Source: Desulfovibrio piger ATCC 29098
Lineage (GTDB): Bacteria > Desulfobacterota > Desulfovibrionia > Desulfovibrionales > Desulfovibrionaceae
DNA: 64,000 nucleotides
Direction: 5' to 3'
NCBI RefSeq assembly: GCF_000156375.1
Contig: NZ_DS996360.1
Location: forward strand, 118,487-182,486
In this document: positions 1 to 64,000 of the stretch, piece after piece
Position numbering within the stretch: position 1 is the stretch's first letter
Layout of the letters: each line of letters opens with the position of its first letter
Program-made: the position numbers and the translations under genes
Notes under the pieces: generated by a model
Seen by the model: only the letters and a program-made list of their open reading frames with translations
Told to the model about the DNA's origin: nothing
The model's database searches: none

Positions 1-2514
1 GTCGGGCAGGGCCGCCGTGGGCCGCGTGGCCATGTCACGCGGGCTCTTGGCACGGGGCGGCATGTCCTTGATGTGCACGTCCATCTGCGGGAAAGCGATC
101 TCGATATTGTTCTTGCGGAACAGCTGGTCGATCTCGAACAGCAGTTCCGAGGCCGTCTTGACGCTGACATCGTAGTCCCGCACCCAGAAACGCAGGGTGA
201 AGTCCAGGGTGCTGGCGCCGAAGTTGGAGAACAGCACCACAGGCGCGGGGTACTTGAGGATGTCGCTATGGCCGTTGGCCACGGAGGCCAGCAGCTTCAT
301 GACCAGGGTGGTGTCGCTGCCGTAGGCCACGCCCACCACCACGTCACGGCGCACCGTACGGCTGTTGCGCGTCCAGTTGATGAGGCGCGTGGACACGAAC
401 TCGGAGTTGGGCACGTAGATGACGGCGTTGTCGTAGGTCTCCACGATGGTGGCGCGCACGCTGATCTTGCGCACGCGGCCCGTGGTGGTGCCCACCTCGA
501 CCACGTCGCCCACCTGCATGGTGCGGCTGAAGATGAGGATCAGGCCGGAGAGGAAGTTGTTGATGATGGTCTGCATGCCGAAACCGATACCGACGGACAG
601 ACCACCGGCGACCATGGCCAGGTTGCTCAGCTCCATGCCCAGCGAGCGCAGGGTGAACAGGCCGAAGAAGGCCCAGAGGGCGTAGGTGAAGGCCGTCTGC
701 AGGGGCTGGATGAGCGTGGGGTCGATGCGCAGGCCGCGGCTGGGCATGCGCGAGAGGAAGAGCGTGCCCATGCGTACGGCGGTACGGGTCAGGAAGAAGA
801 CGCTGATGATGAGCAGCACCTGCACCATGTTGAAGCGCGTCTCGCCCACGTTGACGCCCTGGAGCACGAAGTCCTGCAGCAGGGAAAGGCCGCCGGGCAG
901 GGTGCAGACCCACAGGGACATGCCGCCGATGGCCAGCAGCAGGATGACCGGCGCGGCCAAGGCCAGCATGAGGCTGGAGAAGGCCGCCGAGCCGCCCTCG
1001 TCGGGCAGCTGGTCATTGTAGCGGTTGATGGCCGACATGCTGGCCACGCTGATCTGCAGGGCCAGCGAGCAGGAAACGTAGAACAGATACAGGCCCATGC
1101 TGAAGATGTGCAGGCCCATGATGGCCAGCACCAGGGTCACCCAGAAGATGAAGGCGCTGCCCGACAGGAGGGTGGACTCGAGCTGGGTGCTGGCTTCCAG
1201 GCTGTGGCTCTTGGCCCGCCACAGACGGTGCAGGAGCATGAGCACCACCCAGGCGATGAGGGTCACCACCGGCGGCAGGGGCAGATAGATCAGGATGTAG
1301 GAAAAGAGCGTCAGCGGGATGAGCTGCCACAGGGGGTTGTTGACGGCGGCCTTGTCCGGGTGCTGCAGGCGGCGCAGGTCCCAGGCCAGGAAGACCTCGC
1401 CGATGATGATGCTCAGGTTGCCCAGGGCCAGGAAGCAGCGGAACACGTCGCCGTGGGAGGACAGCGACGAGGCCAGCAGGGACAGGCCCAGGCCGATCCA
1501 GGGCAGGCTCACATGGAACATGTGGCGGCCCACCTCGCCGTGGGTCTCGGAATTGCGCCAGCGGCGGTAGAGCATCGTGCCGGTGAACAGGACCAGCAGG
1601 AGGCAGATGGTGAAGCGTAGACCGGCCGTGTGCCAGTCGTCGGCATTGACGGGGATCTCCACGGGCAGGCGCAGCAGGATGCCCTGCCAGACATATTGAA
1701 GATGCTTGGGCACGGTCTCCCAGGTCTCGAGGCTGAGATAGGGCACCGGGCTTTGCAGGTAGTAGTCCCGCCACAGCTGGGGCAGCATGCTGGCGATGTC
1801 TTTCTGCGCCTTTTTCAGATCGGCCATCATGTCCTGGGTGGGCGACAGCACGGAATCGTAGCGCTTGATGACGTCGGTCAGGCTCTTCTGGGCCTTGGTG
1901 ACCTGACGTGAGTATTCGCGGATCTCGGCGTTGGACGGCAGATCCTTGGTCTCGGGCAGGCTCTCGGCCAGATGGTTGACGCGTTCCAGCAGGGAATTGA
2001 CGCTGTTGCGGGCCAGCAGCACGGGATCGATGACCTGCTGCATCTGCTGCACGGTGAAGGAGATGCGGCGATCCAGGGCCTCCAGCGGGTTGGGCCAGTT
2101 CTTGAACGTGTTGATGAGCAGGAGCAGGCGGCGGGCCTCCTCGATGATGGGCCGCGCCTGCTTGGACATGGTCTCCGCCTGCTTGTTGATGTCGCGCACC
2201 AGGCCGCGCGTGCTGCTGTTGATGTCGTCCAGCATGTCCTTCTGGCCGGCCCAGATGTTCTCCAGCGGGTCCACGGTGGGGGCCGCTTCGGCTTCGGCGG
2301 GGGCATTGGCACCCGATTTCTTGTCCTGGGCCTTGTCGTCCTTTTGGGCATCGGCCTTGTCATCGGCCTTCTGGGGCGCTTCATCAGCCAGGGCACAGGT
2401 CGGGCCGACGAACGTGGTCATCTCCCGGCAGGCGTTTCCGGAGAGGGCCGGCGCGAGGCTGAGGACGGTCAGCAGCATGAGAACGGGCAGGGAACGGAGC
2501 AGGCAGCGATACAT
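1..2514 (-). CDS. MscS-family mechanosensitive channel (3' end beyond window)
   Basis: Large mechanosensitive channel of the MscS/MscK type that would release solutes on hypo-osmotic shock from the inner membrane. Reading the minus strand from the ATG at 2514 gives 838 codons with no stop before the window edge. It opens with a signal peptide, then an Ala/Lys/Asp-rich linker, a long helical periplasmic region, and several membrane segments. The MscS pore and beta domain follows, with GLSVGIGFGMQTIINNF, then the pore-proximal SRTMQVGDVVEV and IVETYDNAVIYVPNSEF motifs. A GAGGTGG ribosome site precedes the ATG. The C-terminus is missing from the window. Family is clear; which MscS subgroup is not. 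Confidence 0.92.
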   Translation of the reverse strand, partial: MYRCLLRSLPVLMLLTVLSLAPALSGNACREMTTFVGPTCALADEAPQKADDKADAQKDDKAQDKKSGANAPAEAEAAPTVDPLENIWAGQKDMLDDINSSTRGLVRDINKQAETMSKQARPIIEEARRLLLLINTFKNWPNPLEALDRRISFTVQQMQQVIDPVLLARNSVNSLLERVNHLAESLPETKDLPSNAEIREYSRQVTKAQKSLTDVIKRYDSVLSPTQDMMADLKKAQKDIASMLPQLWRDYYLQSPVPYLSLETWETVPKHLQYVWQGILLRLPVEIPVNADDWHTAGLRFTICLLLVLFTGTMLYRRWRNSETHGEVGRHMFHVSLPWIGLGLSLLASSLSSHGDVFRCFLALGNLSIIIGEVFLAWDLRRLQHPDKAAVNNPLWQLIPLTLFSYILIYLPLPPVVTLIAWVVLMLLHRLWRAKSHSLEASTQLESTLLSGSAFIFWVTLVLAIMGLHIFSMGLYLFYVSCSLALQISVASMSAINRYNDQLPDEGGSAAFSSLMLALAAPVILLLAIGGMSLWVCTLPGGLSLLQDFVLQGVNVGETRFNMVQVLLIISVFFLTRTAVRMGTLFLSRMPSRGLRIDPTLIQPLQTAFTYALWAFFGLFTLRSLGMELSNLAMVAGGLSVGIGFGMQTIINNFLSGLILIFSRTMQVGDVVEVGTTTGRVRKISVRATIVETYDNAVIYVPNSEFVSTRLINWTRNSRTVRRDVVVGVAYGSDTTLVMKLLASVANGHSDILKYPAPVVLFSNFGASTLDFTLRFWVRDYDVSVKTASELLFEIDQLFRKNNIEIAFPQMDVHIKDMPPRAKSPRDMATRPTAALPD

Positions 2515-2698
2515 GGTCCACCTCAAAGAAAGGCCTCTGCAGAAGGGCAGGGGCATCATGACATTGAAAAGCCAGCAATAGCGCAAGATGTACTGGTTGA
2601 AAAGAGCATCCGCCTGTGAAAAACGGCTTTTTTCCCTTTCCGGGAACAGACGGATGGCCCGGCTTTACAAGCCCTTCCGTGCCCGGCATAGTGGGCGC

Positions 2699-3694
2699 AT
2701 GTCCCAGAGCGTCTCTTCTTTTTCCCGTCAGGATGGCCCGGCCTCTGTCCCCGGGGTGCCCGTTGCCCTGCAACGTCTTTCCCCTGCCGACAGCGAGGCC
2801 GTGGCGCAGGCCCTGCCCCCCCTTCTCGATCGCGCGGGTCTGGCCTCGTCCTTTTCCCTGCGTTCGGCCCATGTGTTGGTCAAACCCAACCTGCTGACGG
2901 CCACGCCCCTGGCCTGCACCAGTCCCGTGGTGGTGGCTTCCGTCTGCCGCTGGCTGCTGGATCAGGGGGCCCGCGTGCGGGTGGGGGATTCGCCCGGTTT
3001 CGGCACGGCCACGGCCGTGGCCCGGCAGACGGGGCTGGAAGAGGCCCTGCGGCCGCTGGGCCTGCGGGTGGAGTCCCTGGCCGATCCCCGTCCGCTGGAG
3101 CTGCCCCTGCTCCGGGGCGGGCCCGTCTCCTTCGGCGTGGCCCGGGTGGCGCTGGAAAGCGACGTCATCTTTTCCCTGCCCAGGGTCAAGGCCCATTCCC
3201 AGATGCGTCTTACCCTGGCGGTCAAGAACCTGTTCGGCTGCGTCTGCGGCCTGCGCAAGGCCCTCATCCATACGCGGCAGGGACAGGATCCCGACTTTTT
3301 CGCCGACTGCATCGCCGCCCTCTGGGCCGGTCTGCCGCCGGTGGCCGCCGTGGCCGACGGCCTGACCGCCATGCATGTGACGGGCCCCAGCAAGGGCCGG
3401 CCCTTCCCCCTGGGACTGCTGGGGGCCAGCCCCTCGGCCGTGGCCCTGGACGAGGCCCTGTGCGCGGTGCTGGGCCTGCCCTTGGCCGGGACGCCCCTGG
3501 GCGCGGCCCTGGAGCGCCGTGATGCCACGGGGTGCCGCCGCGCGGGCTGGCGGCACGACTATGTGCTGGCCCGGCCCGAAGATTTCGACAGTACGGGCTT
3601 CCTCCTGCCGGACGAATTGATGCACACCTCGTTCCGGCCCTGGCGCCTGTTCAAGAGTTGTCTGCGCCGCCTGTGGCTGGCGCGTCGGAAATAA
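2699..3694 (+). CDS. DUF362 domain protein without ferredoxin clusters
   Basis: A DUF362-family protein of unknown reaction. The recognisable family core is HVLVKPNLLTATPL near the N-terminus, VGDSPGFGTA, FSLPRVKAHSQMRLTLAVKNLFG and a cysteine pair around CVCGLRKA. Unlike the other DUF362 protein at 31423-32535 it has no CxxCxxC ferredoxin motifs. The start is uncertain: the frame is open from 2588 and an upstream ATG exists at 2654, but homology-like sequence begins after the ATG at 2699. No strong ribosome site is seen at either. thiE follows 37 bp downstream on the same strand, so the two may be co-transcribed. Confidence 0.75.
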   Translation: MSQSVSSFSRQDGPASVPGVPVALQRLSPADSEAVAQALPPLLDRAGLASSFSLRSAHVLVKPNLLTATPLACTSPVVVASVCRWLLDQGARVRVGDSPGFGTATAVARQTGLEEALRPLGLRVESLADPRPLELPLLRGGPVSFGVARVALESDVIFSLPRVKAHSQMRLTLAVKNLFGCVCGLRKALIHTRQGQDPDFFADCIAALWAGLPPVAAVADGLTAMHVTGPSKGRPFPLGLLGASPSAVALDEALCAVLGLPLAGTPLGAALERRDATGCRRAGWRHDYVLARPEDFDSTGFLLPDELMHTSFRPWRLFKSCLRRLWLARRK

Positions 3695-3731
3695 CGAAAG
3701 CTGCTCCCCCTCGGGGAGCGAGGAGTTGACC

Positions 3732-4373
3732 ATGCCTGTGATCCTGCCGGGCCAGACCGACATCTATGCCCTGACCGATGCCCGCCTTTCCTGCGGCCGT
3801 ACGCTGGAGACCGTGGTCTCCGCCCTGCTGGGCGCCGGGGTCAAGATCATCCAGTATCGTGAAAAACATATGAAATCCGGTGAGATGCTGGAAGAATGTC
3901 GCTTGATGCGCCGCCTGACCCGCGAGGCAGGGGCCTGCTTCATCGTGGACGACCATGTGGACCTTGCCATCCTGGCCGAAGCCGACGGCGTGCACATCGG
4001 GCAGGAAGATTTCCCCCTGCCCGCGGTGCGCCAGCTGGTGGGTCCCGACATGTGCATCGGCCTGTCCACCCACAGCCCGGAACAGGCAAAAGCCGCCGTG
4101 GCCGTGGGCGCCGACTATATCGGCGTGGGGCCCATCTTCGCCACCAAGACCAAGGAAGACGTGGTGGCCCCGGTGGGCTTCGACTACCTGGACTGGGTGG
4201 CCGCCAACATCACCATCCCCTTCGTGGCCATCGGCGGCATCAAGGAACACAATATCGCCGACGTGGCCCGGCACGGGGCCCGCTGCTGCGCCCTGGTCTC
4301 CGAACTGGTGGGCGCTCTGGACATCGTCGCCAAGGTGCAGGCCGTCCGCGCCGCCATGCATCAGGGGATGTAG
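3732..4373 (+). CDS. thiE: Thiamine phosphate synthase
   Basis: Cytosolic enzyme that joins hydroxymethylpyrimidine diphosphate to thiazole phosphate to give thiamine phosphate. The 213-residue protein has the full ThiE TIM-barrel signature: QYREKHM (pyrophosphate binding), VDDHVDLA, ADGVHIGQEDFP, GLSTHSPEQA, YIGVGPIFATKTK and VAIGGI. A GAGGAG ribosome site sits 6 bp before the ATG at 3732; an in-frame TTG at 3726 is a less likely start. No other thiamine genes are in the window and no TPP riboswitch is visible upstream. A large GC-rich hairpin follows the stop. Confidence 0.95.
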   Translation: MPVILPGQTDIYALTDARLSCGRTLETVVSALLGAGVKIIQYREKHMKSGEMLEECRLMRRLTREAGACFIVDDHVDLAILAEADGVHIGQEDFPLPAVRQLVGPDMCIGLSTHSPEQAKAAVAVGADYIGVGPIFATKTKEDVVAPVGFDYLDWVAANITIPFVAIGGIKEHNIADVARHGARCCALVSELVGALDIVAKVQAVRAAMHQGM

Positions 4374-4394
4374 GATGTGATATACGGGATGTTC

Positions 4395-4443
4395 GGGGGG
4401 AAGGGGGCCCTTTGCTCGCGCCCAAAGGGGCCCCCTTCCCCCC
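4395..4443 (+). terminator. 20-bp GC-rich hairpin after thiE
   Basis: Arms 4395-4414 and 4423-4443 pair over about 20 bp with one bulge and an 8-nt loop, starting 21 bp after the thiE stop. It lacks a following T run, so it may be a processing or pausing stem, or a repeat-type element, more than a classical intrinsic terminator. Confidence 0.5.
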
Positions 4444-4826
4444 GAGCCCCCCATCCTCCCCCAAACGCGCTTTATTCCGTCTTTCCTGAGCGAGGAGATG
4501 TATGGATAATCCGTGGTGTTTCCTTCCAGAGGCACAGCCTTTCGTCTTGTAGGCCGATGCGGTGGTGGCGCGGCATTCGATCTGAAGGATACCGGGGCTC
4601 CCTGTGAACAGTATGGTGTCGCGTTCTAGGGCATCCGGTACTCAGTCCTAGGAATCTGGGCAGTGAAGGCTGGCGGATCCTGCTCTCTGCCCTGGATGCA
4701 GGATGATCGAAAAGCAAAAAGAAGAGGCGACCGTCATATGACGGCCGCCTCTTCTTTTTCAGCTATATAATGGAATAGAGCGCGCTTGGGGAAGGGGCGC
4801 CTTCCCCGGCGAAGCCTGAACAGGCC
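4444..4826. other. Non-coding gap between convergent genes
   Basis: About 380 bp between thiE and the glycosyltransferase. I see no gene or RNA in 4444-4715. A bidirectional terminator occupies 4716-4759. Confidence 0.6.
4716..4759. terminator. Bidirectional intrinsic terminator
   Basis: Near-perfect hairpin with A and T runs on its outer edges (arms 4716-4729 and 4746-4759, inner stem CCGTCATATGACGG). It can stop transcription from both sides and mainly serves the minus-strand glycosyltransferase ending at 4827. Confidence 0.8.
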
Positions 4827-6437
4827 TTAATCGAAACTCTTGGCCCAGCGCAGGATATGGGCGTGCAGCAGGCGCACGGCCTGGAGGAAGCGGGGACCGC
4901 GTCCCTGGTAATGCTGGCAGAGCTGGTGCCAGAAAAAGGCCATGCTGGCCAGTTCCGGACAGGACTGCATGTGCTGGAGGATGGTCATGCACAGGGGGTG
5001 GCCCGTGGGGTCGAAGCTCTCCGGCAGGGGGGCGCATTCCTGCAGCAGGGTCTGGAGCAGGTGGGCGCAATGGCTCAGGGCCTTGCCCACGCGGGCCGCG
5101 AACTGGCTGGAATAGTTGGGGCAGGCCATGCTCAGGGGCACATTGGTCAGGGGCGTGGGCTCCGTGGCGCCGGAGGTCAGGTCATCCAGGATGCGCCGCC
5201 AGTAGACGCGCTGCTGGCAAAGCCAGAGGGTGCGGTCATCGGCCTTGTGGTCGGACAGGCAGGTGGTGGTGATGAAACCGCGCGAGTCGGTGGCCGTCTG
5301 CCAGATGCGGGCCTCACGGCAGGCCGAGGTGGTGATGCCTTCGCTCCACTGGCCGCTGGTGAGCTTGGCCAGCACCAGGTCGGCCACGATGGAGGCGCTG
5401 ATGTGGTGGCGGCATTTCTCGCCCAGGACGCAGTCGTGGTCATGCGGGCAGGGATGGCAGGGCAGGGTCGGCTCCAGGCAGCAGCTGCCGGGCAGGTAGG
5501 GGCCTGTATCGCAGGGCTGGGCCGTGGCCAGGAAGATGGAGAGCAGGGGCAGGCCCAGACCGGCGGCCAGATGCATGGTGCCGGTATTGTTGGTGACCAG
5601 CATGGCCATCTCGCGCAGGACGGCGCCCAGCTCGAAGATATTGGTCTGCCCCACCACGTCCACGAAGGGCGTGCTGGTCAGACGGGCGTATTCGTCGGCC
5701 AGGGGGCGTTCCGAGGCTTCGCCCAGCAGGACGGGACAGATGCCTTCTTCCTGCCAGATGCGCTTGCCCAGCTCCACGAAGTGGCTCACCGGCCACTGAC
5801 GGCGCTTTTCGCTGGCGCCCAGCTGCATGCCGATGAAGCCGTGCCGGATCACCGGTGCGTGGGCCAGCAGGCGGCGGGCCGTCTCGCGGGCCTCGGTGCC
5901 CAGTTCGCTGAGCAGGCCGGAGCCGGGCTGGGAGAGCAGTTCGCCGGAAAGGCCGCCCAGCAGGGGCGCGCCGGTCATGCGGAACATGTCGGCCAGGTTG
6001 AAGGGCGCGTTGCTCTGGCGCAGTTCGGCGGCATGGAGGAAAGCGGGCCAGAGACCGTCCACGCGCGGGCGGCCCTTGTGATCCAGTCCGAAGCCCAGCA
6101 CGGCTTCGGGCGTGGGGGCCAGGGCCGTGGCCAGCAGACGGGCGGGCATGCTGGGCGTCAGGTTGATGATATGGTCGGCCTGCACGCTGGCGCGCAGGTT
6201 TTCGGCCCACGCCTGCAGTTCGTGGCGGGTGGCATCGGCCTGTTCGGGACTGACCAGATGGTCGGGCACCGTGAGCAGAGGGCTGGCGAATTGCAGCAGG
6301 CCCTCGGTGTCCGCGTATTTTTCCAGACAAAGCAGCGTGGTGCTGCGCCCGGCCTTGTGCAGGTCGTGCAGCAGGGGCTGGCTGAGCAGCAGATCCCCGA
6401 AGCGGTTCAGATTGATGACAAGAGCATCCAGACGCAT
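4827..6437 (-). CDS. Glycosyltransferase family 9 (heptosyltransferase-like)
   Basis: A 536-residue GT9 protein that probably adds a sugar, heptose in the classical family, to lipopolysaccharide core or another cell-surface glycan. The N-terminus MRLDALVINLNRFGDLLLSQP and the donor half, IGMQLGASEKRRQWP and VTNNTGTMHLAAGLG, are typical. Residues after about 350 are unusual. A Cys-rich patch (CPHDHDCVLGEKC) is followed by a roughly 180-residue helical extension not found in short heptosyltransferases. The ATG at 6437 is chosen because AAGGA lies about 7 bp upstream; the frame is open further. It stands alone, so the exact acceptor cannot be inferred. Confidence 0.82.
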   Translation of the reverse strand: MRLDALVINLNRFGDLLLSQPLLHDLHKAGRSTTLLCLEKYADTEGLLQFASPLLTVPDHLVSPEQADATRHELQAWAENLRASVQADHIINLTPSMPARLLATALAPTPEAVLGFGLDHKGRPRVDGLWPAFLHAAELRQSNAPFNLADMFRMTGAPLLGGLSGELLSQPGSGLLSELGTEARETARRLLAHAPVIRHGFIGMQLGASEKRRQWPVSHFVELGKRIWQEEGICPVLLGEASERPLADEYARLTSTPFVDVVGQTNIFELGAVLREMAMLVTNNTGTMHLAAGLGLPLLSIFLATAQPCDTGPYLPGSCCLEPTLPCHPCPHDHDCVLGEKCRHHISASIVADLVLAKLTSGQWSEGITTSACREARIWQTATDSRGFITTTCLSDHKADDRTLWLCQQRVYWRRILDDLTSGATEPTPLTNVPLSMACPNYSSQFAARVGKALSHCAHLLQTLLQECAPLPESFDPTGHPLCMTILQHMQSCPELASMAFFWHQLCQHYQGRGPRFLQAVRLLHAHILRWAKSFD

Positions 6438-6752
6438 GACAGTTTCCTTGCGGAGGGTGAAGATTCCCGTGGTGCGGGGCACGCTGACGGGGGGAGCTTT
6501 CTAGCAGAACTGGGCGCGGACGTCCAGACGGATGCGGCGAGCGGGAAGGACCGGAGGGAAGACGGGCGGCAGAGCGGGGAAGATGACGGGCGCGCCGATG
6601 CTGTCCGCTGCCTTGCCCTGTCCCGTGGCGGGCAGCGCCTTGGATGGAGCGGAAAGTCCCTCTCCGCAGGACGCGAAAGAGGGCCCCGCCCCGCCGCATA
6701 TGCCGGGGCGGACGAGTCAGGCCCTGAGGGCCGGAGCTGGGGCCGGGGCCCG

Positions 6753-7388
6753 TCAGGGACGCCGGGCGTCCTGCGGCTGTGCCGGGGCCTGCTCCTGAGG
6801 GGCCGTGCTGAAGGGCGAGGTGATCTCTTTGGCCAGCAGGGTCACGAAGAGGGCCGGGATCCCGGAATCCACGCTGAACTCGCGGCGGGCCAGCAGGCCT
6901 GTGCGCATCTGGCTGCTGCCGCGGGCATTACGGCTGCCCACGTTCTGGAGCATGAAGCGCTTGGGGCGTTTGTCGCTGGGGACGCGGCGCTGGACCAGCA
7001 GGATGTCCGAAAGGACGAGGGTCGCGCCCTTGCCGGAAAGTTCCGACGGCGCCCCGTAGCCGCCCTCGACCATGCGTTGGGCCGCGGCGGCATCGGTGAT
7101 GCCGGCTTCCAGCACGCTGGCCTGGATGATGAACCCGGCCTGGCTGGGGTTGTCGGTGATGTCGTACTTTTCGGCGCGCAGCAGGCGTTCCACTTCGGTG
7201 CGCAGGCCGAAGACATGGCGGCTCTGGTCGCGGACGCTGACATAGACCACAGGGGTGGTGTCATCGTCGGCCGGGGCCAGGGAGCCTTGGCGCAGGATCT
7301 GGATGTCGGTGGGGGCGGGCTGCCGGTGCTTGCAACCCGGAAGCAGCAGCAACAGCAGCGCGAGGAGGAGAAAGAGCGTTTTTTTCAT
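6753..7388 (-). CDS. TraT-like complement-resistance lipoprotein, copy 1
   Basis: An outer-membrane lipoprotein of 211 residues in the TraT family, whose plasmid members block surface exclusion and complement. The signal peptide runs MKKTLFLLLALLLLLLPGC, with a lipobox ending at Cys. The following VVYVSVRDQSRHVFGLRTE, then AEKYDITDNPSQAGFIIQAS, matches the TraT N-terminal pattern of a residue-pairing helix followed by a beta strand. The glycine-rich membrane hairpin that marks full TraT is weak here, so this may be a diverged half. The start at 7388 is set by the signal peptide. A second TraT-like gene lies 476 bp upstream on the same strand. Confidence 0.62.
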   Translation of the reverse strand: MKKTLFLLLALLLLLLPGCKHRQPAPTDIQILRQGSLAPADDDTTPVVYVSVRDQSRHVFGLRTEVERLLRAEKYDITDNPSQAGFIIQASVLEAGITDAAAAQRMVEGGYGAPSELSGKGATLVLSDILLVQRRVPSDKRPKRFMLQNVGSRNARGSSQMRTGLLARREFSVDSGIPALFVTLLAKEITSPFSTAPQEQAPAQPQDARRP

Positions 7389-7864
7389 GCGTCTCCGGGA
7401 CGGCGACAGGGCTTGCGGCCCCTGCCGGAGAGCTTGCCCACGCCGCGCGGCAGCGGGCACGATGGCAGGGGGACCGGCGCGTCCGGGAGCGGACGCGGTA
7501 CTGTCTCCGAGGCCAGCCCTATACCGCAGAAATCACAGGCATGTCCAGCAGGGCCGGGAAGCTGCTGTCTGCCGCTGCGGATGAGGATGGTCGCGGTCGT
7601 CCCGCTCCTGCCGTTGTGGAGGGCGATGTGGCCGGCAGGGAGGACCTGTCCCTTGCTGCGGCAGGATACTTACGCTTCTTCAAAGGCCTGCGTGCGTGCT
7701 GAAGACGGCCCGTGGGATGCGCTATCGACATCGACGGAAAGGGAATACCGCTTGGGGTAAATTTCATAACGCTGATGACGAGGCGCAAACAGGAAGGGAA
7801 GGATGGATGATTGTGCTAACGCGCTGGGGTCTATGAAGGTCCCTTGCAAAGGAGGGACCCGTCA
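7389..7864. other. Gap between the two TraT-like genes
   Basis: 476 bp with no convincing gene on either strand. The only structure I can support is a GGTCCCT/AGGGACC hairpin at 7838-7860 just after the upstream lipoprotein gene. The rest probably carries the promoter of the 6753-7388 gene. Confidence 0.5.
7838..7860 (-). terminator. Hairpin after TraT-like copy 2
   Basis: GGTCCCT and AGGGACC arms around a short loop, 5 bp past the stop at 7865 on the minus strand. No long T run follows, so termination strength is uncertain. Confidence 0.45.
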
Positions 7865-8512
7865 TCACAGGACCCTGATGGACTCCAGGATGGCCCGGCA
7901 CAGGGCGTCTTCCAGTCCGGCGAAGGCTTCTTCCTTGCTGCGGGGATTGCCGCGGCTGACCACGGAAACGGCATGCAGGCTGTCCTTGTCGGGGATGCGG
8001 CGGGCGGCCGTGCCCACGGCGGCCTCCATGGCCCAGTTGGTGTAGTTGTCGCCCGCGTCGTGCAGGGTGGCGCCCACGCCCACCGTGGCGCCGATGCCCG
8101 CGCCCACGATGGCGCCGCCGCGCCCGTCCACCAGACCGCCCAGCAGCACGCCCAGCATGGTGCCCGTGCCCACGTTGCCCAGCGCGCGTCCGGCGCTCAC
8201 CCGGCTGCCGTCGTTGGTGGCCCAGACATCGCGGATCTCCACCAGGATCACCAGATCGGCTTCTTTGATGTCCGAGGCCGGGTTCAGGCCGCGTTCGCTC
8301 TGCAGGTAGGCCGTGAGCATGGAGTGCAGGTCTTCCGTCATGCTCTTGCCGTTCTCGATCTGGACGAAGACCCTGTCGCCCCGTTCCAGGGTGACGGCGG
8401 GCAGGGGCGCGCCGGGTTCCGGTGCCGGGCGGGCATCGTGCGAGGCGCAGGCCCCCAGGGCCAGGCAAAGAAGCAGGAGGAAAAGCAGGCTCAGGATGCG
8501 GTGCGGATGCAT
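7865..8512 (-). CDS. TraT-like complement-resistance lipoprotein, copy 2
   Basis: A 215-residue outer-membrane lipoprotein with a clearer TraT signature than its neighbour. The signal peptide ends in a LGAC lipobox. It is followed by DRVFVQIENGKSMTEDL, ADLVILVEIRDVW, and a long Gly/Ala membrane hairpin (GTMLGVLLGGLVDGRGGAIVG). It ends with DNYTNWAMEAAV near residue 165, matching the TraT VNYTMITDVQI region. AAGGAG precedes the ATG at 8512 by 6 bp. Presence on a chromosome suggests a surface-protection or envelope role instead of plasmid exclusion; that is inference. Confidence 0.75.
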   Translation of the reverse strand: MHPHRILSLLFLLLLCLALGACASHDARPAPEPGAPLPAVTLERGDRVFVQIENGKSMTEDLHSMLTAYLQSERGLNPASDIKEADLVILVEIRDVWATNDGSRVSAGRALGNVGTGTMLGVLLGGLVDGRGGAIVGAGIGATVGVGATLHDAGDNYTNWAMEAAVGTAARRIPDKDSLHAVSVVSRGNPRSKEEAFAGLEDALCRAILESIRVL

Positions 8513-8830
8513 GGCGGCTCCTTGAAAGGGAAAGAATATCCCGGTCATTTATATGTTGTATCCCAGGCCGGTAGACCTGTCCAGACGGCGGAAAAGGCGC
8601 GCCCGGAGCCCCTGCGGCGGCGGCGCGGGCTTGACGTGGCTGCATTTTGCCGTATCCTCCGCGCACACGGCAGGTCTGAGGGCCCTTGCCGCGGACCTGG
8701 CGGCCCGGCTTTTTCTCCGCTACGATTTCCTTCCGGGCAGCCTCAAGGCAGCATGAACGGTCCACGGGACCGTCTTTTTTCATTCAACTCCTGCCACTGC
8801 CGTCCGGCAGTCGGATGGACAAGGGACATC
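8513..8830. other. Divergent intergenic region, lipoprotein/topA
   Basis: 318 bp separating the TraT-like gene and topA, transcribed apart from each other. It holds the topA promoter at 8631-8658. I see no gene in it. Confidence 0.55.
8631..8658 (+). promoter_or_regulatory. Probable sigma-70-type promoter of topA
   Basis: TTGACG, 16-bp spacer, TATCCT, about 170 bp before the topA ATG. A good match to the housekeeping consensus, seen by eye only. Confidence 0.5.
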
Positions 8831-11083
8831 ATGGGCAAGCAGCTGATCATCGTGGAATCGCCGGCCAAGGTGAAGACCATCAAGAAATTTCTGGGACCGC
8901 AGTACATGGTGCAGGCCAGCGTGGGCCATGTGCGCGACCTGCCGTCCAGCAGTCTGGGCGTGGACGAAGCCAACGATTTTGCCCCCCAGTACGAGATCAT
9001 CGACAACAAGAAGAACGTGGTCAGCGAGCTGCGCAGCGCCGCGGCCAAGGCCGATACCGTCTATCTGGCCCCCGACCCGGACCGCGAAGGGGAGGCCATC
9101 GCCTGGCATGTGGCGGAGCTGATCCGCGACAAGGCCAAGGACATCAAGCGCATCCAGTTCAACGAGATCACCGCCCGCGCCGTCAAGGAGGCCCTGGCCC
9201 ATCCGCGCGAGCTCAACCAGCACCTTTTCGATGCCCAGCAGGCCCGGCGCGTGCTGGACCGCCTGGTGGGCTACAAGATCTCGCCCCTGCTCTGGAAGAC
9301 CATCAAGCGCGGCATCTCCGCCGGGCGCGTGCAGTCCGTGGCCCTGCGCCTCATCGTGGAGCGCGAGGCCGAGCGGGCCGCCTTCAAGCCGGAAGAATAT
9401 TGGCTGTTCAAGGCCCTGCTGGGTGCCGAAGTGCCGCCCTCCGTGCGGGCGGAACTGGCGCGCATCGGCGGCAAGAAGGCCGTGATCCGCAATGCCGAGG
9501 AGGCCAATGCCCTGGAGGCCGAGCTCAAGGGCCAGCCCTTCGTGGTGGAGAGCGTGGAGCAGAAGGAGCGCGAGCGCGCGCCGCAGCCGCCCTTCATCAC
9601 CTCCACCCTGCAGCAGGCCGCCAACCAGCGTCTTTCCTACACGGCCAAGCGCACCATGAACATCGCCCAGCGCCTTTACGAAGGCGTGGAGATGGAAGAC
9701 GGCAGCATCACGGCCCTCATCACCTACATGCGTACCGACTCCACCCGCATCGCCGACGAGGCCCGGCAGGCGGCGCATGACTTCATCCAGCGCGAGTTCG
9801 GCAACGATTATCTGCCGGCCAAGAAGCGCGTCTACAAGACCAAGAGCGGCGCGCAGGACGCCCACGAAGCCATCCGCCCCGTGGATGTGAACATCACGCC
9901 CGAGATGGTCAAGGCGGCCCTGCCCCCAGACCAGTACAACCTGTACCGCCTGATCTGGTCGCGCTTCGTGGCCTCGCAGATGGCCGGGGCGCGCTTCCAC
10001 GACACCACGGTGACCGTGGCCTGCGGCCGTACCCAGTGGAAGGCCAAGGGCGAGCGCCTGCTCTTTCCCGGCTTTTTGGCCGTGCTGCCCCGCGGCAAGG
10101 ACGAAGGCGATGCCGAGCTGCCGCCCCTGGCGCCCGGCCAGACCCTGAAGCTGGAAAAACTGGACAAGGAACAGAAGTTCACCCAGCCCCCGGCCCGCTA
10201 CAGCGAAGCCAGCCTGGTGCGCGAGCTGGAAGAGCAGGGCATCGGCCGTCCCTCCACCTACGCCAGCATCATCTCCACCCTGCAGGACCGCGAGTATGTG
10301 AGCCTGCAGGACCGCCACTTCATCCCCACGGATCTGGGGCGCGTGGTCTGCGAGCAGCTGGTGCAGCACTTCCCCCACCTCATGGACGTGGGTTTCACGG
10401 CCGAGATGGAGAGCCTGCTGGACAAGGTGGCCGACGGCGACCAGCAGTGGGTGGACCTGATGCATGCCTTTGCCGCGGATTTCAACCCCACGCTGGCGGC
10501 TGCCGCCAAGAACATGCAGAGCGTCAAGGGCGGCCTGCCCACCGATCTGGCCTGCCCCGACTGCGGCAAGCCCCTGATGATCAAGTTCGGCAAGGCCGGG
10601 CCCTTCCTGGCCTGCAGCGGCTATCCCGACTGCCGCTTCACCAGCAACTTCCAGCGCACCGAGGACGGCCGTCTGGAGATCGTGGCCCCGCAGAAGCCCG
10701 AGCTGGAAAAGGTGGGCGAGTGCCCGCGCTGCGGCAAGGACCTGGTCATCAAGCACGCCCGCACGGGCAGCCGTTTCATCGCCTGCACGGGCTATCCGGA
10801 CTGCAATTATACGGCGCCCATGGCCACGGGCGTCATGTGCCCGCGCTGCGGCGAAGGCCGCATGGTGGAAAAGAGCACCAAGCGCGGCAAGCTTTTCTAT
10901 TCCTGCGACCGCTACCCGCAATGTGATTTCGCCCTGTGGGACAAGCCCGTGCCCGGCCCCTGCCCGCGTTGTGACTCCCCGTATCTGGTGGAGAAGCGCG
11001 GCCGCGACGGCAGCGTCAAGGTCATGTGCCCCACCAAGGGCTGCGGCTATGTGAAAGGAGGCGACGATGGACAGGAAGCCTAA
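8831..11083 (+). CDS. topA: DNA topoisomerase I
   Basis: Type IA topoisomerase that relaxes negative supercoils by single-strand passage. The 750-residue protein begins with the Toprim motif LIIVESPAKVKTI and has APDPDREGEAIAWH for metal binding. The active-site tyrosine lies in ITYMRTDSTRIADEA. The C-terminus carries four CxxC zinc ribbons (CPDCGKP, CPRCGKD, CPRCGEG, CPRCDSP). The ATG at 8831 has AAGGGA upstream and places the Toprim at its normal position; the frame is open far upstream but that part is not coding. The XdhC-type gene starts inside its last 17 bp. Confidence 0.97.
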   Translation: MGKQLIIVESPAKVKTIKKFLGPQYMVQASVGHVRDLPSSSLGVDEANDFAPQYEIIDNKKNVVSELRSAAAKADTVYLAPDPDREGEAIAWHVAELIRDKAKDIKRIQFNEITARAVKEALAHPRELNQHLFDAQQARRVLDRLVGYKISPLLWKTIKRGISAGRVQSVALRLIVEREAERAAFKPEEYWLFKALLGAEVPPSVRAELARIGGKKAVIRNAEEANALEAELKGQPFVVESVEQKERERAPQPPFITSTLQQAANQRLSYTAKRTMNIAQRLYEGVEMEDGSITALITYMRTDSTRIADEARQAAHDFIQREFGNDYLPAKKRVYKTKSGAQDAHEAIRPVDVNITPEMVKAALPPDQYNLYRLIWSRFVASQMAGARFHDTTVTVACGRTQWKAKGERLLFPGFLAVLPRGKDEGDAELPPLAPGQTLKLEKLDKEQKFTQPPARYSEASLVRELEEQGIGRPSTYASIISTLQDREYVSLQDRHFIPTDLGRVVCEQLVQHFPHLMDVGFTAEMESLLDKVADGDQQWVDLMHAFAADFNPTLAAAAKNMQSVKGGLPTDLACPDCGKPLMIKFGKAGPFLACSGYPDCRFTSNFQRTEDGRLEIVAPQKPELEKVGECPRCGKDLVIKHARTGSRFIACTGYPDCNYTAPMATGVMCPRCGEGRMVEKSTKRGKLFYSCDRYPQCDFALWDKPVPGPCPRCDSPYLVEKRGRDGSVKVMCPTKGCGYVKGGDDGQEA

Positions 11084-12185
11084 TGCGCCGGCCTCGCCGG
11101 TGCTGGTGAGCGCCCCGGTGGACGGCCTGGGCGTACCGCTGAACCTGGAGGCCCGTGCGGCCCAGCTGCTGGACGAAGGGCAGGCCGTGGTCCTGCTGAC
11201 CGTGGTGGAGCGCGAAGGCTCGGCCCCGCGTGCCGCCGGCACCCGTGCCCTGCTGACCGCCGCCGGTCTGGAAGGCACCGTGGGCGGCGGCCTGCTGGAG
11301 GCCCGCGCCGTGGAGGCGGCCAACGTCTGCCTGAAGGAAGGGCGCTCCGCTCGTGTGCGTTGCGATCTTACCGGCCTTGGCCCCGACAGCGACATGATCT
11401 GCGGCGGCAGCATGGATCTGCTTTGCGAATATCTGGCGCCTGCGCAGGCGCCCCTGTTCCGTGCGGCGGACGCGGCCCTGAAAGCCGGGCTGACCGGCAT
11501 CTGGCTGCTGGACGTGAGCCGGGCCGACGCGCCCGTGCGTGACCTGTATCTGGATGCGCTGCCCCAGGGCCAGCCCCTGGTGGCTGGCCTGCACGAGGGC
11601 GCGGAAGCCGTCCGTCCGTTGCTGGCCGGGCGCAAGGGCCGTCCCGGCCTGGTGCGGGAAGGCCTGGTGGAACGCTATGTGGAGGCCCTGGACGCACCGC
11701 CGGTGCTGCTGCTCTGCGGCGGCGGCCATGTGTCGCTGGAGACGGCCCGTCTGGCCCATGCCGCCGGTTTCGTGGTGGACGTGGTGGACGACCGTGCGGA
11801 GTTCGCCGATCCCCGGCGCTTCCCCATGGCCCGGCGTTGCCTGACGCTGCCGGCCTTCGAGGATCTGGCGGCGCGCTGCGGCATCGGCCGGCACCATTAT
11901 GTGGCCATCATGACCCGCGGCCACAGCTTCGACCGCGAGGTCCTGGCCCAGGCCCTGGGAACGGACGCCTTCTATATTGGTATGATCGGCAGCAGCAGCA
12001 AAAAAGCCTCGGTGTACAAGGCGCTGCGTGCGCAGGGCGTCAGCGATGCGGCCCTGGACAAGGTCTGCTGCCCCATCGGTCTGGGCATCGGCGCGGACAC
12101 GCCGCAGCAGATCGCCGTCTCCGTGGTGGCCGAGCTCATGGCCGCCAGGGCGGGGACGCTGGAGGCTCTTCGGGCGGCCCGCTGA
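11067..12185 (+). CDS. XdhC/CoxI family molybdoenzyme maturation factor
   Basis: A 372-residue protein related to XdhC, which inserts and sulfurates the molybdenum cofactor of xanthine-dehydrogenase-type enzymes. The N-terminal XdhC_CoxI domain has REGSAPRAAGTRALL. The C-terminal Rossmann domain has VLLLCGGGHVSLETARLA, VDDRAEF, TRGHSFDRE, IGMIGSSSKK and GLGIGADTPQQIA. It overlaps topA by 17 bp with an AAAGGAGG ribosome site inside topA, so it is translationally coupled. No molybdenum hydroxylase is nearby; a target such as an aldehyde oxidoreductase elsewhere is inferred. Confidence 0.85.
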   Translation: MDRKPNAPASPVLVSAPVDGLGVPLNLEARAAQLLDEGQAVVLLTVVEREGSAPRAAGTRALLTAAGLEGTVGGGLLEARAVEAANVCLKEGRSARVRCDLTGLGPDSDMICGGSMDLLCEYLAPAQAPLFRAADAALKAGLTGIWLLDVSRADAPVRDLYLDALPQGQPLVAGLHEGAEAVRPLLAGRKGRPGLVREGLVERYVEALDAPPVLLLCGGGHVSLETARLAHAAGFVVDVVDDRAEFADPRRFPMARRCLTLPAFEDLAARCGIGRHHYVAIMTRGHSFDREVLAQALGTDAFYIGMIGSSSKKASVYKALRAQGVSDAALDKVCCPIGLGIGADTPQQIAVSVVAELMAARAGTLEALRAAR

Positions 12186-12229
12186 GGCCGTGGAGGCCCT
12201 CAAAAAAAGTGATTTAAAAATATCTAATT

Positions 12230-12278
12230 ATTCCAATAAGTTATAAGAAAAAAGTACGGTTCGCTAACCTATTGGAAT
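12230..12278. promoter_or_regulatory. Inverted repeat upstream of RND operon
   Basis: Perfect 9-bp arms ATTCCAATA (12230-12238) and TATTGGAAT (12270-12278), extended imperfectly inward (AGTTA/TAACC), separated by 31 bp in an AT-rich island. Candidate operator for a regulator of the efflux operon; no regulator gene is adjacent. Confidence 0.45.
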
Positions 12279-12328
12279 AAAAAGATTTTTCTTTATTGAA
12301 CCTTAAGAGCAAGATAAGCCTGCATTTC

Positions 12329-12356
12329 TTGACGCATTTTGCAAAAAATGTTTAGC
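12329..12356 (+). promoter_or_regulatory. Possible promoter of RND operon
   Basis: TTGACG, 16 bp, TTTAGC about 80 bp before the adaptor gene. The -10 match is modest. Confidence 0.35.
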
Positions 12357-12365
12357 AGGGGATTC

Positions 12366-12394
12366 AAAGCCCGCTCGCTTTGCGGGCGGGCTTT
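12366..12394 (+). terminator. Hairpin in RND operon leader
   Basis: AAAGCCCGC (12366-12374) pairs with GCGGGCTTT (12386-12394); an alternative inner pairing with GCGGGC at 12382 is possible. It sits between the probable promoter and the first gene, so it could be the xdhC terminator or an attenuator. Confidence 0.45.
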
Positions 12395-12436
12395 CCACGT
12401 ATCGGCAGTTCGCTGCTGTCCCAGGAGTAAGATATC

Positions 12437-13561
12437 ATGACCGGAAAACAGACCATTCTGGCAACGCTGCTGTTGCTTCTCTGTTTCAGCCTTGCGGCAT
12501 GCAAGGATGAAGGTGCTCAAAAAGGTCAGATGCCCGCCCCGCCGGTGGGCGTCTTCCAGGTGGAAGCCAAGGACGTGCCCTGGCCTTCCGAATTCCAGGC
12601 CCAGGCCTCCGGCTCCCGGTCCGTCGAAGTGCGTGCCCGTGTGCAGGGCATCATCGAGAAGCGCCTGTACCGCGAAGGCGAGTTCGTCAAGGCCGGCCAG
12701 CTCATGTTCCAGATCGAGCGCGACCAGTACGAGGCCGCCGTGCAGCAGGCCGAGGCCCAGTACGACAGCGCCAAGCGCGAATGGAACCGTGTGCGCCCCC
12801 TGTTCGCCAAGAACGCCGTTTCCCAGAAGGATCGCGACAACGCCAAGGCCGCCTATGACAACGCCAAGGCCGCCCTGCGCGCCGCCAAGATCAATCTGGA
12901 CTACTGCCAGGTGGTGGCCCCCGTGTCCGGTTACAGCTCCAAGGAAAGCTTCACGCCCGGCAACCTGGTCAGCAACAACTCCCTGCTGACCTACGTGGAC
13001 CAGACCGATCCCATGTACATCGACTTCTCCATCGCCGCGCCGCAGCACATGCGCCGTCAGCAGCTGGCCGCCGAAGGCCGCCTGCGCTTCCCCGAAGGCA
13101 ATGTCTACAAGGCCCGCCTGCGTCTGCTGGACGGCAGCATGTACCAGGGCGAAGGCCAGGTGGACTTCATCGACAGCCGCGTGCAGCCCGAGACCGGCGT
13201 GGTGCAGGCCCGTGCCTCCTTCGCCAACAGCGACGGCCAGATCATGCCCGGCCAGTACGTGCGCATCTTCATGGACGGCGACGTGCTGGTCAACGCCGTG
13301 CTCATCCCCCAGAAGGCCGTGCTCATCACCCAGAAGGGTTCCTTCGTCATGACCCTGGACAAGGACAACGTGGTCGGCACCCAGAAGGTGACGGTCAGCG
13401 AGACCATCGGCGACATGTACCTTGTGGACTCCGGCCTCAAGGGCGGGGAACGCATCATCTGTGAAGGCATGGTCAAGGCCCGTCCCGGTGCCAAGGTCAG
13501 CGTCATGGGTGACGGACAGGCCCAGAAGGGACAGGCCGCCCAGAAGACCGCTCAGAAGTAG
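12437..13561 (+). CDS. RND efflux periplasmic adaptor (MexA/AcrA type)
   Basis: Membrane-fusion subunit of a tripartite RND pump, anchored to the inner membrane by a lipid at the Cys of the FSLAACKDE lipobox. The 374-residue protein shows the usual order: lipoyl half-motifs (VEVRARVQGIIEKRLYREG and LDYCQVVAPVSGYSS), a coiled-coil hairpin around residues 95-150, a beta barrel, and a membrane-proximal domain. A Lys/Gln/Ala tail ends it. AGGAG lies before the ATG. It leads an operon with the pump (10 bp downstream) and the outer-membrane channel; substrates cannot be told from sequence. Confidence 0.93.
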   Translation: MTGKQTILATLLLLLCFSLAACKDEGAQKGQMPAPPVGVFQVEAKDVPWPSEFQAQASGSRSVEVRARVQGIIEKRLYREGEFVKAGQLMFQIERDQYEAAVQQAEAQYDSAKREWNRVRPLFAKNAVSQKDRDNAKAAYDNAKAALRAAKINLDYCQVVAPVSGYSSKESFTPGNLVSNNSLLTYVDQTDPMYIDFSIAAPQHMRRQQLAAEGRLRFPEGNVYKARLRLLDGSMYQGEGQVDFIDSRVQPETGVVQARASFANSDGQIMPGQYVRIFMDGDVLVNAVLIPQKAVLITQKGSFVMTLDKDNVVGTQKVTVSETIGDMYLVDSGLKGGERIICEGMVKARPGAKVSVMGDGQAQKGQAAQKTAQK

Positions 13562-13571
13562 GTGATGGTCT

Positions 13572-16500
13572 ATGGCAGCTTCGGCAAAACCAAATATCTT
13601 TTTGCGCAGACCGATCCTTTCGTCGGTCATCTCCATCGTGATCACGCTGGTGGGCGCGCTGGCCATGAAGGCCCTGCCCATCGCCCAGTATCCTGAACTG
13701 GTGCCGCCCACGGTCAACGTGACGGTCTTCTATCCCGGCGCTTCGGCCGAGACCATCGCCGGTACCGTGCTGGCCCCCCTGGAAGTGAACATCAACGGCG
13801 TGGAAAACATGCTCTACATGACGTCCACGGCCTCCTCGGGTTCCGGTTCGGGCTCCATCAACGTCTATTTCAGTCTGGGCACCGACCCGGACATGGCCCT
13901 GGTCAACGTCAACAACAAGGTCAACCTGGCCCAGACCACACTGCCCGAGACCGTGCGTCTGCAGGGCGTGCAGGTGACCAAGCGTTCACCGGCCATGCTG
14001 CAGATCATCGCCCTGTACTCGCCTGACGGGCGCTATGACGCCGTGTACCTGCACAACTACATGCAGGTGAACGTGGCCGACGAACTCAAGCGTGTGCCCG
14101 GCGTGGGCGACGTGAACGTGTTCGGTTACATGGACTACTCCATGCGCATCTGGCTCGTCCCGGACAAGCTGGCCAAGTACGGCGTCACCGTGGGCGAGAT
14201 CGCCGCGGCCATCCAGGAGCAGAACTCGCAGTTCTCCCCCGGCCGTCTGGGCGACGCGCCCATGCCCGATACCGCCCAGCTCTCCTGGCAGATCGACACC
14301 AAGGGCCGTCTGGCCACGCCGCAGGAGTTCGGCGAGATCATCATCCGTACCGGTGAGGACAGCGCCATGCTGCGCCTCAAGGACGTGGCCCGCATCGAGA
14401 TGGGGGGCAAGGACTACAGCGTCAGCAGCGAATACAACGGCATGGTGACCCGCGCCATGGGTATCTACCTGCTGCCCGGCGCCAACGCCATCGCCACCGG
14501 CGAGGCCGTCACCGCCCGCATGCAGGAACTGTCCAAGAACTTCCCCGAGGGCATCGACTACAAGATCGTCGTGGACACCAACGACTTCGTTATGGAATCC
14601 ATCAACGAAGTGGTCCACACCCTGGTGGAAGCCATGATCCTGGTGTTCCTGGTGGTGTTCATCTTCCTGCAGAACTGGCGCGCCACCCTTATCCCCTGCA
14701 TCGCCGTGCCCGTGTCCATCATCGGTACCTTCGCGGGCATGTTCGCCCTGGGCTACACCATCAATACCCTGACCCTGTTCGGTATGGTGCTGGCCATCGG
14801 TATCGTGGTGGACGACGCCATCGTGGTGCTGGAGAACGTGGAACGCATCATGAGCACCGAGCACCTGCCGCCCAAGGAAGCCACGGCCAAAGCCATGAGC
14901 GAAGTGACGGCCCCCGTTATCGCCATCGTGCTGGTGCTCTGCGCCGTGTTCATCCCCGTGTCCTTCATGGGCGGCCTGGCGGGCCAGATGTACAAGCAGT
15001 TCGCCATCACCATCTCGGTGTCCGTGGTGCTTTCGGGCATCGTGGCCCTGACGCTGACCCCGGCCCTGTGCTCCCTGCTGCTCAAGCCGCATGCGCATGA
15101 CCATCAGCCGGCCAAGCCCTTCGTCGTCTTCAACTACTTCTTCGGCAAGACCACGCACCGCTATGTGCGTACGGTGCGCTTCATCAAGGACCACGGCCTG
15201 ATCTCCATGGCCCTCTTCGGCTGCATGATCGTCAGCCTTGTCTTCCTGTTCCGGGTGGTCCCCGGCGGCCTGGTGCCCAACGAAGACCAGGGCTACATCC
15301 TGGGCATGACCATCCTGGACGACGGCGCCGTGCAGAACCGCACCCGTGACGTGACCCGCGTGGTCATGGACGTGCTGCGCAAGAACCCGGCCGTGGACAC
15401 GGTCATGACCCTGAACGGCCTGGACATCACCTCCATGTCGTCCAAGAGCAACTACGGTACCTTCTTTGCCGTGCTCAAGCCCTGGAGCGAACGCACCACG
15501 CCGGAGAGCAGCGCCTCGGCCATCAGTACCAAGGTGCTGGGCGTGACCATGATGCAGCCCGAAGCCGTGACCATCGGCTTCACGCCGCCGCCCATCAGCG
15601 GCATGTCCACCACGGGCGGTTTTGAAGGCTTCATCCAGATGCGCGGTGCCGGCACCAGCCAGGATCTGGAAGCCACGGCCAATGCCTTCGTGGCAGAAGC
15701 CACGTCCCGTGACGAGAACGGCCAGCCCAAGTATCCGGCCATCGGTACCCTGCGCAGCCTGTTCTCCACCGGCGCCCCGCAGCTCTACGCCAACCTGGAC
15801 CGTGAGCGCTGCAAGGACATGGGCATCAGCATCAGCGATGTCTTCACGGCCATGAACGCCACCTTCGGTGCGCTCTACGTCAACGACTTCAACTACCTGG
15901 GCCGTACCTTCCAGGTGCGCATGCAGGCCGAGGCCGATTACCGCCTGCTGCCCGAGTCCCTGCACGACATCTTCGTGCGGACCAACAAGGGCGGCATGGT
16001 GCCCCTGGACGCCATCATGACCCTGGAACGCCGCACGGCGCCCCAGACCATGGAACGTTACAACGTGTTCCCCGCCGCCCACCTCATGGGCGAACCGGCC
16101 CCCGGCTATTCTTCCGGTCAGGCCCTGGAAGCCATGGAACAAGTGGCGGAAAAAATGCTGTCCAGCGATTACGGCCTGGGCTGGGTCGGTTCGGCCCTGC
16201 AGGAAAAGCTGGCCAGCGCCGACACCACCGTCATCTTCGTGCTGGCGCTCGTCATGGTCTTCCTGATCCTGGCCGCCCAGTACGAAAGCTGGTCGCTGCC
16301 GCTGGCCGTGCTCACGGCCGTGCCCTTCGGCGTGTTCGGAGCCCTGGTGGCCACCTGGCTGCGCGACCTGTCCAATGACGTGTACTTCCAGGTGGCCCTG
16401 GTCACCCTGGTGGGCCTGGCCGCCAAAAACGCCATCCTGATCGTGGAATTCGCCGTCGAGGCCTGGCGCGGCGGGCGCAGTCTGGACGTGGCCGCCATGC

Positions 16501-16772
16501 ATGCGGCGCGCCTGCGCTTCCGTCCCATCGTCATGACCTCGCTGGCCTTCATCCTGGGCTGCGTGCCGCTGGCCATCAGCTCCGGCGCCGGTGCCAACAG
16601 CCGTCACGCCATCGGCACCGCCGTGGTGGGCGGCATGCTGGCCGCAACCTGCATCGCCACGCTCTTCGTTCCCTACTTCTTCCGCACCATCATGCGGATC
16701 TCCCTGAAGCTGCAGGGCAAGAAGGATCCCAACGAAGGCAAGAAAAGCTTCGATGAGGAGGAGGATATATGA
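13572..16772 (+). CDS. RND efflux inner-membrane pump (AcrB/MexB type, HAE-1)
   Basis: Proton-driven drug or organic-compound exporter, 1066 residues with 12 membrane helices and two large periplasmic loops. N-terminal IFLRRPILSSVISI and the first-helix pattern are family typical. Transmembrane helix 4 has the proton-relay Asp pair in GIVVDDAIVVLENVER, and helix 10 has the partner Lys in AAKNAILIVEFAVEAW. The closing cytoplasmic tail is acidic and charged. It overlaps the next gene by 4 bp (ATGA), so expression is coupled. Confidence 0.95.
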   Translation: MAASAKPNIFLRRPILSSVISIVITLVGALAMKALPIAQYPELVPPTVNVTVFYPGASAETIAGTVLAPLEVNINGVENMLYMTSTASSGSGSGSINVYFSLGTDPDMALVNVNNKVNLAQTTLPETVRLQGVQVTKRSPAMLQIIALYSPDGRYDAVYLHNYMQVNVADELKRVPGVGDVNVFGYMDYSMRIWLVPDKLAKYGVTVGEIAAAIQEQNSQFSPGRLGDAPMPDTAQLSWQIDTKGRLATPQEFGEIIIRTGEDSAMLRLKDVARIEMGGKDYSVSSEYNGMVTRAMGIYLLPGANAIATGEAVTARMQELSKNFPEGIDYKIVVDTNDFVMESINEVVHTLVEAMILVFLVVFIFLQNWRATLIPCIAVPVSIIGTFAGMFALGYTINTLTLFGMVLAIGIVVDDAIVVLENVERIMSTEHLPPKEATAKAMSEVTAPVIAIVLVLCAVFIPVSFMGGLAGQMYKQFAITISVSVVLSGIVALTLTPALCSLLLKPHAHDHQPAKPFVVFNYFFGKTTHRYVRTVRFIKDHGLISMALFGCMIVSLVFLFRVVPGGLVPNEDQGYILGMTILDDGAVQNRTRDVTRVVMDVLRKNPAVDTVMTLNGLDITSMSSKSNYGTFFAVLKPWSERTTPESSASAISTKVLGVTMMQPEAVTIGFTPPPISGMSTTGGFEGFIQMRGAGTSQDLEATANAFVAEATSRDENGQPKYPAIGTLRSLFSTGAPQLYANLDRERCKDMGISISDVFTAMNATFGALYVNDFNYLGRTFQVRMQAEADYRLLPESLHDIFVRTNKGGMVPLDAIMTLERRTAPQTMERYNVFPAAHLMGEPAPGYSSGQALEAMEQVAEKMLSSDYGLGWVGSALQEKLASADTTVIFVLALVMVFLILAAQYESWSLPLAVLTAVPFGVFGALVATWLRDLSNDVYFQVALVTLVGLAAKNAILIVEFAVEAWRGGRSLDVAAMHAARLRFRPIVMTSLAFILGCVPLAISSGAGANSRHAIGTAVVGGMLAATCIATLFVPYFFRTIMRISLKLQGKKDPNEGKKSFDEEEDI

Positions 16773-18304
16773 CCCCCCTGCTGAAAGCGGGCCTGACGCT
16801 GGTGCTGTGCCTGGCCGTCACGGGCTGCTCCCTGGCTCCCGACTATAAACGTCCCGAGCAGGACATCCCCAAGGAGTGGCGTTCCGTGGATCTGGGGCCC
16901 AGTCCGCTGAACACCGACTGGTGGACCCGCTTCAATGATCCTGTGCTCAATGCCCTGGTGGAAGAAGCCCTGAAGAACAACCAGGATCTGGCGGAAAGCC
17001 TGGCCAAGATCGATTCCGCCGCGGCCAAGCTGGGCGTGGGCACCAGCCAGCTCGCTCCTTCGGTGAGCGGCGCCGGTGCGGCCACCTCGCAGAGCAACTC
17101 CACCAAGATCGCCAACTACAACGATGTGGCGGACCGTTCCTATGTGAACTATCAGGGCCAGCTCTCGGCCAGCTGGGAACTGGACTTCTGGGGCAAGTAC
17201 CGCAACAACTACACCATGTTGTCGGACGTGCTGCTGAACACCGTGGTCAGTCACGAGGCCCTGCGCCTTTCGGTGGCCAGCCAGACGGCCCAGAGCTACT
17301 TTGCCCTGCTGGCCCTGGACATGCAGCTGGCCACGGCCAAGCGTACCCTGCGCACGCGTGAGGACGCCTTCGGCATCTACACCAGCCGCTACCGTCAGGG
17401 CGACATCACGGAGCTTGACTGGCAGCGTGCCCGCGCCGAAGTGGAAACGGCCCGCTCCCAGGTGCACAGCTCCACGGTGGCCGTGGACAGCGCCGAAGCC
17501 AGCCTGGCCGTGCTGCTGGGCCGCTCGCCCCGTGACATCATGAGCGCGGTCATGCCGCGCGGCGGTGACATCAGCAAGCTGCCGGCCCCGCCCGTACTGC
17601 CTGCCGGCCTGCCGTCCGAACTGCTGGAGCGCCGTCCCGACGTGCGCGCCGCCGAGTACATGATCATGGCCTACAACGCCAATATCGGCGTGGCCCGTGC
17701 CGAGTTCTTCCCGTCCATCTCCCTGACGGGCATGCTGGGCACCCTCAGCGCCAGCGTGGTGAACCTGTTCAGCGGGCCCGCGGGTGCCTGGAGCTACGGC
17801 GTGACCGGCTCCATGCCGCTGCTGGACTTCGGCCGTACCTGGTATAACGTCAAGGACGCCGAGGCCCAGAAGGAAGCGGCCATCGCCGTGTACCGCAAGA
17901 CCGTGCAGAACGCCTTCAAGGACGTGCGCACCTCCCTGACCTCCCAGCGCGAGGCCGACGCCATCGTGGCCGCCAGCCAGGCCCAGGTGGACAGCCTGCG
18001 CCGCGCCGCGGAGATCGCCCGCCTGCAGTACGACAACGGCTACACCGACTACCTGACCGTGCTGGATGCCGAACGCCAGCTGTTCAGCGCCGAGCTGAGC
18101 CTGGCCAACGCCCTGCGTGACCGCCTCAATGCCGTGGTCAGCGTGTGCATGGCCCTGGGTGGCGGCTGGCAGGATCCCAACGTCAAGCCCTCCTTCCCGG
18201 TGGCTGACGCGGAAGAGCTGGTCAAGGCCCATGACGCTGCCGGCCAGAAGGCCTCCCAGCCTGTGGCCGCTCCCGCCAAGGAACAGCCCGCCGCCAAGCA
18301 GTAG
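16769..18304 (+). CDS. Outer-membrane efflux channel lipoprotein (OprM/NodT family)
   Basis: Outer-membrane exit duct of the RND pump, 511 residues. It has a lipobox (LAVTGCSLAPDYKRP), the duplicated coiled-coil barrel repeats of the TolC fold (TSRYRQGDITELDWQRA and ARLQYDNGYTDYLTVLDAE), and LLERRPDVRAAE in the second half. Pro/Ala/Lys-rich C-terminal tail. It overlaps the pump gene by 4 bp and is followed by a strong terminator, closing the operon. Confidence 0.94.
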   Translation: MTPLLKAGLTLVLCLAVTGCSLAPDYKRPEQDIPKEWRSVDLGPSPLNTDWWTRFNDPVLNALVEEALKNNQDLAESLAKIDSAAAKLGVGTSQLAPSVSGAGAATSQSNSTKIANYNDVADRSYVNYQGQLSASWELDFWGKYRNNYTMLSDVLLNTVVSHEALRLSVASQTAQSYFALLALDMQLATAKRTLRTREDAFGIYTSRYRQGDITELDWQRARAEVETARSQVHSSTVAVDSAEASLAVLLGRSPRDIMSAVMPRGGDISKLPAPPVLPAGLPSELLERRPDVRAAEYMIMAYNANIGVARAEFFPSISLTGMLGTLSASVVNLFSGPAGAWSYGVTGSMPLLDFGRTWYNVKDAEAQKEAAIAVYRKTVQNAFKDVRTSLTSQREADAIVAASQAQVDSLRRAAEIARLQYDNGYTDYLTVLDAERQLFSAELSLANALRDRLNAVVSVCMALGGGWQDPNVKPSFPVADAEELVKAHDAAGQKASQPVAAPAKEQPAAKQ

Positions 18305-18328
18305 GCACGGCCTTAGCTCAAAAAATAC

Positions 18329-18362
18329 AGGAAGGACGCTCTCGGGCGTCCTTCCTTTTTTT
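18329..18362 (+). terminator. RND operon terminator
   Basis: GGAAGGACGC/GCGTCCTTCC hairpin followed by a run of T, 25 bp after the outer-membrane channel stop. Confidence 0.9.
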
Positions 18363-18491
18363 GTGCCCCATTTATGAGGGGATCCCAAAAAGAGCGGTAC
18401 GAAGGCATCATGGGCCACGAGACGGGCGCAGAGGATGGCCTGCGGCGGGGATGTCTTTACAATCCGGCAGGATGACGGCTATCCTGCCTCC

Positions 18492-19115
18492 ATGCTGCAC
18501 AGAGTACATTTGTTTTTGGCTGGTCTGGCCCTGTCTGCCCTGACGGTCTCCCTTGTCCCCTTGCCGGTCCCGGCGGTGGAAAAGGGCAAGGCGGTGCAGG
18601 CCCCGGCGGGCAAGGCCGCTGCGGGCAACAGCAAGGGCGGGCAGGCCTGGAGCTTCGGCGCGTCCCGCGACAGGAACAACGCCCTGTGGCATGACGGCGT
18701 GGAGACGGAATCCCTGCACAAGCGGGCCCTGGGCAGGGACAGGGGCAATTCGGCCAGTATCGAGCATGCCCTGCGTGAAGCCGACCGGCACGCCAAGGCC
18801 GAATCCCGCAAGGCCAAGGAAGCCGAAAGGGAAGCTGAAGAAAAAAGCCGTCTCGGCATGAACATCCGGCGTGACGACTCCGTCTGGCGTGCGGAGCTGC
18901 CGTCGAGCGAGGCCCGTCCCGACGAGCTGCGTCCTCTGGAGCGGCGGCATGTGGTCCGGGCCTATGCCGACTTCATGGACAGCGATGACGCCTCGCTGAC
19001 CATCGGCCCGGAGCTGATGCTCAAGGACGAGCACAACGAATGGGGCAAGAAGTCCCGGCCCGAGGAGAACGATCCTTCCCTGGGGCTCGGTATGCAGTTC
19101 AGTCTCGATTTTTGA
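18492..19115 (+). CDS. Secreted hypothetical protein with charged helical middle
   Basis: Unrecognised 207-residue protein. MLHRVHLFLAGLALSALTVS is a signal peptide, cleaved near VPAVE, so it is exported to the periplasm. The mature part starts with a Lys/Ala/Gly stretch and an Arg/Asp-rich region. A coiled-coil-like run at about residues 90-120 (ADRHAKAESRKAKEAEREAE) follows, and it ends in LGLGMQFSLDF, whose aromatic C-terminal pattern resembles an outer-membrane strand. Start set at 18492 by the signal peptide; the frame is open from 18435. Transcribed alone between two terminators. Confidence 0.6.
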   Translation: MLHRVHLFLAGLALSALTVSLVPLPVPAVEKGKAVQAPAGKAAAGNSKGGQAWSFGASRDRNNALWHDGVETESLHKRALGRDRGNSASIEHALREADRHAKAESRKAKEAEREAEEKSRLGMNIRRDDSVWRAELPSSEARPDELRPLERRHVVRAYADFMDSDDASLTIGPELMLKDEHNEWGKKSRPEENDPSLGLGMQFSLDF

Positions 19116-19213
19116 CGCCATCCGGCGGATAGCCCCGGTATCCGGGCTGTCTGCGCCATGGATGCGCAGGCGGAGGACGATCCCGGAGATGCGGGACGAT
19201 ACGCTGGCAAAGA

Positions 19214-19248
19214 AAAGGGGGGACAGCCTGACAGGCTGTCCCCCCTTT
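19214..19248. terminator. Bidirectional terminator
   Basis: Perfect 17-bp hairpin AAAGGGGGGACAGCCTG with one-base loop and matching T-rich outer edge, between the secreted protein and the convergent transporter. Confidence 0.85.
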
Positions 19249-19333
19249 GGTGTCCGATGCCCGGGGTGTGGTCCGGGCGCTGTCTCCGTCTGCCCCCTGA
19301 TGAAGAAGCGAGGGAGGCAGGAAGGCAGACGGA

Positions 19334-20668
19334 CTACCGGGCGGAGGTTTCCGGCTCGTGCGGCAATTCTTCCTTGCCCTGGAGACGGGTGATCCAGATG
19401 GTGCTCAGGCTGCTGATGACCGCCGCGACCAGCAGGTAGGCGCAAAGGTACCAGGGCTGGCCGTCATTGCTGCTGACCAGCATGGTGGCGATCATGGGGG
19501 TCAGGCCCGAAGCGAAGATCCCGGAGAACTGGTAGATGAAGGATACGGCGGAGTAACGCACCGTGGGTTCGAAGCTGCCCGAGAACAGGCTGGACATGGT
19601 GGCGTACGCCGCGCCGTAGATGATGCCGAAGGGCAGGGCGATGGCCAGGAAGACCAGCGGCACGTTATGGCTGAAGTTGTGCAGCACCCAGAAGGTGGGG
19701 TAGGCCGTGATGCCCAGCAGGATGGCGGCGATGCCGAAGATGCGGGCACGGCCCCAGCTGTCGGCACGCATGCCCCAGAAGGGGATGGCCACGGCCATGA
19801 CCGCGGCGGCGCCCACGATGACGAACAGGCTCACGGTCTTGTCCAGGCCGCAGGAGTTGGTCAGGTAGGTCAGGGAGAACACGCCGAACACGTTGAAGGC
19901 GATGCCTTCCACGAAGCGGGCGCCCACGCAGGCCGTCAGGGTGCGGGGATAGTGCTTGAAGGCGGCCAGGATGGGGTACTTGACCTGTTCGGTCTTCTTC
20001 TTGGCGGAGGAGAAGTCCTGGGTCTCCTGCACGGAGATACGGATGTAGGCACCCACGCCCACCAGGATGGCGCTGAGGATGAAGGCCACACGCCAGCCCC
20101 AGGCCAGGAAGGCTTCGTCGCTGAGGAAGAAGGACAGCAGACCGATGACGCCGGAGGCCAGCATCAGGCCGAGGGCCAGGCCCACCTGGGGCAGGCTGCC
20201 GTAGAAGGCGCGCTTGTGAGGCGGCGCGGATTCGAAGGCCATGAGCACGGCGCCGCCCCATTCGCCACCGATGCCGATGCCCTGGGCCAGGCGGCAGAGG
20301 ACCAGCAGGATGGGGGCCCAGATGCCGATGCTGTCGTAGCTGGGGATGAGACCGATGCCCACCGTGGCCACGCCCATGATCTCCAGCGTCAGGACCAGCA
20401 TCTTCTTGCGGCCTAGTTTGTCGCCGAAATGGCCGAAAATGATTCCGCCGAAAGGACGGGCCACGAAGCCCACGGCAAAGGTAGCGAAGGCAAGGATGGT
20501 GCCCACCGTGGGGTCGGCAGCGGGAAAATAAATTTTATTGAAGACGAGGCCGGCCACGACACCGTACAGGAAAAAGTCATACCATTCGATGACCGCGCCG
20601 ATGAGGGAGGAGATGACCACGCGGCGCAGGTTCTGCTGGCAGTGTCCGTTGTTGGGAGTATCGCTCAT
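19334..20668 (-). CDS. MHS-family MFS symporter, candidate isethionate importer
   Basis: A 444-residue, 12-helix metabolite:proton symporter of the ProP/ShiA (MHS) branch. Motifs: IEWYDFFLYG, FARPFGGIIFGHFGDKLGRKK in the loop after helix 2 (here FVARPFGGIIFG then GRKK), and QGIGIGGEWGGA in helix 4. It is 22 bp downstream of the amidohydrolase-like gene on the same strand and both diverge from islAB. Isethionate is therefore the likely substrate, but other C2 sulfonates or organic acids are possible, since the family carries many substrates. TRAP transporters, the usual alternative for isethionate, are not in the window. Confidence 0.8.
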   Translation of the reverse strand: MSDTPNNGHCQQNLRRVVISSLIGAVIEWYDFFLYGVVAGLVFNKIYFPAADPTVGTILAFATFAVGFVARPFGGIIFGHFGDKLGRKKMLVLTLEIMGVATVGIGLIPSYDSIGIWAPILLVLCRLAQGIGIGGEWGGAVLMAFESAPPHKRAFYGSLPQVGLALGLMLASGVIGLLSFFLSDEAFLAWGWRVAFILSAILVGVGAYIRISVQETQDFSSAKKKTEQVKYPILAAFKHYPRTLTACVGARFVEGIAFNVFGVFSLTYLTNSCGLDKTVSLFVIVGAAAVMAVAIPFWGMRADSWGRARIFGIAAILLGITAYPTFWVLHNFSHNVPLVFLAIALPFGIIYGAAYATMSSLFSGSFEPTVRYSAVSFIYQFSGIFASGLTPMIATMLVSSNDGQPWYLCAYLLVAAVISSLSTIWITRLQGKEELPHEPETSAR

Positions 20669-20690
20669 TCTCGTTGCTCCTTGGGTGCGG

Positions 20691-21524
20691 CTAGGCCAGT
20701 TTCAGGACCTTGCGGGCGTTTTCGTACATGATCTTGTTGCGCACTTCGTCGGTGAAGGGGAAGGCGGCATAGGCGTCCAGAGCGTCACGCAGCTCGATGA
20801 AGGGGTGGGCGCTGGCAAAGAGCACCTTGTCGCTGATGGTGGTGCACATGGCCTTCACATAGGTCTCGACCTGGGGCGAACGCTCGTATTCGGAGATGTC
20901 CATGTAGACGTTGGCGTTGCGCTGGCAGGTGTAGATGGCCGCATCCACGAAGGGGTAGCCGCCGTGGCTCATGATCAGGGTCAGCTCGGGGAAGTCACGG
21001 GCGACCTTGTCCACGTCGCGGGGATCGGCGTATTCCAGGATGGCGCCGGGCACGCACGGCGGAGGAGCCATGGTGATGAAGACGGGCACATCCAGTTCGC
21101 AGCACTTGGTGTACAGGGGGTAGAAGCGGGCGTCGCTGGCGGGCATGTGGGCCAGATAGGGGTCGATGGCGATGCCCTTCATGCCGTATTCCTTGACGAC
21201 CTTTTCGATCTCGCGCACGGCGGCCATCTTCTTGTGGGGGTCGATGCCCCAGAGGCCCACGAACTTGTTGGGATAGGCACGGCAGAATTCGAGCACGCTG
21301 TTGTTGTTGGCCGGGAAGCCGTAGGTGGTCTCGGCGTCGCGACCGGTGATCACGCCCAGTTCCACGCCCATGGCGTCAAGGTCGGCCACGATCTCGTCCA
21401 GGGGCTGGGGCTTGCGCTGGTCGAAGCCGATGACTTCACAGGCAGCCTTGAACATGGTGCTGTTCTTGATGCCGTTGATGATCTCCGGCGTGTTGGGCCG
21501 GAATCGAAAGTCGACAACTTTCAT
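20691..21524 (-). CDS. Amidohydrolase-2-like protein lacking usual metal ligands
   Basis: A 277-residue TIM-barrel protein of the amidohydrolase 2 family. It has the usual core (VGLWGIDPH, GMKGIAIDPYL, LTLIMSHGGYPF with His187, a C-terminal NARKVLKL). The metal-binding positions are altered: the N-terminal DxHxH is DFRFRP (residues 5-10), the middle His strand reads VFITMAPPP, and the C-terminal Asp strand GTDxP is ASAHPF (237-242). It may therefore be a non-hydrolytic or differently acting enzyme, or a binding protein. It is paired with the MHS transporter and divergent from islA. Start ATG has AGGAG upstream on the minus strand. Confidence 0.75.
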   Translation of the reverse strand: MKVVDFRFRPNTPEIINGIKNSTMFKAACEVIGFDQRKPQPLDEIVADLDAMGVELGVITGRDAETTYGFPANNNSVLEFCRAYPNKFVGLWGIDPHKKMAAVREIEKVVKEYGMKGIAIDPYLAHMPASDARFYPLYTKCCELDVPVFITMAPPPCVPGAILEYADPRDVDKVARDFPELTLIMSHGGYPFVDAAIYTCQRNANVYMDISEYERSPQVETYVKAMCTTISDKVLFASAHPFIELRDALDAYAAFPFTDEVRNKIMYENARKVLKLA

Positions 21525-21592
21525 GGGTGAACTCCTTGGTTGTTGGCTGGGGCCTGCGGCAGGAGGCTACCTCAGGCAGTATATCTCACAGG

Positions 21593-21679
21593 TAACGTTA
21601 TATCTAAACGAGCAAAAATTTTTTTTCAACAAGCGCCAGTTATTTTAGGGGTTTATGAGGATGTTATGATAACTGTTAT
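21593..21679. promoter_or_regulatory. GTTAT-type dyads upstream of amidohydrolase gene
   Basis: Palindrome TAACGTTA at 21593-21600, then GTTATGATAAC (21663-21673) followed by another GTTAT (21675-21679). They sit 70-155 bp before the amidohydrolase start, in the divergent promoter region, and may be operator sites for the minus-strand operon. Confidence 0.4.
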
Positions 21680-21698
21680 TACGTTTCGGGTGCAAAAA

Positions 21699-21891
21699 TG
21701 CATCATTTGAGGTTGGAGGAAATTCGGGAAGGAATCTTTTTTGATGTATCGGGGCGTCAAGCCTTCACAGCCAGAATTCCGCATTTGGTACTGTTTTCAT
21801 GGCCTTGAAAATGATGCATTTTAGCATCATCGGCCTCCGAAAAGGCTGTGAAAAAAAATTTTAGGCGCAGATTTGCATCATTTTGATATGC
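21699..21891 (+). promoter_or_regulatory. Candidate activator sites (TGCATCAT) upstream of islA
   Basis: Three occurrences of a TGCATCAT-type element: TGCATCAT at 21699-21706; the perfect dyad ATGATGC-N6-GCATCAT at 21811-21830; and TGCATCA-TTTT-GATATGC at 21874-21891. They lie about 245, 120 and 60 bp upstream of the sigma-54 promoter, where enhancer sites for a sigma-54 activator are expected. The likely ligand is the product of 25677-27083. Confidence 0.55.
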
Positions 21892-21941
21892 TTGCCAGGG
21901 GAGCTAAAAAAATATACTAAAAAAACAATATGTTACAAAAA

Positions 21942-21957
21942 TGGCACAGGCATTGCT
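21942..21957 (+). promoter_or_regulatory. Sigma-54 (-24/-12) promoter of islA
   Basis: TGGCAC-AGGCA-TTGCT is an exact match to the TGGCACN5TTGCW consensus, with the GG and GC dinucleotides correctly spaced. It ends 63 bp before the islA ATG. Together with the sigma-54 activator gene downstream it indicates sigma-54 control. Confidence 0.9.
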
Positions 21958-22019
21958 ATTTATTTCGCAAGCGATTCGTCGCGAAATATGTCAAACACCC
22001 TTTCAAGAGGAGAACAGAT

Positions 22020-24515
22020 ATGTCTCAGACCGTTTGCGAATGCAGATCCCCCCAGGAACAGCGCCTGCTCGATAAGATCGAAGGCAAGGTCGACCGTTTC
22101 CGCGCCACCCACGAGCGCGTGTTCCGCATGCTGGAACGCTTCGACGGCATGAAGCCCCGCATCGACATCGAACGCGCCCTGTACTTCACCCAGTCCATGC
22201 AGGAGACCGAAGGCCAGCCCCTGGTGCTGCGCTGGGCCAAGGCTCTGATGCACATCGCCAAGAACATCACCGTGTACGTGCAGGACGACCAGCTGCTGCT
22301 GGGCCGCGCCGGCTGCGACGGCCGTTACGGCATCCTGTACCCCGAACTGGACGGTGACTTCCTGGACATGGCCGTGAAAGACCTGCCCACCCGCGCCACC
22401 TCTCCTGCCACCATCACCGCTGAAGACGCCAAGCGCGTGATCGAAGAGATCGCTCCTTACTGGAAGGGCAAGACCTACCACGAAGCTCTGGCCGCCGCTC
22501 TGCCGCCGGAGATCCACAAGCTGACCTACGACGATCCCAAGGGCCTGATCTCCCGCTTCATCGTCAACGAGACCTCCTCTTTCCGTTCCTCCATCCAGTG
22601 GGTGCATGACTACGGCAAGATCCTTAAGCGCGGCTTCAACGACATCAAACGCGAAGCCCAGGAAAAGCTGGCCGCCCTCGATCCCGCCAGCGCCAAGGAC
22701 ATGTGCGAAAAGAAGCCCTTCCTGGATGCCGTCGTGATCGTGTGCGACGCCATCGTGCTGTGGGCCAAGCGTCACGCTGAAGAAGCCCGCAAGGTGGCCG
22801 AAAAGACCGACGATCCCGTCCGCAAGGCCGAACTGCTGCGCATGGCCGCCAACGCCGAACGCGTGCCCGGCGAACCCGCCCGCGACTTCTGGGAAGCCTG
22901 CCAGAGCCAGTGGTTCGTGCAGATGTTCTCCCGTATCGAACAGAAGACCGGTACCACCATCTCCAACGGTCGTATGGACCAGTACCTGTACCCCTACTAC
23001 CAGCAGGACATCGAAAACGGCAGCCTGGACAACAAGAAGGCCATCGAACTGCTGGAATGCATGTGGGTGGGCATGGCCGAATTCATCGACATGTACATCT
23101 CTCCCTGCGGCGGCGCCTTCAACGAAGGTTACGCCCACTGGGAAGCCGTGACCGTGGGTGGCCAGACCCCCGACGGCCGCGACGCCACCAACGAACTGAC
23201 CCACCTGATCCTGAAGTCCAAGCGCGAATTCCCGCTGCACTACCCCGACCTGGCCGCCCGTATCCACAGCCGCTCGCCTGAAAGCTACCTGTGGGACGTG
23301 GCCGAGACCATCAAGGACGGCTCCGGCTTCCCCAAACTGATCAACGACGAAGAAGTCGTGCCCCTGTACGTGGCCAAGGGTGCCACCTTCGAAGAAGCCC
23401 TGGACTACGCCGTGTCCGGCTGCACCGAAGCCCGTATGCCCAACCGCGACACCTTCACCTCCGGCGGTGCCTACATCAACTTCGCCGCTGCTGTGGAAAT
23501 GGTGCTGCGTAACGGCCGCATGAAGAAGTACGGCGACATCGTGCTGGGCGAAGAGACCGGCGATCCCCGCAACTTCAAGACCTGGGACGAATTCTGGAAC
23601 GCCTATGTGAAGCAGCACATGCTGTTCCTGCGTACCGCCTTCACCCAGCAGTACATCGTCAACAACCTGCGTGCCCAGCACTTCGCCCAGCCCATGGGCT
23701 CCGCCATGCACGACCTGTGCATGAAGCACTGCATCGACCTGCACCAGACCCACATCCCCGAAGGTATCGACTTCGGTTACTTCGAATACATGGGCCTGGG
23801 CACCGTGGTGGACTCCCTGTCCGCCATCAAGAAGCTGGTGTTCGAAGACAAGAAGCTGACCATGGACGAAGTCATCAAGGCCATCGACGCCAACTTCGAA
23901 GGCTACGAAGACGTGAAGGCCCTGCTGAAGTCCGCTCCCTGCTACGGCAACAACGATCCCTATGCCGACAGCATCGGTCACGAGATCGACCGCCTGTCCG
24001 TGGAATTCGCCGCCAAGTACAGCCAGAAGGACCTGGGCATGTTCTACAACGTGCGCTATGTGCCCTTCACTTCTCACGTGCCCTTCGGTAAGGTGGTGTC
24101 CGCCACTCCCAACGGCCGCGTGGACTGGTTCCCGCTGTCCGACGGTTCCTCCGCTTCCCATGGTGCCGACGTCAACGGTCCTACCGCCGTCCTGCTGTCC
24201 AACTACAACACCAAGAATATGGGTATGCGCGACCGCTTCGCCCGCATGCTGAACATCAAGTTCACGCCCAAGTGCGTGGAAGGCGAACAGGGCACCGAAA
24301 AGCTCGTGTCCTTCATCCGCACCTTCTGCGACCTGAAGCTGTGGCACGTGCAGTTCAACGTGGTGAACAAGAGCACCCTGCTGGCCGCCCAGAAGGATCC
24401 CCAGAAGTACCGCAACCTGATCGTGCGTATCGCCGGTTACAGCGCCTACTTCGTGGACCTGTCCCCCGACCTGCAGAACGACCTCATCGCCCGTACCGAA
24501 CACGACACCATCTAG
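22020..24515 (+). CDS. islA: Isethionate sulfite-lyase, glycyl-radical enzyme
   Basis: Oxygen-sensitive cytosolic enzyme that cleaves isethionate to sulfite and acetaldehyde. The 831 residues match the Bilophila enzyme length. Residues known for that enzyme fall on the same numbers: Arg189 and Gln193 (FRSSIQW), Trp374 (AHWEAV), catalytic Cys468 and Glu470 (SGCTEA). With a one-residue shift, Arg679, Phe683 and radical Gly806 (RIAGYSAYF) also match. Choline lyase and diol dehydratases do not share this set. The ATG at 22020 follows AAGAGGAGA; an earlier in-frame ATG at 21930 lies before the promoter and is rejected. Activated by IslB; sulfite would feed dissimilatory sulfite reduction. Confidence 0.93.
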
Positions 24516-24652
24516 TTCCGGTCATCAACGGCGGCGGCCCCGTGCCGCCGCCGGCCTGTACCGCCTCCGGCTGCCCTGCGGGGAGGCCGGAGGCCTTGGC
24601 GTTTTTTCAGTCCTTCCCCCTGTCAACCTTCAACTTCTCCGGCGGTGACCCC

Positions 24653-25594
24653 GTGATCGAAAACAACAACGCGCGCGGCCTCGTTTTCAATATCCAGAAA
24701 TATTCCGTGCATGATGGTCCCGGCATCCGTACCATCGTCTTCACCAAGGGTTGCGGTCTGCGCTGCCGCTGGTGCAGCAACCCGGAATCCCAGCACAGGG
24801 AACCGGAGCTGGCCTACAACCAGGGCCGCTGCCTGGGGACGGACAAGTGCACCCGCTGCTTCAAGGCCTGCCCCAACGGCGCCCTGTCCCGTCGCGAGGA
24901 CGGTTTCGTGGCCATCGACCGCAGCAAATGCGTGGGCTGCAAGGACATGCCCTGTGCCGAAGCCTGTCCGGCCCAGGGGATCATCGTCTACGGCAAGCCC
25001 TACACCGTGGCCGAGGCCCTCAAGGTTGCGCAGGAAGATGCCATGTTTTATGCTCGCTCCGGTGGCGGCATGACCATCTCCGGCGGCGAGCCCCTGCTGC
25101 AGAGCGAGTTTGCCCTCAATCTGCTGCGCCTGGCCCGTGAGCGCCGTGTGAAGACCTGTATCGAGACCTGTGGTCTCGTCCCCACCGATGTGGTGCGTGA
25201 GGCGGCCCAGTACCTCAACTATGTGCTGTTCGACATCAAGCACATGGATCCCGAGGTGCACAAAAAGCACACCGGCATGCCCAACGACCTCATCCTGAAG
25301 AATTTCCAGACCCTGGTGACGGAGTTCCCGGATCTGCCCATCACGGCCCGTACGCCCGTCATCCCCGGATTCAACGATCATGGCCCGGACATCAAGGCCA
25401 TCTGTGACTTCCTCAAGCCCTTCGGGCATGTGAAGTACGAGATGCTGCCCTATCACCGTCTGGGCACACAGAAATACACCTTCCTGGACCGTGTGCCCCC
25501 CATGGGCGACGTGACGCTGGACGACAAAAAGTTTGCCGCCCTGCAGAAGATCGCCGTCGCCACCCTGGGGGATCGCGTCATCATCCCCCGTTAG
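24653..25594 (+). CDS. islB: Isethionate sulfite-lyase activating enzyme (radical SAM)
   Basis: Radical-SAM activase that abstracts hydrogen from IslA Gly806. The 313-residue protein has the SAM cluster CxxxCxxC at Cys34, Cys38 and Cys41 (GCGLRCRWCSNP). A ferredoxin insert with two further 4Fe-4S sites follows (CTRCFKAC; CVGCKDMPCAEAC), typical of the long glycyl-radical activases. GGGMTISGGEPLLQ is the GGE motif. No ATG lies near the expected N-terminus; GTG at 24653 (giving VIENNNARGL) is the best start, with a weak ribosome site. It lies 137 bp after islA in the same transcription unit. Confidence 0.9.
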   Translation: MIENNNARGLVFNIQKYSVHDGPGIRTIVFTKGCGLRCRWCSNPESQHREPELAYNQGRCLGTDKCTRCFKACPNGALSRREDGFVAIDRSKCVGCKDMPCAEACPAQGIIVYGKPYTVAEALKVAQEDAMFYARSGGGMTISGGEPLLQSEFALNLLRLARERRVKTCIETCGLVPTDVVREAAQYLNYVLFDIKHMDPEVHKKHTGMPNDLILKNFQTLVTEFPDLPITARTPVIPGFNDHGPDIKAICDFLKPFGHVKYEMLPYHRLGTQKYTFLDRVPPMGDVTLDDKKFAALQKIAVATLGDRVIIPR

Positions 25595-25617
25595 GCCGGG
25601 CTTTCGTCCAACCGCAA

Positions 25618-25649
25618 GGGTCCGTCTTTCGGGGACGGCCCCTTTTTTT
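25618..25649 (+). terminator. Terminator after islB
   Basis: GGGTCCGTC/GGACGGCCC hairpin with a run of seven T, between islB and the regulator. It suggests the regulator is read by leakage or has its own promoter. Confidence 0.75.
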
Positions 25650-25676
25650 GCCCCTTTGCCTTCTCAAGGAGCGGAT

Positions 25677-27083
25677 ATGGTCAACTGGCACAAATTCTTC
25701 ACTTCCATCCTCGATACCATTTCCGACGGTGTTTTCATTTCCGACGCCATGGGCACCACCCTGTATGTGAACCAGATGTATGCCGATCTGGTGGGGGTGC
25801 CCGCCCGGGATCTGCGGGGCAAGAACGTGCGCGACCTGGTCAGCGAAGGTTTCTTCGACCTGGCCCTGAACCCCGAAGTGGTGCGTACGGGCAAGCCCGC
25901 CACCTATATGCAGAAGCTCAAGGACGGCAAGAACGTGGTCATTTCCGGCGCGCCCGTCTTTGACGACAAGGGCCGGGTCTGCCTGGTGGTCACCTTCGTG
26001 CGCGACGAGACCCGCCTGGCCGAGCTCAACGAGCAGACCGGCGAACAGCGCAAGCTCATCAAGGAAATCAACGACAAGCTGGCCTTCGTGGCCCAGTCCC
26101 AGGGACGCGATCTGGAACCGGTCTTTGCCAGCAGCGCCATGCAGTCGGTGGCCATGGAGCTCAAGCGTTACGCCAGCACGGACGCCACCGTGCTCATCAT
26201 GGGCGAGACCGGCGTGGGCAAGGACGTGTTCGCCCGCCTGACCCATCGCTGGAGCCGCCGCAAGGACAAGATCCTGCTCAAGGTGGACTGTGGCGGCATC
26301 TCCGAGACTTTGACGGAATCGGAGATCTTCGGTTACGTGCCCGGCGCCTTCACCGGTGCGTCCAGCAAGGGCAAGCCCGGCTATTTCGAGATCGCCGACG
26401 GCAGCACCATCTTCCTCGACGAGGTGGGCGAGCTGCCCCTGTCCATGCAGACCCGTTTGCTGCGTGTGCTGCAGGACAACGAGATCGTGCGCGTGGGCAG
26501 CTCCCAGCCCCGCAAGGTGGACGTGCGCATCATCGCCGCCACCAACCGCAACCTTGAGGAATGCGTGGAGGCGGGTACCTTCCGCCGTGACCTGTTCTAC
26601 CGTCTCAACGTGGGCACGGTACGCATCCCGCCCCTGGGCGAGCGGCCCGAGGACGTGCGCGTGCTGGCGGAACTCTTCCTGCGCCAGTACACCACCAAAT
26701 ACCGCAAGAAACTGGCCTTCATGGACATCACGCTGGACATGCTGGCCCAGTACCGCTGGCCGGGCAACGTGCGCGAATTGCAGAACCTGGTCCACAGTCT
26801 GGTCATCACCCGGCAGGGGCCCCGCATCTCGCCCCGCGACCTGCCGTCCAACATCAGCGGCCTGCACGACGAGAGCGGCGGCCATCTGGATGCCGTGCTC
26901 ATGCAGGCCCGGCCCCTGCGCGAGATCATCGCCGACATGGAGCGGGACTTTCTGCGCCGGGCCATCGAGGTGCACGGTTCCGTCCGCCGGGTCTCGGAGC
27001 TGTTCCAGGTCAACCGCAGCACCATCTTCCGCAAGCTGCAGGGCAGCAAGGGACACGACAAGGACGAGGATCCCGCCTCCTGA
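25677..27083 (+). CDS. PAS-AAA sigma-54-dependent activator of the isl cluster
   Basis: A 468-residue enhancer-binding protein. An N-terminal PAS sensor (about residues 8-110) leads to a short helical linker and the AAA+ domain. That domain has Walker A GETGVGKD (176-183), the sigma-54 contact loop GAFTGA (223-228) and Walker B IFLDE (245-249). A C-terminal Fis-type HTH (VRRVSELFQVNRSTIFRKL) ends it. No response-regulator receiver domain is present, so it may sense a small molecule or redox state through PAS. Its position next to a perfect sigma-54 promoter makes islA its likely target. The ATG at 25677 has AAGGAG upstream. Confidence 0.9.
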   Translation: MVNWHKFFTSILDTISDGVFISDAMGTTLYVNQMYADLVGVPARDLRGKNVRDLVSEGFFDLALNPEVVRTGKPATYMQKLKDGKNVVISGAPVFDDKGRVCLVVTFVRDETRLAELNEQTGEQRKLIKEINDKLAFVAQSQGRDLEPVFASSAMQSVAMELKRYASTDATVLIMGETGVGKDVFARLTHRWSRRKDKILLKVDCGGISETLTESEIFGYVPGAFTGASSKGKPGYFEIADGSTIFLDEVGELPLSMQTRLLRVLQDNEIVRVGSSQPRKVDVRIIAATNRNLEECVEAGTFRRDLFYRLNVGTVRIPPLGERPEDVRVLAELFLRQYTTKYRKKLAFMDITLDMLAQYRWPGNVRELQNLVHSLVITRQGPRISPRDLPSNISGLHDESGGHLDAVLMQARPLREIIADMERDFLRRAIEVHGSVRRVSELFQVNRSTIFRKLQGSKGHDKDEDPAS

Positions 27084-27115
27084 CGTCGTGTCCTTCACGG
27101 TCATCCGCATGACGC

Positions 27116-27151
27116 AAAAAAAGGCGCCTCCCCGAAGGGAAGCGCCTTTTT
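27116..27151. terminator. Bidirectional terminator
   Basis: AAAAAAAGGCGC and GCGCCTTTTT arms around a 14-nt loop, serving the activator gene and the convergent antiporter gene. Confidence 0.85.
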
Positions 27152-27175
27152 CGTCAGTAGCGCGGAAAGCCCGGG

Positions 27176-28714
27176 CTAGGCCTGGGCAGCATCCTTCTGC
27201 TTGTTGCGCTGGCGCAGCACCAGCATGGTCACCACCATGAAGACCAGACCGGAAGCGAAGCCGGGCAGCAGGCTGCCGTGGGTGAGGCCGGAGACCACAT
27301 AGCCCACCGTGCTGCTGGCCGCCACCACACAGGCATAGAGCATTTGTGTGGAGACGTGTTCCAGATGGGCGCAACCGGCGCCGGCACTGGACAGAATGGT
27401 GGTGTCGGAGATGGGAGAGCAGTGGTCGCCGAACACGCTGCCGGCCAGGGTGGCGGACAGGCAGACCAGCACCAGGTTGGGATCAACGGCCTGGGCCACG
27501 GGCACCACGATGGGGATCAGGATACCGAAGGTACCCCAGGCGGTACCGGTGGAGAAGCTCAGGAAGCCGGCCACCACGAAGATGATGGCGGGCAGCAGGC
27601 CGCCGGAGATGCCGCCGTCGGCCACCATGGTCTTGACGAAGAGCGGGGTCTGCAGCAGGTCACGGCACACGCCGCTGATGGTCCAGGCCAGCACCAGGAT
27701 GGTGTTGGCGGGCATCATGGCCTTCATGCCTTCGCCGGCGCAGTCCATGAAGGACTTGAGGCTCATAAGGCCGCGCGGCACGAAGAGGAAGAAGGCCACG
27801 GTGATGGCACCGAAGGAGGCCCAGACCAGGGCCTCGGAGGCGCTGCTGTTACCGAAGGCGGCCGCCAGGGTGTGGTAGGCGGGATCGCTGCCCCAGTAGC
27901 CGCCGCTGTAGAGCAGGGCCACCACGGCGAAGAAAATCAGGCTGCCGATGGGCAGGAGCATGTCGATGAGGCTGCCCTTGGCGCTGGTACCCAGCTCGGC
28001 CTGTTCGGCATCCACATTGCCCAGTTCGCCCTGCTGGGCGCGCAGTTCGGCCTTACGCATGGGGCCGAAGTCGAAGTTGCCCAGACAGACCATGACCACC
28101 ATGATGATGGAGAACAGGGCGTAGAAGTTGTAGGGGATGGTGGCCACGAAGGCGGCAAAGTCGCTCTCAAAGGCGCCGGTGGCTTTCAGGTTGCTGCCCA
28201 CGGCGGCGGCCCAGCTGGAGATGGGCGCGATGATGCAGATGGGGGCGGCGGTGGCGTCGATGAGGTAGGCCAGCTTGGCGCGGGAGATCTTGTAACGGTC
28301 CGTCACCGGGCGCATGACCGTGCCCACGGTGAGGCAGTTGAAATAGTCGTCGATGAAGATGAAGGCGCCCAGGCCGCCGGTGGAGAGCATGGCCACGCGC
28401 TTGCTCTTGATGCGCTTGGTGGCCCAGTTGCCGTAGGCACGAGTACCGCCGGCACGCGAGATGGTGAACACCAGCGCGCCCAGCAGGGTACAGAAGATGA
28501 TGATGTTGAAATCGACCTTGCTCACCATGGTGTTGAAGGCGATCTCCACGGGCTTGATGATCAGGTCGCCCGTGCCCATGCCCAGGCAATAGATGACGGT
28601 GCCGCTGAGAATACCGAGGAAGAGGGAGGAAATGACTTCCTTGGTGATCAGGGCCAGGGTGATGGCGATGATGGGCGGCAGCAGAGAGAGCCAACCCGCG
28701 TCAAACGGATCCAT
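27176..28714 (-). CDS. NhaC-family Na+/H+ antiporter
   Basis: Inner-membrane antiporter of the NhaC family, about 11-12 helices, 512 residues. Family signatures include IFIDDYFNCLTVGTVMRPVTD, FSTGTAWGTFGILIPI and VFGDHCSPISDTTILSS, the last containing the conserved metal-ion-path residues. An amino-acid transporter role is possible for some relatives. The start is put at 28714 because AGGAG lies 7 bp before it; an ATG 6 bp upstream is only one base from that ribosome site. Confidence 0.85.
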   Translation of the reverse strand: MDPFDAGWLSLLPPIIAITLALITKEVISSLFLGILSGTVIYCLGMGTGDLIIKPVEIAFNTMVSKVDFNIIIFCTLLGALVFTISRAGGTRAYGNWATKRIKSKRVAMLSTGGLGAFIFIDDYFNCLTVGTVMRPVTDRYKISRAKLAYLIDATAAPICIIAPISSWAAAVGSNLKATGAFESDFAAFVATIPYNFYALFSIIMVVMVCLGNFDFGPMRKAELRAQQGELGNVDAEQAELGTSAKGSLIDMLLPIGSLIFFAVVALLYSGGYWGSDPAYHTLAAAFGNSSASEALVWASFGAITVAFFLFVPRGLMSLKSFMDCAGEGMKAMMPANTILVLAWTISGVCRDLLQTPLFVKTMVADGGISGGLLPAIIFVVAGFLSFSTGTAWGTFGILIPIVVPVAQAVDPNLVLVCLSATLAGSVFGDHCSPISDTTILSSAGAGCAHLEHVSTQMLYACVVAASSTVGYVVSGLTHGSLLPGFASGLVFMVVTMLVLRQRNKQKDAAQA

Positions 28715-29556
28715 GAACATGCTCCTGTCTTGAAGGTCTGGAAGGCGCAGCGCCGCATACGGCTTGCCGGCATCCCCCGCCGGCGCGTGATCTTCCCGGT
28801 CGCGCTGGACTGCGTGCGCGGAAGTATATCATGCGCGCTTTGGAGCGGCAATACAAAACGGCCGGGAAAACCGGGACGGGAGGGGCTTCGGCCGCCGGAA
28901 GAGAGTCGGCCTTGTGCTGACGGGAGAGACGCGGCAAGCGGATACGTCAGAAGAGCATTGGCAGGCGCTACAGGTCCGGCAGACACGGGAGCTGTCCAAT
29001 CAGCTCAAAGGGTTGTGTGGATACACAGATCTTTAGGCTGGTGTATCAGTAAAAAATTATACGGGGGCAGCAGCCTGATCCTGTCGTGCCGTGTCCCGTG
29101 CTGTTGGGAACCTCCCTGGATATGACAGTTGGGAAAACTGGATCGAATGGCCCCGGCGTCTGTGGCGCTCGCGTCTGATCGCCATGCATGCCGTGGACCA
29201 GACTCTCGTTACACGTGGGCGTGGCGATTATATGCACTGTTTTCTCGTTGGTCCCGCCTAGGCAACTTCATACGCCAGCTTCGAAAATAGAGGACATGAG
29301 GCAGGATGCTACTATTGTGGGTAATGATAATAAATATACTGTATTATAGATATATTCCACATAACAGCATTGCGTTCGCAAATGTGGGCGGCTATGATGT
29401 TCCTGATGATGATGGGGAATGGAACAAAATAGCGCCCACGCTCTTTTGTTAGGACAGTTTTCAGACTGAGTAAATAAAAAATGTACATCTATATCTAATT
29501 TTTTGTTTATAGCTGATTTATTGTTCTTCTTTGGGGTGGGTCAAGGATGAAAACAT
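28715..29556. other. Long gap without a recognisable gene
   Basis: About 840 bp between the antiporter and the XRE regulator. Base composition drops from GC-rich to AT-rich after about 29030 and stays low to 29550. I find no supported coding frame or RNA. TTGCG-TT-CGCAA near 29375 is a short dyad of unclear meaning. Confidence 0.5.
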
Positions 29557-30138
29557 ATGCAGAAACTTGGAGAACGCATCCGTCATGTGCGGGGCAGAAT
29601 GTCCCAGGAGGCTTTTGCCGGCCTGCTGGGCATCAGCAAGGGCGCTCTCGGCGGTTATGAACGTGGGGAAAATTGTCCCAATGCCGATGTTGTCTTAACT
29701 ATTTGTAATAAATGTCAGATCAATGTTTCCTGGCTGATGTCCGGGGTGGGGAGCATGCATGCCCCGGACGGCACGGGAGAGGAGGATCGGCAGAAGAACA
29801 GGCCGGGGCATCCCCGTGAGGGCAAAATCCCGACGACCGGAGAATTAGTCTGTCAGATGGCGCCCGGTCAGGACTGCAAGACAGAGAATGACGCCTTGCG
29901 GGCCCATTGCCTCTGGTTGCAGGAGCGTCTGGAGCAGCTGGAAGCGGAGCGCCGGGATCTGAACAGGGAAAACAGGTTGTTGTGGCAAAAAAATGCTGAT
30001 CTTGGTGAACGTCTTGCCCGGCTGGAGCAGTCGCAGGAGCTTGCCCGGATACATGCCCATGTCTCAGGAGAGGACACGACGACTTCTCTGGCGGATTCCA
30101 GCTATGGAGTGAGCTGCAACCGCCTGCAGGAAGGATGA
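29557..30138 (+). CDS. XRE-family regulator with C-terminal coiled coil
   Basis: A 193-residue DNA-binding protein. Residues 4-60 are a phage-repressor-like HTH (GERIRHVRGRMSQEAFAGLL, then GALGGYERGENCPNADVV). A polar linker and a heptad-rich coiled coil follow at about 105-160 (LQERLEQLEAERRDLNREN). The protein is probably a dimeric repressor. Its AT-rich upstream DNA contrasts with the surroundings and may be acquired. A ribosome site AAGGATGA precedes the ATG. Target unknown. Confidence 0.75.
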   Translation: MQKLGERIRHVRGRMSQEAFAGLLGISKGALGGYERGENCPNADVVLTICNKCQINVSWLMSGVGSMHAPDGTGEEDRQKNRPGHPREGKIPTTGELVCQMAPGQDCKTENDALRAHCLWLQERLEQLEAERRDLNRENRLLWQKNADLGERLARLEQSQELARIHAHVSGEDTTTSLADSSYGVSCNRLQEG

Positions 30139-30492
30139 AGGATGGAGAGGAGCTAGACCGGGACTCGGTGGCCGATGCCCAGGCATAACGGGAACAGCTC
30201 TCACGACGCTGTACCTTCCGGTTCCTTTGCGTCCCGTCACAGGACCGGATGCGGGATGTCCGGGATCCGGCACATGCTGGAAATGCGTCCCGGGAAGCCC
30301 CGATGCCTGCGGCAGGCCGGATCTTTTCTGGCGCCCCCTGCCGGTACCGGTGCTTTTGTCATGTACCGGGTCTGGGGGCGCGCCCGTCCTTCCCCGGCAG
30401 GCATGCGCGCGGGGCGGGACTGTCCCCATGCTCTTGACGGGACAGGCAGATATCGTACTCTGTCAGGGCAAGACCTGACATCTGGAGCACGC
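30139..30492. other. Intergenic region with promoter
   Basis: 354 bp with no supported gene. It ends in the probable promoter of the MinD-like gene. Confidence 0.5.
30434..30461 (+). promoter_or_regulatory. Probable promoter of MinD-like gene
   Basis: TTGACG, 16 bp, TACTCT, 32 bp before the ATG at 30493. Confidence 0.5.
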
Positions 30493-31305
30493 ATGAACAG
30501 CAGTTATCCTCTGGTATTTTCCGTCACCTCGGGCAAGGGCGGCGTGGGCAAGACCAATATCTCGGTCAATCTTGCCCTGACCCTGGCGGCGCGCGGCAAG
30601 CGTGTGCTGCTTCTGGATGCCGACCTGGGGCTGGCCAATGTGGACGTGCTGCTGGGCCTGCATCCCGAAAAGAACATCTTCCACCTGTTCCATGAGGGGG
30701 CGTCCCTGCGGGACATCCTGCTGCCCACGGAATACGGCTTTTCCATCCTGCCCGCCTCGTCGGGGGTCAGCGAGATGCTGGCGCTCAATTCGGGGCAGAA
30801 GCTGGAACTGCTGGATGCCATGGACGAGCTGGAAAACGATCTGGATTTCCTCATCGTGGACACGGGCGCGGGCATCAACGACAGTGTGCTCTATTTCAAC
30901 GTGGCGGCGCAGGAACGGCTCCTCGTCCTGACCCCCGAGCCCACCTCGCTGACGGATGCCTATGCCCTGATCAAGGTGCTGAAGACGCAGCACGGCGTGG
31001 ACCGCTTCCAGGTCTGCGTCAACATGGCGCAGGACATGAAGAGCGCCCGCGAGATGTTCGTGCGTCTCACGGACGTCTGCGACCACTTCCTGGGCGGGGT
31101 CTCGCTGGATCTGGCCGGTGTGCTGCCCCGTGACCCCGGTGTGCACGAGGCCGTGGTGCGCCAGCAGCCCTTCTGCCGCTGCCTGCCGGAAAGCCCCGTC
31201 TGCCGGGGGCTGGAAAAGATGGCGGACACCATCCTGCGCTGGGAGCCCGCGCCCAGTGCCGACGGCAACATCAAATTCTTCTGGAAAAAACTGCTCTATC
31301 GCTAG
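30493..31305 (+). CDS. MinD/FlhG-like P-loop ATPase
   Basis: A 270-residue ParA/MinD-type ATPase acting in the cytoplasm and at the membrane. The deviant Walker A is SGKGGVGKTN, followed by LLLDADLGLANVDVLLG and DFLIVDTGAGI. The short length and pattern resemble FlhG/YlxH, which counts flagella, but no flagellar genes are adjacent; a cell-division or plasmid-partition role is less likely. The C-terminus is a basic, hydrophobic helix that could be a membrane anchor (FFWKKLLYR). The ATG has GGAG upstream. Confidence 0.75.
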   Translation: MNSSYPLVFSVTSGKGGVGKTNISVNLALTLAARGKRVLLLDADLGLANVDVLLGLHPEKNIFHLFHEGASLRDILLPTEYGFSILPASSGVSEMLALNSGQKLELLDAMDELENDLDFLIVDTGAGINDSVLYFNVAAQERLLVLTPEPTSLTDAYALIKVLKTQHGVDRFQVCVNMAQDMKSAREMFVRLTDVCDHFLGGVSLDLAGVLPRDPGVHEAVVRQQPFCRCLPESPVCRGLEKMADTILRWEPAPSADGNIKFFWKKLLYR

Positions 31306-31346
31306 CGTGTCCTGCCGGGACGGATCCCGGGCAGGCAAAAGACCAT

Positions 31347-31378
31347 AAAAAAACGGCGTCGAAAGACGCCGTTTTTTT
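31347..31378. terminator. Bidirectional terminator
   Basis: AAAAACGGCGTC-GAAA-GACGCCGTTTTT hairpin between two convergent genes. Confidence 0.9.
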
Positions 31379-31422
31379 GTTGGCATTGCTGTCTTCGGAC
31401 AGCGGGAGGGCAGGAGCCGTCC

Positions 31423-32535
31423 TTACTTCACGGTCACCAGCTCGTAATCCACGTTGCCGATGCCGATCTTCTGGGCATGCTCGATCTGGCTGCGCCAGTT
31501 GGTCTTGGGATGGATGTCGGTGAAGTGGTCGTTGTGCTCGTGGGCGCACTGGCCCAGCACGCTGGTGCTGATGGCGGGCGCGGCATTGACCGCGTCGATG
31601 CAGGCATGGTCCAGGGCCACGGGGTCGAAGCTGGCGAACATGCCGATATCGGGCACCACGGCGGCGTCGTTCTCGGCGTGGCAGTCGCAGTAGGGAGAGA
31701 CCTGGTTGACGATGCTCACATGGAAGTGCGGGCGGCCCTGGATGACGGCCTTGGTGTATTCGGCCATGCGCTCGTTGAGGATGGTGCTCTCGGCGTCGAA
31801 GGCATTGCTGATGGCGTCGAAGTTGCACACGCCGATGCAGCGGCCGCAACCGGCGCACAGGTCATGGTCGATGCGGGCCTTGTGGTCTTCGCCGATGCTG
31901 ATGGCCGATTGGGCACAGTAGTGCGTACAGGTCTTGCAGCCGCGGCACTTTTCGGCGTCGATGCTGGGCTTGCCGATGCTGTGCATGGCCATCTTGCCCG
32001 CACGGCTGCCGCAGCCCATGCCGATGTTCTTGATGGCGCCGCCGAAGCCGGTCAGCTCGTGGCCCTTGAAGTGGGTCAGGCTGATGAAGATGTCGGCATC
32101 CATGATGGCGCGGCCGATGAAGGCGCTCTGGAAGTGGTCACAGCCTTCCAGGGGCACTTCCATCTCGTCGGTGCCCTTGAGGCCGTCGGCGATGATCATC
32201 TGGCAGCCGGTGCTCAGGGGCGAGAAGCCGTTTTCCTGCGCGGCGGCCAGGTGTTCCAGGGCATGCTTGCGGCGGCCCACATACAGGGTGTTGCAGTCGG
32301 TCAGGAAGGGGCGCCCGCCCAGGGAGGTCACCTTGTCGGCCACCACCTTGGCAAAGTTGGGACGCAGGAAGGACAGGTTGCCCGGCTCACCGAAGTGGAT
32401 CTTGATGGCCACGAACTTGCTGTCCATGTCGATGCTGTCGATGCCGGCCTTTTCGATCAGCTTTTTCAGCTTGTCCAGCAGGCCGGTGCCCACGGGGCAG
32501 CGCATGTCGGTGAAATAGACTTTGGAAGCGCTCAT
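31423..32535 (-). CDS. DUF362 protein with two 4Fe-4S clusters
   Basis: A 370-residue iron-sulfur protein of the DUF362 family. The family core lies in the first 190 residues (FVAIKIHFGEPGNLSFLRP, SLTHFKGHELTGFGGAIKNIG). The ferredoxin pair follows, CRGCKTCTHYC and CAGCGRCIGVC, and a second core half ends the protein. The reaction is unknown; members are thought to act in electron transfer. It shares direction with the flavin reductase 66 bp upstream, so they may form an operon. Confidence 0.85.
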   Translation of the reverse strand: MSASKVYFTDMRCPVGTGLLDKLKKLIEKAGIDSIDMDSKFVAIKIHFGEPGNLSFLRPNFAKVVADKVTSLGGRPFLTDCNTLYVGRRKHALEHLAAAQENGFSPLSTGCQMIIADGLKGTDEMEVPLEGCDHFQSAFIGRAIMDADIFISLTHFKGHELTGFGGAIKNIGMGCGSRAGKMAMHSIGKPSIDAEKCRGCKTCTHYCAQSAISIGEDHKARIDHDLCAGCGRCIGVCNFDAISNAFDAESTILNERMAEYTKAVIQGRPHFHVSIVNQVSPYCDCHAENDAAVVPDIGMFASFDPVALDHACIDAVNAAPAISTSVLGQCAHEHNDHFTDIHPKTNWRSQIEHAQKIGIGNVDYELVTVK

Positions 32536-32601
32536 TGTCGTCTGTTCTCCAGCGTAGAGGTGTTGAGCGCCGTCCCGGAGGACGGCGCGGACGTTCGGAT
32601 G

Positions 32602-33174
32602 TTACAGGCCGTACTGGCGGCCCAGGGAAAAGGCCTTGCCCAGCGGCTCGCCCACGCGGCAGTACTGCTTCTGGCCGCCGTCGTAGAGCAGGGGATCGAT
32701 GCGGTACATGTCGGGCTGGCCGCTTTCGTTGAGACAGTCGGTCTCGATGCCCACGTTGAGGATGCGGCCCACGAACTGGGTATGGCTGCCCAGTTCCAGC
32801 GTGGCCTGCAGTTCGCATTCCAGCACCAGCGGGCATTCGTCCACATAGGGAGCATCCACGACTTTGCTGCGCACGGCGGTCAGGCCGGTGGCGGAGAATT
32901 TGTCCTCCTTGGCACCGGAGACCATGCCCGCAAAGTCGACCATGGCTGCCTGAGCCGCCGAGGGCACGCAGACCGTGAACGCCTTGCGCGCCACGATGGC
33001 CTTGTGCGTCCAGCGTTCGGGCCGCACGGACACGGCGATGCAGGGCGGGTTGGAGCAGCAGATGCCGCCCCAGGCGGCGGTCATGATGTTGGCTTTGCCT
33101 TCTTCATCATAGGCGGCCACCAGAAAGGCCGGCATGGGGTAGGCCAGAGTGACGGGACCAAGAGCTTTTTTCAT
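32602..33174 (-). CDS. Flavin reductase family protein (FMN-binding split barrel)
   Basis: A 190-residue split-barrel flavoprotein. MTAAWGGICCSNPPCIAVSV and RPERWTHKAI form the flavin site, and DFAGMVSGAKEDKF matches the family loop. Sulfate reducers use relatives as NAD(P)H or ferredoxin-linked flavoredoxin; that role here is inferred from the neighbouring ferredoxin-like DUF362 gene. AGGAGG stands before the ATG. Confidence 0.85.
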   Translation of the reverse strand: MKKALGPVTLAYPMPAFLVAAYDEEGKANIMTAAWGGICCSNPPCIAVSVRPERWTHKAIVARKAFTVCVPSAAQAAMVDFAGMVSGAKEDKFSATGLTAVRSKVVDAPYVDECPLVLECELQATLELGSHTQFVGRILNVGIETDCLNESGQPDMYRIDPLLYDGGQKQYCRVGEPLGKAFSLGRQYGL

Positions 33175-33337
33175 ATCGTGACCTCCTTGTCATGCATGAT
33201 GTGTTCCGCGCAACCGCTCGTGAAGGATGGCTGTATAGCATCGCCCGCGGCCTGTAGCAACATGTGGGGAGTAACATGTTTGCTGCAAAAGTGTCATTGC
33301 CTTTTCCTCTCGACATATATCGCCGGAAGGGGGGGGC

Positions 33338-34615
33338 CTAGCCGTCCTCCGGGGGGCGCAGGGCGTGGTGCAGGCGCGGCAGCCGGCGCACGGCCGCCAG
33401 CAGGATGCCCAGGGCCACGCAGGGGGCGGCCGCCAGGGCCAGGAAAGCGGGACCGTAGCCCAGCAGATGGGCCACCAGCCCGCCGTAGGAAGCGCTGCAC
33501 GAGGCGCCGATGCCCTGCAGGGTCATGATGACGCCCAAGCCCAGGTTGACGTGGCCGGTGCCGTTGAGCAGCCGGGCGGCCAGGCCGGGCGTGACCACGC
33601 CCAGGATGCCCGCGCCCACGCCGTCCAGCATCTGGACGGGGAGGATGCTCCACGGGTTGTGCCAGAAGCCCGCGATGCAGCCGCGCAGGGGCAGGGCCAG
33701 CAGGGCGCACCAGAGCAGGATGCCGTAGCCGCGCCTGCGGGCCAGGCGGGCGGCCCACAGGGCCACGAGGATCATGGTGCCCTGGGCGATGACCACGGTG
33801 GCGGCGGTGTAGGCCGCGCCGTTGATGGCGAAGCGGGCCACGGCGGACTGGCCCAGCAGGGGCAGCATGTGGGCGTTGCCCAGATGGAAAAAGAGCATGA
33901 CCAGACCCACGCAGAGCACGGGCAGGGCCGCGGGGCCGTGCCAGAGGGCCGCGCGCTGTGCGGGCGTGGCGTGTCCGGCCTCGGGGGCGAGGCCCCGGGC
34001 CTGGGCATGGTCGATGTCGCGGGGCGCGATGCCGTGCAGGGCGTAGAGGCTGAGGAGCAGCATGCAGCTCATGACCACGAAGACGCCGGGCACTCCGTAC
34101 CAGTAGCCGATGGCCCCGCCCAGCATGGCGGAAAGGCCGTTGCCCGCGTGGTTCCAGGCCTCGTTGCGTCCCAGCTGGGCGGGCAGGTGGGCCTGGCCCG
34201 CCAGCCCCAGGGTCAGGCCGCTGATGGTCGGGGCCATGGCGGCCGCGCAGACGGCCTGGACGATCTGGGCGCCGCCCACCAGCAACGGATGCTGGCAGAG
34301 GAAGATCAGGGCCAGGGCGGCCACGATGCCCAGCGATGCCAGGGCCAGCAGCAGGCGTTTGCGGCGGGTGGCGTCGGCCAGGGCGCCCAGGGGTGCGGTG
34401 ACGGCCATGCCCGCCAGACCGCCGATGGTCATGACGTAACCGATGCTGTCCGGCGTCCAGCCGTGGCTTTGCAGGAAGATGCCCAAAAAGGGCCCCAGAC
34501 CGTCGCGGACGTCGGCCAGAGCGAAGCAGAGCAGGGAAAGGCAGGTCAGGGAACGTGTCTTGGCCGCCAGATCCGGCGGCAGGGCGCGAGGAGCGAAGAA
34601 CGACAGGGCGGACAT
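33338..34615 (-). CDS. MFS transporter
   Basis: A 425-residue, 12-helix major facilitator protein of unknown substrate. The loop after helix 2 has the expected APLGALADATRRKR. The start at 34615 (MSALSFFAPR) has GAGG upstream; a longer open frame runs to 34825 but its extra part reads as non-coding. It stands alone and diverges from azlC. Confidence 0.75.
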   Translation of the reverse strand: MSALSFFAPRALPPDLAAKTRSLTCLSLLCFALADVRDGLGPFLGIFLQSHGWTPDSIGYVMTIGGLAGMAVTAPLGALADATRRKRLLLALASLGIVAALALIFLCQHPLLVGGAQIVQAVCAAAMAPTISGLTLGLAGQAHLPAQLGRNEAWNHAGNGLSAMLGGAIGYWYGVPGVFVVMSCMLLLSLYALHGIAPRDIDHAQARGLAPEAGHATPAQRAALWHGPAALPVLCVGLVMLFFHLGNAHMLPLLGQSAVARFAINGAAYTAATVVIAQGTMILVALWAARLARRRGYGILLWCALLALPLRGCIAGFWHNPWSILPVQMLDGVGAGILGVVTPGLAARLLNGTGHVNLGLGVIMTLQGIGASCSASYGGLVAHLLGYGPAFLALAAAPCVALGILLAAVRRLPRLHHALRPPEDG

Positions 34616-34879
34616 GCGGCCTCGGGAAAAGACTGAAGGTTTGAAAATAAAAATTGTCCCGAAAAAGTCCCGCTTTGGCAAGAGCAGGGGCACATGCCGC
34701 CGTGGCGGGGCCTGCGTACCGGGGGATGGCAGCCTCAGGATGGCCAGGGGGCATCCCCGGCCGGTCCGTGTGATCCGGAGCGCCGCCCGGACGGAGCGTC
34801 GCCTCCCGTCGGGAGCCCTTGCCAAAGGGGGAGAAAAAGGGCTAGGAAGACCCTTTCATTTTCAGGAGAGGAGGCTGCT

Positions 34880-35596
34880 GTGGCATCTCCCTATATGGAT
34901 GGCGTGCGCCGGGCCCTGCCCATCGTGCTGGGCTATGTGCCGGTGGCGTTCGCCTTTGGTGTGCTGGCCGTCAAGAGCAACATCCCGCCCGCTCTGGTGG
35001 TGGCCATGTCGGTGTTCCATTTCGCCGGTTCCGGGCAGTTCGTCTGCGCCGGCTTGTGGGGGGCCGGTGTGGGGGCCATGTCCGTCATCGTGGCGGTCTT
35101 CGTGGTCAATCTGCGTCATCTGCTCATGTCCGCCGCCATGGCCGAGCCGCTGGCGCCGCTCAAGCGCTGGCAGCGCTTTTTGTTCGGCTGCGAGATGACG
35201 GACGAGACCTTCGGCGTGCATATCACGGCCTTCCAGCGCGGCTGGAAGCTGTGCACGGCCACGCTCTTCACCTGCAACCTCACGGCCCACGCCTCGTGGG
35301 TGCTGGGGACGGTCATCGGCGTGTTCTGCGGCGGTCTCGTCCATGACGTGAAGCCCCTGGGCCTGGACTACGCCCTCACGGCCATGTTCCTGGCCCTGCT
35401 GGTGCCGCAGTGCGTCAGCCGCCTGCATGTGCTGGTGGCCATCGTGACGGCCATCCTTTCCCTGAGCCTGAAGCTGGCCGGCATGGGCCAGTGGAACGTG
35501 GTGGTGGCCACGGTGCTGGGTGCCACGCTGGGCGTGATCCTGTTGCACCGCAACAAGAGCGCCCTGCCGGAAAAGAAAGAGGAGGACGCGGCATGA
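34880..35596 (+). CDS. azlC: AzlC-type branched-chain amino acid exporter subunit
   Basis: Large subunit of the AzlCD exporter, 238 residues with about 7 helices. ALPIVLGYVPVAFAFGVLA and FHFAGSGQFVCAGL, NLRHLLMSAAMAE are the family signatures. GTG at 34880 has GGAGG 7 bp upstream; an ATG at 34895 would cut the first helix. It overlaps azlD by 4 bp. Confidence 0.9.
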   Translation: MASPYMDGVRRALPIVLGYVPVAFAFGVLAVKSNIPPALVVAMSVFHFAGSGQFVCAGLWGAGVGAMSVIVAVFVVNLRHLLMSAAMAEPLAPLKRWQRFLFGCEMTDETFGVHITAFQRGWKLCTATLFTCNLTAHASWVLGTVIGVFCGGLVHDVKPLGLDYALTAMFLALLVPQCVSRLHVLVAIVTAILSLSLKLAGMGQWNVVVATVLGATLGVILLHRNKSALPEKKEEDAA

Positions 35597-35934
35597 TCTG
35601 GATACAGCAGCACGCGGAACTGCTTTTCTGTCTGGTGGGTTGCATGCTGGTGACGGTCATCCCCCGTGTGGGGCCGGTCATGTACCTGCATGCCGAGAGC
35701 CTGCCCGACCTGCTGCGCCACTGGCTCTCCTTCGTGCCCGTGGCGGTCATGGCGGCCCTGCTGGGCCCGGACGTCTTCATCTATCAGGGAGAGTTCATGC
35801 CCACGCATCACAACCTCTTCCTGATGACGGCCATCCCGGCCCTGCTGGTGGCCTGGTGGAGCAAGAGCTTTTTCGGCACCATCGCCTTTTCCATGGGCTT
35901 CGTGGCCCTGATGCGCTACCTGGGGTGGTACTGA
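35593..35934 (+). CDS. azlD: AzlD-type branched-chain amino acid exporter subunit
   Basis: Small partner of AzlC, 113 residues with three to four helices (GCMLVTVIPRVGPVMYLHA is the AzlD signature). The ATG overlaps the azlC stop in ATGA, and the stop overlaps the next gene. Confidence 0.88.
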   Translation: MIWIQQHAELLFCLVGCMLVTVIPRVGPVMYLHAESLPDLLRHWLSFVPVAVMAALLGPDVFIYQGEFMPTHHNLFLMTAIPALLVAWWSKSFFGTIAFSMGFVALMRYLGWY

Positions 35935-36269
35935 TGGCACACGAGCCCCGGCCGCATTGTCCTTTCCACCTGCGGGAGGCCCACCTGCCCCCGGCCCTGC
36001 GCAAACCGCGCAAGCCCGCGCCGCCCCTGCCGCTCCCGGCACGCAGCGCTAGGCTGCTGGTGCGTCTGGCCGCGGAGGATACGGCCCTGTTCCGCTTTTT
36101 GCTGGAAGGCTACGACAACACGGCCTATTTCACCGTGCTGGAGCCGCGCACGGCCCTGCTCAAGCTGGTCTTTTCGCCGCACCGGGAAGAGGCCCTGCGC
36201 CGGGCCCTGGCCGAGATGGCCGAGAGCCTGGAATTTTCCGTGGAACCCTGGCCCCTGGACAGGGCCTGA
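35934..36269 (+). CDS. DUF4911-type small protein
   Basis: A 111-residue protein of a family known mostly from Desulfovibrio and relatives. A Pro/Arg-rich N-terminus is followed by a compact domain (RLLVRLAAEDTALFRFLLEGYDN, then TALLKLVFSPH, alternating helix and strand). No enzyme motif is seen. It is translationally coupled to azlD by a TGATG overlap, so it is made together with the exporter. Confidence 0.65.
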   Translation: MAHEPRPHCPFHLREAHLPPALRKPRKPAPPLPLPARSARLLVRLAAEDTALFRFLLEGYDNTAYFTVLEPRTALLKLVFSPHREEALRRALAEMAESLEFSVEPWPLDRA

Positions 36270-36369
36270 TACGTTGGCGGGGAGGTGCCCGGCAGGGCGG
36301 CCATCCCCGGCGTCCCCGGCACGCCGCCTGTCCGCACAGGGCGACGGCCGGGAGACGGGAGTTTTTGTC

Positions 36370-36993
36370 ATGGAGAAGGATGACCCTTCAGGAGCGGGAG
36401 CCCGCGCTGATCAGTCCCGCCCCGCCGGGGAGGAGAGCGCCCCGGACGGACGGCTGGACGCCCTGCTGGCGGCCCTGACCGCCGCGAGCTTCGATGTGGA
36501 GCGGCAGGACGGGCCCGGCAGCCTGCGCGCCATCGCCGCCTTCCACCGTCGTGACGAGGCCTATGTGCTGCACCGCAAGGCCACGCTCTGGGCTGCGGAG
36601 ACGCACGAATACGTGCAGGTCCACTGCCTGCCCCGGCTGGACATGGCCGCCTGGGAGCGCATCCGTGACGGTGCCCTGGCCTGGGGGAAGGAGCGCATCC
36701 GCCCCCATGACGAGCACATGGCCTCGTATGTGAGCGTCATCATCCTTTGCCGGACATGGCATCAGGATGCGGCGGCCGCTGTGGAGCGCTGCCGTGTCTG
36801 CAAGAGTTTCTGGCTGGGCCTGCGCGGCTGGATGCGTCTGAGCGCGCTGGCCCTCATCCTGCCTTCCGCGCCGTGGCGCGACACCGTCCCCTCCGATGCC
36901 GCCTGCGCCTGCAACAAGGCAGCCCGGGCCACCCTGCTGCCGCTGGCGCGCAGGGCGTTCCCGTCCCTTTTTCCTCAAGAGCGTGCATCATGA
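36370..36993 (+). CDS. Hypothetical protein coupled to CstA-type transporter
   Basis: Unrecognised 207-residue protein. A disordered acidic start is followed by one domain at about residues 27-145 (FDVERQDGPGSLRAIAAFH; ATLWAAETHEYVQVHCLP; MASYVSVIILCRTW). That part is rich in histidine and aromatic residues but shows no known catalytic motif. A basic helix with two CxC/CxxC-like cysteine groups closes it. Its stop overlaps the start of the CstA-type gene (ATGA), so the two are made together. Confidence 0.6.
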   Translation: MEKDDPSGAGARADQSRPAGEESAPDGRLDALLAALTAASFDVERQDGPGSLRAIAAFHRRDEAYVLHRKATLWAAETHEYVQVHCLPRLDMAAWERIRDGALAWGKERIRPHDEHMASYVSVIILCRTWHQDAAAAVERCRVCKSFWLGLRGWMRLSALALILPSAPWRDTVPSDAACACNKAARATLLPLARRAFPSLFPQERAS

Positions 36994-38699
36994 ATTCCCT
37001 GTATCTGCTCCTTGGCGGCCTGGCCCTGCTGGGGCTGGGTTATTTCGTTTACGGCGCCTGGCTGGAAAAGGTCTGGGGCGTCGATCCCTCCCGGCCCACA
37101 CCGGCCCACCAGTTCCGCGACGGCGTGGACTACATGCCCTCCAGGGCTCCGGTGGTGCTGGGGCACCATTTTTCGTCCATCGCCGGGGCCGGGCCCATCA
37201 ACGGCCCCATCCAGGCCGCCGTCTTCGGCTGGCTGCCCTGTTTCATCTGGGTTGTCGTCGGCGGTATCTTCTTCGGCGGCGTGCATGACTTCGGCTCCCT
37301 GTTCGCCTCCCTGCGCAACAAGGGCCGCTCCATCGGCGAGGTCATCGCCGGCAGCATCGGCCTGCGGGCCAAGCGCCTGTTCGTCATCTTCTCCTTCCTG
37401 ACCCTGGTGCTGGTGGTGGGGGCCTTCGCCTCCATCGTGGCGGGCACCTTCAACGGCTTCATGACCGATGTCTCGGGCGCGCTGGTCCACAACCACGTCA
37501 ACGGCTCCACGGCCACCATCTCCCTGCTGTTCATCGTGCTGGCCGTGATCTTCGGCCTGCTGGTCTACCGTTTCGAGATGCCTCTGGGCAGGGCCACCCT
37601 GCTGGGCGTGGCGGGCATCGTGGGCGTCATCGCCCTGGGCCTGCGCTTCCCCCTCTATGCGGGCTACGACACCTGGATGTGGCTGCTGGGCCTGTACATC
37701 CTCGTGGCCTCGGTGACGCCCGTCTGGATCCTGCTCCAGCCCCGCGACTATCTCAGCTCCTTCCTGCTCTATGCCATGATGCTGGCCGCCGTGGTGGGCA
37801 TCGTGGCCGCGCATCCGGTCATCGAGCTGCCCGCCTTCACCTCCTTCGAGGTCAACGGCCAGTACCTCTTCCCGGCCCTGTTCGTGACCGTGGCCTGCGG
37901 GGCCATCTCGGGCTTCCATTCGCTGGTGGCCTCGGGCACCACGTCCAAACAGCTGAGCAGCGAGCGTGACGCCCGTCTGGTGGGCTTTGGTTCCATGCTC
38001 ATCGAGAGCGCGCTGGGCATCGCCTCGCTCATCGCCGTGGGCTACATCTTCACCCAAAACGGCCATGCCTTCACCAGCCAGACGCCCACCCAGGTGCTGG
38101 CCGACGGCCTGTCGCAGATGCTGGCCTGTGTGGGCCTGGGCAGCGAGAGCGCCCGCGGCGTCACCTACGGCCTCATCATTTTGGCCGTGTCCACCTTCTG
38201 TCTGACCTCGCTGGATACGGCCACCCGTCTGGGCCGCTACATGTTCCAGGAACTGTGGCTGGCCCCGGGCCAGAGCGTGAAGGACGTGCGCGGCTGGCGG
38301 GCCGTGCTGGTCAACAAATATGTGGCCACGCTGGTGACCGTGGGCCTGGGCATGAGCCTGGGCTTTGGCGGCTATGCCAAGATCTGGCCCCTGTTCGGCG
38401 CGGCCAACCAGCTGCTGGCCGCGCTGGCCCTGCTGGCCGTGGCCTGCTGGCTCCAGAACCTTGCCCGCCGCAACGGCATGTTCTTGCTGCCCATGCTCTT
38501 CATGCTGCTGGTGACGCTCTCGGCCCTGGTGCTGGGCATCGTGGCCCAGGGCCGCGCCCTGCTGGCCGGGACGGGCGGCGCCGTGGCGGCCCTGCAACTG
38601 GTCATCGCCGTGCTGCTGCTGGCGCTGTCGCTGGTGCTGGTGCACGAAGGCTGGCAGGCTCTGCGCCGCAAGGGGCGCCCTGCGGCGGAAGAAGCCTAG
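36990..38699 (+). CDS. CstA-family transporter, short form
   Basis: A 569-residue membrane protein of the CstA (carbon starvation, peptide or pyruvate uptake) family with about 15 helices. Signatures: RAPVVLGHHFSSIAGAGPI, GGVHDFGSLFASLRNKGRS and PLFGAANQLLAALALLAV. It is about 130 residues shorter than Escherichia coli CstA, lacking the C-terminal domain. Substrate in this organism is not known. Confidence 0.9.
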   Translation: MNSLYLLLGGLALLGLGYFVYGAWLEKVWGVDPSRPTPAHQFRDGVDYMPSRAPVVLGHHFSSIAGAGPINGPIQAAVFGWLPCFIWVVVGGIFFGGVHDFGSLFASLRNKGRSIGEVIAGSIGLRAKRLFVIFSFLTLVLVVGAFASIVAGTFNGFMTDVSGALVHNHVNGSTATISLLFIVLAVIFGLLVYRFEMPLGRATLLGVAGIVGVIALGLRFPLYAGYDTWMWLLGLYILVASVTPVWILLQPRDYLSSFLLYAMMLAAVVGIVAAHPVIELPAFTSFEVNGQYLFPALFVTVACGAISGFHSLVASGTTSKQLSSERDARLVGFGSMLIESALGIASLIAVGYIFTQNGHAFTSQTPTQVLADGLSQMLACVGLGSESARGVTYGLIILAVSTFCLTSLDTATRLGRYMFQELWLAPGQSVKDVRGWRAVLVNKYVATLVTVGLGMSLGFGGYAKIWPLFGAANQLLAALALLAVACWLQNLARRNGMFLLPMLFMLLVTLSALVLGIVAQGRALLAGTGGAVAALQLVIAVLLLALSLVLVHEGWQALRRKGRPAAEEA

Positions 38700-38773
38700 C
38701 CGGGGCTTTCCATAAGCCGGCGGGAAGGGAGCTGTCCTTGACGGGCAGGGCCCTGCCTGACGCATATGATGAA

Positions 38774-38801
38774 AAAAGGCGGATCCTCGGATCCGCCTTT
38801 T
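38774..38801. terminator. Bidirectional terminator
   Basis: AAAAGGCGGATCC-TC-GGATCCGCCTTTT hairpin between CstA-type gene and convergent nitroreductase gene. Confidence 0.85.
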
Positions 38802-38946
38802 CGCGTTCTGCTGTCTGCCGCTCGTGCCGGGCTATTTGGTTCCGGCAGGATGATGCCCGTGGGCAGGATGATGTTTCGGTGCTGCCGCCGTCACGGCGCA
38901 GGGCCCGTCCCGAAACGGCCTTCTCCGGCGGCTGCCCGTCCCGGGG

Positions 38947-39504
38947 CTAGTCGTTGAAGATGACCGGCTCCTTGCGCTGGGCTTCGGGCAGATGCCCCTT
39001 GGCATAGCCCAGGCTTAGGGCACTGACGAAGCGGCACCGTTCCGGCACCTTGTAGCGGGCCTTGATCTCCGGCCGGTCCATGAAGTCCTGGGCAAAGCCG
39101 ATCCAGCAGGAGCCGATGCCCTTGGCGTGGGCGGCCAGCATGATGTTGGCCGTGCACAGGGTACCGTCATACACATACCAGTGCGAGGCCGTATCCCCGT
39201 AAACACAAATGACGTTGTCGGCGTCGTAGAAAATGTTGTAGTTGGGGTTGTCCAGCCATTCCTTGTACTGGGCCAGCCAGGGGAAATCCGCAAAGTTCTC
39301 TTTGAGCCAGGCTTTGATCTCGTCGGAAAGGGCGGCGATCTTTTCCCGTCCTTCCAGGGTCACGAAGCCCCAGGGCTGCATGCCCGAACCGGTGGCGGCC
39401 TTGGTGCCGACGGTCAGCAGCTCCAGGATCTCTTTTTTGGGGATGGGCCGGTCCTCATAGGAACGGCAGGAACGGCGGGTGAGGATGCATTGCAGGGCGT
39501 CCAT
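38947..39504 (-). CDS. Nitroreductase family flavoprotein
   Basis: A 185-residue FMN-dependent NAD(P)H oxidoreductase. FMN-binding motifs are RRSCRSYEDRPIP near the start and GSGMQPWGFVTL. The middle (LCTANIMLAAHAKGIGSCWIGFA) and the C-terminal SLGYAKG pattern are typical. Substrate unknown; relatives reduce nitroarenes or quinones. Confidence 0.87.
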   Translation of the reverse strand: MDALQCILTRRSCRSYEDRPIPKKEILELLTVGTKAATGSGMQPWGFVTLEGREKIAALSDEIKAWLKENFADFPWLAQYKEWLDNPNYNIFYDADNVICVYGDTASHWYVYDGTLCTANIMLAAHAKGIGSCWIGFAQDFMDRPEIKARYKVPERCRFVSALSLGYAKGHLPEAQRKEPVIFND

Positions 39505-40020
39505 GGTAGACCTCCCGGTCGGAAGAGGGAAAGAACGTCCGCGGCCTGCGCGGACACCCTGCCAGTATAGCGCGGGGGCCCGTAAAGGTCGAGGCAGAGA
39601 GGCACTCTCCGGCGGGTCGGCGGGCCATCCTTTTGAGTGGCAAGCGCGGTCGGGGGGAGGACGCGTGCGCCAAGAGGCGCTTTGAGAAAGTCGGTGATGC
39701 GCGACAGGGCGTTTTGCGTCCGGTGCGGCAGCGGCGATACCTCAGGAGAGCGGGGAGCGGCGCTTTGCAGGATGCCGGAAGATGCCCGCATCACGGGGAA
39801 CACCTGACGGCGCTGGACTTTGGCCGGCATTTCCCGTAGTTGCGCAGAAAAGGCGCTGCCTGCGGGGCGGCCCCGCCATGGCCCTGATGGCCGTTTCCCT
39901 TCGAGTCCGTTTTGCTGATGGACAGCGGGCATTGCCGCTCGTTCCCTCGAAGGCATGGGAAACGCACCGGAAGGGACGCGGGAAGATGCCGCGGCGCTGG
40001 AACGTTTTACCGGAGACCAT
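39505..40020. other. Gap without a recognisable gene
   Basis: 516 bp between the divergent nitroreductase and small secreted-protein genes. It must carry both promoters; I see no supported gene. Confidence 0.5.
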
Positions 40021-40494
40021 ATGCAACGGACCCTTTTGGCCCTGATCTTCCTGCTCCTTTCCGCCAGCACCTGCCCGGCCGGGCAACACCCCGTCACCGT
40101 GACCCGGACTTCCGACGATTTTTACGCCGCGTTCGACCGGGACATCCTCATCAAAACAAGATTTTGTTCCGTACGGGCTTTCCAGGAAAGAGCCCTGCTG
40201 CGCTCGGATCGCTTTGGCGAACTGGTGTTCACGAACGGCACGCGTTGCACCGTGGACACTGTCTATGCCCGCAAGCGCCTGCGGCGGGGGATCCATAAGG
40301 TCACCGTCACCCGCGAAGGGGAGGGCCTTTATCGTTTGGCGGGCTCCGAAACGCTGCTCTTTGCGTCACGCTGCTCGACGCTGGCCCTGCGGGACGAGGC
40401 CGTGCTGGAGATGCAGGACAGCCTTTCCGGCATGCTGCACCTGCATGGTGGAACCTGCCGGGTGGAGGGCGTTTTCGAGGCCATCTCTTATTGA
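40021..40494 (+). CDS. Small secreted hypothetical protein
   Basis: A 157-residue unknown protein. MQRTLLALIFLLLSASTCPAG is a signal peptide, so it is exported. The mature part has at least five cysteines and a repeated strand-like pattern (SVRAFQERALLRSD and ALRDEAVLEMQD in the two halves, each followed by a glycine-containing turn and a TRC or GTCR cysteine). This suggests an internal duplication with disulfides. GGAGA precedes the ATG at 40021. Confidence 0.6.
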   Translation: MQRTLLALIFLLLSASTCPAGQHPVTVTRTSDDFYAAFDRDILIKTRFCSVRAFQERALLRSDRFGELVFTNGTRCTVDTVYARKRLRRGIHKVTVTREGEGLYRLAGSETLLFASRCSTLALRDEAVLEMQDSLSGMLHLHGGTCRVEGVFEAISY

Positions 40495-40606
40495 TATTGG
40501 GACGCGCTCTGGCTTGGGCGATCCCCGGGTGAGATGGCCGGGCCTGCCCGGCTTCTCCTTTTGGCTGCGGGTTTTTCCCGCCGGGGATGGGCTGCTTGAG
40601 AAACGG

Positions 40607-40644
40607 AAAAAGCCGTCGCAGACAGGTCTGCAACGGCTTTTTTT
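40607..40644 (-). terminator. Terminator downstream of the original tRNA-Leu site
   Basis: AAAAAGCCGTCGCAGA / TCTGCAACGGCTTTTT hairpin. On the minus strand it follows the left att copy, so before the island inserted it ended the tRNA-Leu transcript. Confidence 0.7.
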
Positions 40645-40648
40645 GTTC

Positions 40649-40708
40649 TGGTACCCGGAGCCGGGCTTGAACCGGCACAGCCGGTGGCCGAGGGATTTTA
40701 AGTCCCTT
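40649..40708. repeat. attL: 60-bp copy of tRNA-Leu 3' part
   Basis: Sixty bases identical to 57291-57350, covering the tRNA from anticodon stem to CCA. The 5' part is absent, so it is not a functional tRNA. It marks the left end of the island. Confidence 0.95.
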
Positions 40709-40823
40709 TTTAGCATTTTCATATAAGGTCATGCTTTTTAATGATCATATTGATTTTATTGGAAAAATATGAAATAGCTCTTCACATAGCATCCCTTGAC
40801 TTAGGGCTATTTCAGGAGAAAAT

Positions 40824-40842
40824 GTTGTAAAAGAGTTGTAAA
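40824..40842 (+). promoter_or_regulatory. Integrase arm-site-like repeat, left
   Basis: GTTGTAAAA-G-AGTTGTAAA, 116 bp inside attL. The same motif with one different base is at 57214-57232. The pair is likely bound by the integrase. Confidence 0.6.
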
Positions 40843-40853
40843 GAGGTGCCGTC

Positions 40854-42077
40854 ATGGGAATCAAATGGTTTTCGGAGGGAAAAGGGATCCGCTACTACAA
40901 GCACCCCCAGAGGAAGTACGGGAAGAGACCAGACAGATACTACACGCTCGTTTACCGGTTAGAAGGGAAGATAAAAACAGAGAGCTTAGGATGGGAGAGT
41001 GAAAACAGGGTTCCCGGCGAAAGTATGCTGAAGAGAGCTCAACGTTTGCTGGCCATGCTTCGTGAAAACTGGCGTACAGGAAACGGGCCACAAACCTTGG
41101 CAGAGATGCGCCATCTCAACCAGCTTGAGAGAAAAAAGAAGCTGGCTCAGGAACAGATGGAAGCACGGCAGCTCGTTTCTTTAGATGCTTTCTTTGAACA
41201 AGAGTTCAAGCCTGTTGCTCAACGTAGCAAAAAAGCATCATCATATGAAAAAGAGTTTTCTTACTACCGAAACTGGATTATGCCAGTATTGGGAAAAAAA
41301 TCTTTGATACAGATTGATATGATGGATTGGGAACAGATATTGCAGCCTTTAGATAAAGCAAATCTTACTATTGCTACAAAGAGATATATTTATGGTACAT
41401 TGTGTCGAATTTTGAAATGCGCTAGAGATCGTGGGTTTGCAGTAACTATTCCATCAATGAAAAAACTAGGTTTATCAAATATAGGTAATAATAGGAGGAC
41501 ACGTGTTATTGAAGAATGTGAAATGGTAAAAATTCTTGATAATCTAAAGATGAGGGATATAAATGCTTATAATATTGTTGTATTCGGTGCTTTAACTGGG
41601 TGTAGATTTAGTGAAGCGGCAGGATTAAAATGGGGAGATATTACAGAAAGTGGAATTATATTCAAAAAAACTAAAAATAATGATTTACGTATTATTCCTA
41701 TATCAAATTCGCTTAAAACATTTCTAGAATCTCTTAATAGAAAGGAAAATCATGAAAATGTATTTTTGAATACAAGAGGTAAAATTTACAAAGAAGCCCC
41801 ACATTCTTTTAGACAAGTAGTTAAAGAGCTTAGTTTAAATGAAAACCGTGATAAACTCGATCGTATTTCCTATCATTCGCTGCGTCACACAGTTGCAACA
41901 ATGCTCTCGCAGGAGTTAGATATTCGTTCCCTTATGGATTTACTTGGTTGGAAGCAAGTTGCTATGCCTGCACGATATATGCACGGTAATGAAGAGAGAA
42001 AAATTGCAGCACTCAATAATGTTGGTTCTCTTGTTGAAAAGAAAAAGCAGGCGCACATTATTCAATTTACTGGATAG
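40854..42077 (+). CDS. int: Tyrosine recombinase (site-specific integrase)
   Basis: A 407-residue phage-type integrase that would insert and excise the island at tRNA-Leu(TAA). An N-terminal arm-binding domain and SAM-like core domain lead to the catalytic part, with Arg251 (TGCRFSEAAGLKW), Lys271-273 region, His341-x-x-Arg344 (YHSLRHTVATM), Trp366 and nucleophile Tyr375 (ARYMHG). All catalytic positions are present, so it is probably active. It lies 145 bp from attL and points into the island. The C-terminal half is AT-rich compared with the N-terminal half. Confidence 0.93.
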   Translation: MGIKWFSEGKGIRYYKHPQRKYGKRPDRYYTLVYRLEGKIKTESLGWESENRVPGESMLKRAQRLLAMLRENWRTGNGPQTLAEMRHLNQLERKKKLAQEQMEARQLVSLDAFFEQEFKPVAQRSKKASSYEKEFSYYRNWIMPVLGKKSLIQIDMMDWEQILQPLDKANLTIATKRYIYGTLCRILKCARDRGFAVTIPSMKKLGLSNIGNNRRTRVIEECEMVKILDNLKMRDINAYNIVVFGALTGCRFSEAAGLKWGDITESGIIFKKTKNNDLRIIPISNSLKTFLESLNRKENHENVFLNTRGKIYKEAPHSFRQVVKELSLNENRDKLDRISYHSLRHTVATMLSQELDIRSLMDLLGWKQVAMPARYMHGNEERKIAALNNVGSLVEKKKQAHIIQFTG

Positions 42078-42156
42078 CATGTTAGCCGATAAAGGAATGG
42101 CTCATTTCATCGGGTTCTTCGCTTACTACCAAGCTTTACTCAGATAGGATATTCAC

Positions 42157-43149
42157 ATGGGAAAAGAACGGATACCGCATGACTCTGCGTACAAGCAGTT
42201 TTTCAGCAATCCTGAAATGGTGGAATCTCTATTGCGGGATTTTGTACCCGCTGATTTCATTGAAGACCTAGATTTCTCAACGCTCGAACGCTGTTCAGGA
42301 AGTTATGTAACGGATGATTTGCGGGAGCGTCATGACGATATTGTCTGGCGCATCGGCTGGAAAAAGGGCGCTTGGTGCTATGTAGCATTAGTTCTGGAGT
42401 TCCAGAGCACACCAGATTACTGGATGGCATTGAGAACACTGTCCTATACGGCGCTATTACTGCTTGATCTCGTCAAGACGGGAAAGGTGCATGAAGGTGA
42501 AGGCTTGCCGCCTGTATTTCCTATTGTTATATACAATGGAGGCAAGGCGTGGAAAGCTCCGCAAGAGGTGGCGACCTTGTTTGCGCCCATGCCAGACAGT
42601 CTGAAGCACTACTGTCCCCAGCACCGTCATTTTCTGCTGGATGAGAGCCGTGTTTCAGGGGATGAGCTGGACAAAAGCCAGGGCCTTGTGGCGCAGCTTC
42701 TGAAACTGGAACGGGCGCAGGAGCCGGAACAGGTTCGACAGATAGTTAAGGAATTGATAACCCGACTTCATGAACCTAAATACTTGCTTTTGCGTCGTGC
42801 GTTTACAGTGTGGCTGAGCCGTGTCGTGCTGAAACGCTCCGGGATCACCGAGGAAATTCCTGAATTTCAAGACTTACGAGAGGTAGACGCCATGTTAGAA
42901 GAACGTGCCGCTCAGTGGAAAGACGAGTATATCAAGCAAGGAAAGACTGAAGGTATCTCCATCGGGGAAGCTAGAGGGATCAGATCGGCCTTGCACGCTT
43001 TTCTGGAATCTCGTTTTGGGGTCCTGCCCCAGACAGTGACTTCTTATCTTGCGAATACTTCCGATCCAGATGCTCTGCGAAAATTGATGATTTTCGCTTT
43101 TCATGCGGAATCATTGCAGGCCGTTATTGACAAATTCAAAGAAAAATAA
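42157..43149 (+). CDS. Rpn-family recombination-promoting nuclease
   Basis: A 330-residue protein of the Rpn/transposase_31 type, with a PD-(D/E)XK fold that cuts DNA. The catalytic cluster is RHDDIVWRIGWKKG followed by YVALVLEFQS (Asp, then Glu-x-Gln). The C-terminus, with EYIKQGKTEGISIGEARGIR, is a small repeat-rich tail typical of the family. Members raise RecA-independent recombination, and phage-defence roles have been described for some. It follows the integrase by 79 bp and ends with a terminator. Confidence 0.82.
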   Translation: MGKERIPHDSAYKQFFSNPEMVESLLRDFVPADFIEDLDFSTLERCSGSYVTDDLRERHDDIVWRIGWKKGAWCYVALVLEFQSTPDYWMALRTLSYTALLLLDLVKTGKVHEGEGLPPVFPIVIYNGGKAWKAPQEVATLFAPMPDSLKHYCPQHRHFLLDESRVSGDELDKSQGLVAQLLKLERAQEPEQVRQIVKELITRLHEPKYLLLRRAFTVWLSRVVLKRSGITEEIPEFQDLREVDAMLEERAAQWKDEYIKQGKTEGISIGEARGIRSALHAFLESRFGVLPQTVTSYLANTSDPDALRKLMIFAFHAESLQAVIDKFKEK

Positions 43150-43151
43150 TG

Positions 43152-43450
43152 CTACAATGGTGAAATCGAATATTGCCCTGCTTTGGCAGGGCTTTTTTGT
43201 TCGTATAGAAAGAGGCTCTTTCCTATTAAATGATTAATAATATCCAATCGTACTGTTGCTTGTTCTTCTGGATTTTCAACGATGCGGTACAGATCGTAAT
43301 TATTCAAAGAATATTTTGAGGTTAGTTGTATAATAATTTTTCTGTTTCATCCTTTGTAAGGATTTTGTTTAAGTTAAGAGGTTTCGACTGATTATCAAGA
43401 TCAACATCTCTTGTATGGAAGTATTCAATATGATTGCTTATATAAAATAC
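43152..43450 (-). pseudogene. Frameshifted remnant of an unknown gene
   Basis: On the minus strand, two coding-like stretches in different frames follow each other. The first (HIEYFHTRDVDLDNQSK, then LNLNKILTKDETEK) ends at a stop near 43340; the second (SKYSLNNYDLYRIVENPEE, then TVRLDIINHLIGKSLF) runs to a stop at 43152. One frameshift separates them and no start is visible. The parent gene is not recognised. Confidence 0.4.
43175..43199 (+). terminator. Terminator after Rpn-type gene
   Basis: GCCCTGC-TTT-GCAGGGC hairpin followed by TTTTTT. Confidence 0.8.
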
Positions 43451-43494
43451 AGTGTATTATTTTCTCAACTGATTTCTTGGAAAAATAAAGAAAA

Positions 43495-43519
43495 AGGCTC
43501 CTCAAAAAATGAGGAGCCT
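43495..43519. terminator. Hairpin with AGGCTCCTCA arms
   Basis: AGGCTCCTCA / TGAGGAGCCT, perfect 10 bp around a short A-rich loop. It lies in a non-coding stretch and carries no flanking gene of its own, so what it terminates is unclear. Confidence 0.5.
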
Positions 43520-43794
43520 GAACTTGTATTTTTGATGTCTTTGCTAATGCTCGTTGATGAAATAATTTATCCTATTCAGCCAATCAAAATTAGAATTAGT
43601 GCTAGCCGTAGTTTCAGAACGCTTTCTCGCTTGGAGGCTATCTGCTTTGAATAGATGATACTTCCTGGTATATTGCCGGAAGTGATATTCTTATTTGAAA
43701 GGATTTTTTTTTGGGGGGGGGTAATATCTAGCAGTATACTTGATTAAGTGACATCTTTATATCGTGATACAAAGTATACACAGGAGCATTCACA

Positions 43795-43885
43795 TGCCAA
43801 CCTCTATTGGCTTCTATGAGTGCCTCCGACAAAACGGATACTGAAAAGCCCATCAATAGGGGCTAAAATCAATTTTTTTTGTACT
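43795..43885 (+). ncRNA. Possible small structured RNA
   Basis: CCTCTATTG pairs with CAATAGGGG over 9 bp (one G-T), enclosing about 44 nt. AGCCC/GGGCT forms an alternative stem, then TTTTTTTT ends the element. A possible 14-residue frame (MPTSIGFYECLRQNGY) with an AGGAG site overlaps it. No known RNA family recognised. Confidence 0.3.
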
Positions 43886-44238
43886 AGTAATGGTAAGAGA
43901 GGGGGGAGTATATATATGGTAGATAGATAGGTGAATAGGGTAGATAGAGTAGGAGGAGGCGATGGTAGTTGGTTGTAGCATAGGTCTAGAGTAACAAAAA
44001 AAAGTATATAGGTGTATTTTTTAGGGGGGGATAAAAATTATTAGTATAAAAAAGCTTTTAGATGTATTATCTAAATAATATTTTTTTAATTAGGTATGAA
44101 AAAATAAAAATGTTTTTTTATAAACTTAACTTGTAATTTATAAAAATGAATTTGATAAAAATAGACAATAATAAGAAAAAATGATAAAAAATATATGTAA
44201 AATAAATATTATAATTCTTTACGATAAATTGTTGAATA

Positions 44239-45516
44239 CTATTTTTTCGAAATTCTCGGATAAGTTTTAAAAGTTTCATAAAATTCATTCATCATCAGTT
44301 GGCGAAGTAAATATTCATCTTTGCTGCTTGTTATAAAACTATCATGTATGCAGAGAGCACATTTACCATCTCGATAAAAATGAAGAAGAATTTTCTCGGC
44401 GATATTGCTTTCAAAATTTTGTAATTTTAATCCATAACTACTACAAAAATACTTTTGAATTGGGGCATGTCTTTTGAGTATCTTGTCAATAATATCAATA
44501 GACGGTACCTTTGGTTGATTCTCCGGCTGAGCATTATCATCTTCACTATATTTGTACTCATTGTCTCTGCGATATTTGTTGAGTGCTTGGACGGCCTTTG
44601 TTTTATCAGGTGCATTTATGGAAATATTGACGGCGCTTTTTATTACATTTCGTAGAGTTTTTGGTATTCCATCAAGTAAATATAAATCTGTCTCAGGAAG
44701 TTGTATCATCTCGATGGCGTATAACATCGAGAGATGAAGGCATGAATAATCCAGTTCTACTGTGTCTTCTCCATCAATTGTGATGTACTGCCTATATTTT
44801 GAGGGAATTCTTTGACTCCAGTGTGAGAAAAAGCGCCCACCTTCATTAAAGCTCCCATTATTGAAAACTCTCCTGTATTTATTCTCAAGTTCAATATTTG
44901 ATATATTTGTATTTGATTTCTTTATCTCATCCCAAAGAATCTCTGGATCAAGTTTTATAATATGTCTAGAGAGCATCTTGTTAATTCTATTTGTATTTAA
45001 AATTATGTTTTTTACCTGTTGATTGTCGCTATTATAGTTCATTTCATGCTTATCATTATCGCGTAAAATGACAGGGATATTCCGTTTTATAATTGTACCA
45101 GAATCACTTTTGTATTTTCTGAATAGTCTAAAAAGTTTTTCAGTTCCTTTGATTCGTGTCTGTCTCTTAGCTATATCAGAATTAAATCCTTTGTGCTGTT
45201 CTATGTATCCATGTGATTCGAGAACATCGAGAATATAAATTGTATATTTATATTGAAGGAATAGATTTTTTAGCCTTTTTAAATTTCTATAGCTGTTTTT
45301 AGAACGGCTGATAGCAATATATTTTGTTGGATCTTCTTGCTTTACAACAAATAGATCTGTTAATATTATGCGGAGATGGTATCTAAGTTTCTTTTTGGAT
45401 AGATTTTTTTGAGTGCTGAGAAATTTTTTGTCTATAAAGTTACATGCTTCTTTTACTTCTGGTTTGTTCGACCAAATCCAGATATCAAATGGACGCGAAT
45501 TGTCGAGTTTGTTCAT
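44239..45516 (-). CDS. Polymerase-palm-like protein (family A / T7-RNAP type motifs)
   Basis: A 425-residue protein of no family I can name. The C-terminal half shows three ordered motifs like those of family-A DNA polymerases and single-subunit RNA polymerases. Motif A is VELDYSCLHLSMLYA (Asp256). Motif B is R289-x3-K293-x3-N297 (RNVIKSAVNISIN). Motif C is CIHDSF (Asp392). A conserved-looking GGRFFSHWSQRIPSKYR segment precedes motif A. The N-terminal 200 residues are basic and helical. Start ATG at 45516 has AGGGGAAG 5 bp upstream; a longer open frame to 45777 is unlikely. AT-rich cargo, probably acquired. Function unknown; nucleic-acid synthesis or defence possible. Confidence 0.7.
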   Translation of the reverse strand: MNKLDNSRPFDIWIWSNKPEVKEACNFIDKKFLSTQKNLSKKKLRYHLRIILTDLFVVKQEDPTKYIAISRSKNSYRNLKRLKNLFLQYKYTIYILDVLESHGYIEQHKGFNSDIAKRQTRIKGTEKLFRLFRKYKSDSGTIIKRNIPVILRDNDKHEMNYNSDNQQVKNIILNTNRINKMLSRHIIKLDPEILWDEIKKSNTNISNIELENKYRRVFNNGSFNEGGRFFSHWSQRIPSKYRQYITIDGEDTVELDYSCLHLSMLYAIEMIQLPETDLYLLDGIPKTLRNVIKSAVNISINAPDKTKAVQALNKYRRDNEYKYSEDDNAQPENQPKVPSIDIIDKILKRHAPIQKYFCSSYGLKLQNFESNIAEKILLHFYRDGKCALCIHDSFITSSKDEYLLRQLMMNEFYETFKTYPRISKK

Positions 45517-45877
45517 TATCTTCCCCTGCGATTTTTTTCTTACGACTTTTTGCCGTGGAATATAGGTATAACTCCTATCAGGCCATGTCGCGTATACATC
45601 ATGTTCTGCCGGGGAATATATCGATTTGTGCCGACACAGTGTATCTTTAGAAAAGCTTCTCCTTTGGCTGGGCCGGTTCGAGACCGATAGGCCAACGTCC
45701 CATCCATAATCTCCCCCGGAAACAGGGGGTGATCTCCACTTGGGAGGACATTCAAAAGGCTGACAACTGACCATCATATTTTATCATCTATCTTCATAAA
45801 CCTTCATCGCGTGTGAATCTTTTTATTCAGTTGCATGGAGATTTTTGTAACTTACTGATAATATTTGAATAAAAAAT

Positions 45878-45947
45878 GATTCTAAGCGAGTTTCAGCAAG
45901 GAAGATGGCTCAATGGTCATCAGCATGCTGTTTGAAGGCTTAGAATC
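45878..45947 (-). other. Perfect 10-bp inverted repeat with T-rich exit
   Basis: GATTCTAAGC (45878-45887) and GCTTAGAATC (45938-45947) enclose 50 nt that contain a further CAGCATGCTG palindrome. On the minus strand the stem is followed by ATTTTTTATT, as in a terminated small RNA. It lies upstream of the polymerase-palm gene. Confidence 0.4.
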
Positions 45948-45966
45948 AAAGTATGAGGGCTTTTAG

Positions 45967-45989
45967 AATCATACTTTTATAGTATGATT
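45967..45989. promoter_or_regulatory. Dyad AATCATACT-N5-AGTATGATT
   Basis: Perfect 9-bp inverted repeat with 5-bp spacer. A good size for an operator of a dimeric repressor, or a weak hairpin. The half-site repeats at 45941-45955 (AGAATCAAAGTATGA). Confidence 0.45.
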
Positions 45990-46166
45990 TTGGTGCATCT
46001 TGCACTATGTCCGACAGGCGTCCCTATATATTTATTAAAAAAATTTTTATACAGTAAATTTACATGGGTACAAAAAAATTAAGATTTTCATATAGAAATA
46101 GGTTAGCTCTTGACTCAAAACAGCAAACCCGGAATAAGCTGGAGGATCATCCCCAGGAGGAATACG

Positions 46167-46712
46167 ATGATCCCGATTTTCGCATCGCTGCCAGAGTCCT
46201 CTCAAACGAAAGCGGTCATGGAATATCTTTACGAGCTTGGCAATAGACGGGAGTGGAATGAGCTGGAGAAGGTGCTGCACGAGATTCTGTCTTGCAACGG
46301 CTTTCATAAGCTGAAAGCCCAGGCTTTGGAGTATGCTGTTTTTATGGGCCTTCAGAGGAAGGAGCAACGGCAAGCCCTTGGATACTACCATGATCTTTGC
46401 CGTCTTGAAGATGATTGTGGGCCTTTTCGCACTCAGCGGGCACAGGCCGTCGCATATCTGGTGCGGCTGTTTGAAAATTCTCCACAAAGTGTGCTTGTGC
46501 CGTGGTGTGAGCTCGTATGTGAAGACCTTCCTCCATTCGCACAGTATCTTTGTGGGCGTAGTGGCCTTTTTTTATTGAAAAATCTTTGCAAAAACAGAGA
46601 GTTGACGAGCGCTTGTGTCGTGTTCAGGCTTTTTAAGCGTTTACCCGTCCGTATATGCGACACATATCTGCGCGAGGCCAAGGTCATTCTTCAGAGGCAG
46701 AGGGAGCGTTAA
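46167..46712 (+). CDS. Helical hypothetical protein
   Basis: Unrecognised 181-residue protein, all helix by eye, with repeated hydrophobic-helix spacing (EYLYELGNRREWNELEKVL; YAVFMGLQRKEQRQALGYY) resembling TPR-type repeats. It has seven cysteines. The ATG at 46167 has AGGAGG 6 bp upstream; the frame is open from 46110. Its last 29 bp overlap the convergent XRE gene. Confidence 0.6.
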   Translation: MIPIFASLPESSQTKAVMEYLYELGNRREWNELEKVLHEILSCNGFHKLKAQALEYAVFMGLQRKEQRQALGYYHDLCRLEDDCGPFRTQRAQAVAYLVRLFENSPQSVLVPWCELVCEDLPPFAQYLCGRSGLFLLKNLCKNRELTSACVVFRLFKRLPVRICDTYLREAKVILQRQRER

Positions 46713-46953
46713 CAAGGCGTTGGCATTCCCTGTCAATCAGCGTGACCATGTAGCCGGGCGAAATACCAAAAGCTTGCGCGAGCAAAAAAATTGCGTTCAG
46801 TGTTGGTCGATACTTTTTTTGTTCGATCTGCAACAAATAAACGCGGTCGATTGTCGTGAGGAGCGCCAGCTTGCGCTTGCTCAGGCCTGCATCTTCCCGT
46901 AGGCGAGTCAGCACGTTGGCTACGGCCTCGGTGAGTTTGGGGTAATCTTCCAT
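46684..46953 (-). CDS. Small XRE-family HTH protein
   Basis: An 89-residue DNA-binding protein with the Cro/C1 HTH at residues 14-66 (LREDAGLSKRKLALLT; FLLAQAFGISPGYMV). Likely a regulator of island genes. An AAGG site precedes the ATG. Overlap with the convergent helical protein gene is unusual but both have good ribosome sites. Confidence 0.7.
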   Translation of the reverse strand: MEDYPKLTEAVANVLTRLREDAGLSKRKLALLTTIDRVYLLQIEQKKYRPTLNAIFLLAQAFGISPGYMVTLIDRECQRLVNAPSASEE

Positions 46954-47058
46954 CCAGCCTTACTATCAGGATGGATTGCATTATGTGCAGTGCTGGTATA
47001 CTAAACAATTATATGCAAAATTTTTGGGCTGTTTTCTGGCGTGCCCGGGAGGACAAGT

Positions 47059-48474
47059 ATGGAAAAGCGTATTAAGATGTATAATCCAAAAACAGGTAAA
47101 TCAAAAAATGGATTTATTGGCTTTAGTTGGCCGATTTTGTTTTTGGCATGGATTCCTATGTTTGCGCGCGGTGATATCAGGAGTGGTCTTGAGTTAATTG
47201 CTGTTCAGTTAGGTTGTTTGGCTATTCAGTCTTGTGGATTTCAATCATTTTATTTGATATTTATAGTTATTCAGGTTATGGTAAGTATTTCTTATAATAT
47301 TTATTATACAAAAGGATTGATACGCAAAGGATTTCTTTTTAATGATACAGATGTATTGAATGGAATTGGAGCTAAGACTGTTGGTATTTCTGTTAAAAAT
47401 TGTGTTTTTTACCAAAATGGTACGAGTAATATAGATGATAATTCAGATGATATTGATGGTAGACAATGTTCGGATATGAATAAACTCGAAGATGAAAATG
47501 TCGATAAGATGAAAAAATATAGCACGCGTAATCTGGATGATAATTCAGATGATATTGGGAGTAGGCATTGCTCGGATATAAATAATTTTGAAGATGAAAA
47601 TGTTGATAAGCCGATATCATCTTTGGCTGTAAGGAAAATCAGCAAACTCTCATCTTCAGAGATACAAAAATATGGAGCCATATTTTTTTTGACGATATCA
47701 GCTGTACTTGGATATGTAGAATATTCTTATACTGATACTATATTTTACGTTGTTGAAATCGAAAAAAAACTTTCCCTTGAGCCTACTCTTATAACTACTC
47801 TTTTTTCTTTTATTTATATAATGACAATGACTATTCGTGTAAAATCTGAAATTATATTTTGCAAAGAGAATAGAACCGTAGGTTATTATATTTCGGAATG
47901 GATACTATTGGTGTTATCTGTTTTAGTTACGGCTATGTTTTTCTCTATATTTACTAATTCATGTAAATCAGATGTATTATCTTTTGCTGATATTCATGGT
48001 ATTACTGGAAAGCATTTGCTGTTAGCAGCAGTTATGTTTTCATTTGTAGGTGCGAGAAGCTTGGCTGGTTTCATATGGATTGCCGTAATCTTTGTGGGGA
48101 TTTCTAATGCGATTGATGCTGATAAAGCTATGGGGATATTTGGTGTAATTTTTGCCATCTGTTCTATTCTTGGATTGTCTTTGCAGTTCATTAGATTGTA
48201 TGCCGATCAATTTGGAGCGATGATAAAATCTGATTTTATGGGGGCAAGAACTATTATCTCTGGAGATGTTGCAGAAGCTAAAAATGTTGCTGGAGCCATT
48301 GCAAAGCAGGCTGTAAATATTGGTAAGACATATGTAAATCCTGAAATTGCAATTGCACATAACGCAATTGGTTGTAAACAAAGAAAGAAAAATTCTCCTG
48401 AGGAAAAAGTTGTTGATTTGTCAGATTATAAAAATAGAAATAATAGGAAACGATTAATTCATAAGAGAAAATAA
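47059..48474 (+). CDS. Membrane protein with duplicated acidic repeat
   Basis: A 471-residue membrane protein of unknown role. It starts with a conserved-looking NGFIGFSWPILFLAWIPMF segment of the DUF2628 kind and a second helix. Two copies of a 25-residue Asp/Asn-rich unit follow (DDNSDDI...EDENVDK) encoded at 47434-47508 and 47536-47610. About six more helices and a basic tail end it. The ATG at 47059 has GGAGG 7 bp upstream. GC is low, consistent with transfer. Confidence 0.6.
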   Translation: MEKRIKMYNPKTGKSKNGFIGFSWPILFLAWIPMFARGDIRSGLELIAVQLGCLAIQSCGFQSFYLIFIVIQVMVSISYNIYYTKGLIRKGFLFNDTDVLNGIGAKTVGISVKNCVFYQNGTSNIDDNSDDIDGRQCSDMNKLEDENVDKMKKYSTRNLDDNSDDIGSRHCSDINNFEDENVDKPISSLAVRKISKLSSSEIQKYGAIFFLTISAVLGYVEYSYTDTIFYVVEIEKKLSLEPTLITTLFSFIYIMTMTIRVKSEIIFCKENRTVGYYISEWILLVLSVLVTAMFFSIFTNSCKSDVLSFADIHGITGKHLLLAAVMFSFVGARSLAGFIWIAVIFVGISNAIDADKAMGIFGVIFAICSILGLSLQFIRLYADQFGAMIKSDFMGARTIISGDVAEAKNVAGAIAKQAVNIGKTYVNPEIAIAHNAIGCKQRKKNSPEEKVVDLSDYKNRNNRKRLIHKRK

Positions 48475-48584
48475 AGGATATGAGGTAGTCGTAACTTATT
48501 TATAGCATTGATGTCTTTATAGCTATCTAAAAAAGCATCGAACGTGTTTATTTGACGCACTCGAAAAGTTTTTCAGGAGGTTTT

Positions 48585-49547
48585 ATGTTTCATATACTCG
48601 ATTTTATTGATTCTAAGGATATTCGAGAACATAATGCAAATACGCAGTTTACACCAATGGAACAAGCAGTGCTCATTTATCATAGCTGCCGCACAACCGT
48701 TGATGATAAAATGACAGCTTGGCGTGAATTACTGGAGCGTTACGGAGAGAATGATTTTAAGATACTCAATTATGGAGAGAGACAGTTCGTAAGACGAAGC
48801 AACCGTCAGTTGGTGGAAGATACCGTTCGGCAGTATGAAGCTGCCCTTTCCAGTAGATATACTGCTTCCAATGTAATCTTTGCAGCCAGTTTTGAGGAAA
48901 TAGGACATCCACGATCTGACGAACTTTCCTATTTTACTGATTATGACTCTGCTTTTGCTTTCATCGAAGCTGAAAAACAGAGGTATTTGGATAATGATTA
49001 TCTAAAGGATGTCCCGACAAAGGCGCGCATTTCCATTGTTCCACTGAATGAAAAAAATCGTCGAGACAGTACTTGGTTTGACTTCGATACGGATTTGCGA
49101 ATGACCGGATTATATCCATGCCATTCCAGCGACGAAGACGGAATGGATAACGAAGATCTGGATATGGCATATATCTATGTACCTGTTCCGTTTAAGAAGG
49201 GCGATATTTTAAAAACTATTAACCCAAACTACAAAACCGACTATGGTGTTTTGCCGAGGGATAGCATTTGCCCTTGGTGGTGTGAAACAATGGGTGATTC
49301 TTCTGATATGATAGTTATGCTAGATTGTTATGACTACGAAGAAAATTTATTCGACTATTATGATGATTGCGAAATTCTGGAGTTGGAGAAATGCTCTTGG
49401 TCTGAATTGCCAAAGGAAGAAAAAATACTAATTTTATTAAGTTGCGTTTATCAGGATAAAATGGAAGCTGGGCAGATGCTCTATTACTATTCCAAGTTTG
49501 GAAGAAAAGCATATGATGAAATCGCCGCATACTTGAAAGAAGAATAG
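48585..49547 (+). CDS. Acquired hypothetical protein, tandem copy 1
   Basis: A 320-residue protein whose start, MFHILDFIDSKDIREHN then FTPMEQAVLIYHS, resembles a large unnamed family common on mobile elements of gut Firmicutes. It is acidic, with repeated Asp/Tyr motifs (YFTDYDSAFAFIEAEK) and no catalytic motif I can identify. GGAGG precedes the ATG. The next gene is a near copy (about nine of ten residues by eye). Cross-phylum transfer is inferred from family habit and the low GC. Confidence 0.65.
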   Translation: MFHILDFIDSKDIREHNANTQFTPMEQAVLIYHSCRTTVDDKMTAWRELLERYGENDFKILNYGERQFVRRSNRQLVEDTVRQYEAALSSRYTASNVIFAASFEEIGHPRSDELSYFTDYDSAFAFIEAEKQRYLDNDYLKDVPTKARISIVPLNEKNRRDSTWFDFDTDLRMTGLYPCHSSDEDGMDNEDLDMAYIYVPVPFKKGDILKTINPNYKTDYGVLPRDSICPWWCETMGDSSDMIVMLDCYDYEENLFDYYDDCEILELEKCSWSELPKEEKILILLSCVYQDKMEAGQMLYYYSKFGRKAYDEIAAYLKEE

Positions 49548-49549
49548 AT

Positions 49550-49635
49550 GTGTTAACTAAATAAAGATGTTATATATTTCAAGCTTCCATTGACATCGAA
49601 TATTGCAAAATATAACATCATTATTTAGTTAGCAC
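49550..49635. repeat. 25-bp inverted repeat between tandem copies
   Basis: 49550-49574 and 49611-49635 are inverted copies matching in 23 of 25 bases, separated by 36 bp. The left arm recurs after copy 2 near 50634-50660. It can form a long stem after copy 1 and may be a terminator or the trace of the duplication. Confidence 0.6.
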
Positions 49636-49663
49636 GCTCGAAAAAAATTTTTCAGGAGATTTT

Positions 49664-50629
49664 ATGTTTCATATACTCGATTTTATCGATTCTAGGGATA
49701 TTCGAGAGTATAATGCAAATACGCAGTTTACACCAATGGAACAAGCAGTGCTCATTTATCATAGCTGCCACAGAACCGTTGATGATAAAATGACAGCTTG
49801 GCGTGAATTACTGGAGCGTTACGGCGAGGATGATTTTAAAATACTCAATTATGGAGAGAGACAGTTCGTAAGACGAAGCAACCGTCAGTTGGTGGAAGAT
49901 ACCGTTCGGCGCTATGAAGCTGCCCTTTCCAGTAGATATACTGCTTCCAATGTAATCTTTGCAGCCAGTTTTGAGGAAGTAGGATATCCAGAACCGGACG
50001 AACTTTTCTATTTTACTGATTATGACTCTGCTTTTGCTTTCATCGAAGCTGAAAAACAGAGCTATTTTGATGATGAGGATATAAAGGATGTCAAGACCAA
50101 GGCGCGCATTTCCATTGTTCCACTGAATGGAAACAATGGTCGAGAGAGTCATACTTGGTTTGATTTCGATACGGATTTGCGAATGACCGAATTATTTTCA
50201 TGCTATTCCGGCGACGAAGACGGAATGGATAACGAAAATCTGGATATGGCATATATCTATGTACCTGTTCCGTTTAAGAAGGGCGATATTTTAAAAACTA
50301 TTAATCCAAACTTCGAAACCGGCTATGGTGTTTTGCGGAGGGATAACATTTACCCTTCGTGGCGTGAAACAATGGGTGATTCTTCTGATATGATAGTTAT
50401 GCTAGATCATTATGACTACGAAGAAAATTTATTCGACTATGGTGATGGTTGCAAAATTCTGAATTTGGAGAAATGCTCTTGGTCTGAATTGCCAAATGAT
50501 CAAAAAACACTAATTTTATTAAGTCTCGTTTATCAGGATAAAATGGAAGCTGGGCAGATGCTTTATTACTATTCCAAGTTTGGAAGAAAAGCATATGATG
50601 AAATCTCCGCATACCTGAAAGAAGAATGA
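49664..50629 (+). CDS. Acquired hypothetical protein, tandem copy 2
   Basis: A 321-residue near copy of the previous protein. Differences cluster around residues 100-180 (FEEVGYPEPDELFYF, QSYFDDEDIKDVKTKA). The unit upstream and downstream of the gene is duplicated too (about 1.08 kb). Both copies keep full frames and ribosome sites, so both are probably expressed. Confidence 0.65.
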   Translation: MFHILDFIDSRDIREYNANTQFTPMEQAVLIYHSCHRTVDDKMTAWRELLERYGEDDFKILNYGERQFVRRSNRQLVEDTVRRYEAALSSRYTASNVIFAASFEEVGYPEPDELFYFTDYDSAFAFIEAEKQSYFDDEDIKDVKTKARISIVPLNGNNGRESHTWFDFDTDLRMTELFSCYSGDEDGMDNENLDMAYIYVPVPFKKGDILKTINPNFETGYGVLRRDNIYPSWRETMGDSSDMIVMLDHYDYEENLFDYGDGCKILNLEKCSWSELPNDQKTLILLSLVYQDKMEAGQMLYYYSKFGRKAYDEISAYLKEE

Positions 50630-50699
50630 GTGTGTTAACTAAATAAAGATGTTATATCTTTCAGATTCAATTGACATGGAATCTGGTAAAAAAGTGCCA

Positions 50700-51080
50700 T
50701 TGTAAGGTCTATCATTTCAAGAGTTTTAGATACGACTGTTGATTTCCTCCTGAAACTCGCAAACCAATGCCTCTATCTTCCGTTGTTCTGCTCAAGGTAC
50801 ACAGTTTGTGATCTGCTCTGAATGTGTTTTTGCAAATAATTTTATCAACTTCAAAACAGCAGTCGGAGAAACCCCAATGAGCCTTACGATAGCCAGTATT
50901 GAAAGACCCTTGTACAAGGTTACACTGCCATAGCCTTTTCTTGTACAGGCCGGCCACGAGGAGTCAGTCTCGTAAATTGCAAGGAGCAAATTGCATTTAT
51001 ATCTTTGTTTTCCTAGAGCTTTTCCATTCTTGACGACTTGCGGTGATTGACATTTAGAGCATGGCGTTTTTCGTTCATGT
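50700..51080 (-). pseudogene. Decayed IS1/IS1595-like transposase
   Basis: On the minus strand from about 51077 the first part reads TPCSKCQSPQVVKNGKALGK with a CxxC zinc-finger start, then QRYKCN. A second frame holds TRLTPRGRPVQEKAMAV, and a third continues as LYKGLSILAIVRLIGVSP, TAVLKLIKLFAKTH. This is the zinc-finger plus HTH start of an IS1- or IS1595-type transposase broken by frameshifts. The catalytic part is lost. Confidence 0.6.
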
Positions 51081-51166
51081 AATCTTATCGCACATAAATG
51101 TCGTGAAATTATTAGGTTATTAACATACTCGAAATATTTACTAAAGATATAATCGTAATTTTCGTT

Positions 51167-51196
51167 AAAAAAGTCCCGGCGATTAGCTGGGACTTT
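51167..51196 (-). terminator. Terminator of the six-gene operon
   Basis: AAAGTCCCAGC / GCCGGGACTTT stem followed by TTTT on the minus strand, 40 bp past the ERF stop. Confidence 0.85.
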
Positions 51197-51235
51197 GTTT
51201 TTACTGTAACTGTAACCTCATGCAAACAATGATTT

Positions 51236-51946
51236 TTATGCTAATTTATAACTGTGCAGAGTCCGCATAAAGTTACGCAAGGTAAGCGGTTCTTTTTTGC
51301 AGCGTTCCAGGTGGTCTTTTTGCTCGCTGTAGACTTCGGAGGGAAGCCTGTCGGGAGCGCAACCATACTGGTCTTGCAAGTATGCACGGTAACAATGTGT
51401 CAATTCCGCCAGTCCCAGATCAGCAAGGAGTGCGCTGAGGGAAGGGCGGTTTTGAACGTTTGCCTGTACCGGAGCTGCGGCCTGTTTTCTGGATGCCCCA
51501 ACGGGGTGTGATGTCCGTCTTTTGGGCGATGGCTCCATAATATTACAGGCAGCATTGCCATCATCATCTTCTTCGGGAAGGATACCCAGCATCGCGGAAA
51601 GTGCGTACCTTCTTCCGTAGGTGATGGCACTTCCCATTGCTTGGGGATCATGTTTGGCTAGCGGGATAACCGCTAATGAAGCCTGATATTGTCCACTTTT
51701 TGCGTGGACGAGCTTGGTGACAAGACCGAGATACTCTCCTTCCACGGGAACAGGATACTGGGTAAGCAGTACGTCGTGTTCGATAAGAGCATTTCGGCAA
51801 GCGTCCATGATACTTCCCAACGATGCGTAGGAGTTATGAACGAAGGGGTTAACGGCATCCTTGAGCGCGGGTTTCAAATCTTTTTGTACCGCAATCAGGG
51901 CTTTTGAAAGCTCCGTGATTTCGGCGGAACAGAATGCATAATCCAT
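51236..51946 (-). CDS. ERF-family single-strand annealing protein
   Basis: A 236-residue phage-type recombinase that anneals complementary single strands. The ERF core holds ITELSKALIAVQKDL, NPFVHNSYASLGSIMDACR, and ITYGRRYALSAMLGILPEEDDDGN, the last being the family signature. A Pro/Arg-rich linker and small C-terminal domain follow. The ATG at 51946 has AGGAAGGATC upstream; the longer frame to 52198 is shadow. With the RecB-like nuclease gene 11 bp upstream it forms an exonuclease-annealase pair like Red or RecET. Confidence 0.88.
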   Translation of the reverse strand: MDYAFCSAEITELSKALIAVQKDLKPALKDAVNPFVHNSYASLGSIMDACRNALIEHDVLLTQYPVPVEGEYLGLVTKLVHAKSGQYQASLAVIPLAKHDPQAMGSAITYGRRYALSAMLGILPEEDDDGNAACNIMEPSPKRRTSHPVGASRKQAAAPVQANVQNRPSLSALLADLGLAELTHCYRAYLQDQYGCAPDRLPSEVYSEQKDHLERCKKEPLTLRNFMRTLHSYKLA

Positions 51947-51957
51947 GCTGATCCTTC

Positions 51958-52737
51958 CTAAGCGGTATGTTGTGGGGAAAAGCATAGTTTCTGATACATA
52001 CACCATCCGCAATGGAGCCCCCTGTTTTTCCAGAACAATCCGTGTCGTATCGCTTTGACGATACTGGATATTTCCTGATATGCGGCCATAAAGTCCGGCA
52101 TGGAGCGTTCTGAATGCAGCCAGACAACCTTGAGCTCCTTTGTACGAACAAGGTACAGGAAGCTGACCGGTATGGAGATCTGGAAGCCGAAGGTGCACGC
52201 CATCAGATAGGCGTAGACCGTCAGTTCAAGGGCACGATTGGCTTGTTCTTCATGGGGAGACTTGGCCGAAGTCTTGATATCGATGATTCGCGTGATGTCT
52301 TGGGCGGGAGCATCAATGATGTCCGCGTAACCACGCAAGATGACGCTGTGATCGACTTCCCCGGTTGCGGGATGTACCAGTGGATGCTCAAAGTACGTTT
52401 CCATCTGGTATGTGTTCAAGCCGCCGATCATTTCAAGAAATCTCGTTGCTTCACTCAGGATTTTTCGTTCCGCAGCTTCCAGTTTTTCAGCACTGGAATA
52501 TTCCGTAGCTTCAAGCTGGACGGATGACCAAAATTCCTTGGAGGCTTCTTCCGCCATGTTGGGAATGGCTTTGCCATATACCAGGCAATTTTCCACAATA
52601 TGGTGGAGTGCCGAACCTTCTATGAGCGCAACAGGCGTTTTTTCTACGAGAATTTTCTCGATATAGGTGAGCCTGAATTTTTCCGGGCACTGGCAGTAGG
52701 TATTGAGGCGTGATTTTGAAAGCAGCAGAGGTTCCAT
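51958..52737 (-). CDS. RecB-like PD-(D/E)XK nuclease with Fe-S cysteines
   Basis: A 259-residue RecB-family nuclease that would resect double-strand ends for the ERF protein. Key positions: His45 (GSALHHIVEN), Asp139 (RGYADII), Asp153-x-Lys155 (IIDIKTS) and a later Tyr (LTVYAYL). Cys15 plus Cys243, Cys246 and Cys252 (CGWCMYQKLC) match a Cas4/AddB-type 4Fe-4S cluster. The ATG at 52737 has GGAGG 6 bp upstream. Confidence 0.85.
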   Translation of the reverse strand: MEPLLLSKSRLNTYCQCPEKFRLTYIEKILVEKTPVALIEGSALHHIVENCLVYGKAIPNMAEEASKEFWSSVQLEATEYSSAEKLEAAERKILSEATRFLEMIGGLNTYQMETYFEHPLVHPATGEVDHSVILRGYADIIDAPAQDITRIIDIKTSAKSPHEEQANRALELTVYAYLMACTFGFQISIPVSFLYLVRTKELKVVWLHSERSMPDFMAAYQEISSIVKAIRHGLFWKNRGLHCGWCMYQKLCFSPQHTA

Positions 52738-52810
52738 ACTCCCTCCTGCGTAGTGGCGGGAGGGATGTCCCGCCACCACGGTAAAATGGTAACGGGCTTT
52801 AAGCCTTCAA

Positions 52811-53695
52811 CTAGGCTGCGAAGCGCAACCTGCGTCGAGGCAGGTCTTCAAGAGATGCGTCAATGCCGGTCAGCAATTTTTCCATCTGTTGATGGAGCTC
52901 TTGCCTGACCTGGGTGTTACCCCTGATGGCGTTTGCGTTGGTGTTGGTAATAATTCCTCGGCATTGCTCAACAAGTTCAGACAGTTGTGCATCATCGAAG
53001 ATGTTTCTGCTGCTGAAGTTGTCGAGGAACTGTTTGAGGTTTTCAACAGCCGCGTCGCGTAACCTTCTCGGCTTGCCATCATCATGATTTTGCAGCTTAT
53101 CAGCGATGTTGGTAACAAGGTCGACAAATTCTTCACGCAAAGCCGTGATCGCCTCACTGCGCGCTTGCTCCATGAGTTCTTGAAACTTCTTTACTTCTTC
53201 CTTGTAGATGGAGGGAGGCAAAACTCGTGAAACGGATGGGCCTATCGTGATATATCGCCACTGGAAGCGGAATTTATTTTTGATCATTTCCTGTGTCGGG
53301 TAGTCACATTCGTCGAAGAGTTCTCCAAGGGAGTCTTTGGCATCTTTGACCGTCTGGGGATACCAGTAGAGGAAGTCCTCGACAGCACTATTATAATGCC
53401 ACTTGATCTCCTTCAGGTGTTCCTGAATCTCAGGGATCAGCTTTTTCGGCACCAGAACACAGCCTTTGATGGGGAAGGGCAAGGAGATCTTTCGAAGATA
53501 ATTTCTTGCTTTTCCGATGTGTTGCTTGATGAGAGCCGTAGAGTCTGGGGCGAGGAGCAGTTTTCGTCCTCGCAGGAAATCAACATTCCCGACATCGGCC
53601 AACATGGATTGCGGCAATTTTTTATCCAACTGCCAACATGTGGCCGTCAGCTGAAGTAAGGCTGCTTCCCGAAACATGTTTTCAGCAGTGACCAT
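52811..53695 (-). CDS. DUF3150 protein
   Basis: A 294-residue helical protein of a phage- and island-borne family. The middle (residues 90-170) is rich in aromatic positions (KWHYNSAVEDFLYWYPQTV). The C-terminal half is a helical bundle with a basic end (RRRLRFAA). No enzyme motif is seen. It is fourth in the operon; partners are often AAA ATPases. Confidence 0.7.
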   Translation of the reverse strand: MVTAENMFREAALLQLTATCWQLDKKLPQSMLADVGNVDFLRGRKLLLAPDSTALIKQHIGKARNYLRKISLPFPIKGCVLVPKKLIPEIQEHLKEIKWHYNSAVEDFLYWYPQTVKDAKDSLGELFDECDYPTQEMIKNKFRFQWRYITIGPSVSRVLPPSIYKEEVKKFQELMEQARSEAITALREEFVDLVTNIADKLQNHDDGKPRRLRDAAVENLKQFLDNFSSRNIFDDAQLSELVEQCRGIITNTNANAIRGNTQVRQELHQQMEKLLTGIDASLEDLPRRRLRFAA

Positions 53696-53709
53696 TGGAA
53701 GGAGCTCCC

Positions 53710-53907
53710 TTATGCCTTGTTGCAGGTGATGACTTTCTTCATCTCGGTATAGGGGATAAAGGCCGTCGGTTTCATTTTGATAAAAGTTTCTTCGCCGAGA
53801 AGGTCTTTCATGAACTTTGTGGCCTCGACGCAGGACTTTCCCGGAAAACCGTATGTGGACATTTCGACACGACCATCAGCGGTCACGGTTATCTGAACAA
53901 TTTTCAT
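53710..53907 (-). CDS. DUF2997 small protein
   Basis: A 65-residue protein with the family motif YGFPGKSCVEATKFMKDLLG in its middle. It lies between Ycf35-like and DUF3150 genes with gaps of 9 and 14 bp. In cyanobacteria and phages this family commonly accompanies Ycf35-like proteins. Function unknown. Confidence 0.75.
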   Translation of the reverse strand: MKIVQITVTADGRVEMSTYGFPGKSCVEATKFMKDLLGEETFIKMKPTAFIPYTEMKKVITCNKA

Positions 53908-53916
53908 AAGTTACTC

Positions 53917-54339
53917 CTACAAGGTGATCGTCAGTTCGATACCGCTGTTAACTTGTTTTTCGTTATAGCTATAACGCTTTTTGCGCACAGCTTCCTTGAT
54001 GACTTCGACACCGTAGGCCTGTTTCAGAAGGCCGCCATTTTCCCCTATAGCCCTTTTGAGTTTGCTGTCCCAAAAGTCGCAGAGCAGCATGTAGCTGCCG
54101 TTCCTTTTGATAATGCCTATTTCATAACGTGCATTGGGGATCTGGATGGCGTGGTCACAATGACCAAGTTCTTCTTCCGTGATACCAGGGGGCAGAGGGT
54201 ATTTCTCAGGTTCAACGAGTTTGCCGTACCAGATGTATGTTTTTTGGTTTTCCATGAAGCGGAATCCCATACGGCTACAGGCACGCTTGATAGCACTAAG
54301 ATCGTAGATCTTGAGCTGGATGTGCGAAACGTGTGACAT
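53917..54339 (-). CDS. Ycf35-like DUF1257 protein
   Basis: A 140-residue protein related to chloroplast/cyanobacterial Ycf35. MSHVSHIQLKIYDLSAIKRAC is the family start, followed by CDHAIQIPNARYEIGIIK and LLCDFWDSKLKRAIGENGG. No catalytic residues are evident. Gap to the AAA gene is 8 bp, so they are co-translated. Confidence 0.8.
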   Translation of the reverse strand: MSHVSHIQLKIYDLSAIKRACSRMGFRFMENQKTYIWYGKLVEPEKYPLPPGITEEELGHCDHAIQIPNARYEIGIIKRNGSYMLLCDFWDSKLKRAIGENGGLLKQAYGVEVIKEAVRKKRYSYNEKQVNSGIELTITL

Positions 54340-54347
54340 TTCATCTC

Positions 54348-55799
54348 CTAATGTGTAGAGGTTGATGGTACAAATGGCGGTGTAGTCATGATTGTTGTGC
54401 GACGTATTTTCCGCTTTTCACTATGTTGTTCGTCAGGAGTATTTGCAATTCTGGCTCTAGAACGAGCCCATTGGCGTAGATGTTCGATATCTTCTTTCAT
54501 AGTTCTTGAGAGAGGAATGAAAGATTTTAGAGCTACTTCGAGTCCGTCAAACAACGAATCTCTGATTATCTGCTCAATTTCTGATCCAGTGTAACCATTC
54601 AGGTTATCTGCCCATTCGACAGGCATTGATGTGCCATATTTGCGATTCATTATTTGTATAATTTCCATTCGTTCACTTCGAGATGGAAGGTCAACAAACC
54701 AGATAGCATCAAATCTGCCAGCCCGAAGAAATTCAGGCGGTAATTCTGTGATGTTGTTCGCAGTGGCTACAATAAAGGCAGATTTTTGCTCATTGGCCCA
54801 TGTTAAGAAATGCGAGAACATTCCCATCGTGGTACCTGAGTCATTGAGTCCTCCACTTTTGGTTCCAGAAAACATTTTTTCCAGTTCATCAAGAAAGAGA
54901 ACGCAATTTCCGAAAGCATCAATAATTTTGGTAGCTTCACGCATCCGTCGTTCTGATTCACCGACAAGGGCATTTTTCAATGCACCGATGTCGAGACGGA
55001 TGAGCGGGAACTGGAGCATGGAGGCTATGGAACAAGCAGTTTTGCTCTTTCCCGTACCCGGCACACCAACCAGCAAGATACCTTTAGGTTTCGGTAAGCT
55101 GGAATGAAGCTGATAGGCTTTGGATCGATTGATGACATACTCTTTGAGCGGGGATAGGCCACCGACATCAGCGATATCCGCAGCGGGATAAATCTCTAAC
55201 AGGCCAGACTTTTTTATCATCTGGGCCTTTGCTTCGGTGATGCTCTTTGAGCTGAAGTAGCCTTTTTTGATCAGGCTGAGAGAGTAGGCTGTTTCAGCCT
55301 GAAATTCGGTCAACCCTGTAGCGAGCCGTGCGGCTTTTCGGTTTGGCCGAATGTTATGAGGTTCACCCAAATCTGTTTGCAGGCGATATAGCGCCTCTTC
55401 ATCTGGCAGCTTTACTTCCACGAGGTGGAAGAATGGTTGAAGTGCTTGCGGTAAGGTGGGGGTAGGTGCGATGACAGCGAGACAATTTCCAAGGCTTTTG
55501 TATAGAGGAATGGCGTTCAGGACTGCTTGACAGACCATAGGGTCGTCCAGAAACGTGGATAAGCCATGACAGATGAGAAGCGTGTCCTTCGTAGTGGTAA
55601 GCCACGAGATCGCTTCAACAGGATTTTGAATTTCCTCATAGTGAAATAATTGCGGGGAAAATCCCCGGATACCTTGCAGACAATCCCATCTGGCAATCTG
55701 CCAGCCAGTTATTGCACGAAGCTCTTCCTCAGTTCTATGTGGTTCAAAAGTTTGGAGTAAAACCGTCGGAAAACCAGCTTTAAGAAGGTTTGTAATCAT
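54348..55799 (-). CDS. Ycf46-like AAA+ ATPase
   Basis: A 483-residue AAA+ ATPase first in the operon. The C-terminal AAA domain has Walker A GVPGTGKSK (245-253), Walker B LFLDELEK (301-308), sensor Asn348-349 and Arg finger region RAGRFD (359-364). Its N-terminal half (residues 1-200) is the diverged second domain of the Ycf46 type. ATG at 55799 has AGGAGG upstream; an open extension to 55874 lacks one. The C-terminal tail is basic and Thr/Pro-rich. Hexamer remodelling a partner such as the Ycf35-like protein is inferred. Confidence 0.85.
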   Translation of the reverse strand: MITNLLKAGFPTVLLQTFEPHRTEEELRAITGWQIARWDCLQGIRGFSPQLFHYEEIQNPVEAISWLTTTKDTLLICHGLSTFLDDPMVCQAVLNAIPLYKSLGNCLAVIAPTPTLPQALQPFFHLVEVKLPDEEALYRLQTDLGEPHNIRPNRKAARLATGLTEFQAETAYSLSLIKKGYFSSKSITEAKAQMIKKSGLLEIYPAADIADVGGLSPLKEYVINRSKAYQLHSSLPKPKGILLVGVPGTGKSKTACSIASMLQFPLIRLDIGALKNALVGESERRMREATKIIDAFGNCVLFLDELEKMFSGTKSGGLNDSGTTMGMFSHFLTWANEQKSAFIVATANNITELPPEFLRAGRFDAIWFVDLPSRSERMEIIQIMNRKYGTSMPVEWADNLNGYTGSEIEQIIRDSLFDGLEVALKSFIPLSRTMKEDIEHLRQWARSRARIANTPDEQHSEKRKIRRTTIMTTPPFVPSTSTH

Positions 55800-55861
55800 G
55801 TAAAATCCTCCTAAATTTATATTTCTATATACAAGGAGAGATTTTGCAATTTTAGAAGAGC

Positions 55862-55890
55862 AAAAAAAAGCCACCGATTTCTCGGTGGAC
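55862..55890 (-). terminator. Terminator upstream of the six-gene operon
   Basis: CCACCGA-GAAA-TCGGTGG followed by a T run on the minus strand. It ends transcription of the two small HTH genes, so the AAA operon needs a promoter within 55800-55860. Confidence 0.8.
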
Positions 55891-55901
55891 TCATATTGGG
55901 A

Positions 55902-56114
55902 TTAGCTTTGCCGTGCTGCCAGCCAATCTAAAAAGTCGTTTCGTGCATATACGACTTTACGGCCGACATAATGTTTTTTGGGGCCTTGCCCTAAAGAATC
56001 TAAGTTGGCGAGGTATCTAGGAGAGATTAGATTCCCAAAATAATGGGCAATATCTCGACGTGTCAGTATCGGAGGAACCTGCGATGCCAGCTCAGAAAAA
56101 AGATGCTCGGACAT
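55902..56114 (-). CDS. Excisionase-like HTH protein
   Basis: A 70-residue MerR/AlpA-type helix-turn-helix: LTRRDIAHYFGNLISPRYLANL, then HYVGRKVVYARNDFLDWLA. Proteins of this kind serve as excisionases or activators of island integrases. Located near the right end of the island, it is the best candidate for directionality factor. AGGAAG lies before the ATG. Confidence 0.7.
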   Translation of the reverse strand: MSEHLFSELASQVPPILTRRDIAHYFGNLISPRYLANLDSLGQGPKKHYVGRKVVYARNDFLDWLAARQS

Positions 56115-56125
56115 ATCACTTCCTC

Positions 56126-56482
56126 CTAAGCATCATTTTGGCATGTGGCCTCATCTTCACTACTGGGTGCCTCTGGGGTGATGCGTACAGTACCTCCTTG
56201 AACACTGACGTGAACCGATGTCCCTTGAGAAAAAATTTCCGCGAGCCCGTGCTCTGCAAAGAAGGCGGCAGGGATGGTCAGGCCTTTTGCGGTAACGCGG
56301 CAAGGAGATTTGCGTGGAATTCTGGGGACGAATTCTTTTTCCTCCCCCAGCCGAGCATACGCTGTTGCGAATTGGGCCGGGGTAATGCCCAACTCACACA
56401 TGATGTCTTCGCGGGTTTTTCCTGCGCACAGGGCTTGGTAGAGTGTTTCTCGGTCAGTGGCTGTCATACGTTTCATGAGCAT
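56126..56482 (-). CDS. Small regulator, HTH plus AbrB-like strand region
   Basis: A 118-residue protein. An N-terminal helix-turn-helix of the resolvase kind (DRETLYQALCAGKTREDIM, ELGITPAQFATAYARLG) is followed by a swapped-hairpin-like stretch, CRVTAKGLTIPAAFFAEHG and SVHVSVQGGTVRITPE, similar to AbrB/MazE DNA-binding folds. Start could be 56482 or the Met at 56476. It precedes the excisionase-like gene by 11 bp in the same unit. Confidence 0.55.
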   Translation of the reverse strand: MLMKRMTATDRETLYQALCAGKTREDIMCELGITPAQFATAYARLGEEKEFVPRIPRKSPCRVTAKGLTIPAAFFAEHGLAEIFSQGTSVHVSVQGGTVRITPEAPSSEDEATCQNDA

Positions 56483-56862
56483 AAGTCCTTGTGTTTGGTG
56501 ACCTCCAAAAATTCGGGTACGTTATCGGGAAAATGCATTGGCCTAAATGTATTACCAAGGGGCTAACCGTGTAAAACGGAACCTACACAGAGATATTACA
56601 TCTTACCGGTCTGGGGGGCAAGAACTTTTTTATGAAATTGGGGGCCTCTTTGGGGGGCATCTCTGTTGCACCGCGTACGGTCTGAAATGCTCCAAGGGGT
56701 GCTATCGCATCGCACTTGTCGAACAGATGGGCCACGCCATAGTGATTCCATAGCGTTGATTCCTTCATCTGAAAGAAGTAGAGTATATGTGTTACGTGGT
56801 TTTCTTCCCATGCGTTCGGTACGACGCAAAATCCCGCTTTACGGGTAAGGGAGGTTAGCTGC

Positions 56863-56934
56863 ATGAGACGCATTCTGCTTCTGGCGCTGCTGACGCTCCT
56901 TTGTCTGATGCTCCGGGCTTCGTCCCGGCTGTAA
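56863..56934 (+). CDS. Possible 23-residue hydrophobic peptide
   Basis: MRRILLLALLTLLCLMLR then ASSRL: basic start, one membrane helix, basic end, with GGGAGG 9 bp upstream. A 12-bp hairpin begins 11 bp after the stop, then a terminator. Size and layout recall type I toxin peptides, but no antisense RNA is proven. It may also be a chance frame. Confidence 0.35.
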   Translation: MRRILLLALLTLLCLMLRASSRL

Positions 56935-56945
56935 CCAAAACAAAG

Positions 56946-56975
56946 GCCCCCGTCCGGCGGGCACCGGGCGGGGGC
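56946..56975 (+). other. 12-bp GC hairpin after the small peptide
   Basis: GCCCCCG-T-CCGG / CCGG-G-CGGGGGC. No T run follows, so it may stabilise the mRNA. Confidence 0.55.
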
Positions 56976-57029
56976 TAAAAACTATGCGGTTAGCCATGTA
57001 ACGCTAAGGGGACGCTATCGCGTCGTACC

Positions 57030-57069
57030 TGCCGGGAGAGTGTTGGCGCATTCTCCCGGCACCTTTTTT
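57030..57069 (+). terminator. Intrinsic terminator near the island right end
   Basis: TGCCGGGAGA / TTCTCCCGGCA hairpin followed by CCTTTTTT. Confidence 0.75.
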
Positions 57070-57213
57070 ATAAGCCTTTCTTAAAAGGAGTGCAAGTCGT
57101 TCAGCGGCCTCGTAGCGTGCTGAGGTTGATGCTTGAAACGTACGTTGGAAATTTTTGAGTGTGCTGCAAAGTTGGAGGCTGAGGGGGCGCGGGGAAAAGT
57201 TCAAGGTGCAGTT

Positions 57214-57232
57214 GTTGTAAAATAGTTGTAAA
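57214..57232 (+). promoter_or_regulatory. Integrase arm-site-like repeat, right
   Basis: GTTGTAAAA-T-AGTTGTAAA, same orientation and spacing as 40824-40842, 58 bp from attR. Confidence 0.6.
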
Positions 57233-57290
57233 AAATACGAAACAAAAAAAGCGGCTACAGAATCTAAATCTGTAACCGCTTGATATTGTT

Positions 57291-57350
57291 TGGTACCCGG
57301 AGCCGGGCTTGAACCGGCACAGCCGGTGGCCGAGGGATTTTAAGTCCCTT
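57291..57350. repeat. attR: 60-bp repeat within tRNA-Leu
   Basis: Identical to 40649-40708. It bounds the island on the right; crossover is in or near the anticodon stem-loop. Confidence 0.95.
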
Positions 57351-57376
57351 GTGTCTACCAATTCCACCATCCGGGC
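57291..57376 (-). tRNA. tRNA-Leu (anticodon TAA), restored by the island
   Basis: Complete 86-nt gene on the minus strand: acceptor stem GCCCGGA/TCCGGGT, discriminator A plus encoded CCA, anticodon loop CTTAAAA (TAA), long variable arm of class II, and TTCAAGC T-loop. Its 3' 60 bases come from the island's own attachment copy. Confidence 0.96.
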
Positions 57377-57887
57377 GTGGGCTCCTTTGTAGCTGGCAGC
57401 TCCTGCGGCGTCAAGGGGCGGACATTGCCAGACGGGGGCCGAGCCGCTACACTGCCCCAGGCTCCGCCGTCACAGAGAGGCCCGTAAAGGACGTACGTCC
57501 TCGCACCGCAGCGCTTTCCCGGGCCATGCCGCAGGGCTTCGCCTTGGCGTAGCGGAAGACAGGGATGGTCCATCGGGACGAGCGCGAGAGGTCCTCACGG
57601 GCTGTCAGGCAGCGGCGAAGGGAAATCCTCGAAAGGATGCCCTGGGGGCACGTCGCCCGTGCGCGGTATCCTGTTCGCTGCAGCCCGCCTTACTCATGCC
57701 GGGGCAAGGCATCCGCTCGTGAGTCCGTTGCGGCCCGGTGGCGTTCCATCATCGTCGATCGTCTCGGCCGTCCGTGTTCGGGGCGTGGTCGGGGACGCCG
57801 GATCTGTGGGGCATTCGCCCTGCAGCGGGCGGCCTTGAGGCCGGATGTCCCTGTGCCCTCCGGACCGTGGAGCCGTGGAGGAGAGAT
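57377..57887. other. Gap between tRNA-Leu and pgpA
   Basis: 511 bp of core, GC-rich DNA. Besides the tRNA promoter I see no supported gene. Confidence 0.5.
57386..57414 (-). promoter_or_regulatory. Promoter of tRNA-Leu(TAA)
   Basis: On the minus strand TTGACG, 17-bp spacer, TACAAA, ending 10 bp before the tRNA. Confidence 0.7.
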
Positions 57888-58364
57888 ATGTCATTCTGGA
57901 ATACCTGCATCCTGGCCTATTGCCGTCTGGGCATCGCCGGGCTTTCGCCCAAGGCACCGGGCACGGCCGGTTCGGCCCTGGCCGCCCTGCTGGCGCCGCT
58001 GATCTTTCTGCCCCTGCCGCTTTGGGGGCGCCTGCTCTTTCTTGCCGTGATCTTTGTGACCGGCGGTCTGGCCGCTACCCGGGCCGAGATCCTGCTGGGG
58101 CGCACCGACCCGGGGGAAGTGGTCATCGACGAACTGGCGGGCGTCTGGATCGCCCTGCTGCCCCTGGGCGCGGGCCAGTGGTCGTGGCCCGGGCTGGTCT
58201 GGGCCTTTGCCCTGTTCCGCCTGTTCGACATCTGGAAGCCCTGGCCCGTGCACGCCTCGGAAAGCTGGCTGCCCGCCGGCTGGGGCATCATGCTGGACGA
58301 TATCCTGGCCGGTCTCATGGCCATGTGCTGCATGCTGGTGCTGCGGGCCCTGGGCTGGGTCTAG
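57888..58364 (+). CDS. pgpA: Phosphatidylglycerophosphatase A
   Basis: Integral membrane enzyme that dephosphorylates phosphatidylglycerophosphate to phosphatidylglycerol. The 158 residues hold the family signatures GIAGLSPKAPGTAGSALA, DPGEVVIDELAGVW and FRLFDIWKPWP, and about four helices. GGAGGAGA lies before the ATG at 57888. Confidence 0.93.
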   Translation: MSFWNTCILAYCRLGIAGLSPKAPGTAGSALAALLAPLIFLPLPLWGRLLFLAVIFVTGGLAATRAEILLGRTDPGEVVIDELAGVWIALLPLGAGQWSWPGLVWAFALFRLFDIWKPWPVHASESWLPAGWGIMLDDILAGLMAMCCMLVLRALGWV

Positions 58365-58714
58365 AGCAAGAGGGGAAAAACGTCAGCGTGCGCTGCCGCC
58401 GATATCCGTAGCTGCCTTGGCGTACGGGCATGGCCCGGAGGAACGGCCTTTGGTGGCCGGCGAGCGCGAAAAAAAGTCCCTTCCCCGTACGCCTGCCCAG
58501 CACTCCTCGGGTTTTATGCGGGAGGGTGAGGGGAAAGGGCGGCCCGTCTCAGGCCGGACAGGGGACGGCTTGCGCCATTGGAGAAAACAAAAAAGGACGC
58601 TAAAGCGTCCTTTTTGTTTTGTTGTGAGGGGGAAAAGAAGAATGCATAGACGATATGGAGTCTTCTTCGCAATAAAAAAGGCTCCATAGAACGGGGAAAT
58701 AGAGATGTTCTATC
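58365..58714. other. Gap with terminator
   Basis: 350 bp without a supported gene; it holds the terminator at 58589-58617. Confidence 0.5.
58589..58617 (+). terminator. Terminator after pgpA
   Basis: AAAAGGACGCT-AA-AGCGTCCTTTTT hairpin. Confidence 0.85.
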
Positions 58715-59371
58715 CTATTTGATAATACAGCAAAATGAGGTCGATACTTTTGTCACATTGCTCATTTCTTTTATATTGAAATTTTTATTGACATTGAATT
58801 CAATAAAAATATTTCTATAATTATTTTGATAATATGTAGATATATCAGAGATATTTTTTTCCCAGTTCGATATATTTTTATCAAGTTGTTTTTTTGCCTT
58901 TTCTAGCCCATTTGTACTATATGAATACGCGGAAGCAATGAAGATGCATGCTTGTAGTGCACCCGCTGTCGATGTTTTTCTGAGCTTTCTGCAAAGGTGT
59001 ATCAGTCTTTCGATATCATTGCCATAATTGTCAGCCCAGGCAGTAGAGCACTTTGCTTCAATAGCAAATTTAAGCTGTTTTTCTCTGTTCAGAATGGCCA
59101 TGTCGATGCGTCTCGAACCTCTCAGATGGTCGGGAAGGCGGCCTATAATCGGTTGGCTCAAATCGTCTTTCAGAGTCGAAAGACAATATTCAAGACAGAG
59201 ATAGGGGGGAGGAGAGGATGTCTTCATGACAGCCTGTGCCATAGAGGCTACCATATAGCTTTCTCCGGCGCATTCGTTCAGGAAAGTGCCGCCGGACCAT
59301 TCCAGATAATCCTTTGTGGCTTTGTAGGCGCCTTTATGCAGGGCCTTCACCAGGTCAGCTTCAGATATCAT
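58715..59371 (-). CDS. AT-rich orphan gene, PD-(D/E)XK-like
   Basis: A 218-residue protein with RRIDMAILNREKQLKFAIEAKCS: an Asp in a strand followed by Glu-x-Lys, the arrangement of restriction-like nucleases. C-terminal 80 residues are Asn/Lys/Ile-rich. GC content is far lower than in pgpA and infA around it, so it was probably acquired separately from the tRNA island. No methylase or partner is adjacent; it may be a solitary nuclease or a defence component. The exact family is not recognised. Confidence 0.55.
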   Translation of the reverse strand: MISEADLVKALHKGAYKATKDYLEWSGGTFLNECAGESYMVASMAQAVMKTSSPPPYLCLEYCLSTLKDDLSQPIIGRLPDHLRGSRRIDMAILNREKQLKFAIEAKCSTAWADNYGNDIERLIHLCRKLRKTSTAGALQACIFIASAYSYSTNGLEKAKKQLDKNISNWEKNISDISTYYQNNYRNIFIEFNVNKNFNIKEMSNVTKVSTSFCCIIK

Positions 59372-59412
59372 GTCTTTCTCCCAGATGCTTCGCCATCCAC
59401 AGGACGCAACAA

Positions 59413-59448
59413 AAGCGCACCTCTGTCAGTACAGTCAGGGGTGCGCTG
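59413..59448 (-). terminator. Terminator of infA
   Basis: AGCGCACC / GGTGCGCT arms followed by TTTT on the minus strand. Confidence 0.75.
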
Positions 59449-59469
59449 AAAAGGCGGGGCGGGTGCGGG

Positions 59470-59688
59470 CTACTTCATGCGGTAGGTGATGCGGCCGCGG
59501 GTCAGGTCGTAGGGAGAGAGCTCCACCTTCACGCGGTCGCCGGGCAGGATGCGGATGTAGAACTTGCGCATCTTGCCGGAAATGTGCGCCAGCACTTCGT
59601 GGCCGTTTTCCAGCTCCACACGGAACATGGCATTGGGCAGGGCTTCCTGCACCACGCCGTCAACTTCAATGGAACCTTCTTTAGCCAT
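59470..59688 (-). CDS. infA: Translation initiation factor IF-1
   Basis: The 72-residue OB-fold factor that blocks the ribosomal A site during initiation. [38 protein letters not shown] and [14 protein letters not shown] are near invariant. A GGAGG site precedes the ATG. Confidence 0.98.
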
Positions 59689-59747
59689 ATTTCCTCCAAA
59701 AAAATTCAGATAAGCGGCGAATATCTACACAGAAGAGCCAAGGTCTG

Positions 59748-60578
59748 TCAACGCTTTCGTGCGCTCTTGCCCTTGCGGGGAGCCGCTGCGGGCTCCACGG
59801 CGGCCTGTGCCCGCGGCGTGCGGCACAGCAGCCACAGGCCCGCGGCCATGAGCGGCAGGCAGAGCAGCTGGCCCATGGTCAGCCAGCCGAAGGCCAGGTA
59901 GCCCAGCTGGGCATCGGGCACGCGCACGAATTCCACGCCAAAGCGGAACACGGCGTAGAGCAGCGCGAAGAGGCCGGAGACGGCGCCCGCCTTGCGCGGC
60001 CGAGCGGAGAAGATCCAGAGCACCACGAACAGCACCAGCCCTTCCAGCAGGCCTTCATAGAGTTGCGAGGGGTGGCGCGGCCAGGGCCCGCCGGTGGGGA
60101 AGACCATGGCCCAGGGCACGTCGCTGACCTTGCCCCAGAGCTCGCCGTTGATGAAGTTGCCCATGCGGCCCCAGAACAGGCCCTGGGGCACCAGCGGCGC
60201 GATGAAGTCCGAGACTTCGAGGAAGGACTTCTTGCGGGTGCGCGCGAAATACCAGAAGGCGCAGAGCACGCCCAGCAGGCCGCCGTGGAAGGACATGCCG
60301 CCGTTCCAGATGCGCAGTATCTCGCCGGGGTCGTCGATGTAGGCGGGCAGGTCGTAGAAGAGCACATAGCCCAGGCGCGCGCCCAGGATGACGCCCAGCA
60401 TGACGAAGGTCAGCAGGTCGTCCACATCCACGGTCTTCCAGCCGGAACCGGGACGGGAGGCCCGCCAGCGGGCCAGGCCCCAGCCCACGAAAAAGGCCAG
60501 CAAATACATGAGGCCGTACCAGCGCAGCTGCAGGGAGCCGATGCTGAAGGCCACGGGATCGATGGCAGGGGACTGCAT
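59748..60578 (-). CDS. lgt: Prolipoprotein diacylglyceryl transferase
   Basis: Inner-membrane enzyme that attaches diacylglycerol to the lipobox Cys of lipoprotein precursors. The 276 residues hold [26 protein letters not shown] and the Lgt signature [14 protein letters not shown], with [12 protein letters not shown]. The ATG at 60578 follows moaC by 5 bp, so it is in the same unit; the frame reads on to 60683 but that extension lies inside moaC. Confidence 0.95.
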
Positions 60579-60583
60579 CCGTC

Positions 60584-61072
60584 TTAGTCCATGGGCTTGG
60601 CGTGGAAGGCGCCGCTGCGGCCGCCGTCCTTGAACAGCAGACGGACGCGGCTGATGACGATGTCGCGCTGCACGGCCTTGCACATGTCATAGATGACGGC
60701 AGCGGCGGTCTGGGCGGCGATGATGGCTTCCATCTCCACGCCCGTGGGACCGGTGGTGCGGGTCTCGGCCTCGATGCGCACGCTGGGTGGGGTGTCGCGC
60801 ACGTCAAAGCGCACGTCCACCAGGTTCAGGTTCAGGGGATGGCAAAGCGGGATCAGTTCCGAGGTGCGCTTGGCGGCCATGATGCCGCCCACCTTGGCAC
60901 AGGTCAGCACGTCGCCCTTGGGCAGGGCGCATTCCTTGAGCAGCTTCAGGGTGTTGGGCGAAAGCTCCACGATGGCTTCGGCAATGGCCACACGCTGGGT
61001 GTCGGGCTTGGCGCCCACGTCCACCATGGTGATGTTGCCGTCCTTGTCCAGATGGGAAAAATTGTCCTGCAT
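60584..61072 (-). CDS. moaC: Cyclic pyranopterin monophosphate synthase
   Basis: Second step of molybdenum-cofactor biosynthesis, making cyclic pyranopterin monophosphate from the MoaA product. The 162 residues have [37 protein letters not shown] and GVEMEA with the catalytic Lys/Asp region [15 protein letters not shown] lies upstream. The XdhC-type gene at 11067 is the only other molybdenum-related gene in the window. Confidence 0.97.
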
Positions 61073-61203
61073 GAGGCGTATCCTTCATTAAGAGTGTGCC
61101 TTGCTGTGTAGCGCATGGACAGGCGCAAGGCAAGGCGGCCGGGGCCTGCCGGGCAGGCCGGGGGCGGAAAATGCCGGGCCGGAAATTTTTTTGCAAAAAA
61201 CAC

Positions 61204-61232
61204 TTGCCAGGCAGGGGCAAATCCGCTACATA
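61204..61232 (+). promoter_or_regulatory. Promoter of tRNA-Leu(CAG)
   Basis: TTGCCA, 17-bp spacer, TACATA, ending 9 bp before the tRNA. Confidence 0.75.
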
Positions 61233-61241
61233 CATTTCCGC

Positions 61242-61328
61242 GCCGAAGTGGTGGAATTGGTAGACACGCTAGGTTCAGGGTCTAGTTCTGGCAACGGAGT
61301 GGGAGTTCGACTCTCCCCTTCGGCACCA
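61242..61328 (+). tRNA. tRNA-Leu (anticodon CAG)
   Basis: 87-nt class II tRNA: acceptor GCCGAAG/CTTCGGC, anticodon loop TTCAGGG (CAG), long variable arm, TTCGACT T-loop, encoded ACCA end. Confidence 0.97.
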
Positions 61329-61337
61329 ATGGAAAGC

Positions 61338-61363
61338 AAGGCTGGTAGAAATACCAGCCTTTT
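61338..61363 (+). terminator. Terminator of tRNA-Leu(CAG)
   Basis: AAGGCTGGTA-GAAA-TACCAGCCTTTT hairpin. Confidence 0.85.
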
Positions 61364-61598
61364 CCTGTTTCTGGGGCCGGGCAGTTTTTGTGCCGGTCAT
61401 GGATGATCGCCGGTGGCAGGCAACGGTCTTGCCCCGGCTTTTTTTGTATCCGCATCCCCGGGACAGAAGGCGGCAGCCCCGCGTTCGTTGCTGTCATGCC
61501 GACAAGAAGACGTGCTCTTTCCGTAGGGAAAGGGCACGTCTTGTATTTTGCCATGCGGAACGGGTGTGCGCTGTGTACGGCAACACGCAGGCGGAAGC

Positions 61599-62183
61599 TC
61601 AAAAGGTCATCTTTTCCAGCCGCAGGCAGCGTCCGGCTACCACAAGGAACGCATCCCGTGCCTGTGCGGCCAGCATCTGGTTGGCCAGGCCCAGACCGTC
61701 GTCGAAGATACGGGCCAGGCGTTCCGCCTGTATGCCGCCAAGGCCGGTCTCGCCGGAGACCAGCACCCAGCGGCAGGGGAAGGCGCGCATGGTGTGCAGC
61801 AATCCCTCCACTTCTTCCCTGAGACTGGCCTCGAAGGCTGCCGCATCCTGCGGATCGTCCAAAGCGAACAGGATGTTGCTCATCCATAGGGTCACGCAGT
61901 CCAGCAGGACGGTGGGCATGGGGCCGTCCGGGGCCTGTGCGGCCAGCAGGGGGGCCAGCTCCCGGCCCGGATGCCGGGGGCATTCCAGCGTGTGCCAGTG
62001 GGCGGGGCGGCGGCTGCGGTGACGCCGGATGCGTTCGGCCATGGCGGGGTCGTCCCCCAGGGGGCGGGCCGTGGCCAGATACCAGACGGGCCCCTGGGCC
62101 CTTGCCGTGACCAGGGCCTCGGCCAGGGCGCTCTTGCCGCTGCGGGTCCCGCCCAGGAACAGGGTCAGGTCAAGATCTTCCAT
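61599..62183 (-). CDS. cobU: Adenosylcobinamide kinase / guanylyltransferase
   Basis: Bifunctional enzyme that phosphorylates adenosylcobinamide and adds GMP in the late cobalamin pathway. The 194 residues have the P-loop GGTRSGKS, RRPAHWHTLECP, DCVTLWMSNI and SGETGLGGIQAERLAR. Located 36 bp downstream of cobS on the same strand. Confidence 0.95.
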   Translation of the reverse strand: MEDLDLTLFLGGTRSGKSALAEALVTARAQGPVWYLATARPLGDDPAMAERIRRHRSRRPAHWHTLECPRHPGRELAPLLAAQAPDGPMPTVLLDCVTLWMSNILFALDDPQDAAAFEASLREEVEGLLHTMRAFPCRWVLVSGETGLGGIQAERLARIFDDGLGLANQMLAAQARDAFLVVAGRCLRLEKMTF

Positions 62184-62219
62184 AGGGTCTTCCTTTTCAG
62201 ATGGCAGGTGCCGTGTGGG

Positions 62220-62960
62220 TTACGGCAGGCAGCAGACAGCCAGCACGGCGCATTCCGCGGTCTCGATGAGGGCCCCGAAAACGTCGCCCGTGACGCCGCC
62301 GATGCGCTTGCGGGCCGCGGAAAGCAGCCAGCAGGCCACCAGCACGGCCGCCAGCAGGGCGTAGAGGCCATGCCGCCCCATCACGAGGCAGGCCGCAAGG
62401 CAGAGCCCGAGGGCCGTGTAGGCGTAGCGGGGCTTCATGCCGTCGTGCATCATGGACCCCAGACCGCCGGGCCGGGCTGAGGGCAGACGCATGCCCACGA
62501 AGACCTGACAGCGTCCCAGCAGACCGGCAAGGCAGCAGGCCCCCAGCGCGTGCAGGGGCGCCATCCCGGCCAGTGCCGCCAGTGCCGCGACCTTGGTGGA
62601 GAGGACGAAGAACAGGGCCAGAGCGCCGAAGCTGCCCAGGCGGGAATCCTTCATGATGGTCAGACGGCGTTCGGGCGAGGTCTCCACCAGCAGACCGTCG
62701 CCGCAGTCGGCGACCCCGTCCAGATGCAGGCCGCCGGTGATGACGGTCCAGACAAGGGCGGCCCCGATACCGCAGAGCGGGGCGGGCAGGCCCAGCAGGA
62801 CAGCCAGCAGCAGGGCCAGGGCGGCCAGCGCGCCCACCAGCAGGCCCACGGCGGGCAGCCAGGCCACCACACCGGAAAGGGTGGGAGGCAGGGGCGCGGA
62901 GCCCACGGGGATGCGGGTGAAGAAGGCCAGACCGGCACGGAACGACGTGATGATGGACAT
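62220..62960 (-). CDS. cobS: Cobalamin synthase (adenosylcobinamide-GDP ribazoletransferase)
   Basis: Membrane enzyme joining adenosylcobinamide-GDP to alpha-ribazole. The 246 residues contain GGLHLDGVADCGDGL and five or more helices. FTRIP is close to the start. The ATG at 62960 is used; the same frame remains open into cbiB but that part is not coding for CobS. Confidence 0.95.
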   Translation of the reverse strand: MSIITSFRAGLAFFTRIPVGSAPLPPTLSGVVAWLPAVGLLVGALAALALLLAVLLGLPAPLCGIGAALVWTVITGGLHLDGVADCGDGLLVETSPERRLTIMKDSRLGSFGALALFFVLSTKVAALAALAGMAPLHALGACCLAGLLGRCQVFVGMRLPSARPGGLGSMMHDGMKPRYAYTALGLCLAACLVMGRHGLYALLAAVLVACWLLSAARKRIGGVTGDVFGALIETAECAVLAVCCLP

Positions 62961-63028
62961 GAGATATCGCTTTGCTGGAGGTTGAAAGGGAAAGCCGCCG
63001 TCTCGGTCCCCTGATATGCGGGCTCTCC

Positions 63029-64000
63029 TCAAATGCAGGCCATCAGCGCCGACAGCAGGGAAGCCAGTGCTGCGAAGACCAGTACGGAAGCCCACATGAG
63101 GCGCACGGACTGCAGGATATGCCGGGCCGTGGCCAGCGGGCTGCCGTCGCCCAGCCAGGGATGGTCGCGGTACAGGGGGCCGTACCAGGCCGGGCCGCCC
63201 AGTCGCAGGCCCAGGGCCCCGGCAAAGGCGGCTTCGCTCCAGGCGGAATTGGGGCTTTCGTGGGCATGGCGGTCGCGCCAGCCCACCCGGCGGCAGGCCC
63301 GGGCATCGAGGCCGGGCAGCAGGGCCGCGGCCAGCACGATGCAGGGCAGGGCCAGCCGTGCCGGGCACCAGTTGAGCACGTCGTCCAGCCGGGCGGCGGC
63401 TGTGCCGAAACAGCGGTAGGTCTCGTTGCGTTTGCCCCATAGGGCATCCAGCACGTTGGCGGCACGATGGCATGCGGCCAGAGCGGCGGCCCCGGGCAGT
63501 CCGGCCAGCAGCAGGCCCGCCGTCGCCCAGAACAGGGTGGCCAGGATGCCGTCGGTCAGGTTCTCGCCCACGCTCTCCACGCAGGCCCGGGCCACGCCAT
63601 GGGCATCCAGCTGTTGCGGGTCGCGCCCCACCAGCATGGAAACGGCCCGGCGGGCCGCCTCCAGATCGCCCCGCTCCAGCGGCTGGGCCACGCGGCGGGC
63701 GTGTTCGTCCAGGCAGCGGGGCGCCAGACAGAGGGAGACCACGACCACGCAGACGCACCAGGCGGCCCCATCCCCCAACAGTTCCCCGGCAAGCCGGACA
63801 GGCAACGCCGCCAGCAGGCCCACCGACAGGACCACAGACAGGCAGGCCGCCAGACCGGCCAGCGTCATGCGAGGCCCGTTGGGGCCGTGCCGGAAGATAC
63901 GCTCCGCTGTGGCGGCCAGGGCGCCCATGCCGCAGACGGGATGGATGCGGGCCGGGGGCTCGCCGAACAGACGGTCCAGCAGCAGGGCGGCGGGCAGGAG
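63029..64000 (-). CDS. cbiB: Adenosylcobinamide-phosphate synthase (5' end beyond window)
   Basis: Membrane enzyme that adds the aminopropanol arm to adenosylcobyric acid. The visible 323 codons read LLLDRLFGEPPARIHPVCGMG at the top, then VESVGENLTDGILATLFWA and RAANVLDALWGKRNE. The start codon lies past position 64000. Together with cobS and cobU it forms a cobalamin late-synthesis operon. Confidence 0.93.
   Translation of the reverse strand, partial: LLPAALLLDRLFGEPPARIHPVCGMGALAATAERIFRHGPNGPRMTLAGLAACLSVVLSVGLLAALPVRLAGELLGDGAAWCVCVVVVSLCLAPRCLDEHARRVAQPLERGDLEAARRAVSMLVGRDPQQLDAHGVARACVESVGENLTDGILATLFWATAGLLLAGLPGAAALAACHRAANVLDALWGKRNETYRCFGTAAARLDDVLNWCPARLALPCIVLAAALLPGLDARACRRVGWRDRHAHESPNSAWSEAAFAGALGLRLGGPAWYGPLYRDHPWLGDGSPLATARHILQSVRLMWASVLVFAALASLLSALMACI

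Follow-up and report, generated by a model that had tools for sequence, protein, structure and literature searches.

The question raised by this locus is what a protein of only 425 residues, with the motifs of a nucleic acid polymerase, is doing in the accessory DNA of Desulfovibrio piger. A first-pass annotation, made from the letters alone of the window (the whole stretch of 64,000 nucleotides analysed here), had recognised polymerase palm motifs A, B and C in this protein and implied a role in phage protection. All three motifs are present: DYSCLHLSMLYA contains D256 of motif A, and it is followed by R289-x3-K293-x3-N297 and by IHDSF with D392. The features discussed below are collected in Table 1.

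Table 1. Positions in the window of the mini-polymerase gene, its conserved codons and the element that carries it; fractions are members of a 98-row family alignment, and places in Pol I and T7 RNA polymerase (RNAP) are given in the numbering of those enzymes.
Feature	Position	Strand	Evidence or conservation
Left end repeat of element, copy of tRNA-Leu 3' part	40627..40708		83 columns, 92.8% identical to 57269-57350
Tyrosine integrase of element	40854..42077	+	PF00589, E 6.5e-23
Transposase_31 (YhgA-like) gene of element	42157..43149	+	PF04754, E 1.1e-33
Mini-polymerase gene, 425 aa, divPolA2 / phrog_4756 family	44239..45516	-	ORF list, PHROG, AF2 model, fold matches
Minimal thumb helices, Arg hairpin, palm and fingers, residues 145-425	44242..45084	-	Aligned range to family A polymerases and T7-like RNAPs
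Codons H391-D392, motif C	44341..44346	-	98/98, motif C being the search seed
Codon N301, place of Pol I Y766 / T7 RNAP Y639	44614..44616	-	Asn 93/98
Codons R289-x3-K293, motif B	44638..44652	-	R 97/98, K 98/98
Codon H261, place of Pol I E710	44734..44736	-	His 93/98
Codon D256, motif A metal-binding Asp	44749..44751	-	98/98
Codon R228 in GGRFF hairpin	44833..44835	-	97/98
N-terminal domain, residues 1-138, predicted winged-helix-like	45103..45516	-	Own model, Foldseek, VIA, profile matches
Small HTH regulator of element	46684..46953	-	HTH_3, E 2.1e-9
ERF annealing protein, PD-(D/E)XK nuclease, DUF3150, DUF1257-like and AAA ATPase genes, right half	51236..55874	-	Pfam
Right end repeat, over 3' part of tRNA-Leu(TAA)	57269-57350		BLAST
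tRNA-Leu(TAA), insertion site	57291..57376	-	ARAGORN, BLAST, empty site

The gene and its flanking DNA

The plus strand reading of 44239-45516 is full of stops and the protein comes from the minus strand. It begins MNKLDNS, and we set the start at MNKLD because the starts of four Desulfovibrio relatives align there, despite a frame that stays open to 45777. The gene is under purifying selection, with a computed dN/dS of 0.11-0.20 in five of six close pairs, these five being the ones where it was computable.

The odd non-coding sequence said to flank the gene is real, with about 1.1 kb downstream and 0.6 kb upstream. Downstream, between 43700 and 44240 of the window, the DNA is AT-rich, with G-runs and GTAGATAGA-type repeats. 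A conserved non-coding partner RNA was rejected as a candidate: a search of 40000-48000 against Rfam gave no match at E 1, and the five Desulfovibrio copies share little conserved sequence upstream of the gene. Three of these five (L003, L005 and L006) have a conserved stem-loop with arms GGCCAG.../...CTGGCC just upstream of the polymerase start, which may be a terminator, attenuator or operator. An iteron-type origin beside the gene was also rejected, repeated 11-mers being no commoner than in controls (per 400 bp, a mean of 1.81 upstream in 73 loci and 1.81 downstream in 72, compared to 1.87 in 137 control stretches).

Family and distribution

The window protein matches phrog_4756 (E 2.4e-61), a PHROG family whose function is not annotated; no Pfam family reached the cut-off and NCBIfam gave no match. 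Phage relatives are in print as divPolA2, found in barbaviruses and other Caudoviricetes, and Yutin et al. 2024 (PMC11348598) suggest for them a repair DNA polymerase or an RNA polymerase. By tblastn a relative is present in 257 of 50,697 phage records, always at less than 60% identity, and 237 of the 257 are Vibrio or Rheinheimera phages, ICP1 among them, with 115 records from Rheinheimera phages; the tblastn count for plasmids is 4 of 72,556 records. The distribution in bacteria is sporadic: relatives occur in 4 of 36 other genomes of the genus, in 8 of the 395 genomes sampled from the phylum, a number that includes the genome of the window, and in none of 14 control genomes.

Relatives were gathered by pattern scans seeded on a motif C DNA pattern, which gave 55 viral loci and, on bacterial contigs with alignment A2, 193 loci of which the best 80 were kept; a scan of the bacterial contigs with a single protein as query found no relative. 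These 135 loci were reduced to 130 with at least 250 matched residues and to 109 after near-copies were removed. The alignment used throughout (A3, 98 rows) holds the window protein and 97 of the 109 non-redundant relatives, with 12 shorter or extra-long relatives left out and the ICP1 protein also outside it. In a quick tree of the 98 proteins, 6 label changes are needed for the 29 viral rows versus 25.3 when shuffled, the bacterial rows are labelled as eight phyla, many being from metagenome assemblies, and the window protein groups with the four Desulfovibrio copies at 99% SH-aLRT.

Some single loci are worth recording. About 0.6 kb upstream of an intact polymerase there is a remnant (L003:303-863 on the plus strand, the same as L079:3324-3884) in which the first ~35 polymerase residues are fused to unrelated sequence, perhaps the relic of an earlier element copy. 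Paracoccus versutus pBEN (L008) has a copy of the N-terminal half (ORF 1022-1624) and a full copy (ORF 5599-7458) about 4 kb apart, both preceded by similar integrase sequence and with transposase-like ORFs around them. At L149:9290-9375, on the minus strand, ARAGORN places a tRNA-Ile(GAT) antisense within the 3' part of the polymerase ORF, which would be either a false call or a gene end that overlaps an att site.

Predicted fold

The structure prediction and the comparison with the Pol I and T7 RNAP palms, which the first-pass annotation had proposed, find a family A palm in the model. The AlphaFold2 model of the 425 residue protein has a mean pLDDT of 92.2 and a pTM of 0.87, and in this confident model residues ~145-425 are predicted to form a palm and fingers of family A. 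VIA-align matched this part to yeast mitochondrial RNAP (8c5u, Z 14.7, rmsd 3.8 over 259 residues), T7 RNAP (1s77, Z 13.7, rmsd 3.9 over 261 residues), the apicoplast DNA polymerase (5dkt, Z 13.6, rmsd 3.8 over 237 residues) and Bst Pol I (4dsj, Z 13.4, rmsd 3.9 over 250 residues), and among the 50 matches listed Z ranges from 12.4 to 14.7 over 236-262 residues. These values are too close for the fold to separate a kinship with DNA polymerases from one with RNA polymerases. The best Foldseek match in the PDB is a Pol I large fragment (E 1.5e-5), and sequence and profile searches found no homologue of the palm with a solved structure. Aligned as profiles, the family and seven T7-like RNAPs reach a probability of 83.8% over 55 columns around motif C, versus 3.6% over 204 columns for 24 Pol I sequences, where motifs A and C are in register.

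There is more to the protein than the palm that had been described at first, as a separate N-terminal domain of about 138 residues precedes it. Modelled alone, residues 1-138 have a pLDDT of 93.3, and the predicted fold is probably a winged-helix. MarR-type and other winged-helix regulators head the Foldseek list (best E 0.053, none significant), VIA gives winged-helix regulators mixed with ribosomal proteins at Z of at most 6.9, and the family profile weakly matches PadR-type proteins in this domain (1xma, E 0.047). The models agree with the earlier statement that the protein has no exonuclease, but the accompanying statement that it has no promoter-recognition region becomes doubtful given the winged-helix-like domain predicted here.

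Catalytic residues and the sugar pocket

D256, E254, R242, Y279, K293 and G227 are invariant in the 98 members of the alignment, and R289 and R228 are each kept in 97; the latter we take, by motif, to correspond to the hairpin Arg that family A polymerases conserve. Poor conservation of Asp256 had been named beforehand as something that would speak against a polymerase, and all 98 aligned members keep it. D392 is also found in 98 of 98, a count that is biased because the relatives were found with the motif C DNA pattern. The ICP1 member, outside this alignment, has YDE at motif C and a Glu at the place of H261.

The pocket positions were placed by ungapped register (D256+5 = H261, K293+8 = N301), so that H261 corresponds to E710 of Pol I, and N301 to Y766 of Pol I and Y639 of T7 RNAP. 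Position 297, at the place of Pol I F762, is Leu in 48 and Asn in 37 of the 98 members. The 24 Pol I sequences of the phylum, which are those of 30 fetched loci that match a motif A pattern with the E place left free, have E in 22 and D in 2 at the E710 place, F in 23 and Y in 1 at the F762 place, and Y in all 24 at the Y766 place. The mini-polymerase family does not have this ribose/dNTP pocket of Pol I proper (E710, F762, Y766). CCPol retains E710 and F762 and prefers dNTPs, according to Bebel et al. 2020 (PMC7581432), whereas the window family has mostly His at the E710 place and Leu or Asn at the F762 place. The sugar pocket therefore differs from those of both Pol I and CCPol. The His261/Asn301 pocket suggests that ribonucleotides are excluded less strictly than by Pol I, which a primase would tolerate, and this is the least certain step of our argument.

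The element in tRNA-Leu(TAA)

The gene had been described as lying alone in accessory DNA, which is not so, as about a dozen other ORFs share the 16.6-kb element with it. The repeated tRNA end, the integrase and an empty site in a relative together lead us to regard the island as a real integrated element of ~16.6 kb. In the relative with the empty site (G006, also locus L208) the genes that flank the island are 1.8 kb apart, versus 18.2 kb in the window, and the stretch holds one tRNA-Leu(TAA) and can be aligned to the DNA on either side of the island, the two alignments overlapping by 60 bases. GC content is ~65% to the left of the element and 29-51% between 41 and 57 kb. The DUF1257-like match in the right half is below the Pfam cut-off.

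Other genes of the plus strand in this region include a tandem duplicate at 48552-49547 and 49664-50629, whose products of 331 and 321 aa are very similar and had no Pfam match at the thresholds used. The 477-aa protein encoded at 47041-48474, also on the plus strand, is membrane-like by eye with a repeated DDNSDDI stretch, and its N-terminus matches phrog_4915 (E 5.6e-18), whose function is not annotated.

Recurrence with integrases and tRNA sites

A tyrosine integrase lies within the fetched DNA of 54 of the 80 bacterial loci (the best 80 of 193) and of 3 of the 55 viral loci, and in 28 of the 36 bacterial loci with at least 7 kb on both sides. The expectation is ~6% of loci, a crude figure taken from the 14 over-cut-off integrases in one genome, the 2.87-Mb genome of the window. 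The nearest integrase points towards the polymerase in 47 of the 54 loci. By eye, 13 bacterial loci have a serine-recombinase-like gene cluster, and Pfam found Resolvase in 7 of 131 nearest neighbours (137 neighbours from 73 of the 80 loci, with five longer than 900 aa and one polymerase fragment dropped before scanning). No helicase or SSB is among the 25 commonest of the 82 Pfam families in these 131 neighbours, the neighbour clusters show no conserved gene order around the polymerase beyond recombinases, and in the clusters and Pfam counts no repair gene recurs beside it.

The ARAGORN scan covered 60 of the 80 bacterial loci and found a tRNA or tmRNA in 42. The tRNA 3' end is repeated ~6 kb or more away in 18 of these 42 (near repeats between two adjacent tRNAs in L130 were excluded), with the polymerase between the copies in 18 of 18 and the integrase too in 17 of 18, although such bracketing by long spans is partly expected as the polymerase sits mid-locus by construction. 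The bracketed spans measure 6-12 kb in the 17 loci with an integrase and 14 kb in the eighteenth. Five of the smallest bracketed loci (6.0-7.0 kb) contain, besides the integrase and the polymerase, two to five further ORFs of at least 70 aa.

Starting from the integrases, the nearest kin of a Desulfovibrio query (at least 63% identity) retain the polymerase in 3 of 3 cases and more distant ones in 0 of 8, a ninth being in a genome outside the polymerase search. For SAR116 integrases the polymerase is retained in 4 of 4 nearest kin (at least 86%, query included), which are no independent sample since the polymerase search had already found those loci, and in 0 of 15 more distant ones, only 5 of which lie on full 18.9-kb stretches. 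The window integrase itself did not match the Desulfovibrio integrase query at E 1e-60. Being so distant, it indicates that the polymerase goes with more than one type of integrase and that the tie is loose. A Mantel comparison of polymerase and integrase histories over 50 of the 54 loci gave rho 0.12, with 5 of 999 permutations as high, which points to weak co-evolution. The SAR116 loci L088-L093 share a similar integrase and a tRNA-Val site, and their polymerase alleles go down to 64% DNA identity with downstream genes at ~86% and differing upstream DNA, a pattern that we read as allele replacement at the polymerase gene. From the integrase kin and the Mantel result, the gene looks constant inside close element lineages and exchanged between them.

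Comparison with known systems

The closest published kind is divPolA2, which is the same family by sequence and fold: both fall in phrog_4756 and a Barba31A protein is matched by Foldseek with E 2.6e-22 and a TM of 0.68. Both have in the models a minimal palm without an exonuclease and with an extra N-terminal domain, for which Yutin et al. report no detectable similarity and which here looks winged-helix-like; some phages have two or three copies, and divPolA2 is also carried by phages with their own replicative polymerase (PMC11348598). The published text cited here concerns phage genomes, whereas the window copy sits in a bacterial chromosome, within an element that encodes a tyrosine integrase.

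The TV-Pols are predicted primase-polymerases linked to integrases (Iyer, Abhiman and Aravind 2008, PMC2579912). They resemble the window family in being family-A-like proteins of 400-600 aa encoded on bacterial mobile elements alongside an integrase or resolvase, and in having a two-helix thumb, a hairpin Arg, two Asp, and a fingers Asp with RxxxK. In the window protein, matched to this written description and not to the 2008 alignment, the features are helices 166-183 and 191-201, R228, D256/D392, D277 and R289/K293. A difference is that no D5-type helicase is seen to recur beside the window-family genes when the neighbours are judged by their commonest Pfam families. Microcystis phage Ma-LMM01, which has a TV-Pol member, gave no match to profile A3, and searches of single plasmids, one from P. 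denitrificans and one from M. nodulans, were also empty. The plasmids are only part of the genomes of these organisms named in 2008, and their empty result carries no weight; the likeness to TV-Pols is one of described features.

CCPol-MP of the SCC elements primes and extends DNA in vitro with an SSB-like partner (Bebel et al. 2020, PMC7581432). Like the window protein it is a family A polymerase that lacks a full exonuclease and is encoded by an integrated element (PMC7581432; Rice 2023, PMC10061031), but its operon has an OB-fold partner and a helicase, whereas neither an OB-fold SSB nor a D5/DUF927-type helicase is seen to recur here when the neighbours are judged by Pfam. T7 and mitochondrial RNAP and DNA polymerase I share the palm and fingers fold and motifs A, B and C; the window protein differs in being roughly half as long, in lacking an exonuclease and the known promoter domains, and in its His/Asn ribose pocket.

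In open-licence papers we found the term divPolA2 only in the 2024 paper and its preprint (PMC11188092), nothing on this family in tRNA-integrated bacterial elements, and no biochemistry of the mini-polymerase family. As divPolA2 (2024) and TV-Pol (2008) were already published, the mini-polymerase belongs to a known but little-tested kind.

Possible functions

We favour, at a probability of about one half, a minimal family A polymerase, a chromosomal member of divPolA2, which serves small integrative elements by priming and/or copying the excised element. This reading draws on the anatomy of the element, the intact catalytic residues and the published analogues TV-Pol and CCPol-MP. The integrase would first excise the element. 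The template would then be gripped, perhaps at a favoured site, by the winged-helix-like N-terminal domain together with the minimal thumb, and the palm would start and/or extend a strand, so that the element is copied or converted to a duplex ahead of re-integration or transfer. As neither a helicase nor an SSB was observed as a recurrent neighbour of the gene, we propose that the helicase, SSB and replicase of the host would supply the remaining steps. That same lack of a recurrent helicase or SSB, the lack of iterons, and the phages with another replicative polymerase count against priming or copying and would fit another role, and the weak link between polymerase and integrase and the distant integrases without a polymerase also count against it. 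A more specific and rather tentative form of the proposal joins the winged-helix, the minimal palm and the His/Asn pocket into a site-specific primase or primase-polymerase for tRNA-integrated elements of 6-17 kb without a helicase of their own, making RNA or mixed primers, and carried by phages too, some in several copies.

An element- or phage-specific single-subunit RNA polymerase, whose winged-helix-like domain would read promoters while the palm makes mRNA as in T7, has perhaps one of the better claims among the other roles but we still think it unlikely. The mitochondrial and T7 RNAP structures match as well as the DNA polymerases do, the profile comparison leans towards the T7-like enzymes (83.8% versus 3.6% for Pol I), RNA_pol is the Pfam family most often matched at E 0.1 (PF00940, 5 of 98 members, best E 0.0013), His takes the position of Pol I E710, and Yutin et al. 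2024 (PMC11348598) raise the same option. However, where T7 RNAP has a Tyr (Y639) the window protein has Asn301, 425 residues leave no room for the known T7 N-terminal region, and one member weakly matches an exonuclease/DNA polymerase model (E 0.015). Because gene order is unconserved beyond recombinases, no regulon is visible either.

The implied phage protection belongs to a wider idea, that the gene is conflict or defence cargo beside the integrase, acting by nucleic acid synthesis in the manner of reverse-transcriptase defence or against rival elements. Type III modification and toxin-antitoxin genes do lie near the polymerase in some loci (annotation and Pfam/PADLOC counts), as do BrnT- and HicAB-like ORFs by eye near some copies, and the polymerase alleles differ inside related elements. 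The protection role is nevertheless unsupported by PADLOC, which at E 0.1 over the 98 members gave ten families with a best E of 0.0029, each in at most 2 of 98; phages themselves carry the gene, some with two or three copies, and there is no sign of a conserved non-coding RNA (Rfam at the window and the five Desulfovibrio upstream regions), so that we give defence a low probability. A repair or gap-filling DNA polymerase, finishing strands after excision, integration or recombination, is about as improbable. A minimal palm without an exonuclease would suit short synthesis, ERF and PD-(D/E)XK genes are also in the window's element, and repair is one of the two options of Yutin et al. for the phage copies (PMC11348598), but the clusters and counts have no repair gene recurring beside the polymerase and the family has other residues at the ribose-pocket positions that Pol I conserves. 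Least probable by far is a catalytically dead palm acting as a DNA-binding factor only: although RRM-type proteins thought inactive occur among mobile-element Pol-SSB pairs (PMC10061031), both catalytic Asp and the motif B pair of Arg and Lys persist in 97-98 of the 98 members and dN/dS is low.

Implications

TV-Pol (2008) and divPolA2 (2024) were described from sequence, and in the papers cited here assays are reported only for the CCPol of S. aureus SCC. The family in phages is already in print; the present analysis adds that it also resides in tRNA-integrated bacterial elements, and it adds the unusual pocket and the likely winged-helix domain. The window gene links the phage family to compact tRNA-integrated bacterial elements, and its own element is a defined case with both ends and an empty site. 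The His/Asn pocket and the predicted winged-helix-like domain bear on how a family A palm becomes a primase or an RNA polymerase.

What the first reader, a model, noticed from the sequence alone, without database searches (positions are those of the whole stretch)
51236..55799. Ycf46-AAA / Ycf35 / DUF2997 / DUF3150 operon fused to a RecB-ERF recombination pair
Six genes on one strand with gaps of 8, 9, 14, 73 and 11 bp combine proteins otherwise known from chloroplast and cyanobacterial genomes (Ycf46, Ycf35) with a phage exonuclease-annealase pair. Functions of four of the six are unknown. Co-transcription suggests an AAA ATPase that remodels a complex made of the small proteins, perhaps linked to DNA-end processing. 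This is the strongest candidate in the window for an undescribed system.
Basis: partly seen in the sequence, partly recalled or inferred. Interest (0 to 1): 0.85.

Follow-up and report, generated by a model that had tools for sequence, protein, structure and literature searches.

The report
AAA machine with swappable partner genes
A small mobile DNA element integrated in a bacterial chromosome carries a six-gene unit whose AAA motor protein and two small partners form a very widespread but functionally undescribed trio found in bacteria, phages, plasmids and cyanobacteria, here joined to a DNA-recombination pair through a protein that elsewhere serves a different AAA motor.

Summary
All six genes exist at the stated coordinates and gaps, on the minus strand. 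They lie between two predicted terminators inside a 16.6-kb integrative element (40649-57290) in tRNA-Leu, with exact 60-bp att repeats, an integrase and an empty site in a relative. No phage structural genes were recognised in it.

The co-occurrence is not chance. AAA, DUF1257-like and DUF2997 form a conserved trio across bacterial phyla, phages, cyanobacteria and the IncC plasmid backbone (574 plasmids). DUF3150 is an interchangeable extra. In a phylum-wide sample it sits 10 times with this trio, 11 times with a MoxR/CobS-type AAA (mostly plus a vWA, CobT-like protein), and never with both. This host has one of each, both beside an ERF annealase.

Best reading: an AAA+ protein-remodelling machine whose adaptors are DUF1257 and DUF2997, with DUF3150 linking it to recombination or replication complexes. 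The gene partnership is well supported; the client is inferred. I found no paper describing the trio as one system. 'Ycf46' orthology was not shown and Pfam DUF1257 membership is not strictly met. The recombination link is strong in this genus and patchy elsewhere.

The parts
40649..40708 (.). left attachment repeat (60 bp, identical to the 3' part of tRNA-Leu)
   Evidence: exact 60-bp direct repeat within an 82-bp repeat at 90%; single copy at the empty site in relative G006
40854..42077 (+). tyrosine recombinase (integrase) of the element
   Evidence: PF00589 81.8 bits; phrog_1 integrase E 3.7e-45
51170..51196 (.). predicted terminator just downstream of the ERF gene, T-runs on both sides
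   Evidence: 11-pair stem, scan (8 found, 5.7 expected by shuffling, so weak alone); sequence
51236..51946 (-). ERF-family single-strand annealing protein
   Evidence: PF04404 101.6 bits; phrog_2324 E 1.7e-39
51958..52737 (-). PD-(D/E)XK (RecB/Cas4-type) nuclease with C17 and C243-x2-C246-x5-C252, the layout of a 4Fe-4S nuclease
   Evidence: PF12705 83.5 bits; phrog_69 exonuclease; cysteine positions
52811..53695 (-). DUF3150 protein
   Evidence: PF11348 42.1 bits, cut-off 24.9; model mean pLDDT 88 with no clear PDB match
53710..53907 (-). DUF2997 protein with near-invariant G23-x2-C26
   Evidence: PF11211 36.8 bits, cut-off 24.1; conservation over 113 sequences
53917..54339 (-). DUF1257 (Ycf35)-like protein with a strongly conserved MSH N-terminus
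   Evidence: PF06868 19.1 bits, below cut-off 22.2; matches annotated DUF1257 proteins by sequence search
54348..55799 (-). classical AAA+ ATPase (SpoVK/Ycf46/Vps4-like) with intact Walker A/B, sensor-1 and arginine fingers after a poorly conserved N-terminal half
   Evidence: PF00004 84.6 bits; motif positions; invariant columns in 13 diverse homologues
55871..55888 (-). predicted terminator between the upstream small gene and the AAA gene, so the six genes probably start their own transcript
   Evidence: CCACCGAGAAATCGGTGG then T-run
55902..56114 (-). small AlpA/excisionase-like gene (weak assignment, by sequence appearance), also upstream of the operon in relatives
   Evidence: phrog_7338 E 0.002, unknown function; homologues upstream of the operon in three relatives
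57291..57350 (.). right attachment repeat, inside tRNA-Leu(TAA) 57291-57376 (-)

Best explanation
The six genes are one transcription unit of a 16.6-kb integrative element. Shown by sequence and context: an AAA+ protein with intact ATPase motifs and two small proteins (DUF1257-like, DUF2997) form a conserved gene trio, and DUF3150 joins either this trio or a MoxR/CobS + vWA pair but not both in one place. Inferred: the AAA protein assembles into a ring that pulls on or remodels a client; DUF1257 and DUF2997 act together as its adaptor, as vWA proteins do for MoxR ATPases; DUF3150 is a mobile-element adaptor or client that brings the machine to DNA recombination or replication complexes, here those made by the 4Fe-4S-type nuclease and the ERF annealase. 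The likely net effect is loading, recycling or disassembly of the recombination complex during excision, replication or transfer of the element.
For: AAA motifs intact: Walker A 245, Walker B 301, sensor-1 and Arg fingers near 345-364, pore-type LVGESE 278. Trio conserved: of 160 AAA-anchored loci, 80 have both DUF1257 and DUF2997 within 5 kb, all on the same strand. From an independent DUF2997 anchor, 20 of 20 sampled places have the AAA and 18 of 20 have DUF1257. DUF1257-DUF2997 fusions in three viral contigs. In cyanobacteria all 25 genomes with DUF1257 also have the AAA, against 8 of 24 without (Fisher 2e-7), and 17 genomes have an AAA gene next to a DUF1257 gene. Partner exchange of DUF3150: 11 with MoxR/vWA, 10 with the trio, 0 with both, 3 unassigned on contig ends or short contigs; the tree forces at least 2 changes. 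Recombination link: six-gene order kept in five genomes of the genus including the host; ERF beside the other cassette type in the same host (L222) and in four further loci of the genus; RecB/Rad52 beside further copies of both types; UvsX/UvsY, RusA, ParB and DNA polymerase genes near viral copies.
Against: No physical interaction was tested. Recombination genes recognisable with my seeds lie within 5 kb of only 11 of 69 trio-type and 6 of 24 MoxR-type DUF3150 loci (overlapping sampling), so the recombination client may be special to some elements. Many trio copies have no DUF3150 at all. DUF1257 and DUF3150 models have no clear structural relatives. The fused model did not resolve DUF2997.
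Confidence: 0.45

Rival explanations
1. The AAA trio is a metal, Fe-S or radical-enzyme activation system (a cofactor chaperone), and its place beside recombination genes is secondary; its client could be the 4Fe-4S-type nuclease or a host enzyme.
For: Near-invariant cysteine in DUF2997. NrdG-like radical-SAM activases adjoin the AAA in 17 loci, 15 of them with DUF2997 and none with DUF3150. Cyanobacterial DUF2997-ycf35-fed7 cluster (PMC4284462). MoxR/vWA relatives NorQD insert iron (PMC9976466 abstract). The nuclease here has Fe-S-type cysteines.
Against: The NrdG-like gene is absent from the window operon and from every DUF3150 locus in that set. Viral DUF3150 loci lie among replication and recombination genes.
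Confidence: 0.22
2. The six genes share a transcript only because the element's genes are packed together; the AAA group works on something unrelated to recombination.
For: The trio occurs in many places without recognisable recombination genes, including bacterial chromosomes and cyanobacteria.
Against: Exact six-gene order kept in other genomes of the genus (AAA 73-82% identical) with different flanks. DUF3150 lies beside ERF/Rad52/RecB in both cassette types.
Confidence: 0.2
3. The AAA group is an anti-phage defence or counter-defence module, or a toxin-antitoxin-like pair as in SGI1 sgiAT or IetAS.
For: AAA similarity to IetA (PADLOC E 1.3e-15) and the mobile-element setting; the SGI1 sgiAT operon has an AAA antitoxin of the SpoVK/Ycf46/Vps4 superfamily (PMC10954446).
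Against: No protease, nuclease toxin or other effector next to the trio. The NCBIfam IteA model scores 56 against a cut-off of 510. PADLOC gave no hits for DUF1257 or DUF2997 and only weak ones for DUF3150. Carried by lytic phages, IncC plasmids and cyanobacterial chromosomes alike.
Confidence: 0.1

Closest known systems
MoxR AAA+/vWA systems (CbbQ-CbbO, NorQ-NorD, CobS-CobT)
   Same: AAA+ ATPase encoded with dedicated non-ATPase partners on one strand; DUF3150 is shared with the mobile-element CobS/CobT-like version.
   Different: AAA here is of the classical clade (PF00004), not AAA_5/MoxR; no vWA protein; DUF1257-like and DUF2997 stand in its place.
Phage and archaeal-virus 'cobST' gene pairs (PMC8651126)
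   Same: AAA plus partner cassette widespread in tailed viruses, function unproven.
   Different: Those are read as cobaltochelatase subunits. DUF3150 between CobS-like and CobT-like genes (L222, L223, L226) and its sharing with the Ycf46-type trio make a non-cobalamin role worth testing.
Plastid/cyanobacterial Ycf46 and Ycf35
   Same: Same protein families at superfamily level; cyanobacteria in the sample keep DUF1257 only together with the AAA, one copy adjacent; ycf35 and ycf46 losses both track habitat in red algal plastids (PMC5940233).
   Different: Strict orthology of the window AAA with Ycf46 not shown; cyanobacteria hold two or more paralogues.
Phage SSAP-exonuclease modules (lambda Red, ERF/RecB, SXT bet-exo)
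   Same: Adjacent annealase and PD-(D/E)XK nuclease.
   Different: Here preceded in the same unit by the AAA trio and DUF3150, an arrangement found complete in this genus and less completely in other elements.

Membership tests
Classical AAA+ ATPase | Walker A, Walker B, sensor-1, arginine fingers in PF00004 | tested here: met
   84.6 bits over cut-off 21.2; motif positions and invariant columns
Ycf46 (orthologue) | closest relation to plastid/cyanobacterial Ycf46 rather than to paralogues | tested here: inconclusive
   35% identity to a Leptolyngbya AAA; cyanobacteria have two or more paralogues; no plastid reference sequence was available
DUF1257 / Ycf35 (PF06868) | Pfam gathering score | tested here: not met
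   19.1 bits against 22.2; therefore called DUF1257-like
DUF1257 / Ycf35 (PF06868) | homology to annotated members by sequence, and gene position | tested here: met
   matches annotated DUF1257 proteins in L023, L024, L027, L030
DUF2997 (PF11211) | Pfam gathering score | tested here: met
   36.8 bits against 24.1
DUF3150 (PF11348) | Pfam gathering score | tested here: met
   42.1 bits against 24.9
MoxR/vWA system | AAA_5/MoxR-type ATPase plus vWA protein | tested here: not met
   window AAA is PF00004 type (PF07728 16.9 bits, below cut-off 22) and no vWA protein was found in the operon
ERF single-strand annealing protein | PF04404 over cut-off | tested here: met
   101.6 bits against 25
Cas4 (CRISPR) | TIGR00372 equivalog score | tested here: not met
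   31.2 bits against 65
IetAS defence system | IetA equivalog score and S8 protease partner | tested here: not met
   56.1 bits against 510; no protease gene in the operon
Complete prophage | structural and packaging genes within the att sites | tested here: not met
   eight other element genes searched in PHROGs gave integrase and unknown families only; not every small ORF was searched
tRNA-integrated mobile element | att repeats, integrase and an empty site in a relative | tested here: met

The most novel reading that the evidence does not exclude
AAA + DUF1257 + DUF2997 is a general, previously unrecognised AAA+ activase machine that parallels MoxR/vWA systems. It would explain plastid Ycf46 and Ycf35 as two parts of one machine, and it is directed to different clients by exchangeable extras: DUF3150 for recombination or replication complexes on mobile elements, and NrdG-like proteins for radical enzymes. 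On this reading many phage 'CobST' cassettes are not cobaltochelatases but DUF3150-linked remodelling machines.
Probability: 0.3. Interest if true: 0.82.

Novelty: new variant of a known kind. Interest (0 to 1): 0.62.

Why it matters
It ties three unknown families, two of them linked to long-standing orphan plastid genes (ycf35, ycf46), into one testable AAA+ complex. It puts the same unsolved complex on IncC resistance plasmids, phages and integrative elements. It offers an alternative to the cobaltochelatase reading of phage cobST genes, because DUF3150 is shared between both cassette types.

Tried and rejected
SXT/IncC parallel: I expected DUF3150 beside bet/exo/cobS on SXT and IncC elements. 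A tblastn search with a MoxR-type DUF3150 matched plasmids of Burkholderia, Cupriavidus and similar genera and no enterobacterial one, and the 377-aa gene after DUF2997 on IncC plasmids has no DUF3150 similarity (hhalign probability 0.8%), so that parallel is not claimed. Structure searches of DUF3150 (Foldseek E 0.38 at best; VIA Z up to 9.3 to helical bundles, within the range of common arrangements) and of the DUF1257-DUF2997 fusion (best PDB Foldseek E 0.027; VIA Z up to 5.2) gave no usable fold match; the only significant BFVD match was one unnamed viral protein, 33% identical. Aligning DUF2997 singles with the fused proteins failed, so DUF2997 was not modelled well. A viral scan for more fusions found only the query's own contig. 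A viral scan from the DUF3150 alignment could not run because no conserved stretch was found. A defence reading was considered and rated low. Literature searches found no paper treating DUF3150, DUF2997 and DUF1257 together as a system; the library lacks most subscription journals and bioRxiv.

Full report
CHECK. ERF, PD-(D/E)XK, DUF3150, DUF2997 and AAA pass Pfam cut-offs; DUF1257 falls short (19.1 against 22.2 bits), but sequence searches from it reach proteins annotated as DUF1257, so I call it DUF1257-like. The nuclease has C17 and C243-x2-C246-x5-C252, as in 4Fe-4S nucleases of the AddB/Cas4 type (family knowledge). A predicted terminator lies on each side of the six genes, at 55871-55888 and 51170-51196, which fits one transcript; such matches are weak evidence alone.

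CARRIER. A 60-bp exact repeat at 40649-40708 and 57291-57350 coincides with the 3' part of tRNA-Leu(TAA). A tyrosine recombinase lies beside the left copy. In the complete genome of relative G006 the two flanks are continuous with a single copy of the repeat. The operon therefore sits in a 16,642-bp integrative element. No structural phage gene was recognised among the element genes searched.

SAME GENUS. Four of 100 relatives searched carry all six genes in the same order (AAA 73-82% identical in three of them) with different flanks. In G002 the AAA gene holds an in-frame stop.

WIDE SURVEY. From AAA-anchored scans of bacterial genome contigs and viral contigs I built profiles of each family and counted neighbours within 5 kb. 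In 80 genome loci, 40 have DUF1257, 44 DUF2997, 34 both and 8 also DUF3150; in 80 viral loci, 50, 47, 46 and 36. All neighbours counted were on the AAA strand. These loci were chosen by the AAA, so I repeated the survey with other anchors in 297 genomes of the host phylum. DUF2997 is in 35 genomes; the 20 places fetched all have the AAA and 18 have DUF1257. DUF3150 is in 19 genomes at 24 places. Of these, 10 adjoin the trio, 11 adjoin a MoxR/CobS-type AAA (AAA_5, mostly with CbbQ_C) and, where not interrupted, a vWA/CobT-like gene, none adjoin both, and 3 lie on short contigs or near contig ends without a recognised partner. A DUF3150 tree needs at least two partner changes, fewer than any of 500 label shuffles. 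The trio also lies on Manganitrophus, Paenibacillus and Paenarthrobacter plasmids and in Rhizobium and Pseudomonas phages. On IncC-type plasmids the three-gene DNA is present over at least 80% of its length in 574 records.

CYANOBACTERIA. Among 49 genomes of the phylum, all 25 with DUF1257 also have the AAA; 8 of the other 24 do (Fisher 2e-7). In 17 genomes an AAA gene lies within about 600 bp of a DUF1257 gene, and a second, more conserved AAA paralogue stands elsewhere. Published data show that ycf35 and ycf46 losses both track habitat in red algal plastids (PMC5940233), and that Synechocystis clusters DUF2997, ycf35 and a ferredoxin gene (PMC4284462). Ycf46 is linked to CO2 utilisation in Synechocystis (Jiang et al. 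2015, known here only from its citation in PMC7283877).

CONSERVED RESIDUES AND FUSIONS. DUF2997 has near-invariant G12, G23 and C26; DUF1257 has a strongly conserved MSH start and Y109. Three viral contigs encode DUF1257 and DUF2997 as one protein, which suggests physical association. AlphaFold gave a confident DUF3150 model (pLDDT 88) and a confident DUF1257 half, neither with a clear relative of known structure.

RECOMBINATION LINK. ERF, RecB-type nuclease or Rad52-type genes recognisable with my seeds lie within 5 kb of 11 of 69 trio-type and 6 of 24 MoxR-type DUF3150 loci (some loci are sampled twice). The host itself has both: the window operon, and an ERF / MoxR-AAA / DUF3150 / CobT-like set on another contig (L222). 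Neighbours of viral copies include ParB-like proteins, UvsX, UvsY, RusA and DNA polymerase. A different accessory, an NrdG-like radical-SAM activase, adjoins the AAA in 17 loci, 15 with DUF2997 and none with DUF3150.

MECHANISM. Shown: motifs, gene trio, partner exchange, element boundaries. Inferred: AAA ring; DUF1257/DUF2997 as adaptor; DUF3150 as link to recombination complexes. The analogy is to MoxR/vWA machines such as CbbQO and NorQD (PMC4660213, PMC9976466). This may work like such machines but is not a member: the AAA type differs and the vWA protein is absent.

VERDICT. A real, widely conserved, functionally undescribed AAA system, in a variant that joins it to a recombination pair. 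The most informative new point is the exchange of DUF3150 between two AAA cassettes.

Noticed in passing
   Followed up: yes
G000:C42:312000-328000 (locus L222): The same host carries a second DUF3150 locus: ERF, 421-aa unknown, MoxR/CobS-like AAA, DUF3150, CobT/vWA-like. Such cassettes are elsewhere called cobaltochelatase genes.
   Followed up: partly
48552-50629: Tandem duplicated genes (331 and 321 aa, blocks 93-94% identical in DNA) of no known family, inside the element.
   Followed up: no
44239-45777: 512-aa protein of unknown phrog_4756 (E 4.9e-61), also near the operon in relatives L015 and L016.
   Followed up: no
42157-43149: Transposase_31 (Rpn/YhgA-like) gene next to the integrase.
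   Followed up: no
50712-51090: Minus-strand remnant that by eye resembles an IS1-type InsA; not tested.
   Followed up: no
L017 (G002:C25), 2872-4334: The operon of this relative has an AAA gene with an in-frame TGA and an incomplete DUF3150, so a decaying copy.
   Followed up: partly
L022, L048: Related AAA proteins lie beside VgrG/baseplate or prophage-tail genes, hinting at a separate group in contractile injection loci.
   Followed up: no
L031 9629-11789: IncC plasmid backbone carries AAA, DUF1257-like and DUF2997 genes (574 plasmid records); function unknown.
   Followed up: partly
L183 12089-12922 and relatives: A 277-aa family with no Pfam or NCBIfam match lies directly after the AAA gene in 16 loci.
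   Followed up: no
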